Positions 1 through 33,375 of a stretch of DNA of 33,375 nucleotides are shown here, one piece after another. Position 1 is the first letter of the stretch. Each line of letters begins with the position of its first letter. The position numbers and the translations under genes were made by a program. The DNA lies in IMG/VR virus record IMGVR_UViG_3300027857_000045, positions 1 through 33,375 of that record. One strand, given 5' to 3'. The DNA is from a virus. The notes below the pieces were generated by a model, which was not told the DNA's origin, ran no database searches, and saw only the letters and a list, made by a program, of their open reading frames with translations.

Positions 1-1135
1 TGGGCGTGTTCTGCGCGGCGTTCTGATGCAGCCACGTCTGGACGTCGGGCCCGGCTCCGCCGTAGAGCGTCCTTCCGCTTTCCGCGTCGACTACGCGGGC
101 CTGGCCGCCTTCCAACTCCTCGATGTGCGCCAGTTTGCCCTTGATCGTGACCGGTATCGGCTCAACCGGCGCCGTGACCGGAGTCGTGATTCCAGGGCCG
201 GAGGTCTGAGATACCCCGAGCTTTTGCAGCCAGTCCTTCGCTTCGGCGAGTGTGCCATCAAAGGCGACATCGCCGGTTGTCGGGTCGAGGATACGACCGC
301 GACCGCGGCCGTAGCGCTGAATCACTTGCGTCGTCGTCGGCCGGAGAGCGGTCGCCGGCTGAAGCTCCGAAGGCACTCCGCCAGCTTCGGGGCCGCCCAG
401 GGCGGATGGAACCATCCCCGCCTGTCGCTCCTGCTCCACCAGGCGCGCGGCTTCGACATTGTGCGCCTCGCCGAACTTCTCGCCCACCATGTTCCCGGCT
501 TCGCGGATACCCATAGCGGTGAGGCCGCCCATCAATCCGGCGTTTGCCAGCTCGCCGGCGGCTCCAGCGTAATCGCCCTTCGAGAACGCCTGCGCGCTGC
601 GCTGTGCGGCCCGATAGGTCTGGACTCCGGCCTGCCCGGTGAAACCGAGGCTCACCAACTTGCTCAGCGTGCTGAGAACCGGCTTCACTAGCGGCCCGGT
701 GGCCGTCTTGGCGGCAGCCCCTAATCCGGCCGTGGCGAGGGCGATGCCCAGATTCTCCACGTCGCCAACGTCGGGCTGGCCCTTGGCGCCTACCTGATAG
801 GACGGCAAGTTCGTCATGCCATATCTTTCGGCGCCGGCTTTAATTGCGGGCCCGACATCGGCCAGGTCATTGTTCAGGTCGCCGGTCAGCCCCTCCTGCG
901 GTTGCTCGAAGACAGGCGGAACCGCCTGAGCGGTGCGCGTGTGGAGCTGCGGGAGGATCGGCTGCGCGCCGGCTCGCGGAACAGGACCGCCGCCAGTGCG
1001 CTCGACAGGCGGCGCGGGCGCAGCTTTCGCGGCAGGTGGCACGTCGGCCAGAAGTTTGTCGAGATCGTTAGCGCCCGAGGGGAGCGCCTTCGCCGCTGGA
1101 ACGTCAGCCAGCAGCGTGTCGAGATCGTTCGGCAT
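1..1135 (-). CDS. Large internal virion/ejection-type protein, C-terminus outside window
   Basis: Only the first 378 residues are visible; the gene runs off the left edge. ATG at 1133-1135 lies 3 nt after the stop of the preceding gene, so the two are probably translated together. Residues 3-13 and 23-33 are two copies of the pattern NDLDxLLADVP. A Pro/Ala-rich linker follows to about residue 95, then an Ala/Gly-rich helical stretch near 125-165 that could insert in membranes, then a longer Ala/Glu-rich segment. No catalytic motif is visible in this part. In P22 the genes after the gp4/gp10/gp14 set are the ejection proteins gp7, gp20 and gp16, and this gene holds the last of those positions. 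The gp16/gp20-like role is inferred from order and composition, not from a recognised domain. Confidence 0.7.
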   Translation of the reverse strand, partial: MPNDLDTLLADVPAAKALPSGANDLDKLLADVPPAAKAAPAPPVERTGGGPVPRAGAQPILPQLHTRTAQAVPPVFEQPQEGLTGDLNNDLADVGPAIKAGAERYGMTNLPSYQVGAKGQPDVGDVENLGIALATAGLGAAAKTATGPLVKPVLSTLSKLVSLGFTGQAGVQTYRAAQRSAQAFSKGDYAGAAGELANAGLMGGLTAMGIREAGNMVGEKFGEAHNVEAARLVEQERQAGMVPSALGGPEAGGVPSELQPATALRPTTTQVIQRYGRGRGRILDPTTGDVAFDGTLAEAKDWLQKLGVSQTSGPGITTPVTAPVEPIPVTIKGKLAHIEELEGGQARVVDAESGRTLYGGAGPDVQTWLHQNAAQNTP

Positions 1136-1138
1136 CCG

Positions 1139-2749
1139 TTATTTGATGATTCCCTTCTGTCGTGCGGCCTTGATAGCGGCATCGACGTCCCTGCCGTTCT
1201 GGGCGGCCCACTGCCGGATATCGGCTTCGGTCTTTTGCGTGACGGCCGCCGCGGCGGGCGGCTTGGCGGGCTGGCTGGGCGCGACGGCGGGCGACTTGGC
1301 GGGCGCGGCCCCTGCGGGCGCGTTCCGAGCCGCCATGCCCTTGAACAGCGCCGCATCGCCATCGCGTAATTCCTGTTGGGCTGCGCTGAGCGGCTTGCTC
1401 GGATTCTGCATCCCCAGCCGCGCGCCAGCGTCGTACTTCCCCGGCAACACCGCCGTCGTCAGCCGCTCGGTGATTCCCTTGTACCGGTCGGTCATGTCCT
1501 GAATCAGCGCGTCCGAACTGGAGTTGTCGGCCGCGGCTGCCTTTGCCATCGGCACGACGTTACCAAGTCGATCGACATACGTCTTGCCGCCGGAGGAAAT
1601 AGCGTTCGCAAGGCTCGACCGCATCCCGTAGAGCTTTTGCTCAGTTTCGCCAGCCTTGTCGAATTCGATGCGCGCCTGGCGAACGTCCTTGCGCGTCGAG
1701 TTGGGTGTCGGGTTGTCTCTATCGTTGATACGGGTCCAACCTTGCGACTCCAGAACGCCTTGATGCCTCACGAGGTCGGCATGGTTCGTCTCGGCGCGCT
1801 CGGCTGTCGCCTTCGCCCGGTCGTCCGCCGCCACCTGCTCGGGAGTCAGCAGCATTCCACGGTTAAGCACGGCCGGCGATGTCTCGGGATCGAACGCTCC
1901 CTTTTTGATCAAACTGCGCGCCTGCTCGTAGAAGGCCGCTGGCATGTCGTCGCCGTTGAGGTTCTTTTCGAACGTGGCGCTGTCGGGCGATGCCATGAGA
2001 CGCTGTACCGCGTCCGTCTTTACCTGCTGGGTCTCTTTGTTCTGGCGTTCCTGAGCCAGAGCATCGGTGGCCGCCAGCTCGCCTGGGAGCCGGGCCTCGC
2101 CGGTGGCCGCCATCCGCTCGCGCGCCTCGGCCGCCTTCCGCTGGGTGATCCTCTCCACCCATTGCGGGCTCGAATTGATCAGGTGATTGGAAAAGTCCAG
2201 TACGTTGCCGCGCGCCGTCTCGCCGGTCGGGTCCTGTATAAGGCTCTGCTGAACGTGCTGCATGACCGGCCCGAGGAGCGCCGGATCGACCGCCTTAGCG
2301 TCTATCGCGTGTTGCGCCAGCGTGAGAAACAGGTGTGGATCGCCATTAGCCTCTTTGACCGCGTTGCCGACTGCGCCGCCGGCGTCTTCCTCCTGTGTCC
2401 TTACTTCGCCGCGGGTCTTGGCGAGCTTGGCGACCGATTCCTGCGCGTCGTTGACGCTTTTGAGAATTCCTGGAATCAGTGCGCCGTGGCCGCCAGAGGC
2501 GAGCCCTTGCGTCAGCACGCCCTGATCGATGGTAGCTTTCCCGTCCGGCCCGACAGTGAGCGCCTTGAGGTAGTTGTCATTGGTCGCCTTCATGTTGTCG
2601 ATCGCTGTCTGCTTCTGCTGGATATCCAAAGCTCCCATCTGTCCTTGCTGGATGAGATTGCGAGTTTGCAGTACTCTTCCTGCTTGCTCAAGAGGGTCTG
2701 CAATTTGAGGAGGACGAACACTTAATGGAATTTGAGGATCAATGGGCAT
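1139..2749 (-). CDS. Internal virion (DNA ejection) protein, gp20-like by position
   Basis: 536 residues, mostly charged alpha-helical sequence rich in Ala, Gln, Glu and Lys. It has no signal peptide or transmembrane segment. An Ala/Pro-rich linker near residues 470-505 leads into a short C-terminal helical module with repeated K-A-A-R type sequence. The ATG at 2747-2749 is followed by MPIDPQIPLSV and lies only about 11 bp from the tail of a dispersed junction element; no Shine-Dalgarno sequence is visible. It sits between the gp7-like gene and the last ejection-type gene, as gp20 does in P22. Helical, low-complexity ejection proteins diverge fast, so function rests on synteny. An alternative is an unrelated structural protein. 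Confidence 0.7.
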   Translation of the reverse strand: MPIDPQIPLSVRPPQIADPLEQAGRVLQTRNLIQQGQMGALDIQQKQTAIDNMKATNDNYLKALTVGPDGKATIDQGVLTQGLASGGHGALIPGILKSVNDAQESVAKLAKTRGEVRTQEEDAGGAVGNAVKEANGDPHLFLTLAQHAIDAKAVDPALLGPVMQHVQQSLIQDPTGETARGNVLDFSNHLINSSPQWVERITQRKAAEARERMAATGEARLPGELAATDALAQERQNKETQQVKTDAVQRLMASPDSATFEKNLNGDDMPAAFYEQARSLIKKGAFDPETSPAVLNRGMLLTPEQVAADDRAKATAERAETNHADLVRHQGVLESQGWTRINDRDNPTPNSTRKDVRQARIEFDKAGETEQKLYGMRSSLANAISSGGKTYVDRLGNVVPMAKAAAADNSSSDALIQDMTDRYKGITERLTTAVLPGKYDAGARLGMQNPSKPLSAAQQELRDGDAALFKGMAARNAPAGAAPAKSPAVAPSQPAKPPAAAAVTQKTEADIRQWAAQNGRDVDAAIKAARQKGIIK

Positions 2750-2760
2750 ACGAACACTTT

Positions 2761-2859
2761 GGCTTTCATTCTGCCGGCGTCGTGGAGAGATTCTGAGAGC
2801 GCTGCTGTGGTTCTACGCCGTCGATGCTTCGTACTGAAAAGCAACTGGCTCCAGAGAGA
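2761..2859 (-). repeat. Dispersed junction element, copy 1
   Basis: Tail (GGCTTTCATT on the plus strand) lies about 11 bp from the start codon of the ejection gene. The head (GATGCTTCGTACTG, then CAACTGGCTCC) points right. It forms an empty head-to-head pair with copy 2. For all copies, strand is the strand on which head reads to tail. Boundaries are judged by eye to within about 10 bp. Confidence 0.8.
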
Positions 2860-2866
2860 AATGCCG

Positions 2867-2938
2867 GGGCAAGCGGCAGTACGCAGAATAGAGCGAGCCG
2901 TGTGATTCCAGCGAGAGCGGTGCCGAGCACCTAAAACC
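2867..2938 (+). repeat. Dispersed junction element, copy 2 (short form)
   Basis: Head begins GCAAGCGGCAGTACGCAG. The body matches the GTGATTCCAG form also seen at 31799-31886. The tail ends in GAGCACCTAAAACC about 6 bp from the stop of the gp7-like gene. It is the head-to-head partner of copy 1 with nothing between them. Confidence 0.7.
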
Positions 2939-2944
2939 TAAGGG

Positions 2945-3979
2945 TTAAGGTGTTCGAGTCGGATATATCCAACTACCGTTACCTGCCGGGTTAAACGTTG
3001 GCGTATTGATATCCGGTCTGTTGATGTAGTTCGGGTTGTTCAATAGCGAGTTGAACTGCGCGGCCCCGGTCACGGCATTCGCCGCCCCGCCAAAGGCGGT
3101 GTTCCAGGCGTTCGACGAGCCCACGGTTCCAGCCGCCTGCGCGTTGCCGGCCTGCGTCTTGTAATTCCCGGCCGTCTGCGCCGCCCCAATCGTATTCGCC
3201 GCGATCAGATTGGCCGCGTTCGAATTGAGCGATCCGGCGTACTCCTGCCCGGCGAAGCCGATGTCTCCGCCATACCGCGCCGCCCCAATGGTGTTGCCGC
3301 CCTCGGTCGTGGCTGCAGCCTGCCCGGCGCCGGCCGCGCTCGAGAGATTGGCGAATCGGTTCTGTGTCGATTGTTCGAAGCGCGCGAAGGCGTTCTGGTA
3401 TTCCTGGCTGGCATTCGACTGCGCGAAAGCGTTGATGTCCTTGGCGAAGCCGCCGCCCTCTACCGCTCCGCGGGCCGCTGCGCCCTGCGAGAGGGCCTTC
3501 TCGCCCTGCTGTTCGCGAAAAGCGTAGCCTGGGTCTACGGTAAGGTCGGAGAGTTGAGGAGTTTTATTAAACGCCCCTCCCTCAGCGAGGCCGGCGTTGA
3601 TCAGGTTGGTCGCGTTCGCGCCCGTCGCGGCGTAGGGATCGAGCAGCGCGTTCGCCTTGCCTGCGGCGGCAGTGACGCCTCCGGCTGCGGCGGTCGCAGC
3701 ATCGGTGACGCCCGCTCCGGCGGCCTTGGCGGCGGCCGAGATCGTCGGATTGACGAGATTAGTGGCGTCGGTGACGCCCTGCGCCGCGGCGTTGGCTGCC
3801 GCTACCTGCTGCTTGGCGGCTTTATCGGCCGCGTTCGAGCCGAACAGGCCGCCGAGGATGCTGCCGCCCGCGCCGACCGCGGCGCTGCCGATCATGGCGG
3901 TAACGGGATCGTAGCGGCGACCGTCGGGGAAGGGATTACCGGTGGGGAATTCGGAAAGGAGCTGATTTCGGGTGAACAT
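2945..3979 (-). CDS. DNA transfer/ejection protein, P22 gp7-like
   Basis: 344 residues. After a short N-terminus comes a Gly/Ala hydrophobic segment (about residues 28-50, with GAGGSILGGLFG), followed by a long Ala/Gly/Asn-rich region with repeated AANA, AAGA and GAAxTAGN units. The C-terminus ends in WIYPTRTP. This composition, with a glycine-zipper-like segment near the N-terminus, is usual for gp7-type DNA injection proteins of P22-like phages, which leave the capsid and help form the DNA conduit through the envelope. It starts 6 bp after the stop of the GNAT gene, matching the gp14-gp7 order of P22. Assignment is by synteny and composition. Confidence 0.72.
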   Translation of the reverse strand: MFTRNQLLSEFPTGNPFPDGRRYDPVTAMIGSAAVGAGGSILGGLFGSNAADKAAKQQVAAANAAAQGVTDATNLVNPTISAAAKAAGAGVTDAATAAAGGVTAAAGKANALLDPYAATGANATNLINAGLAEGGAFNKTPQLSDLTVDPGYAFREQQGEKALSQGAAARGAVEGGGFAKDINAFAQSNASQEYQNAFARFEQSTQNRFANLSSAAGAGQAAATTEGGNTIGAARYGGDIGFAGQEYAGSLNSNAANLIAANTIGAAQTAGNYKTQAGNAQAAGTVGSSNAWNTAFGGAANAVTGAAQFNSLLNNPNYINRPDINTPTFNPAGNGSWIYPTRTP

Positions 3980-3985
3980 GAGGAA

Positions 3986-4447
3986 TTAGCGCGGCCTGCG
4001 CAGTTCGAGCATCAGAAGGTGAAACGGCTTGCCGCCTTTCGTGCCGGCATCGTGCTTGATGGAATACTGGCGGAAGCCGACCAGCTTCGCGAGGCGTATG
4101 GCCAGCCGGTTATAGCTCGGGGCCGGTCCGATCAGGCGCGCCAGCTTCGGGTAGTGCTTCCAAACCCAATCGACGAAGGCTTCGGCGACCTGGCGCGTCG
4201 CGCCCCAGGCCTCCGGCACGAAGCAAAAATGCACTTCAGCCTCGTCTTTACCCGAGGCGACCACGAGAAACAGCGCCATCGGCGAGCCCTGCTCGGAGGC
4301 GATCACGAAGTCGACGCCCTCGCGCGGCCCGATATCGACCGCGTCGAACTTCGCCGGCGCGGTGTCGTTCACCATGCGCCGGTAGCAGCGGTTGTTAGCG
4401 AGGATCGAGCGGATTAGGGCGAAGTCGGTGGATACCTCGAACGTCAT
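3986..4447 (-). CDS. GNAT-fold acyltransferase-like head protein (gp14 position)
   Basis: 153 residues. The ATG at 4445-4447 overlaps the stop codon of the upstream gene as ATGA, so this start is chosen over upstream in-frame codons. The sequence has GNAT features: a beta strand with xxVASGKDEAEVHFCF, the segment FVPEAWGATRQVAEAF in the acetyl-CoA-binding region, and a late helix ending in LAKLVGFRQYS, the usual N-R-A-x-x-L-x-K-x-G-F closing motif of the fold. Many P22-like phages carry such a protein just before gp7. Whether it acetylates anything or is a structural remnant cannot be told from sequence. Confidence 0.75.
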   Translation of the reverse strand: MTFEVSTDFALIRSILANNRCYRRMVNDTAPAKFDAVDIGPREGVDFVIASEQGSPMALFLVVASGKDEAEVHFCFVPEAWGATRQVAEAFVDWVWKHYPKLARLIGPAPSYNRLAIRLAKLVGFRQYSIKHDAGTKGGKPFHLLMLELRRPR

Positions 4448-4722
4448 TTTGCCGGCGGCCGTTGCCACTTCAGATCCTGCGTCAGCCCGCATCCTTCGCG
4501 ATTAGCCTCTTTCTGGAGCGCCAGCACCTTCGCCTGGAGAGCCGCCTGCGCGTCGTCGATGGCCTTCTGGCCGGCTTTCTCGGCGTCGTACTTGGCGATG
4601 ATCGCCCGCGCTACGGTAAGCTGCGCCTCGCGTATTTCGAGCGCCTGATGGTCGGTTAGGGCGTCGGGAGTTTGAGCAACAGCAAGGGTTGCAATTGCAA
4701 GTAGAGTGATAATAAGTCTCAT
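4444..4722 (-). CDS. Exported small coiled-coil protein
   Basis: 92 residues. A Sec-type signal peptide (MRLIITLLAIATLAVAQ, likely cut after AVA) precedes a heptad-rich helix of about 55 residues. The C-terminus is short, with one Cys and the sequence TQDLKWQRPPAK. The product should be periplasmic or envelope-attached. It is coupled to the GNAT gene by a 4-nt ATGA overlap and is preceded by a dispersed element whose tail is 8 bp from the ATG. Size and exported coiled coil would suit a spanin-like or envelope-contact role, but the lysis gene lies elsewhere (14880-15353) and no lipobox is visible, so function is open. Confidence 0.7.
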   Translation of the reverse strand: MRLIITLLAIATLAVAQTPDALTDHQALEIREAQLTVARAIIAKYDAEKAGQKAIDDAQAALQAKVLALQKEANREGCGLTQDLKWQRPPAK

Positions 4723-4730
4723 CTGTTTTC

Positions 4731-4821
4731 AGGCTTGGGTTCGAGCTTGGGCGGCCGTTGAGCTGAGCGCGAGCGCTGCAATCACAGTGCGCCGGGGATG
4801 CTGCCTACTGCCGCTTGCCGC
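4731..4821 (-). repeat. Dispersed junction element, copy 3
   Basis: Tail reads GGCTTGGGTTCGAGCTTG on the plus strand, 8 bp from the ATG of the exported coiled-coil gene. The head ends in CTGCCTACTGCCGCTTGCCG. It is paired head-to-head with copy 4, only about 15 bp apart. Confidence 0.82.
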
Positions 4822-4835
4822 AGCCTTTCTTTCTG

Positions 4836-4935
4836 AAGCCAGTTGCCTTTGACGTTCAGTACGAAGCATCCCCCGGGCAGAGCCACAGCAGCGCTTCCAG
4901 ATCAGCTCCACGGCGCCGGCAGCATGAAAGCCAAC
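4836..4935 (+). repeat. Dispersed junction element, copy 4
   Basis: One of the most complete copies: head GAAGCCAGTTGCCTTT, then CAGTACGAAGCATCCCC, central GAGCCACAGCAGCGCTT, tail GCATGAAAGCCAAC. The tail stops about 6 bp from the stop codon of the C1 protease gene. With copy 3 it forms a 17-bp imperfect stem (4794-4810 with 4857-4873, 15 of 17 positions pairing). Confidence 0.85.
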
Positions 4936-4941
4936 TTCTCG

Positions 4942-5700
4942 TTATTGAATTTCCACCAGCCGGATTGTCCAGAGATCACTTGCCAGGTTTGGATCGGCGA
5001 AATAGGCATAAGGCATCCGGAAGTAGCCCTTCAATCCCCAGCCCGCGCCCCAGGAATTTCTGACGATGTACTGCTTGTTGGCGTCGTCGTATCCCACCAC
5101 GAGAACCGCATGGCCGCCAACCGGCGCCTCGCCCGGCTCCGGCATCGGAACGATACCGTCCTGAGCTACCTGCGCCGTCTCGAAGCCGCCATAAACAGTG
5201 AACCCAACGACAAAGGGATATCCCGCCGCCAGACACGCCTTCATGTGCCCTTCGGTCTGGGTCACGGCGTAATAGCAGCGGACCAGATCTTTCCGTGCGT
5301 CCTTATAGCAGCTGGGCGGCGGCGCGGCGGCGAATTGCGAGATATCGTAGACCCACTCCGTCTCCGGACAAACGCCTTGCGCGAAGACGCTCTTGATGCC
5401 GTCCCGGATCTCGGCGCCGGCGTCTGAGGCGACCGTTCCCTCGATCACCCGCTCGTTGTAATAGATGAACAGCCGCGAGGGGACCGCGACCGCCGTGCTG
5501 TTCTGCTTGCGCTGCTCGAATTCGATTGCGCCGGCGATCGCGTTGGCGGTGCAGGAGCCGAGCGCGCCCTGGTCGTAGACCGGAGGGCAGAGCCCGGTCA
5601 GATCGCATAAGGGGGGAAGGGTGATGTTGGAATGAGGAGAGAAGATCAGGTCTCTCTTATCCAGAGAGTCTTTACGCCAGCCGTATCGTTGAATGTTCAT
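4942..5700 (-). CDS. Papain-family (C1) cysteine protease
   Basis: 252 residues, a full C1A-type peptidase core. The oxyanion-hole Gln and catalytic Cys are in DQGALGSC (Q44, C50), the His is in GGHAV (H197) and the Asn is in NSWG (N215). The spacing is normal and all four residues are present, so it should be active. The short N-terminus, with no long inhibitory prodomain and no signal peptide, argues for cytoplasmic or virion location. It stands alone between two dispersed elements, next to the fibre genes and upstream of the ejection genes. Possible roles are maturation of virion proteins, digestion of host surface protein, or a virion-borne enzyme; none is proven here. Papain-type proteases are uncommon in tailed-phage late operons. 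Confidence 0.92.
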   Translation of the reverse strand: MNIQRYGWRKDSLDKRDLIFSPHSNITLPPLCDLTGLCPPVYDQGALGSCTANAIAGAIEFEQRKQNSTAVAVPSRLFIYYNERVIEGTVASDAGAEIRDGIKSVFAQGVCPETEWVYDISQFAAAPPPSCYKDARKDLVRCYYAVTQTEGHMKACLAAGYPFVVGFTVYGGFETAQVAQDGIVPMPEPGEAPVGGHAVLVVGYDDANKQYIVRNSWGAGWGLKGYFRMPYAYFADPNLASDLWTIRLVEIQ

Positions 5701-5713
5701 AGGATTTTTAGGA

Positions 5714-5806
5714 GTTGGCTTTCATGCTGCCGCTGCCGTTGAGAGATTCCGGGAGCGCTGCTGTGGCTCTGCCCGTGAGATGCTTCGTACAAACGTCAAC
5801 AGGTTC
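5714..5806 (-). repeat. Dispersed junction element, copy 5
   Basis: Tail GTTGGCTTTCATGCTGCC lies about 13 bp from the protease ATG; the intervening leader reads TCCTAAAAATCCT in the sense direction. The head GATGCTTCGTAC overlaps the 3' end of the fibre gene. It is the left arm of a head-to-head pair with copy 6, with two fibre genes between. Confidence 0.85.
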
Positions 5807-7127
5807 CCGTGGTAGAGGTTAAAATTCCGAAGGTGAACACCATGGACCCGGAGCAGGGCAATGTAGAGGTGTGATTCGGCGCATTCGTGCCGTTGATGCG
5901 GAACGTGCCAGTGAAAAAATCGGTGACGCCGGAAACTTGGGATGTAAAACTGGTGCCGATCATCGACAGCGTGCCGTTACTCTGGACCGTAAAGTTATAG
6001 CTACTACCATTGGAATTCAATTGTGTTGAGCATATCCCGCTGATGCAATTGCTGCCAATGACAAACAGTCCTGAGCTGGCCTGCATAAAGTCTTGCGAAT
6101 TTCCCGAGGCGTCCTTGGCAAAGTGTGTATAAGCGTAGAGATTCTTGCCCGCCTGAGCACTGGTCCCGATATCGCTGGTATTGTCGGAGCCAAAGGAGAC
6201 ATCCGCGCCAGAGCCGAGGGCCAGAGCAGACTTCACGGTCGACAGATACGTATACGTGCTCTGCGCCGCATTACTGCTGCTCCCCACGTCGTAGGTATTG
6301 TCCGCGCCGAAGAAGAGATTTGTAGTCGCGGTAAAGGTCGAGCCCCCGTCGAGATTGAGTGCGCCGCCACTCTGTATCTGTAGAATGCCATCGGCGTCTA
6401 GGCCGTGGGCGTAGACGAGGGCAGGCCGGAAGCTCGCCGCCCCGATGTTGCTCACGTTGTCGGTGACGAAAGAGATATCGTTACCAATGCCGCCGGTCAT
6501 GTGCAGCTCCGAAGTCCAGGTCTGCGCCCAGGCGTGGCCCGTGTTGCCAAGGATGTAGGTGTTGGTGAGCGCGGGCTCGACGTTAGTGGAGAAAAGGGCG
6601 ACGCCGCTCGTTAGCGAAAGGGCCGTTACGCTGTTGAATTGCAGGTTGAAGTCCGTTGCGTTCACGCTGCCGGCAATGACGCTGGTAGTGTTTGGATCGT
6701 AGAGAAACTGGCCGCGCAAGGTTCCGTTGAAACCGTCGTAGGCCCAGTAGGCGAATCCGGTGTAAAGGCCTCCCTCTATCACCGTGCCATTCGAGCTCAA
6801 ATAAATGGAACAGCCGTGGCTATCCCAGCCGCCCGCGCCGCTGCCGTCACATAGCGCCAGCGTTCCGTAGCCGACTTGCTGGGCGAGCGCCCATAGGAAA
6901 TCGCCACCGGTCCCGTTCTTCAGACTCACCGCATAGTCGATCCCCAGGCTGAGGTTATTGCCCGTCCCGGTCGACGGCGCGATCACGATGCCGTCCGAAT
7001 TACTCCCCGGCCCGACCACGGTCTTGACGGTGTTACCGGTTTGGATCGACGTTAGCTTGCGAACACCAAGGTCAAGCTGCGCCGCCAGGGGACAAGCGGC
7101 GAGAGCGAGTATAAGTAGGCTGCGCAT
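5796..7127 (-). CDS. Tail-fibre-like protein with N-terminal signal peptide
   Basis: 443 residues. The start is taken as the ATG at 7125-7127, just after the TAA of the upstream gene (7130-7132), because it gives a clean signal peptide (MRSLLILALAACPLAAQ). A longer frame to 7283 would lose it. The mature part has Gly/Thr/Ser-rich beta sequence with at least three copies of a unit like DNTxDIGSSxxxxxxxYxxT (about residues 245-370). This unit is common in trimeric phage fibres and in surface proteins with beta rungs. The C-terminus is TSTTGTC. The repeats argue for receptor binding; the signal peptide is unexpected for a protein assembled in the cytoplasm. Confidence 0.8.
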   Translation of the reverse strand: MRSLLILALAACPLAAQLDLGVRKLTSIQTGNTVKTVVGPGSNSDGIVIAPSTGTGNNLSLGIDYAVSLKNGTGGDFLWALAQQVGYGTLALCDGSGAGGWDSHGCSIYLSSNGTVIEGGLYTGFAYWAYDGFNGTLRGQFLYDPNTTSVIAGSVNATDFNLQFNSVTALSLTSGVALFSTNVEPALTNTYILGNTGHAWAQTWTSELHMTGGIGNDISFVTDNVSNIGAASFRPALVYAHGLDADGILQIQSGGALNLDGGSTFTATTNLFFGADNTYDVGSSSNAAQSTYTYLSTVKSALALGSGADVSFGSDNTSDIGTSAQAGKNLYAYTHFAKDASGNSQDFMQASSGLFVIGSNCISGICSTQLNSNGSSYNFTVQSNGTLSMIGTSFTSQVSGVTDFFTGTFRINGTNAPNHTSTLPCSGSMVFTFGILTSTTGTC

Positions 7128-7129
7128 TA

Positions 7130-7609
7130 TTATTGGACTCCCGTCACGGGCGCTGAGATCAGTTGAAACGTCGTTCCATCCGCCGTGTAGAACAGCGCGG
7201 ACGTGTAAGTGTTCAGCGTCGTGGTCTGGAGATCGACGTAGCCGAGCATCCCCACGAAAGCCGCCGGCCAGGTCTGCTTCCACCCGCCGGTTCCGTCTTC
7301 GCGGATGATCACCAGCACGATCGTTCCCGCCGCCGCCGTTACCGGGATGGCGGTAGAATCCGCATGCAGCGTGATATCGACCAGCACGACACCGGTCCCT
7401 TTCCCGCCGCCGCTGCCGGCGTCCACAAGTTTCTGGACCGTCGCCGCCAGGTCGTTGCCCAAGGTGACCAGGCTAACTACCGTCTTCGCCAGATTATGAA
7501 AGAAGAGCCACCAGACTTTACCGAACAGAACGTCCGGCGCGGCATCGACCGGTGCGACGTTATGCGGCGGGCAGATCAGCGCTGGCTTCGTTGTCTGAGT
7601 GGTGGCCAT
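7130..7609 (-). CDS. Tail-fibre-associated structural protein
   Basis: 159 residues. The N-terminus has a helical segment (VWWLFFHNLAKTVVSL, about residues 32-47); then comes a Gly-rich loop and a beta-rich C-terminal half (about 75-159) with ITLHADSTAIPVTAAAGTIV and a TADGTTFQLIS ending. This C-terminal pattern is frequent in proteins encoded next to phage fibres. It is immediately upstream of, and probably coupled to, the signal-bearing fibre gene. No signal peptide is present. It may be a fibre connector or a short accessory fibre; the exact role is unknown. Confidence 0.65.
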   Translation of the reverse strand: MATTQTTKPALICPPHNVAPVDAAPDVLFGKVWWLFFHNLAKTVVSLVTLGNDLAATVQKLVDAGSGGGKGTGVVLVDITLHADSTAIPVTAAAGTIVLVIIREDGTGGWKQTWPAAFVGMLGYVDLQTTTLNTYTSALFYTADGTTFQLISAPVTGVQ

Positions 7610-7624
7610 GCAATGTTAATTCCT

Positions 7625-7722
7625 GAAGCCAGTTGCCTTTCAAGCACAACAGAATCGGCGTGCGCTGCATTCACCGCGCTTCACAAAAGCACGGCGCCGC
7701 GGCCGAAGACGCGAAAGCCAAA
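7625..7722 (+). repeat. Dispersed junction element, copy 6
   Basis: Head GAAGCCAGTTGCCTTTCAAG is shared with copy 4, the centre is diverged, and the tail GCGAAAGCCAAAC lies 4 bp from the stop of the gp10-like gene. Confidence 0.8.
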
Positions 7723-7726
7723 CTAT

Positions 7727-10078
7727 TCAATTTGTCCCGATCTCAATTTCTAAATCCAGATCCACCAAAGCAACTTTGTACTGTCCTACTCCAGACAATC
7801 TTGGGACTGCTCCCCTGGTTGATCCGTTGTTGACCCAGTACACTCGCTGGCTATTCTGTCCTGCCAACCCGATGCTCGCTGTCTCACCATTCACAAAGGT
7901 CTTACCTCTGTCATGCGACCAGTCGAGCGTGATAACAGGCGCGCCTGCTGGCGCGGTGCCGGTTTCCATATCCAGCTCCGCCCGCCCCAAATAGAGCTGC
8001 TTTCCGTCGTTGTAGAGGTAGGGAAGCGCCCGCTGCCACTTGATATCGAGGCCGTTGTCGTCGTAGAAGTTGACGCTCGACTCGTAGAGGATTCCGTCCT
8101 GCATGCCGCCGGTGATGTGTTTCCCGTCGCCTGGCCCGAATTCCGCGACGTAGGCGTGGTAATTGGTCGGGTAGATCGTGTAGGTGGCGCCATTCCAGGC
8201 CGCCCGCGTCCCCCAGCCGCCGGTCGTTGTATCGAAATGCCAGGTCTGCTGGCCGATGGTGAACACCCAGAAGCTGTGTCCTTCTTCGGTGTAGCCGTAG
8301 GAGATGGCGCTCGTCGGCAGGCCCAGGAAGCCGGAGTTGTTCCACTGATACTCTTCGGCGTGCGTCGAGATGCGCTTCGGCGTGAGTCCGTCCAGCACGT
8401 AAGCGGAGATCTGGCCCTCCTGGTTGGTTCCGAGAAAGAAGAGCTGGCCGGCGAGCGCGATCGGACCCCAGGCCGAAAGGCTGCCAAACTTCGCTCCCGC
8501 GCCGTCGATACGCTGGAACGGGAATTGCGCGACGCCCTGCGCGTTCAGACCGCCGCCGGTGTTCTGCCACACTTCGAGCGTCTGATAGCCGAATACGTAC
8601 AATTGCTCGTTGTGGGCCACGACGCAGCGGACATGATCGGGGTAGGACTCCTTAACGCCGACGTCGCTCGATTGCCAGGAACTGCCATTGAGTATGGCCG
8701 ATATCTGGAACTGCGAGGAATTTACCGGGTTGACGATGAAATAGGTGTCGAGATACGTCCCGGTCACAGCGGAAAAGGCGAAGGTCTCGTTAGCGACTCC
8801 GCCGGTCGAGCCAAGGGTTCCGAGAGCGAGGCTGCAGGTGGCGTTGCCGATTTGGTCGACCGACAGGATGGTCACCGATTGCAGCGTGAATCCGACTCCG
8901 GCGACGACCGCGAGAGTCGCGCCCACGTCGTCGGGGCTCTTGAATGGCTGAGCCTGGCTGTTGACCTCCGTAGTCGGGCCCGCCGTGTACTTGGTCGGAC
9001 CATAGGCCGCCGCGGCCGTCGTAAGGGTGAGAAACGTCGGGCTGAGAACGCTGCCGACCGTGAAAGTTCCGATGCCGCCGGCGATGATGATGCTTTGTCC
9101 CTCCATCGAAGCGTTGAATTGCGCGCCGCTCACCCAGAGCACGCCATACGGGAAGAATTTGCTGCCCACTCCGGCGGTTGAACCCAAGGTCCCGAGCGCC
9201 GCGCTGCAGGTGGCGTTGCCATAGGGGTCAACGGCCTCGATCGTCACCGTTTGAACGGTGAATCCCGTGCCGCTGGTCACCGAAAGACTGTCACCAATAT
9301 CGTCGGCGGTGAAGGGCTGCGATGGGCTGTTGACGGTGGTGTTGACTCCCTGTACGTAGGCGACGCCGATATGAATTCCGGCGGTCGCTGTCAGCAATAG
9401 TTCGCCAGGGTTGACCACCACGTCCACGGTAAAGGTCCCGGCGCCAGCGATGACGATGTTCTGGCCGGCCATGCCGTCGTTGAAGGGCGCGCCGGAGGCG
9501 AGCAGCACGAGCAGGCCGTTGGTCGTGACCGTTCCACTGTAGCCGATTGCCAGGTCTGCGTAGGGGACGCTGTTGTTCACCGTTCCGGAGTAGCCGATCG
9601 CCAGATCGGTGTAGGTCGCGCTCGTGAACGAGATCAGCGTGGGCCCGGCGCCGTTGTCGATGTAGGCGAGACCCGCCGAGACGATGAAGAGCTGGTTGCC
9701 GTTCACCAGCATCTGGACCGGGCTATGGCTGGCGTCGTCGGCGATCGTCCGGACCGATCCGATCAGGGTTCCGGTGGAGGAAAGCTCCATGTACTTCGTG
9801 CCCGCCGCGGCGAATAGCCGGCCGCCGCCCGACCAGATCCCGCGGATCGGATGCGCCGCCGCGTCGATGGCCGTCAGATTCGAGAACAGGTGGCGCCCCG
9901 GGCAGCCGTAGAGCGTGCCGAGGTTCTTGCCCACCAGCGGATTTCCGGCGCTTAGGACGTTCCCTTGAGGTGGAATGTTTGGGTCTTGAATTCTCTCTGC
10001 GTAGACATTTATCGATGTTGCAGCGCTTGCTGCTGTTGAACGCGGAGAATAAGTTTGCCCCACCAAGGGAAGTTTCAT
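7727..10078 (-). CDS. Tail hub/needle-connector protein, P22 gp10-like (packaged-DNA stabilisation)
   Basis: 783 residues, well above the roughly 470 of P22 gp10. The N-terminus (PRSTAASAATSINVYAERI, then a CPGRHLF segment) and the C-terminal half (about 470-783, rich in WSHDRGKTF, LYGYQ-like and WNNSGF beta motifs) fit the beta-propeller-like hub family that plugs the portal after DNA packaging. Roughly residues 180-440 are an insertion with two copies of a unit ending VTIxxVDxxGNATCSxALGTLGST. A short tandem YxDLAIGYSGTV repeat lies near 160-185. The gene begins 6 bp from the tail of element copy 7. The leader is only 5 nt with no ribosome-binding site visible. Confidence 0.85.
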   Translation of the reverse strand: MKLPLVGQTYSPRSTAASAATSINVYAERIQDPNIPPQGNVLSAGNPLVGKNLGTLYGCPGRHLFSNLTAIDAAAHPIRGIWSGGGRLFAAAGTKYMELSSTGTLIGSVRTIADDASHSPVQMLVNGNQLFIVSAGLAYIDNGAGPTLISFTSATYTDLAIGYSGTVNNSVPYADLAIGYSGTVTTNGLLVLLASGAPFNDGMAGQNIVIAGAGTFTVDVVVNPGELLLTATAGIHIGVAYVQGVNTTVNSPSQPFTADDIGDSLSVTSGTGFTVQTVTIEAVDPYGNATCSAALGTLGSTAGVGSKFFPYGVLWVSGAQFNASMEGQSIIIAGGIGTFTVGSVLSPTFLTLTTAAAAYGPTKYTAGPTTEVNSQAQPFKSPDDVGATLAVVAGVGFTLQSVTILSVDQIGNATCSLALGTLGSTGGVANETFAFSAVTGTYLDTYFIVNPVNSSQFQISAILNGSSWQSSDVGVKESYPDHVRCVVAHNEQLYVFGYQTLEVWQNTGGGLNAQGVAQFPFQRIDGAGAKFGSLSAWGPIALAGQLFFLGTNQEGQISAYVLDGLTPKRISTHAEEYQWNNSGFLGLPTSAISYGYTEEGHSFWVFTIGQQTWHFDTTTGGWGTRAAWNGATYTIYPTNYHAYVAEFGPGDGKHITGGMQDGILYESSVNFYDDNGLDIKWQRALPYLYNDGKQLYLGRAELDMETGTAPAGAPVITLDWSHDRGKTFVNGETASIGLAGQNSQRVYWVNNGSTRGAVPRLSGVGQYKVALVDLDLEIEIGTN

Positions 10079-10084
10079 GAGGAG

Positions 10085-10165
10085 TTGGGTTCAAGCTCAG
10101 TGGCAGGTTGAGATAGCTGAGAGCGCGGTGATCGTTGGCGTCGGTCTATGCTGAGTACAGGAAAC
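10085..10165 (-). repeat. Dispersed junction element, copy 7
   Basis: Tail GTTGGGTTCAAGCTCAGTG lies 6 bp from the hub-gene ATG; the head CTATGCTGAGTACAGG points right. The head end supplies the AGGA ahead of the plus-strand gene at 10171. It is the left arm of a head-to-head pair with copy 8. Confidence 0.78.
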
Positions 10166-10170
10166 CGACA

Positions 10171-10479
10171 ATGACAATGGACGAGCTGGTTGCGCTACAC
10201 AAAGATCCCGCCAGCGAGCGGATGGCCGTCCTCGCGTATCGCTTCCAGGGATATAACGCCAAGCCTGGCTCGCGAGTCGATCTTTGTTGCGAGGTCTGCG
10301 GCCATCGCCTTTCCCTGGCCGATGAAAGCGTGCGGGCCCACCAACAGTTAGGCTGGCTGCTGATCTGCCGCGAGTGCGGCGCCGAGGTCGCGCGGAGAAG
10401 CGCGAAGCCCCTCGACGCGAGCAAGCTGATGAGCAGGGAACAGGTTATCGAGCGGCTACGCAAACCGTCGACGCCGTGA
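10171..10479 (+). CDS. Small zinc-ribbon protein, plus strand
   Basis: 102 residues. ATG at 10171 is preceded by ACAGGAAA at a suitable distance, which decides the start; an alternative ATG lies at 10177. Two CxxC pairs (C40/C43 in CEVCG and C66/C69 in CRECG), 22 residues apart, make a zinc ribbon. A helical N-terminus and a basic C-terminus surround it. It runs against the surrounding minus-strand genes and overlaps the 3' end of the next minus-strand gene by 35 bp. It lies inside the head-to-head element pair 7/8 and so has the look of an accessory gene. Function unknown; nucleic-acid binding is possible. Confidence 0.75.
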   Translation: MTMDELVALHKDPASERMAVLAYRFQGYNAKPGSRVDLCCEVCGHRLSLADESVRAHQQLGWLLICRECGAEVARRSAKPLDASKLMSREQVIERLRKPSTP

Positions 10480-10993
10480 GCCCGCCCACAAATCCAATTG
10501 TATCCGCATTCGATCCCAGCGTGACAGAAGACGGGAACACCTGAAATCCGCCGGCGTCGACGCATTGAACGACATGCGTGATCGAGCTGAAGTTGTGCGT
10601 CAGCGTTCCGGTCGTCGCCGCCGCGGAGAACGTCGCCGCCACCGGTCCTATCGAGATAGCCGAGGTCGACGTCGTCAGGCCCTTGCCGTTCACGGTGACC
10701 TGGCAGACGTGCGTCACGTCTCCGCAGGTTCCCGGCCCGGAGTTGACGGTTGCGAGCGTCGCGGCCGTCGAGCCGGGCCCGGTACCGGTCACGTCGCCGG
10801 TAAGCGCCGTGATGCCGGCGAGGCCGCTAACGGTAGCGGGATGCCACGCCAGGGGCGAGCCGGAGAGCACCGGGACCTGGCTCGCCGAGCCGCCCGAGGG
10901 GGAGATCTCTCTCAGATCGATACGGGTATGAGGCGCGGGCTGGGCGGAGAGAAAGAAGGCGCCGATGATGAATAATAGCAGAAACGTCCGCAT
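10445..10993 (-). CDS. Fibre-type protein with signal peptide
   Basis: 182 residues. A Sec signal peptide (MRTFLLLFIIGAFFLSAQ) is followed by a segment typical of phage tail fibres: ITALTGDVTGTGPGSTAAT, then ATVNSGPGT, then VTVNGKGLTTS. In fibres this unit usually repeats before the receptor-binding tip; here it occurs once and is followed by a beta-rich end with paired cysteines (about 107 and 115, plus later ones). The exported N-terminus combined with a fibre motif is unusual. It shares the cargo space between elements 7 and 8 with the zinc-ribbon gene. Confidence 0.72.
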   Translation of the reverse strand: MRTFLLLFIIGAFFLSAQPAPHTRIDLREISPSGGSASQVPVLSGSPLAWHPATVSGLAGITALTGDVTGTGPGSTAATLATVNSGPGTCGDVTHVCQVTVNGKGLTTSTSAISIGPVAATFSAAATTGTLTHNFSSITHVVQCVDAGGFQVFPSSVTLGSNADTIGFVGGLTASTVCVAAR

Positions 10994-11207
10994 TGGAAAT
11001 TTATATTGTTCTGAGGCGTTTTGAGGCGTTCTGGGGGTTTAATCCGCCGCTACGAAACGAATTGAATCGCCGCTACGAAACCCCTTGTAGGCGTGGATTG
11101 ACGCCTCGTTTCTGTGTTAAGCAGCCGCCCGGAGCCTTTCGGCTCCTAAATCACCTTGCGGCGAAGGGCGGCACAGTCAATTCTGCTCCCCTCAACACTC
11201 TAGGGTG
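10994..11207 (-). promoter_or_regulatory. Non-coding leader with direct repeats and hairpins upstream of the 10445-10993 gene
   Basis: No convincing gene lies here. A 14-bp direct repeat CGCCGCTACGAAAC occurs at 11045-11058 and 11068-11081 (23-bp period), and TGAGGCGTT-like units lie at about 11010-11030. Two short hairpins are visible: AGGCGT/ACGCCT (11089-11106) and GGAGCC-TTTC-GGCTCC (11131-11146). Neither is followed by a clear T tract, so they are not convincing terminators. The place, just 5' of an isolated fibre gene, suits an operator or leader. Function is inferred. Confidence 0.4.
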
Positions 11208-11302
11208 GGGCCTTTCGGGACCCTGTACCTAGCATCTCACGCCGTCCACGTCCACCGCGCTTCACAAAAGTACGGAGCGCAGCCAAAGACGTGAAAGCCA
11301 AA
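11208..11302 (+). repeat. Dispersed junction element, copy 8
   Basis: Head GGGGCCTTTCGGGACCC then TGTACCTAGCATC, a diverged centre, and tail GACGTGAAAGCCAAAG about 4 bp from the stop of the gp4-like gene. Confidence 0.78.
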
Positions 11303-11306
11303 GCCT

Positions 11307-12278
11307 CTAACTGCTTGATCCAGTTGCAAGCAACGTCCAGCCCGCTAAAGGAATATTTGGAGCTAAGAACGTCACAATCGATCCTACAAGCGTGTAATCG
11401 ATCCCGGGAGCGTTCAGCAGCCCATTGACGTAGACCTGGAGGGAATTCGGCGTTGCGTTGAGTGTGAAGGTAGCGTTGCCATCGCTTCCATTGGTGCCGT
11501 TGATCGCGCCGGTCATCGTGAAGTAAGTCATGGTCGTGGAGCCTCCGCCCATCACCAGGCCCTCGCCATAGCCGCCGGAGTGCCCCTGGTACGCAGCTTC
11601 CGACCTTAGATCGGGGATCCGGACATTGAGGATCATGAGCGCCTGCAGCGCGCTCCGCGCTTCCTGTACCGCCAGCGGCCCGAGATGGGCGTCGAGCGGA
11701 TAAAGCGAGCCGGCCCGTAACGCCAGGTTGGTGACGATGGCGTCCTCGTAGCCGTCGGGCAGGATCACGGCGTCGGTAACGGCTGTGAAGGTGGCCTTCA
11801 GGCCCTGCCAGGTGTACAGCTCCAACTGGTAGCCGGCCGGCGGCTGGCCGCGCAGGTAGATCTGGCCGTAACCGTTCGAGTCATACCCGTGATCGTAATA
11901 GAGCAGGTAGGGGGGCGCGCCGGGGATATCCTGGACGCCGATGCGCGACCACTCCTCGTCGTCGATCATGCGGATGTGGCGCCGGACCAGCGGATTGGTC
12001 GGGAAGATGAAATCGGCGTTGCGAATATTCACCGGCCGCGGTCCGTCGAGGTTCGCGCCTGGCCCGATGGTGTAGATCTTCTGATTGGAGATCAGCGGAT
12101 AGGCGGTGATGGCAGTCTGAAATATCTTGTGTCCGTCGCAGTTCCAGCCGGAGAGCATGCGGTTGCACTCTGGGATCAGCTCTCCATACTGGTCTATGGA
12201 GGGTGTTGTGCCTGGTAGGGTTGTTATTCCTGCACGACGTAGAGCGGGTTTTAATAAATCTGCAAGAGTTGTAGACAC
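11307..12278 (-). CDS. gp4-like head-tail connector with C-terminal add-on domain
   Basis: 323 residues, GTG start at 12276-12278. The N-terminal 215 residues have the pattern of P22 gp4-type tail accessory factors: helical start (LADLLKPALRRAGI), an LSGWNCDG segment, LPDGYEDAIVTNLALR and EARSALQAL helices. These proteins bind beneath the portal and close the capsid after packaging. From about residue 245 a separate module begins (TFTLNATPNSLQVYVNGLL, then DYTLVGSIVTFL), a small beta domain found in many phage fibres and connectors. It could dock a fibre. It is paired with a second gp4-like gene at 12772-13494. It is flanked by elements 8 and 9, tails inward. Confidence 0.75.
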   Translation of the reverse strand: MSTTLADLLKPALRRAGITTLPGTTPSIDQYGELIPECNRMLSGWNCDGHKIFQTAITAYPLISNQKIYTIGPGANLDGPRPVNIRNADFIFPTNPLVRRHIRMIDDEEWSRIGVQDIPGAPPYLLYYDHGYDSNGYGQIYLRGQPPAGYQLELYTWQGLKATFTAVTDAVILPDGYEDAIVTNLALRAGSLYPLDAHLGPLAVQEARSALQALMILNVRIPDLRSEAAYQGHSGGYGEGLVMGGGSTTMTYFTMTGAINGTNGSDGNATFTLNATPNSLQVYVNGLLNAPGIDYTLVGSIVTFLAPNIPLAGWTLLATGSSS

Positions 12279-12293
12279 TGGAAGGAGTTTTAG

Positions 12294-12389
12294 GGCTTGG
12301 GTTCAAGCTCGGTGGCAGGCTGAGCTCAAGCGCGAGCGCGGTGATTTCAGTGCGCTGGTTCGTGCTGGTTACTGGGGCCGCGCTGCCCC
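12294..12389 (-). repeat. Dispersed junction element, copy 9
   Basis: Tail GGCTTGGGTTCAAGCTCGG lies about 15 bp from the GTG of the gp4-like gene, with leader CCCTAAAACTCCTTCC. The head GGTTACTGGGGCCGCGC overlaps the last codons of the 12347-12568 gene. Confidence 0.8.
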
Positions 12390-12568
12390 ATGGTTTCGTT
12401 TTCTTCCAGCCGGATTTGAGAATTGCGGAATGTCCAGCAAGCTCCGCCGTCCCTGAGAAAGCAGATCCACAAGAGGTTGTGATCCATCGAATAATCCAGC
12501 AGAAAGTACGCGAACGCCTTTCCTTTCGGCGTCGTCAGCGGAATCGGAGGCTCAAGGCGCAGGATCAC
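12347..12568 (-). CDS. Small phage protein (TPKG...W.F...N motif), 3' end inside a repeat
   Basis: 73 residues, GTG start at 12566-12568. The first 60 residues show a pattern I associate with a common small phage family: PPIPLTTPKGKAFAYFLLDY, then LLWICFLRDGG, then CWTFRNSQIRLEENETMG. The function of that family is unknown to me. The last dozen residues (QRGPSNQHEPAH) are encoded by the head of element copy 9, so the natural end was probably replaced when the element arrived. It is divergent from the plus-strand gene at 12585, with only 16 bp between start codons. Confidence 0.68.
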   Translation of the reverse strand: MILRLEPPIPLTTPKGKAFAYFLLDYSMDHNLLWICFLRDGGACWTFRNSQIRLEENETMGQRGPSNQHEPAH

Positions 12569-12584
12569 GGGTTAGACTGGAGCC

Positions 12585-12854
12585 ATGAAGCTCGCGGATT
12601 GCCCCACGGGCGCGAGGGTCACGAAGCCCTCCGCGATCCGATTCGATTTTGCCTTCGGGCGCACGGGCACAGTTACCAGGGAACAGGTCGGACCCGAGTA
12701 CATGGAAGGCGTCGCGTGGGACGGAAGCGCCAGCGCCTACCAATATCCAGCCGATACCGAGTTGGAGATTGTTACTGACCCTGCGGTGGTGGACCCTGCT
12801 GCTGCGGAGCCTGTTGTGGAACCAGGCCCAGGATCGCCGCGTTCTTCGCCATAA
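12585..12854 (+). CDS. Small hypothetical protein, plus strand
   Basis: 89 residues, ATG at 12585. The central part GRTGTVTxxQVGPEYMEGVAWDG looks like a small SH3-like barrel strand pattern, and the C-terminus is Pro/Ala/Glu-rich and probably disordered. The last 83 bp overlap the 3' end of the minus-strand connector gene at 12772, so the C-terminal tail and the connector's Gln/Pro-rich tail are encoded by the same DNA on opposite strands. Start codons of this gene and 12568 face away from each other 16 bp apart. Function unknown. Confidence 0.6.
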   Translation: MKLADCPTGARVTKPSAIRFDFAFGRTGTVTREQVGPEYMEGVAWDGSASAYQYPADTELEIVTDPAVVDPAAAEPVVEPGPGSPRSSP

Positions 12855-13494
12855 TCTTGTTCCGGGCGTCTGCCACATCGGCCGCTAACGCCTCCGGCAC
12901 TCCGCCCTGCCTTGCATATTGCGGCGCGAGTTCGATTGCGAGCGAGAGATGTAGAAATCTTTCATACCCATCAGGCAGGTTTACCACGTCGCCCACGGTC
13001 GCAAACGGCTGCACCGTCGAGTAGTAATCGAGCTCGAGCGTTCCCGGGCTCACGTCCGGCGTCGGAAAAATCTCGACGTTGATCCCAAAGCCCGGTACGC
13101 CGACGTCCGCCCCGACCGCTTCAGCGAGCACGGAGCGCCGGCCGATGCCGTTCTTCGCGAGCGCGTGCAGTTGCGCCATCGGTAGGATCTGGCCGCCATT
13201 GCGGAACGATCCGGAGGCCGAAGACCAGCCGAGAACGCGGACCGGCACGATCGCGCTGGTATTGAAACCGCCCGATCCGGACGGCCCGAGGATCAACTGA
13301 AAGGCTCCGGCGACGGGCGTTCCGATAGCCGTGCGTCCGACGTAGGCGAGCGCCGGATCGTTCGACATCGAGCGCCACATCTGCTGAAACTTCAGGAAGG
13401 CCGCGGCCTGGATGGTGGTCGAGACTACCTCTCCAGGCTTGGTGACACCTAAATCGTCAAATGCTTCATTGATAAGATCACTGACTAAACTCAT
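12772..13494 (-). CDS. gp4-like head-tail connector (tail accessory factor)
   Basis: 240 residues. The layout matches P22 gp4-type connectors: an N-terminal helix pair (LINEAFDDLGVTKPGEVVS, then FLKFQQMWRSMSNDP), a central beta region, then LPDGYERFLHLSLAIELAP and a last helix (AADVADARNKIM) before a disordered Gln/Pro tail. Its position after the coat gene and before the tail hub fits. It resembles the longer gene at 11307-12278, including the shared LPDGYE motif, so the phage seems to carry two connector paralogues. The ATG lies 13 bp from the tail of element 10, with leader CCCCTAAAATTCC and no ribosome-binding site. Confidence 0.78.
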   Translation of the reverse strand: MSLVSDLINEAFDDLGVTKPGEVVSTTIQAAAFLKFQQMWRSMSNDPALAYVGRTAIGTPVAGAFQLILGPSGSGGFNTSAIVPVRVLGWSSASGSFRNGGQILPMAQLHALAKNGIGRRSVLAEAVGADVGVPGFGINVEIFPTPDVSPGTLELDYYSTVQPFATVGDVVNLPDGYERFLHLSLAIELAPQYARQGGVPEALAADVADARNKIMAKNAAILGLVPQQAPQQQGPPPQGQ

Positions 13495-13507
13495 GGAATT
13501 TTAGGGG

Positions 13508-13600
13508 ATTGGGTTCGAGCGTGGTGGCCGTTGAGCGCAAGCGCAAGCACTGCTGTGGCTCTCGACCGCTTCGTGCTTCGTACTGGGGCCGAAAGGCCGA
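13508..13600 (-). repeat. Dispersed junction element, copy 10
   Basis: Tail GGATTGGGTTCGAGCGTGG; head CTTCGTACTGGGGCCGAAAG reaching within 4 bp of the stop codon at 13604. It points the same way as copies 9 and 11. Confidence 0.82.
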
Positions 13601-13603
13601 GTG

Positions 13604-14137
13604 TTACTCCTTGCGCGGCTTCGCCTTCAACGGCGGAACGATGGGAGAGCCGGCGACTACGCCGTCAGAGCCTGGAGCCGGTCGATACGCCTCGGGGATC
13701 GGGGTGTGAGCGACAGCAGCCTCGGGCGCTGTACCGGCCGCGCTGTCGGCGCCCTGTGCCACACTGGACACCTGCGGACCAATGGCTGCGGCTTCAAGAG
13801 CGTTAAACCGAGCTTGTAATAGACGGTGCTCCTGATTGAGCTTGGCCCACGCTGTTTCAAACGTCTCGCTCATCGCGGCGCAGTTTGGGCATTGTCCCGG
13901 TTGTTCCATCGGGCCGGGAACTTCAAACTCCGGATCGAGCGGTGGTACTGAAGTGTGGACGACGTAGGTCACGCCCGGGGTTGGCTTGTCCATCCAGCCC
14001 TTGAGACGCATGGAGCTGTACTCTTCCGAGCTGTGTACCACTCTCCAGGTGTGGTTGCCGTCGTGATAGAGAGAGATGGGATAGACTTTGCCCGGTTGAA
14101 GGTGCATTCTTCCGTCTTGATGAAGTTGAGGAGTCAT
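13604..14137 (-). CDS. Hypothetical phage protein with coiled coil
   Basis: 177 residues. Residues about 12-60 (HLQPGKVYPISLYHDGNHTW, a VVHSSEEYSSMRLKGW segment) follow a pattern seen in small phage proteins in which the sequence KMLYH...VxxxxEE...GW recurs. A CPNC pair (about residues 83-86) is followed by a heptad-rich helix (ETAWAKLNQEHRLLQARFNALEA) and a Pro/Ala-rich tail. I do not know the function; a structural or assembly role is possible from position between connectors and lysis genes. The leader between element 11 and the ATG reads CCTAAAACACTTT, without a ribosome-binding site. Confidence 0.6.
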   Translation of the reverse strand: MTPQLHQDGRMHLQPGKVYPISLYHDGNHTWRVVHSSEEYSSMRLKGWMDKPTPGVTYVVHTSVPPLDPEFEVPGPMEQPGQCPNCAAMSETFETAWAKLNQEHRLLQARFNALEAAAIGPQVSSVAQGADSAAGTAPEAAVAHTPIPEAYRPAPGSDGVVAGSPIVPPLKAKPRKE

Positions 14138-14149
14138 AAAGTGTTTTAG

Positions 14150-14252
14150 GTTGGTTCACGTTTGGCGGCAGGTCGAGCGATTCGAAAGCCCTGTTCCTGC
14201 TCGCGTCGGTCTATGCTGGGTACTGGGGCCGAACTGCAACTGGCTCCAGGGG
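14150..14252 (-). repeat. Dispersed junction element, copy 11
   Basis: Tail GGTTGGTTCACGTTTGG; head GGTACTGGGGCCGAACTGC continuing to CAACTGGCTCCAGG. The head end supplies the purine-rich AGGGGA ahead of the Acb2-like gene. It is the left arm of a head-to-head pair with copy 12. Confidence 0.82.
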
Positions 14253-14261
14253 AAAATCGGA

Positions 14262-14510
14262 ATGGATTTCACGCGCGCGAGCGAAGTCACTCCGGAAGTG
14301 GAAGCTGAAATTGATCGGTGCTTCGAGTATCAGAAATGGGACGACGGCAAGATCGGCAAAGGGAGCGCCGTTCGGAATGCGCTCGCCGCCGCCGTCAAAC
14401 AGATTGTCGCCAACGTGCCGCCCTGCCCCGACCGCTCGGCCGCGATCCGCAAACTTCGCGAGGCGCGGATGGATTGCAACTCGGCGATTACCTTCGACGG
14501 AAAGTACTGA
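14262..14510 (+). CDS. Acb2-like cyclic-oligonucleotide sponge (candidate anti-CBASS protein)
   Basis: 82 residues. ATG at 14262 follows AGGGGA at a good distance; upstream in-frame codons lie in the repeat and are rejected. The protein fits the small helical family that includes phage Acb2 and T4 Vs.4: F21 and Y23 in an F-x-Y motif, R38, an IVANVPP turn (P53, P54), R58, A61-I62, L65, A68, M70, N73 and the closing A75-I76. Known members form hexamers that bind cyclic di- and trinucleotide signals and so silence CBASS or related immunity. That function is inferred from pattern matching, not from a search. Plus strand, inside element pair 11/12, coupled to the next gene by a TGATG overlap. Confidence 0.72.
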   Translation: MDFTRASEVTPEVEAEIDRCFEYQKWDDGKIGKGSAVRNALAAAVKQIVANVPPCPDRSAAIRKLREARMDCNSAITFDGKY

Positions 14511-14842
14511 TGAACCGCCGCTCGTTCCTCGCCGCGCCCGCCGCCGGCCTCGTGCTGGACTCGGATCGCCTACTTTGGCGGCCCGGAGCGAAGCTCATCT
14601 CGATACCGAAGCCCGCGCCGCTGATTATCAGGGGTTGGGCGCTCGGGCCACTGCTCGCGATCGGAGATGAAATAACGTTCGGCTCAGATCCGACGCGGTA
14701 CAACATCACTGGCGTCTTCGAGTCCGATTCCGAGGCAGGCTTCACCATCGAAATGCTGCGCAAAGACGCCGAAGTCCTCCGCGAACGGCTCCGCTTGAGT
14801 AGACAGCATCCCCGCCGCCATCTCTCACCGCGCTTGGCTTGA
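14510..14842 (+). CDS. Hypothetical protein with twin-Arg-like leader, 3' end inside a repeat
   Basis: 110 residues. The ATG overlaps the TGA of the Acb2-like gene (TGATG), indicating translational coupling. The N-terminus MNRRSFLAAPAAGLVL resembles a twin-arginine signal, though the hydrophobic stretch is short. The middle (residues 40-85: a PLLAIGDEITFGSDPTRYNITGVF segment and a short helix) looks like a small beta domain. The last 15 or so residues are encoded by element copy 12, so the original C-terminus was probably lost. Function unknown; it may act with the Acb2-like protein or simply share its cassette. Confidence 0.6.
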   Translation: MNRRSFLAAPAAGLVLDSDRLLWRPGAKLISIPKPAPLIIRGWALGPLLAIGDEITFGSDPTRYNITGVFESDSEAGFTIEMLRKDAEVLRERLRLSRQHPRRHLSPRLA

Positions 14843-14877
14843 GCACGGCGCGGCCGTCAAAGACGTGAAAGCCAAAT
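14797..14877 (+). repeat. Dispersed junction element, copy 12
   Basis: Head is shortened to GTAGACAGCATCCCC; the centre CACCGCGCTTGGCTTGAGC matches copy 8; the tail GACGTGAAAGCCAAATCC ends 2 bp from the stop of the endolysin gene. Confidence 0.78.
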
Positions 14878-14879
14878 CC

Positions 14880-15353
14880 TTAGACGTGGTAATTTTCATC
14901 GGGATACCATAATCCCGAGAACAGCCTATCCTGATCTGCCAGCGTAATTCGTTGGACATGATCGGCGTCGACGAAGGAGTGCTTCACTTCGGGTTGACCC
15001 CAGTCGTAGCCGGAAATCAGGCCGTGCTTGACGGCCAGGTCCCGCAGAAACTTCCAGTCCCCGCCCCAATACGGCTCGCCGGCGACGTCCTTCGCGAAGT
15101 CGCACGCCAGGCCGTAGTGGTGGACGCCGACCTTTGATAGCCGCGTCGCGCCTTGTTTGAACAGCAGCCACTGCCGGGCCTCGGAGCGGTACGTCTCGAA
15201 GATCATCAACGGCTGGCCCATGGCGCCTGCGTCCGCCACAATCGCGAGCGCCGCCTGGCGGGTGAACGGATCGAGCAGCGCGGGATCGGCCACGCGCACG
15301 ACGGCGTTGAAGCGCGGATGGGGCTCGATGACGTCGGTGAAGAAGTTGGACAC
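14880..15353 (-). CDS. Endolysin, M15-type peptidase
   Basis: 157 residues, GTG start at 15351-15353. It has the metal-site layout of M15 (VanY/L-Ala-D-Glu endopeptidase) enzymes: YRSEARQ (about 55-61), H78-x2-G-x-A-x-D85 in HHYGLACD, the conserved WGGDWKFLRDLA segment (97-107) and H132 in DADHVQ. The predicted action is cleavage of the peptide part of peptidoglycan at the end of infection. No signal peptide or membrane segment is seen, so a holin elsewhere would be needed. It begins 3 bp after the stop of the upstream gene and closes a four-gene coupled cluster (16104 to 14880). The stop is 2 bp from element 12. Confidence 0.88.
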   Translation of the reverse strand: MSNFFTDVIEPHPRFNAVVRVADPALLDPFTRQAALAIVADAGAMGQPLMIFETYRSEARQWLLFKQGATRLSKVGVHHYGLACDFAKDVAGEPYWGGDWKFLRDLAVKHGLISGYDWGQPEVKHSFVDADHVQRITLADQDRLFSGLWYPDENYHV

Positions 15354-15356
15354 CGG

Positions 15357-15590
15357 TTATACCGCCGGACTCAGCCGCATAGTCAGATCGCCGTTTGCGT
15401 CGAGGCCGCTGTCCAGGACGGTGAATCGCGTGCGCAGGCTGAGGCGGGACTCCTTCCACTGCTGGGCGACATTCGCAACCGGATTAAACAGGTTCGCCGC
15501 CGTCCCGAGCCGCGGAGGTTTGTGGCCGGCCTTCAGGACGCGCGCCGCGAGCGGAGCGAATAGCGTGGCGAAAAAGGCGCGGCGGTTCAT
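15357..15590 (-). CDS. Small protein with twin-Arg-like leader
   Basis: 77 residues. The first 17 (MNRRAFFATLFAPLAAR) are identical to those of the preceding gene at 15587-15946. The leader resembles a twin-arginine signal or a single N-terminal membrane segment. The rest (about 25-77) has GTAANLFNPVANVAQQWKES followed by a beta-rich RTRFTVLDSGLDANGDLTM. The ATG overlaps the upstream stop (ATGA). It lies directly upstream of the endolysin, a usual place for holin or spanin genes, but one weak hydrophobic helix does not allow a firm call. Confidence 0.65.
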   Translation of the reverse strand: MNRRAFFATLFAPLAARVLKAGHKPPRLGTAANLFNPVANVAQQWKESRLSLRTRFTVLDSGLDANGDLTMRLSPAV

Positions 15591-15946
15591 GCTTCTAGTT
15601 CCGCGAGTCTCGCTCGATACCGCTCCAGGCTGACATAATCGCGAAACATGGCGTTAAGCTCCGGATTCCAGTCGGCGGATATCAGGCGTACCGGATCCGG
15701 GATATGGTTAGGGAAAACCGCGTAGAGGCCTCTCCCGGCGAATACGAACACTCGGCCGTATTTCTCGAACACGTCGTGGATCGGAGCCTCGCCGAGCGAC
15801 TGATCGAAGGTCCCCATCGCCCCCTTGAGGCTATCGACCGCCTGCGCCAAGCCTTGCGTCAGCGCCCGAATCGGAGGCGGAGTCAACAGCAGAGCGCGCG
15901 CCGCGAGCGGAGCGAACAGCGTGGCGAAAAAGGCGCGGCGGTTCAT
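15587..15946 (-). CDS. Chimeric small protein: twin-Arg-like leader + portal fragment + unique tail
   Basis: 119 residues. Residues 1-17 equal the leader of the next gene. Residues 25-54 match portal residues 411-440 at 22 of 30 positions (pattern PIxALTQGLAQAxDxxKxAM), and the DNA at 15785-15874 matches 20707-20796 as well. Residues 55-119 (VFEKYGRVFVFAGRGL, then NPELNAMFRDYV and a helix ending LAELEA) resemble nothing else here. ATGA overlaps couple it both up- and downstream, and the reading frame is intact, so it may be expressed. It could be a recombination accident or a working fusion that mimics a portal helix. Confidence 0.7.
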   Translation of the reverse strand: MNRRAFFATLFAPLAARALLLTPPPIRALTQGLAQAVDSLKGAMGTFDQSLGEAPIHDVFEKYGRVFVFAGRGLYAVFPNHIPDPVRLISADWNPELNAMFRDYVSLERYRARLAELEA

Positions 15947-16104
15947 GCGTTCCAGCGCTTCAGCGCGTCCATTGCGGTCAGGTCGGGAACCACCTGCTCG
16001 CTATACTTGCCGGTTGTAGCGTGGGCGAAGACACGAATCGCGCACCAGTATGCGATCTCGCGCGGCAGGAAAAAGGAAATCGAGCGGGCTATTCTTTCTT
16101 TCAT
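15943..16104 (-). CDS. Small conserved phage protein, first gene of the lysis cluster
   Basis: 53 residues, easily missed because of its length. ATG at 16102-16104, TGA overlapping the next ATG. The sequence starts MKERIARSISFFLPREIAYW, followed by CAIRVFAHATTGKYSEQVV and PDLTAMDALKRWNA. I recognise the HATTGKYS and AMDALKRW patterns from small proteins of other phages, without known function. The moderately hydrophobic amphipathic N-terminal half could touch membranes. Element 13 lies just upstream and a terminator further upstream, so this is the first gene after a probable transcription break. Confidence 0.72.
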   Translation of the reverse strand: MKERIARSISFFLPREIAYWCAIRVFAHATTGKYSEQVVPDLTAMDALKRWNA

Positions 16105-16116
16105 GCCTTTATTCTC

Positions 16117-16216
16117 GCAGCCAGTTGCCGTTTAAGTACGAAGCACAGCGCCGCAGCCTGCCACAGCAGCGCTTCACCCAGTCCTCGACGGAGCAAGAGC
16201 GCGCCGCCAATTCCTA
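16117..16216 (+). repeat. Dispersed junction element, copy 13
   Basis: Head GCAGCCAGTTGCCGTTTAAG then GTACGAAGCA, centre CCACAGCAGCGCTTC, and a diverged tail GCGCCGCCAATTCCTAAAAA. This is the only copy with a terminator between its tail and the gene end (16301). Confidence 0.78.
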
Positions 16217-16272
16217 AAAACTCCCCTGGAGTGATCTCAATTCAAAAGGAAGAGAAAGAATCACTCCAAGGG
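16214..16272 (-). terminator. Probable intrinsic terminator after the exported-protein gene
   Basis: On the minus strand, CCCTTGGAGTGAT (16272-16260) pairs with ATCACTCCAGGGG (16235-16223): 13 bp with one G-U pair. The loop is about 24 nt and the stem is followed by GTTTTT. It lies 29 bp after the stop at 16301 and would separate the capsid unit from the lysis unit. The long loop lowers certainty. Confidence 0.6.
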
Positions 16273-16300
16273 AAGAACAAAACTACAGGGTCAGAGCGAG

Positions 16301-17047
16301 TTAGTACGTTGCAGCGAACGGCTTAGAGGCGTTCTCGTCGTAGTCCCAACAGATCAGCTTGCCCGCCACACCCGTCGAAGCGACGGCAATATTATTCGCA
16401 GTGGTGGTAGTAAACCCGGCATCGGGAATCACGCAGATTCTGCCGCCAACATAGCCGACAGGAAGGGTGAACCCGGTGATCGCCGCGGTTCCGTTGATAT
16501 GGAAGAGCGGACCGGAAGGCGTAATAAGCCCGGCCGTCGAAGCGACCAGGGTATTCACGCCCAGCGTGCTCGCGGACCGTTGAAAGCCCGGTACCCACGA
16601 GAGCGTAACCGTCGAGCAAAGCCACTGCTCGCCGGTAAGCGTGTTGACCCACGGCGCGACATAAGTGCTCGCGGTGACGCAGGAGCCGGTCGGATTGGTC
16701 TTGTAATACCAATTCGGCTGGCCGATCAGAACGACGGCGCCGGTAACGTGCGCCACCGTCTGCCCGGAGGTGCGGGCAACGGTGATATTGGTGCCGTTGA
16801 CGGCGAGCACGTTCATCGGCTCGCCCAGGAGCTGGCCCCAGTCGTAGACGTAGAGCAGGGTGCCAGGAACCGTCTGGGTAGGAGCCACGATGCCGGTGGC
16901 GGAGGCGACGGGGATCACCCGGGCGGCGCGGGTGACGGTCGCAGACAGCGTGGTCTGGGTCAGGCTGTTGAGCTGAGCTGCAGCCTCGAAAGGCGCGGCG
17001 AAAGCGGCCAAAAGGCCGAGGGTGGCAATGCAATGGAGTGTTTTCAT
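16301..17047 (-). CDS. Exported beta-rich protein downstream of coat
   Basis: 248 residues. A long signal peptide (MKTLHCIATLGLLAAFAAPF, cut near EAAAQ) precedes a beta-rich body with two halves. Residues about 25-110 carry the sequence ATGIVAPTQTVPGTLLYVYD and VLAVNGTNITVARTSGQTVA, a pattern seen in phage-associated surface proteins. Residues about 150-248 repeat the style, with two or three cysteines (TGSC, WLCS, ICVI, LICW). It starts 18 bp after the coat stop, so the two are likely co-transcribed. Position suggests a capsid decoration protein, but the signal peptide argues for export. Both cannot be simply true, which makes it worth testing. Confidence 0.7.
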   Translation of the reverse strand: MKTLHCIATLGLLAAFAAPFEAAAQLNSLTQTTLSATVTRAARVIPVASATGIVAPTQTVPGTLLYVYDWGQLLGEPMNVLAVNGTNITVARTSGQTVAHVTGAVVLIGQPNWYYKTNPTGSCVTASTYVAPWVNTLTGEQWLCSTVTLSWVPGFQRSASTLGVNTLVASTAGLITPSGPLFHINGTAAITGFTLPVGYVGGRICVIPDAGFTTTTANNIAVASTGVAGKLICWDYDENASKPFAATY

Positions 17048-17065
17048 GGTTTTTGTCCTTTCGAC

Positions 17066-18316
17066 TTAGCCCTGAATCACGCAAGCCATCTCGCGGTACA
17101 TCGACGCGAAGTCGTACAGAACGTCGATGCGGTTGATTTCGACCGAGTTGAACGAGTCGAACGCGCGGATGAGCCGCAGGCTGATGCCGGTGTCGGGATC
17201 GGTTACCTGGGCGACTACCGCGCCCAAGCCGGGCTCCGGAGCCGACATCGGGACGCTGACGAAGGCGAAGGCCGACTTGTGCATCAGGAGCCCTTGCTGG
17301 GCTGCTACGCCGGTCGCGCCGACGAGCGTGATGATGGCCGTGTCGACCGGAGAGCTGTCGACGTTCTGATACTGGCCGGAGGGCGTAATCGCCGGGCTGA
17401 CCAGCATGTTGATCGTGCCGCTCGAGTCGCTGATGGTCGCGAGAACGGTGAACTGCTGCTGATACCCGGTCGCCTTGCGGGTGCGGGGATGAACGGACTG
17501 TACGCCGCCCACGGTGGCGCTCGAGGCCGAGCCGATCACGAACTTGTCACCCTGGTTGAGAGTGGTCGTGGTCCAGCCTTGGGTGTTCAACGTCATGGTG
17601 CCGTTGTTGCCGCCCTCGGCCGCCTGGCCGCCAAGATGAACGATGGGCGAGCCGGCGTAGGTTCCGACGGTGTGCAGGTTGATGGTCTGGTCTTTGTAGA
17701 CTTTGTAGCCCAAAGAATCGACCATTTCGCCCTGCTTCCACTGCGTCGAGATAGAACCAACCGGATTGAACAAGGTCTTCGTTCCGTGAACGAAGGCGCT
17801 CGACATTTTGCGGTTGATGATGAGGTTCAGATCCTCGCCCTGCGGCAGTCCCTGCGCGACGATCAGATCGCCGGCCGAGAGATAGGTGAGGTCGTCGGTG
17901 GGGGCCGCTCCCGGCGTACCGACCGAATTGAAGGTGTTGTCCGCGCAGAACGTGGCCGCTTCCGCGTTGATCAGTGAAGCCAGGTCCATGGCCGCGGGCC
18001 GCGAATAGAGCTCGCGTGCTTCGCGCAGGTCGAGGGTCTTCTCGACCGAGTCCCAGTCGTAGCTCACTTGAGCGACCTGGGAGACCTGAACCGGCATGAC
18101 GGTGTCGACCAAAGGCTGGGGCTGATACTTCAGGCCCTTCGATGGCACGAACCGGTAGGGGCGGCGCACCTGTACGATGGCGCCGACCTTGTTGTTCTTT
18201 TTTGCAAATTCCGGAGTTACAGCGTGCGACATGTTTTTGCAAACATTCAGCTCGCCGCCCAGGTCCATGAGCACGAGGCTCGCGAAGACCTTGGGAGTTA
18301 AGATTAAATTGTCCAT
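17066..18316 (-). CDS. Major coat protein, P22 gp5-like
   Basis: 416 residues, close to the 430 of P22 coat. The N-terminus (MDNLILTPKVFASLVLMDL) is followed by an N-arm, then the HK97-fold E-loop region with VRRPYRFVPSKG. A central insertion-type beta domain (about 220-330, HLGGQAAEGGNNG to VHPRTRK) fits the P22 telokin-like I-domain position. The C-terminus VLYDFASMYREMACVIQG matches the conserved end of this family. Gene order scaffold-coat and size support the call. Product: the building block of the icosahedral head, assembled with the scaffold encoded just upstream. A 133-bp junction with element 14 separates it from the scaffold gene. Confidence 0.92.
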   Translation of the reverse strand: MDNLILTPKVFASLVLMDLGGELNVCKNMSHAVTPEFAKKNNKVGAIVQVRRPYRFVPSKGLKYQPQPLVDTVMPVQVSQVAQVSYDWDSVEKTLDLREARELYSRPAAMDLASLINAEAATFCADNTFNSVGTPGAAPTDDLTYLSAGDLIVAQGLPQGEDLNLIINRKMSSAFVHGTKTLFNPVGSISTQWKQGEMVDSLGYKVYKDQTINLHTVGTYAGSPIVHLGGQAAEGGNNGTMTLNTQGWTTTTLNQGDKFVIGSASSATVGGVQSVHPRTRKATGYQQQFTVLATISDSSGTINMLVSPAITPSGQYQNVDSSPVDTAIITLVGATGVAAQQGLLMHKSAFAFVSVPMSAPEPGLGAVVAQVTDPDTGISLRLIRAFDSFNSVEINRIDVLYDFASMYREMACVIQG

Positions 18317-18367
18317 TTGTCCGCCGTGATTCTTGGGGTTGAACTGCGGGGACCAGCTTCAGTAGAA

Positions 18368-18450
18368 TTTGGCTTTCATGCTGCCGGCGCCACGGAGGTA
18401 ATCCGGGAGCGCGGCTTCTGATCTGCCCTGGGGATGCTTCCTACTGTTTT
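18368..18450 (-). repeat. Dispersed junction element, copy 14
   Basis: Tail TTTGGCTTTCATGCTGCC lies about 51 bp from the coat ATG; head GGGGATGCTTCCTACTG reaches the stop of the scaffold gene. Same direction as copies 15 and 16. Confidence 0.8.
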
Positions 18451-19577
18451 CAAACGACGCCCCTGCGCTTCATTTCCGCTTTGAAGGCCGGCATATCGCC
18501 GGCGAGAGTGTTCAGGTCGAGCGGAACTGCCGCCGAGGCGGATCCGCCCACTCGGGGCGCGGGATCCGGCAGCGGCTTGGGAGAAGCAGCCGCGCGGGCG
18601 GGAATAGCGGGGGGTTTCGGCGCTGGCGTTGCAGCAGCTTGTTCCAGTTGGAATTCGATCCTACCCAGTTGGGCCACGGCTTTGGCGGGGTTGGCCTGAT
18701 AAATTGCGACCAGGGCGGCCAGCTCTTCCGGCTTTTGCGCCAGTTGAACCGCCACTCCGGACCAGTTATCCAAACCGCTGATGGCCTTTTGCAACCCTTC
18801 CGGGGAGTTTTGGGCCAGCGTATCCATCAAGCTCGGGAAATCAGCGCCGTGTACCGCTTCGGCGTCGGCCCGCTTTTGCTCGACATTCCGCTGCAATTCC
18901 CGCTCGGTGAGTTGTTTATCGACCGATTGGGAGACTGCTTCCGTGACTTTGCGCGTCGTTTCCGCTACGATCCAGGCCTCTAGTTCAGCCTGCTTTGCCT
19001 TCTCCTCGATCTTGAATTCCTCGAAGGTGCCGGGGTAAGTGTCGAGGACGGGAAGTACGGGCCGGGGAGTCGCGGGCTGGGTCTCGGCTGCTGGCGCGGT
19101 GATTGGGGCGGGTTCCGATCCCGGTTTGTCAGCGGTGAGGTCCTTCAGCCTGGCTTCGGCGGCCTTGCGTGCGGAAACTGCTTCTGTGATTGCGCGATCC
19201 GCCGCCGCTTGCTTTCGAACTTCCTGAGCAATGCGTTTGCGGACGCCTGGGTCTAACTCTGGTTCTGGTTCAATCTGCTCTTCACTTGCGGTTCCCGGCG
19301 CCGCTTCGGTGTGTTTTTCCGCCGCGGTTTCTCCGGCTGGCTCACCTTCCGGCTGTCCGCCTTCAGTTACAGGCGTTTGACCGGTGGGAGCGTCAGCGGC
19401 AGGAGTATCCGCTTTGGGTTCGGGGGTTTCGGTTTTCAGTACGACAGGGGCCGGGTCCGTCTTTACGGCGAGCGGGGCGTTATCGGCTGGCTTGTCAGCG
19501 AAGAAGTTCTTGATGTCCTGAAAGGATGGTTCAGGAGCTGGGATGTTCTCTGCTGGTATTGCTGGTTGATCTGGCAT
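18450..19577 (-). CDS. Scaffolding protein (gp8-like)
   Basis: 375 residues from the ATG at 19575-19577 (MPDQPAIPAENIPAPEPSF); a longer frame from 19625 runs back toward the repeat and is less likely. It is very rich in Ala, Pro, Glu and Gln, with an acidic, disordered N-terminal third, long coiled-coil helices (about 130-200 and 215-330) and a basic C-terminus (AFKAEMKRRGVV). A highly charged helical protein with a small basic C-terminal end, encoded between portal and coat, is the standard profile of a P22-type scaffold. The basic end would bind coat. No protease motif is visible. Confidence 0.85.
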   Translation of the reverse strand: MPDQPAIPAENIPAPEPSFQDIKNFFADKPADNAPLAVKTDPAPVVLKTETPEPKADTPAADAPTGQTPVTEGGQPEGEPAGETAAEKHTEAAPGTASEEQIEPEPELDPGVRKRIAQEVRKQAAADRAITEAVSARKAAEARLKDLTADKPGSEPAPITAPAAETQPATPRPVLPVLDTYPGTFEEFKIEEKAKQAELEAWIVAETTRKVTEAVSQSVDKQLTERELQRNVEQKRADAEAVHGADFPSLMDTLAQNSPEGLQKAISGLDNWSGVAVQLAQKPEELAALVAIYQANPAKAVAQLGRIEFQLEQAAATPAPKPPAIPARAAASPKPLPDPAPRVGGSASAAVPLDLNTLAGDMPAFKAEMKRRGVV

Positions 19578-19629
19578 AACGTTTTTAAGTCCGGCGCGTA
19601 TTAGATCCCCACGCCTGGGGAGCAAAACT

Positions 19630-19725
19630 AGAGCTTGGGTTCGAGCTTAGGCGGCTGTTGAGCTACTCGCTAACGCTGGTGTTGCTCTGCGCGGAGTCTT
19701 GCTTCGTACTGGGGCCCCGCTAGGC
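19630..19725 (-). repeat. Dispersed junction element, copy 15
   Basis: Tail GCTTGGGTTCGAGCTTAGG, centre GAGCTACTCGC, head TTGCTTCGTACTGGGGCCCC. The portal stop codon (19720-19722) lies inside the head. Confidence 0.82.
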
Positions 19726-22026
19726 GGCCTTTGGCTTCGGCTGATTCTGCTGAGCTTGTTCCTGCTGTTGCTGCGCCGCATCGCGATCTTGCTGGCCCTG
19801 ATCGGCTTGATGTTGCTGCTGAGAATCTTGCAAAGCGGCTTCGTGCCCTTGCGCCGAATCCTGCTGCCCGGCGTCGTGCGCCTGGTCCGCTCCTTGCATC
19901 GCTTGCTCGTGGGATTGCTGCCCCGCAGCCAGATCGGCTTGATGGCTCCGCTGCCTCTCGGCGTTGATGTTGTCTATCTCCGATTCCAGCCTTTTGATAT
20001 CGGCCTGAATACCGAGCTTCGCCAGCGTTGCGGCAGAATCGGCTTGCAATTCTTCGCGCTTGAAGTCGATATCCATTTGCTTCAGGAGAATCGCGTTGTG
20101 GAGCTCCGGCTGCTTGGTCTGCAATTGCTCGTGGAGGGATTGCGCGAAGGCCTGTGTTGTCGCGAGTTTTTGCTGAAGCTGCTGTATACCGGCTTGAACC
20201 TGCGGAGGTAGCGGTTGCCCTTGTCCCTGATTCTCCTCGATCAATCCCGGCGACTTCATCTGGATGGCCTTCTTCATGCGCTCGGCCCGCTCTTCGCTGC
20301 CTGCCGTGTCGTCCGACGCGAATAGCTGGTCGCCAATCACCCAGAGCAGCTCCGGATCGGCCTGAATGAGAGCGGAATCGCGGTCGTTCATCTCCTGGCG
20401 CGCGCTCGCGTGCGTCGGCCCAACCATCACGATAATGCCGTAGTCGCCGTCGGTGAGGTTGTGGATGATCGGCTCGCCGCTCTTTGGATCGGCGTAGGGC
20501 TTCCCTATCGGCACGACGGTCGTCTTACCGGCCTCGTCCCGGATCGGAACGCTCATGCCGGCGCGGTCGATCTTCTGGATCAGCTCAATGAGGATTTGCC
20601 CTTCGCGCTTGCGCGACCGGGCTTCGTTGTCGGCAAAGTGGAAATTGGTGATCGACGAGACTTTTTGAAGCCGCTGAATGGCAATGCCGCTCTTTTCAGC
20701 GCTGCGCGCCTGGCCGAGCGAAGGGTCAAAAATGCCCATCGCGGCCTTGATGCCGTCAATTGCCTGCGCCAGACCCTGCGTCAGCGCTTCAATCGGCGCC
20801 TCGTGCGTGACGCGCTGCGGAGCGCCCAGGTCGCGCCCGGCGTCGTCGAAGCGAACATAGGGAAGATAGCTCTTGGGCCACGCCGATACGTTCTCCCAGG
20901 CTTCTAGGAACGCCGCCGGAATCTGGCCCATCGCCACCAGGTAGGGCGTCTTCGGCATCATGGCGATCTGCTCGGCGATGTTCGAGACGAAGTGATTCAC
21001 CGAGCGCTGGGGGTCCTTGGCGTTTCTGATGAGCGAAACCGTCTGCCGGCGGCCGTCGACCGTGCAGGTGCGGCCCCACACCGGAACGATGGGAATGCTC
21101 GATCCGATCCATTCGCTCTCGTCGAGAATCTCGGCGCCATTGATGACGTAGGGGCAGATGGTGACGTCCTGCTCCTGGCGCGTTCTGACAATGAATTTTC
21201 TGTCGAAGCCCCTCTCGTCGAGCTCGTCTTCCCACACCGGGATGGGCATTTCGCCGGGCGCGCCGGTTCCGACCTCGGCCAGCGTGCGGTCTTTGTACTC
21301 TTTGCGCCAATACTGCGCGATCTGGATCAGCTCGCCGCGGTCGCCAAGCCCGATCCAGCCCGGCGCGGTGGCTGCAGCGTCGGTGAAATCGACACGACTG
21401 ACGATCGAATCCTTGCCGTAGCGCCGCTCGTGGGCGTCCTTTGAGATGCGCTCGACGACAAAGCACCAGTCGGCGTCGGAGCGGTCGTACTCCTGGCTCG
21501 ACGGATCCCAAACGACGGAGAACTGATTCTCGATGGCCTCGATCCGGATGCGCTGGCGGAACGTGCCTTGCACGAATTCGGTCGAGTAGCGGATGAAGCC
21601 CCGGCCGGAGGTAACCTGCTGGTCGCGGGCCGTATCGCGGGCGGTGTCGGCGTTCGAGTCGTACTCGATGAACCGGATTCTGCTTTGGAAGAATTCAGCG
21701 GTCTTTGGCTCGCCACCATCGCCGGCCGCTACTTTGATAGCCGGGCGGTTCTGCCGGCCTTCGTTGGCGATCTGGGCCACGTAGGTCGGGATGCGGTTCC
21801 ACTGCATCACCGGGCGATGGGCGGAGATACGGGCTTTCAGGGCCTTTTCGTCCCACTGCTCTTTTTCCTTGTCGCTGGCGTTGGCGAAGGCGTTATCGGC
21901 TTGAGCCGCTTCCCTGTCTATCTTGTCTACTTCGAGACCAAAGTCGTATCTTTCACGAGCTTCTCTAAGGAATTCCTGGACCTTGTCAGGGGATATTCGG
22001 CTTGTGGTGGAATTGTACTTGGCCAT
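19720..22026 (-). CDS. Portal protein, P22 gp1-like
   Basis: 768 residues, near the 725 of P22 portal. N-terminal half: MQWNRIPTYVAQIANEGRQN and RPAIKVAAGDGG (about 75-105), then a GRGFIRYSTEF segment and VWDPSSQEYDRSDADWCFV (about 170-190), all typical of the P22-like portal family. The middle holds stem and clip regions, including residues 411-440, a copy of which occurs in the small gene at 15587. The C-terminal third is Gln/Glu-rich helical repeat, fitting the long barrel seen in P22. The product forms the twelve-part ring through which DNA enters and leaves. The ATG is 13 bp from the tail of element 16, with leader TTCTAAAGCCTCCG. Confidence 0.95.
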   Translation of the reverse strand: MAKYNSTTSRISPDKVQEFLREARERYDFGLEVDKIDREAAQADNAFANASDKEKEQWDEKALKARISAHRPVMQWNRIPTYVAQIANEGRQNRPAIKVAAGDGGEPKTAEFFQSRIRFIEYDSNADTARDTARDQQVTSGRGFIRYSTEFVQGTFRQRIRIEAIENQFSVVWDPSSQEYDRSDADWCFVVERISKDAHERRYGKDSIVSRVDFTDAAATAPGWIGLGDRGELIQIAQYWRKEYKDRTLAEVGTGAPGEMPIPVWEDELDERGFDRKFIVRTRQEQDVTICPYVINGAEILDESEWIGSSIPIVPVWGRTCTVDGRRQTVSLIRNAKDPQRSVNHFVSNIAEQIAMMPKTPYLVAMGQIPAAFLEAWENVSAWPKSYLPYVRFDDAGRDLGAPQRVTHEAPIEALTQGLAQAIDGIKAAMGIFDPSLGQARSAEKSGIAIQRLQKVSSITNFHFADNEARSRKREGQILIELIQKIDRAGMSVPIRDEAGKTTVVPIGKPYADPKSGEPIIHNLTDGDYGIIVMVGPTHASARQEMNDRDSALIQADPELLWVIGDQLFASDDTAGSEERAERMKKAIQMKSPGLIEENQGQGQPLPPQVQAGIQQLQQKLATTQAFAQSLHEQLQTKQPELHNAILLKQMDIDFKREELQADSAATLAKLGIQADIKRLESEIDNINAERQRSHQADLAAGQQSHEQAMQGADQAHDAGQQDSAQGHEAALQDSQQQHQADQGQQDRDAAQQQQEQAQQNQPKPKAA

Positions 22027-22039
22027 CGGAGGCTTTAGA

Positions 22040-22136
22040 AGTTGGCTTTTATACTGCCGCCGTGTGGCGCTGGGATTGGAGAGCGCGGTGGGCGCTGGCG
22101 TCCTGAGATGCTGGCTGCAAAGGGCCGGAACTGGCT
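22040..22136 (-). repeat. Dispersed junction element, copy 16
   Basis: Tail GTTGGCTTTTATACTGCC lies 13 bp from the portal ATG; the head GAGATGCTGGCTGCAAAGG continues to CCGGAACTGGCT. It is the left arm of a head-to-head pair with copy 17. Confidence 0.8.
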
Positions 22137-22150
22137 AAACTGGTTGCAGG

Positions 22151-22426
22151 ATGGAAACGATTTCGGCGGAAGAGCAGGCAAGCCGAGAGAGACTCGCCGC
22201 GCACATCAATAGTGGAAAGCGGTTGATACTCACCACCGTAAATACTTTCGCAGTGGGAGATCGCATCGAGGGCTTTAACGAACACCACCAGCCGGTTAGT
22301 CAACCGGCCACGATCGTGCGCGAGTGTTCCTTTGACGAGTGGCAAGCCAATGCGCCCTCGCAGCATTACCCATGTCCCGACACCAATTGGGCCAACCTGC
22401 GCTTCTACGAGATCGCGCTAGACTGA
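22151..22426 (+). CDS. Small hypothetical protein, plus strand
   Basis: 91 residues, ATG at 22151 behind a weak GCAGG. The N-terminal helix (ISAEEQASRERLAAHINSG) leads into a beta-rich middle. It ends with ATIVRECSFDEWQANAP and LRFYEIALD. The pattern 'R-E-x-(S/T)-x-E-E-W ... Y-E/Q-V/I-x-x-D' also occurs in the plus-strand gene at 29793-30056, so the two are probably distant paralogues. First gene of a plus-strand set that runs away from the portal gene, between the heads of elements 16 and 17. Function unknown. Confidence 0.68.
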   Translation: METISAEEQASRERLAAHINSGKRLILTTVNTFAVGDRIEGFNEHHQPVSQPATIVRECSFDEWQANAPSQHYPCPDTNWANLRFYEIALD

Positions 22427-22430
22427 ACGC

Positions 22431-22637
22431 ATGACCCGCCGCGACGCCTTCACGATCTGCTTCGTTCCGCTGTGGCCGCGCCGCGGCAAGGCGCAAGACA
22501 CACCGAGCCCTCAGATACGCAACATCGATAACATCAGGATGCCGCCTCGTTTCAGATTTGGAGGGGGCGCGTGTTGCGGCAGTACCGTCTCGAAAGACGA
22601 GCCCGCAATTACTTGGCCGCCGGAGCAGCCGAAGTGA
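22431..22637 (+). CDS. Small protein with twin-Arg-like leader, plus strand
   Basis: 68 residues, ATG 4 bp after the stop of the preceding gene. MTRRDAFTICFVPLWPRRGK recalls the RR-x-F leaders of the genes at 14510, 15357 and 15587. The rest contains PQIRNIDNIRMPPRFRFGG, a CCGS pair and an ITWPPEQPK end, with no clear domain. All four RR-leader genes begin at, or within 4 bp of, the stop codon of an upstream gene. Function unknown. Confidence 0.55.
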   Translation: MTRRDAFTICFVPLWPRRGKAQDTPSPQIRNIDNIRMPPRFRFGGGACCGSTVSKDEPAITWPPEQPK

Positions 22638-22762
22638 AGACTCAACGGAGACGCCGTAGACTCAGGAGATCGTGGTGGGTAAAGTGTTGTGCGCGGCCCG
22701 ACAGCCCCGATAAGCGCGCTGGCGTGGTCTGGAATCGACACTACGTGCGCCATTGGTTTTGA
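22634..22762 (+). CDS. Very short basic Trp-rich protein, plus strand
   Basis: 42 residues. The start is a GTG overlapping the upstream TGA (GTGA), the same coupling used at 32585/32588. The peptide opens MKTQRRRRRLRRSWW and continues VKCCARPDSPDK; its last segment is RAGVVWNRHYVRHWF. Its stop codon abuts element 17. The strongly basic, aromatic composition could bind nucleic acid or membranes, but such short frames in GC-rich DNA can be chance; the neat overlap is the main support. Confidence 0.4.
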   Translation: MKTQRRRRRLRRSWWVKCCARPDSPDKRAGVVWNRHYVRHWF

Positions 22763-22854
22763 CTTTCGGCCCCAGTAGCCAGCATCTCCGGAGCACCACC
22801 GCAGCAGCGCTCTCAGATCAGCTCCACGACGCCGGCAGAATGAAAGCCAGACTC
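22761..22854 (+). repeat. Dispersed junction element, copy 17
   Basis: Head GACTTTCGGCCCCAGTAGCC then AGCATCTCCGG, central GCAGCAGCGCTCTCAGATC, tail GCAGAATGAAAGCCAGAC. The tail faces the ATG of a plus-strand gene (22874), so the tail-toward-gene rule also holds on the other strand. Confidence 0.85.
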
Positions 22855-22873
22855 TTGTTATATATTTGGAGTC

Positions 22874-23293
22874 ATGCTGTCATTTGATGAAGCTGCTTTA
22901 GTAGGCTATCAATCTCAGATAGTCGAGATACAGGGGAGAATCGAGACGCTCCTCGCCAAGCTCACGCACAAGGAGACGCCTTCCGGCCGTAAGCCCTTCA
23001 GCGCGGCCACCAGAAAGCGCATGTCGGCCCCTCAGAAGAAGCGCTATGCGGCGAAAGGTGTTACGGTCGACGTCCCGAAGGACACCGCGACACCGATAAA
23101 GAAGCGCACAATGAGCGCCGCCGGCCGGAAGAGAATCGCCGCCGCTCAGAGAAAGCGCTGGGCCGAGGTCCGCGCCGCGGCAGCCGCGAAAACAGCGCCG
23201 GCCAAGCCTGCCGCGCGAAAGGCCGCGCGCCCGTCAGCCGTCGCAGCCGGTGGCCGCATCGAGCACAAGCACCGCCAGCGCCGCGCCGCCTAA
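22874..23293 (+). CDS. Basic nucleoid-type protein, plus strand
   Basis: 139 residues, ATG at 22874 after TTTGGAG, a good ribosome-binding site. An N-terminal helix (residues 8-32, VGYQSQIVEIQGRIETLLAK) probably oligomerises. Two copies of a motif close to MSxxxRKRxAAAQxKRW lie at about 52-65 and 76-92, followed by an Ala/Lys/Arg-rich tail (95-139). Motifs of the type S-A-A-x-R-K-R-I-A-A-A-Q are widespread in small basic bacterial and phage proteins thought to bind DNA. Likely a DNA-binding or chromatin-like protein. Its stop codon overlaps the stop of the minus-strand gene at 23290. Confidence 0.72.
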   Translation: MLSFDEAALVGYQSQIVEIQGRIETLLAKLTHKETPSGRKPFSAATRKRMSAPQKKRYAAKGVTVDVPKDTATPIKKRTMSAAGRKRIAAAQRKRWAEVRAAAAAKTAPAKPAARKAARPSAVAAGGRIEHKHRQRRAA

Positions 23294-23532
23294 CGCTTCC
23301 CGCGTGGCCGGGATGCTCGCGCCGCCGGGCAATGTGGGCAGATCATGCGGTCGCCGTCGGGCGCCCAGCCGAGCCGTAACGCTTCGCGGGCCGCGTCCTG
23401 CTTATCGACGCCGATCACGCAGAACGTGCGCGTACACTTATAGCACCCGAGCTCCATCGTGGTGCGCGTGCCGTTCAAGGTCGGCTGCAGCTCTTCCTGA
23501 ATTTCTTCCATTTGATCCATTTGATTGCTCAC
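23290..23532 (-). CDS. Small zinc-ribbon protein
   Basis: 80 residues from a GTG at 23530-23532; an ATG at 23518-23520 is a possible alternative. Two CxxC pairs (C30/C33 in CYKC and C65/C68 in CPHC) form a zinc ribbon, with an acidic N-terminal helix (MDQMEEIQEELQ) and a basic tail. The segment VDKQDAAREALRLGWAPDG between the pairs is typical of small phage zinc-ribbon proteins. The stop codon (23290-23292) and that of the plus-strand neighbour (23291-23293) share two bases. The start lies at the head end of element 18. Function unknown. Confidence 0.68.
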   Translation of the reverse strand: MSNQMDQMEEIQEELQPTLNGTRTTMELGCYKCTRTFCVIGVDKQDAAREALRLGWAPDGDRMICPHCPAARASRPRGKR

Positions 23533-23537
23533 GCCAC

Positions 23538-23627
23538 GGCAAGCGGCAGTAGAAAGCAACGAAGCCGCCGCCTGTGATTTCCGCGCCCGCGACAGCAAGG
23601 AGCCGCCGCGAGCGCTCGAACCCAAAC
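23538..23627 (+). repeat. Dispersed junction element, copy 18
   Basis: Head CACGGCAAGCGGCAGTAG, body CTGTGATTTCCGCGC, tail CGCTCGAACCCAAAC touching the stop codon of the 23627-24340 gene. It combines the GCAAGCGG head with the GAACCCAA tail, so head and tail types are shuffled among copies. Confidence 0.8.
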
Positions 23628-24340
23628 TATTTCTTGGCGTCAGGGTGTTTCACAATGTGGACGTCTTCGTTATGCAGAACGTCGTCCCACATTTTCTCGT
23701 GGAGTCCGAACGGTGTTCCGTCCCGTTTCAGTACCAACCTTGATCCATCGGTCGGTAGATCGACGTACTTCAACGCATCGAGAGCGGTGTGGTGCGATAC
23801 CGGCATCGACTGGCCGGTCACGATGCCGTTCGCCTTGGCGTAGCGGAGAGTGACCACCTTCTCGTGCTTGATCGGCTCCAGCTCTTTCGATTTGAGAGAG
23901 GTCGACCGGGTGGCCGGCGCGGTGAGCCGGGCCGCTTTCGCCCGCTCGTCGCCGCTGATTCTCGCGGCCTGGTCGGCGCGCGCGCTGTGCTCTTTGGCTT
24001 CGTCGAGCTTGCCGGCGGCATAGGCGGCCTTCGAGGCCTCCCGCTCATCGGTCGCGACTTTGCTCGCTTCCTCGGCCCGGGCGATACACTGCTTGGCCTC
24101 CTCGAGTTTTGCCGCCTGGACCTTGGCTGCTTCGTCGGCCTTAGCCTGATTCTCGGCCTGGATGGCCTTATGGCGCTCTTCGTTGGCAGCCTGGGCGCTG
24201 GCCGGAGTGGGGCTGACCTTGGCTGCTTCATCGGCCTTTACTTGACGATCATAGGCGGCGATGGCGCGGAGTCTGTCTTCGTTGGCAGCCTGTGCGTTGA
24301 CAGACTGGGAGTCGTGCTGTTCGTTCGTTGCGTCGTTCAT
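23627..24340 (-). CDS. Ala/Glu-rich coiled-coil protein
   Basis: 237 residues. After a Gln/Asn/Ser-rich start come repeated helical units with AAAYDRQ, ADEAAKV and AQAANEE(R) (about 18-90), then a longer coiled coil to about 150. A C-terminal globular piece (about 165-237) contains LRYAKANGIVTGQSMPVSHHTALDALKYV and DGTPFGLHEKMWDDVLHNEDVHIV in consecutive segments. A proper ribosome-binding site (AGGAG, about 12 nt before the ATG) is present, unlike most neighbours. Located before the portal in the direction of transcription. It may be a structural or assembly protein; no family recognised. Confidence 0.62.
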   Translation of the reverse strand: MNDATNEQHDSQSVNAQAANEDRLRAIAAYDRQVKADEAAKVSPTPASAQAANEERHKAIQAENQAKADEAAKVQAAKLEEAKQCIARAEEASKVATDEREASKAAYAAGKLDEAKEHSARADQAARISGDERAKAARLTAPATRSTSLKSKELEPIKHEKVVTLRYAKANGIVTGQSMPVSHHTALDALKYVDLPTDGSRLVLKRDGTPFGLHEKMWDDVLHNEDVHIVKHPDAKK

Positions 24341-24386
24341 GATAGGTAATTCTCCTGATGGAATTGGTGATTCTGGTGCGGGACTT

Positions 24387-24500
24387 CTTAGGGCTTGGGT
24401 TCGAGCTCAGGCGGCCGTTGAGCTACTCGCGAGCGCTGCTGTTGCTCTGCGCAGGCTCGTGCTTCGTACTGGGGCCGAAAGGCCACTGGTTGCGAGAGAG
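24387..24500 (-). repeat. Dispersed junction element, copy 19
   Basis: One of the fullest copies: tail GGCTTGGGTTCGAGCTCAGG, centre GAGCTACTCGCGAGCGCTGC, head GCTTCGTACTGGGGCCGAAA then CACTGGTTGCGAGAGAG ending 4 bp from a stop codon. It is the left arm of a head-to-head pair with copy 20. Confidence 0.85.
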
Positions 24501-24503
24501 AAC

Positions 24504-24866
24504 TTACTGGACGTCGGGGACTAACTTCTGCTCGCGGGCGTGTTTCAATTGCGCGTCGCAGCAGCCCGTTATCCAGTCGCTCGCCGTTCCGGAGCCGCCC
24601 TGCTTCTCCGCTTCGCAGAGGGGACAGTATTCTGCTCCTTCAGGGTTATCGCCCATCAGATACAGGCCGCCGGCTTCGAGGGCTGCGCTTGTGATTGCCC
24701 AATGAGCCGACATCAGTGGATCGTAATCGCCGGGCTCGCTCATGCCCTTCAGTTCGCGCTCCATTGCCGCCGCCGCCTTGATGCCGTCTCCGGCGACGAG
24801 TCCGGACAGTCCGCGATCATCGATCGCCTTTCTTAACTCATCCCAATGGGGTTGACAGAATTTCAT
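24504..24866 (-). CDS. Small conserved phage protein with zinc-binding residues
   Basis: 120 residues from the ATG at 24864-24866, which overlaps the 3' end of the sigma gene by 29 bp. The protein opens MKFCQPHWDELRKAIDDRGL, with C4 and H7 and then C81/C84 in CPLCEAEK, a likely zinc site. It has the DPLMSAHWAI motif (about 49-58) and ends in LKHAREQKLVPDVQ. I recognise this pattern from small proteins in many podoviruses and related prophages, with no assigned function. Cotranscribed with the ECF sigma factor inside element pair 19/20. Confidence 0.75.
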   Translation of the reverse strand: MKFCQPHWDELRKAIDDRGLSGLVAGDGIKAAAAMERELKGMSEPGDYDPLMSAHWAITSAALEAGGLYLMGDNPEGAEYCPLCEAEKQGGSGTASDWITGCCDAQLKHAREQKLVPDVQ

Positions 24867-25338
24867 TTTGACGTCTGGCTGCGAACGTTCTGGCTTCGAG
24901 CTTGCCGCGGAATAAATGGGACTTAACCGTGTTATGTTCCATTTCCAGCGCTTCGGCGATTTCGAGACTAGACAGCCCCTCGATATAGAAAAGCTCAACC
25001 GCAAGGCGATGCGACGGCGTCATCGATTCGAGGAGCGTGGCTACGTCGAACGCGGCGGCGGGATTCTCGGTAACGGGAAACTCCGCCCATTTGGCCAGCT
25101 CGATGTGTTCCGCCAGGTGGCTGAGTTTGCGCACCTCTGTCTTCACCGCGTTCCAGGCTATCGACAATACCCAGTTTCGAATTGGCGAATGGCCGTTCCA
25201 CTGCTCGCGCTTCTCCCAGGCCCGGCCCCAGGCTTCCATGGCGAAGTCTTCCGCCTCGCGCACGTTGCGGGTCGTGAGCCAGCGCACCGTGGCCCGGTAG
25301 TGCCCGGTATAGGCGGTGATGAATTCGGCTTCGGTCAA
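24838..25338 (-). CDS. ECF-type RNA polymerase sigma factor
   Basis: 166 residues, TTG start at 25336-25338. Region 2 occupies about residues 4-70: a helix with TAYTGHYRATVRWL, then AEDFAMEAWGRAWEK (the D-x-x-x-x-x-W-x-R-x-W pattern of region 2.2/2.3) and NWVLSIAWN. Region 4 (about 108-150) has SHRLAVELFYIEGLSSLEIA and a helix-turn-helix ending NTVKSHLFRGKLEAR. A short linker with no region 3 marks the ECF group. It would redirect host RNA polymerase to specific promoters; no anti-sigma gene is visible next to it. It sits in the late region, inside element pair 19/20. Confidence 0.88.
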   Translation of the reverse strand: MTEAEFITAYTGHYRATVRWLTTRNVREAEDFAMEAWGRAWEKREQWNGHSPIRNWVLSIAWNAVKTEVRKLSHLAEHIELAKWAEFPVTENPAAAFDVATLLESMTPSHRLAVELFYIEGLSSLEIAEALEMEHNTVKSHLFRGKLEARTFAARRQNEILSTPLG

Positions 25339-25366
25339 GGTTGTACTACTTTACCAACCACTTCAC

Positions 25367-25457
25367 CACGGCAAGCGGCAGTAGGAAGCATCAGCCGCGC
25401 ACTGCAATTACAGGGCTCGCGAATCGTTGGCCCGACACCGCGACGTGAAACATCCAT
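25367..25457 (+). repeat. Dispersed junction element, copy 20
   Basis: Head CACGGCAAGCGGCAGTAGG then AAGCATC; body CAATTACAGGGCTCGCGAA; tail GACGTGAAACATCC about 3 bp from the stop of the 25461-25793 gene. Very close to copy 24. Confidence 0.82.
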
Positions 25458-25460
25458 TCT

Positions 25461-25793
25461 TTAAGACGTCCTATTCCTAACATGCACTTCAAATTCAACA
25501 CTCGAGACCTGCATTACTGGAAGAGCCGCCGGTCCGGATCTAATACGGGTGAACGGCATTCCCGAGCCGGTGATCGCCGCCAACTTGCCAGGAACGGTCT
25601 GCGTCAGGATCTCCGCTCCGCCGGGAGTGTACAGGTCATAGTAGACCAGGTCGTTGCCACTGCCCTGCCAGGTGATCGGGGCCGCGGTCCAGTTCCAGGG
25701 GATCAGAACCGCCAGGATTTCGCCGCTGCCGATGAAGAATGGCTCAGACAGCGAGTTGCCGGCGAGGATGCGCGGACGAAGGATGATCTGCAT
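25461..25793 (-). CDS. Phage structural protein, small beta-type
   Basis: 110 residues. The sequence has IPWNWTAAPITWQGSGNDLV (about 31-50), a YDLYTPGGAEI strand and a RIRSGPAALPVMQVSSVEFE end. The order 'W...ITWQxSxDxxxxxDLYxxxGxE ... xxRSGxxxxPVxQ' recurs in small proteins of phage structural blocks. Last gene of an uninterrupted block (31267 to 25461) bounded by elements 20 and 21 with tails inward. Probably virion-associated; precise role unknown. Confidence 0.68.
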   Translation of the reverse strand: MQIILRPRILAGNSLSEPFFIGSGEILAVLIPWNWTAAPITWQGSGNDLVYYDLYTPGGAEILTQTVPGKLAAITGSGMPFTRIRSGPAALPVMQVSSVEFEVHVRNRTS

Positions 25794-25808
25794 AAAGAAA
25801 GTCGCCGT

Positions 25809-27389
25809 TCAGAATCCGACGCCCAGCGCGCCGAGACCTTTCGCGCCAGTTCCTGGAACGCTTTTGACGCCGAACGGCAGGTCGCGAAGGAAAAGAAGGA
25901 TAGTATCGGCCCCAAAGTGCGCGCCAAAGGTCGTCGGCGTCTCTACCACCCCGAAGCTCTCGCGCCCGGCTGCCAGGTGCGCGCCCAGCGCAGACCTGGC
26001 TTCAGACAATAAAGCCATGTCGGTAGAGGACGCCAGGTGCGTTCCCCGCGCCGAGGTAGCGTCGGACAATGGAGCCGTGTCGGTTCCGGCGGCCAGGTGC
26101 GCTCCGTGCTCCGCGCCGAGATCTCGCGCGGGCGCTTTGTCGGTCGCCGCCGCCAGGTGCGCGCCCAGTGCTGCGCCGCTATCGCTCGCCGGCGCAATAT
26201 CCTTGGCTGCGGCCAGGTGGGTCCCTAACTCCGAAGCGAGATCGCTCACCGGCGCTTTTTCCGTTCCGGCCCCAAGGTGCGCCCCTAGCGCCGATCTGGT
26301 CTCTAACAAGAAAACTCGGTCTGTTGACGCCGCCAGATGCGCGCCAAGCCCCGCGCCAAGATCACTGGACGGAAGGCGATCGGTCGCTGCCGCAAGGTGC
26401 GCGCCCAGATCCGAGGCGAGATCTCGCGCCGGAGCCCTATCCGTTCCGGCCGCCAGATGCGCGCCGAGCGCCGTTTTCGTTTCCGAGAAGGAAGTGTTCT
26501 CGCTCACCGCTCGCGGCACGCTCCGCAGCGTGCTGGTTGAATCAGAGACGGCAATCGACTCATTCCCGGCCCCTAGATGCGCCCCCAGATCCGAGCCAAG
26601 GTCGCGCGCCGGCGAGCGGTCGGTCGACGCCGCCAGATGCGCGCCAAGCCCGGCGCCTTGGTCGCTGGCCGGCGCTCTGTCCGTTCCATTGCCGCTCGCT
26701 ACCGCGGTGCTCGCGGTGCGCAGCTCGATCGAGGCGAGCGCCCAGACCGTGTCTGTATTGGTGACCTTCGTCGTGCAGGCGCCCCCGGCGCCGACCACCA
26801 CATTGTCGGTGATGGCTGTGCCCGGTCCGCTCGTAAACACTTCGCCGACGCCTCGCAAATTACCGGTCGAGATCGTGAATGTGCCGGTCGAGGAACCCGC
26901 ATACCCGGCCACGCACCAGTCGTTGGCGTCCTGGGTCGTGATCGATGGACTGGTCGGGCTCGCGCTCGAGGACGTTGCCGTCGCCACCGTTCCGATCAGC
27001 GATGCGCCGGAATAGGCCGCAAACGCGCAGGCGAGCTTACTGGTTGGCGAGACATTGCAGGTAAGCGTCTTACTGCTTACCGACACCGATCCGTTGACCG
27101 TCGTCGCCCAGCACTCGATCCGGACTGAAGTCGAGTTATTGAGTGCGCAGCCGTTGACCAGCGTGAAGGTGTTGCCCGTCAGTGTGGGAGCGCTGCCTAC
27201 CGACGTTGTCGTCGCGATCGCGTAGATGACAACGATCGTATTGCCGCTGGCGATCGTAACGGCGGAGCTGGTGCAGCTAGTCGCACTCGCCGTGCAGCCG
27301 CCCGTCGACGAAGTGACGAACGCGATCGCGGCCGAGGCCGGCAGCGTCGAGAGAAGCAAAAGGGTAACGAGCAGCGCCGCGCATTTCAT
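25809..27389 (-). CDS. Exported surface protein with 20-residue repeats
   Basis: 526 residues. Signal peptide MKCAALLVTLLLLSTLPASA, then a beta domain (about 22-225, four to six cysteines, TIASGNTIVVIYA and TQDANDWCVAGYAG segments) of a kind seen in phage-linked and secreted proteins. From about 235 to 490 lie about 13 units of exactly 20 residues close to LGAHLAAxTDRAPxSDLxSx. The fixed Asp and Leu positions suggest a beta-solenoid stalk. The C-terminus (about 495-526) returns to unique sequence. A receptor-binding or adhesive fibre is likely. Codon use in the repeats differs from unit to unit, so selection keeps the protein pattern. Confidence 0.75.
   Translation of the reverse strand: MKCAALLVTLLLLSTLPASAAIAFVTSSTGGCTASATSCTSSAVTIASGNTIVVIYAIATTTSVGSAPTLTGNTFTLVNGCALNNSTSVRIECWATTVNGSVSVSSKTLTCNVSPTSKLACAFAAYSGASLIGTVATATSSSASPTSPSITTQDANDWCVAGYAGSSTGTFTISTGNLRGVGEVFTSGPGTAITDNVVVGAGGACTTKVTNTDTVWALASIELRTASTAVASGNGTDRAPASDQGAGLGAHLAASTDRSPARDLGSDLGAHLGAGNESIAVSDSTSTLRSVPRAVSENTSFSETKTALGAHLAAGTDRAPARDLASDLGAHLAAATDRLPSSDLGAGLGAHLAASTDRVFLLETRSALGAHLGAGTEKAPVSDLASELGTHLAAAKDIAPASDSGAALGAHLAAATDKAPARDLGAEHGAHLAAGTDTAPLSDATSARGTHLASSTDMALLSEARSALGAHLAAGRESFGVVETPTTFGAHFGADTILLFLRDLPFGVKSVPGTGAKGLGALGVGF
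25911..26690 (-). repeat. Tandem repeat tract, 60-bp period, inside the surface-protein gene
   Basis: Thirteen or so units in strict 60-bp register, each with a GCCAGGTGCGCGCC-like core (Leu-Gly-Ala-His-Leu). Cores recur at 60-bp steps from about 25911; the unit near 26511 is strongly diverged. No unit breaks the reading frame. Confidence 0.9.
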
Positions 27390-27429
27390 TCATTGACCAC
27401 GCATCCTCGGATCGGGCGAGAATCAACTC

Positions 27430-28464
27430 CTAAAAATATACGACCTCCGAAACCGCGAGCGTATCATTCGTATTCATCGTAGCCGGCGTGAATGTGCCTT
27501 CGAAGCACATGGTTCCGGAGGCGTTGGCGGTGAAGATTCCGAAGGCCTGCACGCCTACCGCGTTGGCTGTGCTGGTGTAGGTTTTGGCGATGGTGAATTT
27601 GCCGAAATTGGTGAGATTCGAGCTTGGAACCGTGAACGCCGCGATCGTGTTCGAAGAATCGACGACCGAGCACACCAGGGCGGCCGTACACCCCGGGGTA
27701 TCGGCGGATATCTCGCCGGACGACGCGAGAGTCGAGCCGCCGGCGAGGGAGCCGGTGGGGGGCGTACCGGAATTGGTCCGGATCACCTTGTAGATCGCCG
27801 GCCCGTTCGAGCCGGTCCAGGTGACGGTGACATAGTTAGTGGCGTTGAGCGTCGACGCCACGCTTGTCGATGCGGAAGCCGCGCCAACTGTGGTGCAAAT
27901 TCCCTGATTGCACGCAAAGATGTAATAGAAGACGGCGGTGCCGGTGGTGCCGGTAACGACGGTGGTCGGGGCGCCCGGAACGGTCAGGGTCGTCGAATTG
28001 TCGGCGTAGGCGTTGGCGCGCACGCCGGCGCCGGATGTGCCCGCCGCGTTGAAGCCATTGGTGACAAACTCGCCGCTCAGAGTCGTGTCGGCCTCCGCCG
28101 GCGTGATCGCCGTATTGGTGAGCCCGATGAAATTACACTGGGAATTCACGGTGGGCGTCGAGGTGTCGGCCATGATCTGCGACTGCCAGGTCGTGCCCGC
28201 CGAAGTGCGCATGTTGCGGCCGTCATAGGTGTAATACAGCTCGCCGCACGCGGCCGTGTCATCGCATCCTGGCCGCGGGTGCCGTGCTTCGATGTGATAC
28301 GGATGCGACAACGGCGCCTGAGCTTCCGCGCCCTGCCTTCCGCGTCCCACCGAGGCGGATCCATGATCGCCGCCGCCTTGCCGGTCTCTTCCCTGCGCTG
28401 AGAGAGCCGGAGCGATGATCAGCGAGGCGGAGAAGAAGAAAAGAACAGCCGTTGTGTATTTCAT
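27430..28464 (-). CDS. Exported beta-rich protein
   Basis: 344 residues. Signal peptide MKYTTAVLFFFSASLIIAPA (cut near LSAQ), a polar Gly/Arg/Gln linker (about 25-60), then CDDTAACGELYYTYDGRNMR (about 68-87). Long beta-rich regions with NATNYVTVTWTGSNGPAIYK (about 205-225) follow, and a C-terminal set of strands TASANAVGVQAFG-like to EGTFTPATMN. It has paired cysteines and many Thr/Ser/Gly residues. It lies in the fibre/decoration block and has a neighbour of similar character on each side. Likely a surface or virion decoration protein; the signal peptide is unexpected for the latter. Confidence 0.68.
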   Translation of the reverse strand: MKYTTAVLFFFSASLIIAPALSAQGRDRQGGGDHGSASVGRGRQGAEAQAPLSHPYHIEARHPRPGCDDTAACGELYYTYDGRNMRTSAGTTWQSQIMADTSTPTVNSQCNFIGLTNTAITPAEADTTLSGEFVTNGFNAAGTSGAGVRANAYADNSTTLTVPGAPTTVVTGTTGTAVFYYIFACNQGICTTVGAASASTSVASTLNATNYVTVTWTGSNGPAIYKVIRTNSGTPPTGSLAGGSTLASSGEISADTPGCTAALVCSVVDSSNTIAAFTVPSSNLTNFGKFTIAKTYTSTANAVGVQAFGIFTANASGTMCFEGTFTPATMNTNDTLAVSEVVYF

Positions 28465-28471
28465 AGGGGTG

Positions 28472-28882
28472 TTATTGATACCAGAGATTGACGACCATGC
28501 CGGTCGCGCACGTCGACGCCCCGCCCGTTGCCGTCACCGAAGCGACCGAGATCGCTGCGCCGAAATTGGCGACGGCCAGGGCGTTCGGCGAGATATTGGC
28601 GGCCGAGGAGCCTGGGATGCCGAGCGAGATAGCCGGGGTGGAGCTGCCAAGCGAAACGGACGCGGACGCCAGGTCGAACAGGTCGGCAAAGCAGACCGAC
28701 GCATTCGGGTTATAGATGTACCAGCCATAGAGGTTTCCCGGGCTTGCCTTGACCGCCTGCGTCGCAGTCGACGCAGCCGTCCGGAAAACCGAAGCGGCAA
28801 GCGTCGGCTGCTGTAACTGCGCCCGGCCGACGGCAACGAGCAGTGCGATCAGGGCGACGATCGGCCAGAAGTAGTGGCGCAT
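28472..28882 (-). CDS. Exported beta-rich small protein
   Basis: 136 residues. N-terminal hydrophobic signal MRHYFWPIVALIALLVAVGR, cut near AQ. The mature part contains ASPGNLYGWYIYNPNASVCF and ADLFDLASASVSLGSSTPAI segments and a C-terminal SVTATGGASTCATGMVVNLWY. The pattern 'G-N-L-Y-G-x-x-I-x-N-P-x-A-x-x-x-x-x-Q/D-L-F' is common in short phage-encoded virion proteins. It starts 2 bp after the upstream stop. Probably a small virion or surface protein. Confidence 0.68.
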   Translation of the reverse strand: MRHYFWPIVALIALLVAVGRAQLQQPTLAASVFRTAASTATQAVKASPGNLYGWYIYNPNASVCFADLFDLASASVSLGSSTPAISLGIPGSSAANISPNALAVANFGAAISVASVTATGGASTCATGMVVNLWYQ

Positions 28883-28884
28883 TG

Positions 28885-29562
28885 TTAGAGGCGGTGCCGG
28901 AGGAATAACACCAGGACGAGGATGCCTGTCGCGCCGAGGCTCGCCCAGAGTTGATAGACAAGCCGTTTTTCAATGGCTTCACATTTGGATTCGAGCGCGG
29001 CGAGGCCGGCCTTCATGGCTGCCGTGTTAGCGCTCAGAGTCTCGGATAGGGCCGCAAATCTGGCGAGTGCGGCCTCTTCGCGCCTCGCGCACACAGCGGT
29101 TTTGGCGGCGAGCTCGACATCATGCGACGCGAGCGCCTTGTTGATCTGGCCCTCGCTCGCTTGCCTCGCCGAGTTTGCTATATCGACCTGGGAAGCAACC
29201 TGGGAAGACAGCGCCGCGATGGCTCGATCGAGGAGAACGTCCCTTTTGTCCAGTTCTTCGTCCCTTTTGTCCAGTTCTTCGATACGCCCGTGAGTCCAGG
29301 CAATCTCAGCAGCGCCAGCGCGGTCCGCGGCGGCGATCTCGGCGGTATGCGCCATATGTTCCCGCTCGAACGCCAGATCGAGCTTCTTCAGCTCCAGACG
29401 GTTATCGAGCTCCGACTGCTGCGTAGCGGTGAATTTCTTGCCGAGATCGTCCGCCGTCAGCCGCAACTCGTGTTTCAGTTGGCCTACAACGGATTCCAGT
29501 TCCGCCGGCACGGCTTGGTAGGCGTCTTTTGCGTGAACGGCTTCGTGTCCCTGATTGAGCAT
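28885..29562 (-). CDS. Coiled-coil protein with C-terminal membrane anchor
   Basis: 225 residues. Nearly all helical: heptads from about 20 to 195, including a direct duplication EELDKRD/EELDKRD encoded by a perfect 21-bp tandem repeat (29240-29260 and 29261-29281). The end, LWASLGATGILVLVLFLRHR (about 205-224), is one clear transmembrane helix followed by basic residues, so the protein is tail-anchored in the inner membrane with the coil in the cytoplasm. Such an arrangement is odd within a fibre block. It might tether assembly to the membrane or act in lysis or exclusion. Confidence 0.65.
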   Translation of the reverse strand: MLNQGHEAVHAKDAYQAVPAELESVVGQLKHELRLTADDLGKKFTATQQSELDNRLELKKLDLAFEREHMAHTAEIAAADRAGAAEIAWTHGRIEELDKRDEELDKRDVLLDRAIAALSSQVASQVDIANSARQASEGQINKALASHDVELAAKTAVCARREEAALARFAALSETLSANTAAMKAGLAALESKCEAIEKRLVYQLWASLGATGILVLVLFLRHRL

Positions 29563-29563
29563 G

Positions 29564-29791
29564 TTATTTTTTCTTCGGCCTCGCGATCAGATTCACGCCG
29601 AGCAGCGCCCGGGCGCGCGACTGGATCCGCTCTTCGGTCCCCTTCGAGATATTGCCGGCGTTGTAGGAGCGCGTGGCGCCCCCGATCGCGAGGCGTTGAT
29701 GGACCTTATCATTCACGGGAAACGATGTTCCCGCGCCGGCGAACGCGGACGCCGGCAGTGCCTTGCGTTTTGCGGCTGTTAGAGTGGGCAT
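29564..29791 (-). CDS. Small conserved phage protein (LPxSxFA...PVND family)
   Basis: 75 residues. MPTLTAAKRKALPASAFAGA is followed by PVNDKVHQRLAIGGATRSYN and a basic end RARALLGVNLIARPKKK. This pattern (LP-x-S-x-F-A, P-V-x-D, then a helix with regularly placed Ala/Arg) is found in many phage genomes, next to head genes, sometimes annotated only as hypothetical. The ATG (29789-29791) overlaps the start codon area of the plus-strand gene that begins at 29793, so the two genes diverge from a shared CATG. Structural or assembly role likely, unproven. Confidence 0.75.
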   Translation of the reverse strand: MPTLTAAKRKALPASAFAGAGTSFPVNDKVHQRLAIGGATRSYNAGNISKGTEERIQSRARALLGVNLIARPKKK

Positions 29792-29792
29792 G

Positions 29793-30056
29793 ATGACCGT
29801 CGATGAGGCAAAGGCCGAATGCGCGGAGTTCGTGAACGCCTGCGAAGGGAAGGTAATCGTCGGGTCGTGGCGGCCGATTCCGCTTGGAGTGCCGATGACC
29901 GTCCACTATTTATGGGATGGGTGGAATTGTAGTTTTGACGTCCGGGAAACCGCAATCCGCGAGGCATCAAGGGAAGAGTGGCTCGCCTGCGCATGGCCCC
30001 GTAGGGGTCCAAATGGACTCATTCCGCGTTACTTCTACCAGGTTGTCGTCGACTAG
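29793..30056 (+). CDS. Small hypothetical protein wedged on the plus strand
   Basis: 87 residues from the ATG at 29793; the codon at 29790 is an alternative. An N-terminal helix (MTVDEAKAECAEFVNA) is followed by a beta region VIVGSWRPIPLGVPMTVHYL. The end, AIREASREEWLACAWPRRG, leads to RYFYQVVVD. It resembles the gene at 22151-22426. The stop TAG (30054-30056) shares bases with the TAG of the minus-strand gene (30053-30055 read in reverse) in a CTAG palindrome. The gene fits between two minus-strand genes with no spare base. Function unknown. Confidence 0.7.
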   Translation: MTVDEAKAECAEFVNACEGKVIVGSWRPIPLGVPMTVHYLWDGWNCSFDVRETAIREASREEWLACAWPRRGPNGLIPRYFYQVVVD

Positions 30057-30232
30057 CACTTCACGAAGCTCGCCGGCGCGAGGATCGGATCTCCGTCGGC
30101 GTCGAGTAGCTCGGCGCTCCGCTCGGGGCGCTTCAGCTTCGGCTTTTCCGGCGCCGGTTGGGCTCCGGAGCGGACCTCGTAGGGGGCCTCAGCCCCCCGG
30201 GTTTCGTGGGCGAATCGTTCCAGATCGTTCAT
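30053..30232 (-). CDS. Small hypothetical protein with strong ribosome-binding site
   Basis: 59 residues, ATG at 30230-30232. GAGGAG (30245-30240) lies 7 nt before the ATG and overlaps the stop of the upstream structural gene, so the gene is very likely translated. The product starts MNDLERFAHETRGAEAPYEV, then has a Pro/Lys-rich centre and ends LLDADGDPILAPASFVKC. No family recognised; the charged composition suggests a soluble small structural or accessory protein. Confidence 0.68.
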   Translation of the reverse strand: MNDLERFAHETRGAEAPYEVRSGAQPAPEKPKLKRPERSAELLDADGDPILAPASFVKC

Positions 30233-30244
30233 CGTTTCGCTCCT

Positions 30245-31267
30245 CTACATCTTGATTACTGAAATGCTCGCCGCCTGGAACGTGATGGTGGTGGTCGACG
30301 CCGCGGTAACGACAGTCAACTCGGCGATGTTCACCGCGGTTGTATCGACCGCAACCGACGCCGGCGTGAAGATGTCGGTGGAATTAGCAAGAGCCTGCGT
30401 GACGGCCGCGCCGGTCGGGATACTGAACACCGTGCCGTAGGCGTAGACCGTGCCGCTAGCCCCGCTCGTCCGGATGTGGATCCGCGCCTTGAGCACGAAC
30501 TTGGCCGCGGTTACCGTGCCGCTGTTGCCAGTATGGGCCGCCAGCGCCCCCGGGATATTGCCGATGAGGGTGGTCGGTCCGAGCCGGAGGTTGAACGTCG
30601 CCACATTGTCGACGGTCGAGGTAATCGTGCCGTAAGCCTCGATCTCGATCACCGTACCGGCCCTGAGTACTCCGATGGGAACGGAGGCGCCGACGATCTG
30701 CGTTTCGACGGTGTTAATGCCGGCCGAGGCCGCGACGGTTGACGCGATGCCGCCCGGCGACTGGTACGTATGGTCGCGATGGGGGGCGGTTACGGCCGTT
30801 CCGACCGTTCCGAGGGCCGCGGGGGTAGTCACCGCCGGGATGGTGGCGTCGAACGGCGTGGTTGCGGTCTGGTACAGGTTACCGCTCGCGTCATAGATGC
30901 GCAGCTCGCCGTTCGAGATAATCGCCTGGCCATTGGCGGGAATAGTGGTCGAGGAAAGAATCTGGTTGGCCGCGGTCGCCGACGATCCGTTGATCGAAAG
31001 CGCTACGCCGGTGACGGCCGTGCCGCTGGTGTTTGCCAGGATGACCTCGGTAACCACGGTCGCCATGTCGGGCTTGCTGTCGTAGAGCACGCCGTCGGAG
31101 GTTCCGAGCTGCCCTTGGGCCAGGATCTTGTGGTTCAGGACGTCGGCGATCGACTCCACTCCGCTGACCGTATAGGTGACTACTGCTCCTGTTCCAGCCA
31201 AGCCTCGTAGATTGTCACCATTTCCGAGTAGTAGTCCACCTAGCAGTTGTTTTGATTGACTGGGCAT
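30245..31267 (-). CDS. Head-fibre or decoration-type structural protein
   Basis: 340 residues, no signal peptide. It begins with a short helical arm (PSQSKQLLGGLLLGNGDN), then beta-rich sequence. VVTEVILANTSGTAVTGVAL (about 70-90) is a strand pattern common in phage head-fibre and tail-fibre proteins. Later units such as GTVIEIEAYGTITS and IRTSGASGTVYAYGT (about 205-280) look like a jelly-roll or trimeric tip. The upstream region holds AAAGGAAC, a plausible ribosome-binding site, about 14 nt before the ATG. First gene of the block 31267-25461. Assignment by composition and context. Confidence 0.7.
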   Translation of the reverse strand: MPSQSKQLLGGLLLGNGDNLRGLAGTGAVVTYTVSGVESIADVLNHKILAQGQLGTSDGVLYDSKPDMATVVTEVILANTSGTAVTGVALSINGSSATAANQILSSTTIPANGQAIISNGELRIYDASGNLYQTATTPFDATIPAVTTPAALGTVGTAVTAPHRDHTYQSPGGIASTVAASAGINTVETQIVGASVPIGVLRAGTVIEIEAYGTITSTVDNVATFNLRLGPTTLIGNIPGALAAHTGNSGTVTAAKFVLKARIHIRTSGASGTVYAYGTVFSIPTGAAVTQALANSTDIFTPASVAVDTTAVNIAELTVVTAASTTTITFQAASISVIKM

Positions 31268-31299
31268 TTTATGAAATTAGTTCCTTTGGAGAGATTTTG

Positions 31300-31410
31300 A
31301 GGAGTTGGGTTCGCGCGTGGCGGCTGTTCGGCTACTCGCGAGCGCTGCTGTTGCTCTGCGCGGCTTCGTGCTTCGTACAAGGGCCTAACTGCAACTGGTT
31401 GCGGGAGAAA
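31300..31410 (-). repeat. Dispersed junction element, copy 21
   Basis: Tail GTTGGGTTCGCGCGTGG; centre GCTACTCGCGAGCGCTGCTG; head CTTCGTACAAGGGCC then CAACTGGTTGCGGGAG. It is the left arm of a head-to-head pair with copy 22. Confidence 0.85.
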
Positions 31411-31420
31411 AGCGGGAGCT

Positions 31421-31765
31421 TCAGCGCCCGCCGATGAGGTTGGTGCCGGCCGGCATGGCTGGCCCGGCTGGCGGAGCCGGCGTGCGGCCTTCGTGGCGCG
31501 CGAGAACACCGGTCAGGTGCTTGAGTAGGTCCTTGCTGGCCTTCGGACCGCTGTGAACGGTCCTGCCGGCGTTGGGCGCGCTGGGGAGCATGTTCTCGTC
31601 GCCGTCGTGATCGACGTTCATGGTGTAGCCGTTCGACGCCGGCTTGATGTGCACGCCGCGGAACACGCCGCTCTTGCCTTGCATATCTTTCTCGCGTATG
31701 GCGGCGGACTGGGTGGCCCTGAGGGGGCTGGCGGACTTGATGGGAGCTGCTGAGGTTGTTTTCAT
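31421..31765 (-). CDS. Hypothetical protein inside element pair 21/22
   Basis: 114 residues from the ATG at 31763-31765; a longer frame would read into element 22 and is rejected. MKTTSAAPIKSASPLRATQS is followed by GVHIKPASNGYTMNVDHDGD, a compact segment with an acidic turn like those that bind calcium. A helix (ASKDLLKHLTGVLARH) and a Pro/Ala-rich end follow. The pattern 'I-x-P-A-x-N-G-Y-x-M' recurs in small phage proteins. Both gene ends abut element heads. Function unknown. Confidence 0.65.
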   Translation of the reverse strand: MKTTSAAPIKSASPLRATQSAAIREKDMQGKSGVFRGVHIKPASNGYTMNVDHDGDENMLPSAPNAGRTVHSGPKASKDLLKHLTGVLARHEGRTPAPPAGPAMPAGTNLIGGR

Positions 31766-31798
31766 GAGGGTCCTTGGGGGCGTTTGTGCAACGAAAGC

Positions 31799-31886
31799 TA
31801 CGGCAAGCGGCAGTACGCAGAACGGTGTGGTCGATGTGATTCCAGGGCTCGCGAAGCTCTCAACGGAGCCTTGCAGCACGCCCAAC
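31799..31886 (+). repeat. Dispersed junction element, copy 22
   Basis: Head ACGGCAAGCGGCAGTACGC, body GTGATTCCAGGGCTCGCG, tail GCAGCACGCCCAACGCC about 2 bp from the stop of the 31889-32029 gene. Confidence 0.78.
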
Positions 31887-31888
31887 GC

Positions 31889-32029
31889 CTACTTCTTTTT
31901 CGGCTTCTTTATGTAGTTTGGTAATTTTGAGAAGTCTGTCGAAGAATCAAATTCTTTTACTACAGAAGGACTGACCGGTGAGCCTTTCGAGTGGAACAGA
32001 CGCTGTTGTGCTTTGCTGACGTAGGGCAT
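31889..32029 (-). CDS. Very small conserved phage protein (VSKAQQR family)
   Basis: 46 residues, too short for routine ORF calling. ATG at 32027-32029, TAG at 31889-31891. The product begins MPYVSKAQQRLFHSKGSPVS and ends with SVVKEFDSSTDF, SKLPNYIKKPKKK. Small proteins with VSKAQQR(x)F, then 'V-x-E-F-D-x-x-T-x-x', 'L-P-x' and a lysine-rich end are frequent near terminase and portal genes of tailed phages. Function unknown, but the match is strong enough to call the gene real. Confidence 0.85.
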   Translation of the reverse strand: MPYVSKAQQRLFHSKGSPVSPSVVKEFDSSTDFSKLPNYIKKPKKK

Positions 32030-32043
32030 CGGAATAGTTCAGG

Positions 32044-32325
32044 TTATCGTGTCACAAATCCCAGCCGGGCCCGCCGCTGCAGCTCGCGCCGCGCCTCGAC
32101 ATACTGGCGGAACTCGGCCGCGTCGTAATTGCGCATGGCCGTCAGGTCGACGCACGATCCGGACTGCCCGTCCAAGCCAATACGGAAGCGCACTTCGCTC
32201 GATTGTATGATGGCGAACAACTGCCGGTCCGTGGCCTTGGCGGCCAGCGAACGGATCGCGACCGCGATCTCCTCGGCGGCGTCCGGGGTCTCGGCTTCGC
32301 TCAGCTCGTGCAATGGTCCGAGCAT
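32044..32325 (-). CDS. Small hypothetical phage protein
   Basis: 93 residues from the ATG at 32323-32325; a TTG at 32329-32331 is an alternative. Either start lies inside the 3' end of the upstream gene. An acidic first helix (LHELSEAETPDAAEEIAVAI) is followed by ATDRQLFAIIQSSEVRFRIG, SGSCVDLTAM and a C-terminal basic helix (FRQYVEARRELQRRARLGF). No family recognised. Genes overlap or lie within 20 bp here, so it is part of the operon that follows the terminase gene. Confidence 0.68.
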   Translation of the reverse strand: MLGPLHELSEAETPDAAEEIAVAIRSLAAKATDRQLFAIIQSSEVRFRIGLDGQSGSCVDLTAMRNYDAAEFRQYVEARRELQRRARLGFVTR

Positions 32326-32588
32326 CGACAATCCGATTTTCTACAGAAAGTTGAGCACTTTGACGATTCAGGCACGTCGCCCTGCGGTACCGGTTCGCAC
32401 TCTTCTTTGTTCATCGCTTTGCAGTGACAGTTGGCGTCGTGCTGCGCGTCGGAGCCGTTCTGACACCACGCCGGCCGGTTGCTGCCGTAGTCGTCCTGGC
32501 CCTCGAACGGCGGGATCGGCTCTTTCTGAAAGCCGGTGACGGCCATTGCGGCGAGGATCAGCGCGAGGATAGCGAGGAACCGCGTCAC
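32301..32588 (-). CDS. Exported Cys-rich small protein
   Basis: 95 residues from the GTG at 32586-32588, which overlaps the upstream stop as GTGA and gives a clean signal peptide (MTRFLAILALILAAMAVTGF). A longer ATG frame from 32618 adds a charged extension. The mature part has nine cysteines in about 75 residues (WCQNG, CHCKAM, EECEP, SKCSTFCRKSDCRCSDHC), likely disulphide-bonded in the periplasm. Small Cys-rich exported proteins are unusual in late phage operons; possible roles are envelope modification, superinfection exclusion or a spanin-like function. No known family recognised. Confidence 0.72.
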   Translation of the reverse strand: MTRFLAILALILAAMAVTGFQKEPIPPFEGQDDYGSNRPAWCQNGSDAQHDANCHCKAMNKEECEPVPQGDVPESSKCSTFCRKSDCRCSDHCTS

Positions 32589-32782
32589 TTTGCTCCGAGT
32601 GTAGCAGCCGCTTCGCACCGTGGACAGCCGGGATCGTGACCGGGTGAGTAAAACGTCGAGGAGCCCTCGGTCTTGAGGAAGTATTCCACAATCCGCAAAT
32701 AGCCGCAGACGTTGCAGGCGACTGGACGGGGCTTACGCTCTACTGTTCGCTGTGGTCCTGCTGTACTTAATACATCGCTCAT
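32585..32782 (-). CDS. Small zinc-ribbon protein
   Basis: 65 residues. Cys pairs C23/C26 (CNVCGY) and C53/C56 (CPRCE) form a zinc ribbon, with a short basic N-terminal extension (RTVERKPRPV). The ATG at 32780-32782 lies 13 bp from the tail of element 23, with leader TCCTAAAACTTCC. It is translationally coupled to the exported Cys-rich gene by GTGA. One of three small zinc-ribbon proteins here (also 10171 and 23290), which differ in spacing and sequence. Confidence 0.72.
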   Translation of the reverse strand: MSDVLSTAGPQRTVERKPRPVACNVCGYLRIVEYFLKTEGSSTFYSPGHDPGCPRCEAAATLGAK

Positions 32783-32795
32783 CTTGGAAGTTTTA

Positions 32796-32878
32796 GGAGT
32801 TGGCTTTCATGCTGCCGCCGTCGTTGAGCTATTCTGAAAGCGCTGCCGTGGCTCTGCTCGCGAGATGCTTCGTACTTA
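32796..32878 (-). repeat. Dispersed junction element, copy 23
   Basis: Tail GTTGGCTTTCATGCTGCC, centre GAGCTATTCTGAAAGCGCTG, head GAGATGCTTCGTACTTAG. Head-to-head with copy 24, with 135 bp between and no gene. Confidence 0.85.
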
Positions 32879-33012
32879 GCGGGCTTGCCGCGTCCCGCCG
32901 TGGCGTCCCCTCTGTGTTCGCATTCGCTGCGTTCCCGATCCTTGTCGGGCGCACACTAGCACCGGCCGATACCGGTCTGACCTTTGACGCTCCCCGTCCC
33001 TGCAACCAAGTC
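32879..33012. other. Spacer between elements 23 and 24, no gene seen
   Basis: GC-rich, with open frames on both strands but no ribosome-binding site, no family pattern and no tRNA-like fold that I could find. It contains the inverted repeat ACCGGCCGATACCGGT-like sequence near 32960-32976. It may be a remnant of cargo or the loop of a large hairpin formed by elements 23 and 24. Confidence 0.4.
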
Positions 33013-33013
33013 T

Positions 33014-33105
33014 AGGGCAAGCGGCAGTAGGAAGCATCCCCGGCGCACTGTGATTACAGGGCTCGCGAGTCGTTGGACCGTCGCCGCGCCGTGAAACATC
33101 CACTC
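33014..33105 (+). repeat. Dispersed junction element, copy 24
   Basis: Head GGGCAAGCGGCAGTAGG then AAGCATCCCCGG, body GTGATTACAGGGCTCGCGAG, tail GCCGTGAAACATCC about 8 bp from the terminase stop. Very similar to copy 20, seven kilobases away. Confidence 0.85.
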
Positions 33106-33113
33106 CAAAAGGT

Positions 33114-33375
33114 TTAAGTTCCCTGCCAAGAGTACATGGAAGACTCAAGTCTGGGCATCCTACTTTTTGGTGGAACAACTACCGGCGCTACATTCTGTGC
33201 AAATGTGAGAGCTAGGGCATCTGGACCATCCAAGCCTTTCACCCGCCGCTTGGCCATCTCCTCTTTACTCTCCAAGACTAATTTTCCATTGCGGTGATGA
33301 AAGCCTGGAGCCATGAACGACTGGTAAATCTTGTGGTCGTCCGGTATCGACCCCATTCCGAGCCACTCTTTCATG
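33114..33375 (-). CDS. Terminase large subunit, C-terminal end only
   Basis: The last 86 residues are visible; the gene continues past the right edge, so the first ATG seen is probably internal. The segment GSIPDDHKIYQSFMAPGFHH, then KLVLESKEEMAKRRVKGLDG and PDALALTFA match the end of the nuclease domain of large terminases (the 'P-D-x-x-D-A-L-A-L-T-F' strand near the C-terminus). The protein cuts and pumps DNA into the head through the portal. Its place upstream of portal and coat fits P22-like order, with about 11 kb of inserted genes between terminase and portal, more than usual. Confidence 0.82.
   Translation of the reverse strand, partial: MKEWLGMGSIPDDHKIYQSFMAPGFHHRNGKLVLESKEEMAKRRVKGLDGPDALALTFAQNVAPVVVPPKSRMPRLESSMYSWQGT

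Follow-up and report, generated by a model that had tools for sequence, protein, structure and literature searches.

Phages use the Acb2/Vs.4 proteins to mop up bacterial alarm molecules. Cyclic oligonucleotide signals are bound at the interfaces between the protomers of the Acb2 oligomer, and the binding makes use of a Tyr in the N-terminal segment together with a basic residue of the first long helix. The signal-making domain of CBASS is a nucleotidyltransferase of the SMODS type (CD-NTase). In Vs.4 (Acb2) of phage T4 (PDB 7uq2, PHROG 717), cGAMP is contacted by Y8, H11, K23, R79 and F82, the residues L29, A66, A73 and A77 lie at the hexamer interface, T12 serves as a helix cap, and S74 is found near the ligand (Jenson et al., PMC10097602). 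Acb2 also has a trinucleotide pocket apart from the dinucleotide pocket, and Tad1 starts with an N-terminal antiparallel beta-sheet that is followed by two helices (PMC12043709).

We describe here a putative sponge gene of this kind in a viral record of 33,375 bases; the whole of this stretch is called the window. The gene is on the plus strand, and the head and tail genes are on the minus strand (Table 1). The position and the strand of the 82-residue reading frame in the original prediction proved exact, and every residue of the family pattern quoted there is present in the translated product: F21-E-Y23, I48-V-A-N-V-P53-P54, R58 and A61-I62-x-x-L65-x-E67-A68-x-M70-x-x-N73-x-A75-I76. The frame is a real gene under purifying selection, with a median dN/dS of 0.21 and all pairs below 0.42 (Nei-Gojobori, 155 usable pairs from 27 full-length relatives). 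Scanning IMG/VR gave at first 25 and then 64 viral loci with relatives, the latter number being a lower bound since parts of the search used strict peptide patterns; four further relatives came from contigs of bacterial genomes, in three cases MAGs of Bryobacteraceae or Solibacteraceae. Given the 64 loci, the dN/dS value, and the 17 invariant columns in an alignment of 24 relatives, the family pattern is not a product of chance.

Table 1. Features of the window discussed in the text
Feature	Position	Strand	Remarks
Head-closure gene	7727-10078	-	
Intergenic region separating two divergently read genes, 13604-14137 (minus strand) and the sponge gene	14138-14261		Repeat copy at 14150-14233, minus orientation
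Acb2/Vs.4-like putative immune-signal sponge gene	14262-14510	+	82 aa
Tyr23 codon	14328-14330	+	Aligned with Vs.4 Tyr8, which stacks on a cGAMP base (PMC10097602)
Arg38 codon	14373-14375	+	Aligned with Vs.4 Lys23, hydrogen bond/salt bridge to cGAMP (PMC10097602)
Segment coding for the family signature PPCPDRSAAIRKLREARMDCNSAITFDGKY	14418-14507	+	Second hairpin helix and C-terminal tail
110-aa ORF	14510-14842	+	Start overlaps the sponge stop codon (TGATG)
Endolysin-like gene (VanY/M15-like)	14880-15353	-	PHROG lysis families, E 4e-6
Major head protein gene	17066-18316	-	
Portal gene	19720-22026	-	
Dispersed element copies	2746-2838, 4732-4945, 5702-5793, 10075-10165, 12286-12380		
Dispersed element copies	13496-13593, 14150-14233, 16130-16223, 18358-18446, 19623-19717		
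Dispersed element copies	22033-22125, 22765-22861, 24382-24479, 31293-31388, 32787-32879		Weaker copies besides

Likeness to known sponges and family membership

Like Vs.4, the window protein combines a short N-terminal segment with a long helical hairpin, places a Tyr and a basic residue 15 positions apart (Tyr23 and Arg38, matching Tyr8 and Lys23), and has small residues at the mapped positions of the hexamer core. The two proteins are nevertheless only about 20% identical, the long inter-helix loop of Vs.4 is absent from the shorter window protein, and the latter belongs to PHROG 1454 rather than to PHROG 717. The Acb2 of Pseudomonas phages (p26; PDB 8h2j/8h2x) has the same protomer layout, at 14% identity in a structural alignment. 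Its Tyr11 and Lys26, which we take to be the tested pocket residues, have the same spacing as Tyr23 and Arg38. The best sequence-profile match of the window family in the PDB is the 76-residue “Acb2 homolog 43” (PDB 9ptq), on which our literature search found no paper; its C-terminal residues differ, FFATKAAAS against MDCNSAITF in the window protein. The phage proteins of PHROG 1454, and those named “Acb2/Tad1 hairpin domain-containing” in UniProt, carry HPP and xxxMTANAAIA where the window clade has HPW and REARMDxNSAITHGGKY.

The sole Pfam match of the window protein is PF24729 (Acb2_Tad1_hairpin), at E 0.003 and 18.2 bits, which is under the gathering cut-off of 27 bits; membership is therefore argued through intermediates. 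Four of these (L084, L087, L094 and L102) align with the window protein as one family and score 38-60 bits, the known members T4 Vs.4 and Pseudomonas Acb2 reaching 71 and 66 bits; L102 is ORF101 of the Tunturiibacter phage Tunturi_1, whose host is an acidobacterium. All 24 relatives tested match PF24729 (best E 4e-5), with any other family matched by at most four of them, and all 24 match PHROG 1454, the window protein itself at E 3e-8. When a profile of 40 relatives was compared with all PDB sequences, 9ptq came first with an E-value of 0.0013, the next entry being at 1.1; phmmer with the single sequence found nothing related in the PDB. Aligned by hhalign with the Vs.4/Acb2 alignment, the family scored 27.9, compared with a maximum of 18.0 among 120 column-shuffled controls and 9.5 for the reversed alignment. 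At the DNA level, the sponge region showed no similarity to phage records. A PADLOC match to a type I specificity subunit (E 0.027) was discarded as noise, and the GABARAP and GTP cyclohydrolase rows obtained with a narrow profile disappeared with a broader one.

The AlphaFold2 model (pLDDT 95.1) has helices at residues 11-21, 28-51 and 56-77, that is, one short helix and a long two-helix hairpin, in agreement with the layout of the Acb2 protomer (PMC12043709, PMC10419184). In a Foldseek search of the PDB the first row was Vs.4 with cGAMP (7uq2; probability 0.84, with a weak E-value of 1.6), and the Acb2 entries 8h2x and 8h2j appeared at ranks 13 and 28. Among the viral models of BFVD, 14 of the first 15 rows were named Acb2/Tad1 hairpin with a probability of 1.00, and one was unnamed. 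The VIA-align Z of 7.1 for 7uq2 was equalled by unrelated helical hairpins, with cytochrome bo3 and others ranked above Vs.4; values of 6-8 are uninformative for hairpins, since generic ones score as high.

Judged from sequence and model together, the window protein very likely belongs to the Acb2/Tad1-hairpin superfamily as a divergent member, a placement we consider well supported; its clade adds a new and unannotated branch to a protein family already known. The Acb2-type assignment of the original prediction, which was to be checked by a profile search, thus stands as regards family and fold, where profile, intermediates, profile-profile comparison and model agree; it needs the correction that the single sequence misses the Pfam cut-off and that membership runs through the intermediates.

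Pocket residues and the proposed function

On balance we consider it rather likely that the product is a divergent Acb2-type sponge of a mobile, anti-CBASS type, for which we infer an oligomer, a ligand and an anti-CBASS function. During infection, the small helical-hairpin protein would probably form an Acb2-like oligomer. A signal held by this sponge would leave the cell-killing effector of the host CBASS, or of another CD-NTase/cyclic-nucleotide pathway, switched off.

The residues of Vs.4 were mapped by alignment onto 32 sequences of the core clade. Position 23 is Tyr in 29 of the 32, and position 38, where Lys is changed to Arg, is Arg in 31. The helix cap T12 corresponds to D27, mostly Asp or Thr in the clade. 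Of the hexamer residues, A66 corresponds to A61 (Ala in all 32), A73 to A68 (Ala in 30) and A77 to C72 (always a small residue, Ala or Cys), while L29 is replaced by Ala. The contact H11 has become Trp in every sequence and S74 has become Arg in all but one (31/32); R79 and F82 are not kept either, their places being taken by S74 and T77 in the clade of the window protein. Since R79 and F82 are absent in more distant relatives too, they are possibly a trait of the Vs.4 branch. The mapping thus shows half of the known dinucleotide pocket, and much of the core of the oligomer, to be conserved, the other half of the pocket being rebuilt in an invariant, clade-specific way. With R79, F82 and H11 replaced, binding of cGAMP in the manner of Vs.4 is not assured for the window protein, and this mapping is our main reason for naming no particular ligand.

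The alternative closest to the sponge reading keeps the superfamily and shifts the ligand: the protein might sequester a signal other than 3'3'-cGAMP, such as a cyclic trinucleotide or a gcADPR-like or other molecule, in a pocket made of the clade-specific W26, R69, S74, H/F78 and GKY tail. The exchange of Vs.4 H11, S74, R79 and F82 for invariant clade-specific residues points this way, as do the presence of two copies on some contigs and the separate trinucleotide pocket in Acb2 itself (PMC12043709). Against it stands the Tyr/basic pair, which the dinucleotide pocket has retained, and we can offer the shifted ligand only as a tentative possibility. The replaced pocket residues provide a natural comparison for asking which residues of Acb2 set the choice of ligand.

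Neighbourhood and spread of the gene

As the original prediction had it, the sponge gene adjoins lysis and connector genes: the endolysin-like gene lies downstream, and head-closure and adaptor-like genes span 7727-12278. Its placing of the gene inside an element pair is loose, with a copy of a dispersed intergenic repeat on one side (Table 1) and a fragment of a second repeated sequence (14826-14880) on the other; the dispersed repeat is not specific to the sponge gene, since about 19 copies are present in the window. The 110-aa ORF that follows is likely co-transcribed with the sponge gene. It has no family match, and the near-identical contig L028 is the only relative in which it adjoins the sponge gene. 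A search among the relatives for a conserved downstream partner found none, the apparent frame matches being overlaps with the sponge gene itself.

The gene downstream of the relatives varies from contig to contig, and further homologues of window proteins within 6 kb are limited to some dozen of the 64 loci. With neighbours mostly unrelated across loci, the sponge gene behaves as a small mobile cargo gene, and it has spread, as a cassette of one gene, through phages that otherwise differ. This variation also bears on the idea that the product is a hairpin-fold phage protein with no signalling role, such as a structural or regulatory accessory. Helical hairpins are common, a Z this high is found for many unrelated chains, and in some relatives (L081, L084) the gene is directly beside structural or packaging genes; yet the links to Acb2 go beyond the fold to the sequence profile, and a structural protein would be tied to one module, so that we regard such a role as quite unlikely. 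A fragment of a Tad1-type (Thoeris anti-defence 1) sponge, suggested by the fact that PF24729 spans the hairpins of both Acb2 and Tad1, is very improbable, as the N-terminal antiparallel beta-sheet of Tad1 (PMC12043709) is absent from the window protein, whose AlphaFold2 model has no beta strands and a short helix instead.

A second, different Acb2-like gene is present on some of the phage contigs. L061 and L064 lie on one 45.6-kb contig, and in L008/L042 the two genes are at 5001-5246 and 5569-6156 (L008 numbering). Two such genes on one contig could serve two different signals.

Hosts, and other features of the phage

The MAG with the relative L092 belongs to a family in which relatives of the window phage's portal were found in 8 of 237 genomes (best 46% identity, E 2e-173) and sponge relatives in five of the 237; one contig (C35 of genome G001) has both together. 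The occurrence of the two in these genomes, and on one contig, makes Bryobacteraceae/Solibacteraceae the likely hosts, and the host of this soil phage is probably an acidobacterium. Of 150 genomes of the same family, 22 have SMODS nucleotidyltransferase matches that exceed the cut-off, about six of these matches being short partial domains, and one genome (G096) combines a SMODS-type domain with relatives of both the portal and the sponge. This distribution fits a counter-CBASS role and is no proof of it.

If the protein is a sponge, soil Acidobacteria, which are abundant and poorly studied, would be the scene of an active arms race between cyclic-nucleotide immunity and its neutralisation. 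A testable function would be gained for a group of phage genes that is easily missed, because its scores lie near database cut-offs or below them. A more far-reaching version would have an Acidobacteria-phage branch of Acb2, its pocket re-built around the clade-specific residues listed above, sequester a signal that Acb2 is not known to counter, against the CBASS-like immunity of Bryobacteraceae/Solibacteraceae; we think this unlikely as a whole.

The dispersed intergenic element is about 95 nt long, with the cores GTACGAAGCAT, GCAGAGCCACAGCAGCGCT, GGCAGCATGAAAGCCAA and TCCTAAAA. Most copies sit immediately ahead of a start codon, oriented with the gene that begins there. No Rfam match was found in the window, this element included, and outside the window the element was seen only in L028 and, by exact pattern, in one other contig of the same metagenome. 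It is possibly a phage-specific promoter or leader. The phage also encodes an ECF-like sigma factor (24838-25338, minus strand; Sigma70_r2 and r4_2 both above the Pfam cut-off), which is a candidate for reading the repeated upstream elements.

Repetition is seen in coding regions as well. The minus-strand gene 25809-27389 has about ten 20-residue repeats in the C-terminal half of its product (60-nt units, 60-76% alike in DNA), and the N-terminus has a weak minor-tail match. Near-identical MNRR(A/S)F(F/L)A(T/A) starts occur in the 110-aa ORF and in the neighbouring minus-strand ORFs 15357-15590 and 15587-15946, the latter two sharing a stretch of 59 nt (95% identity); it looks as though a gene's 5' end had been copied. 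Finally, the minus-strand ORF 4942-5700 resembles, by eye, a papain-type (C1) cysteine protease (GSCTANAIAGAIE, GGHAVLVVGYDD and RNSWGAGWG), an unusual cargo for a phage.
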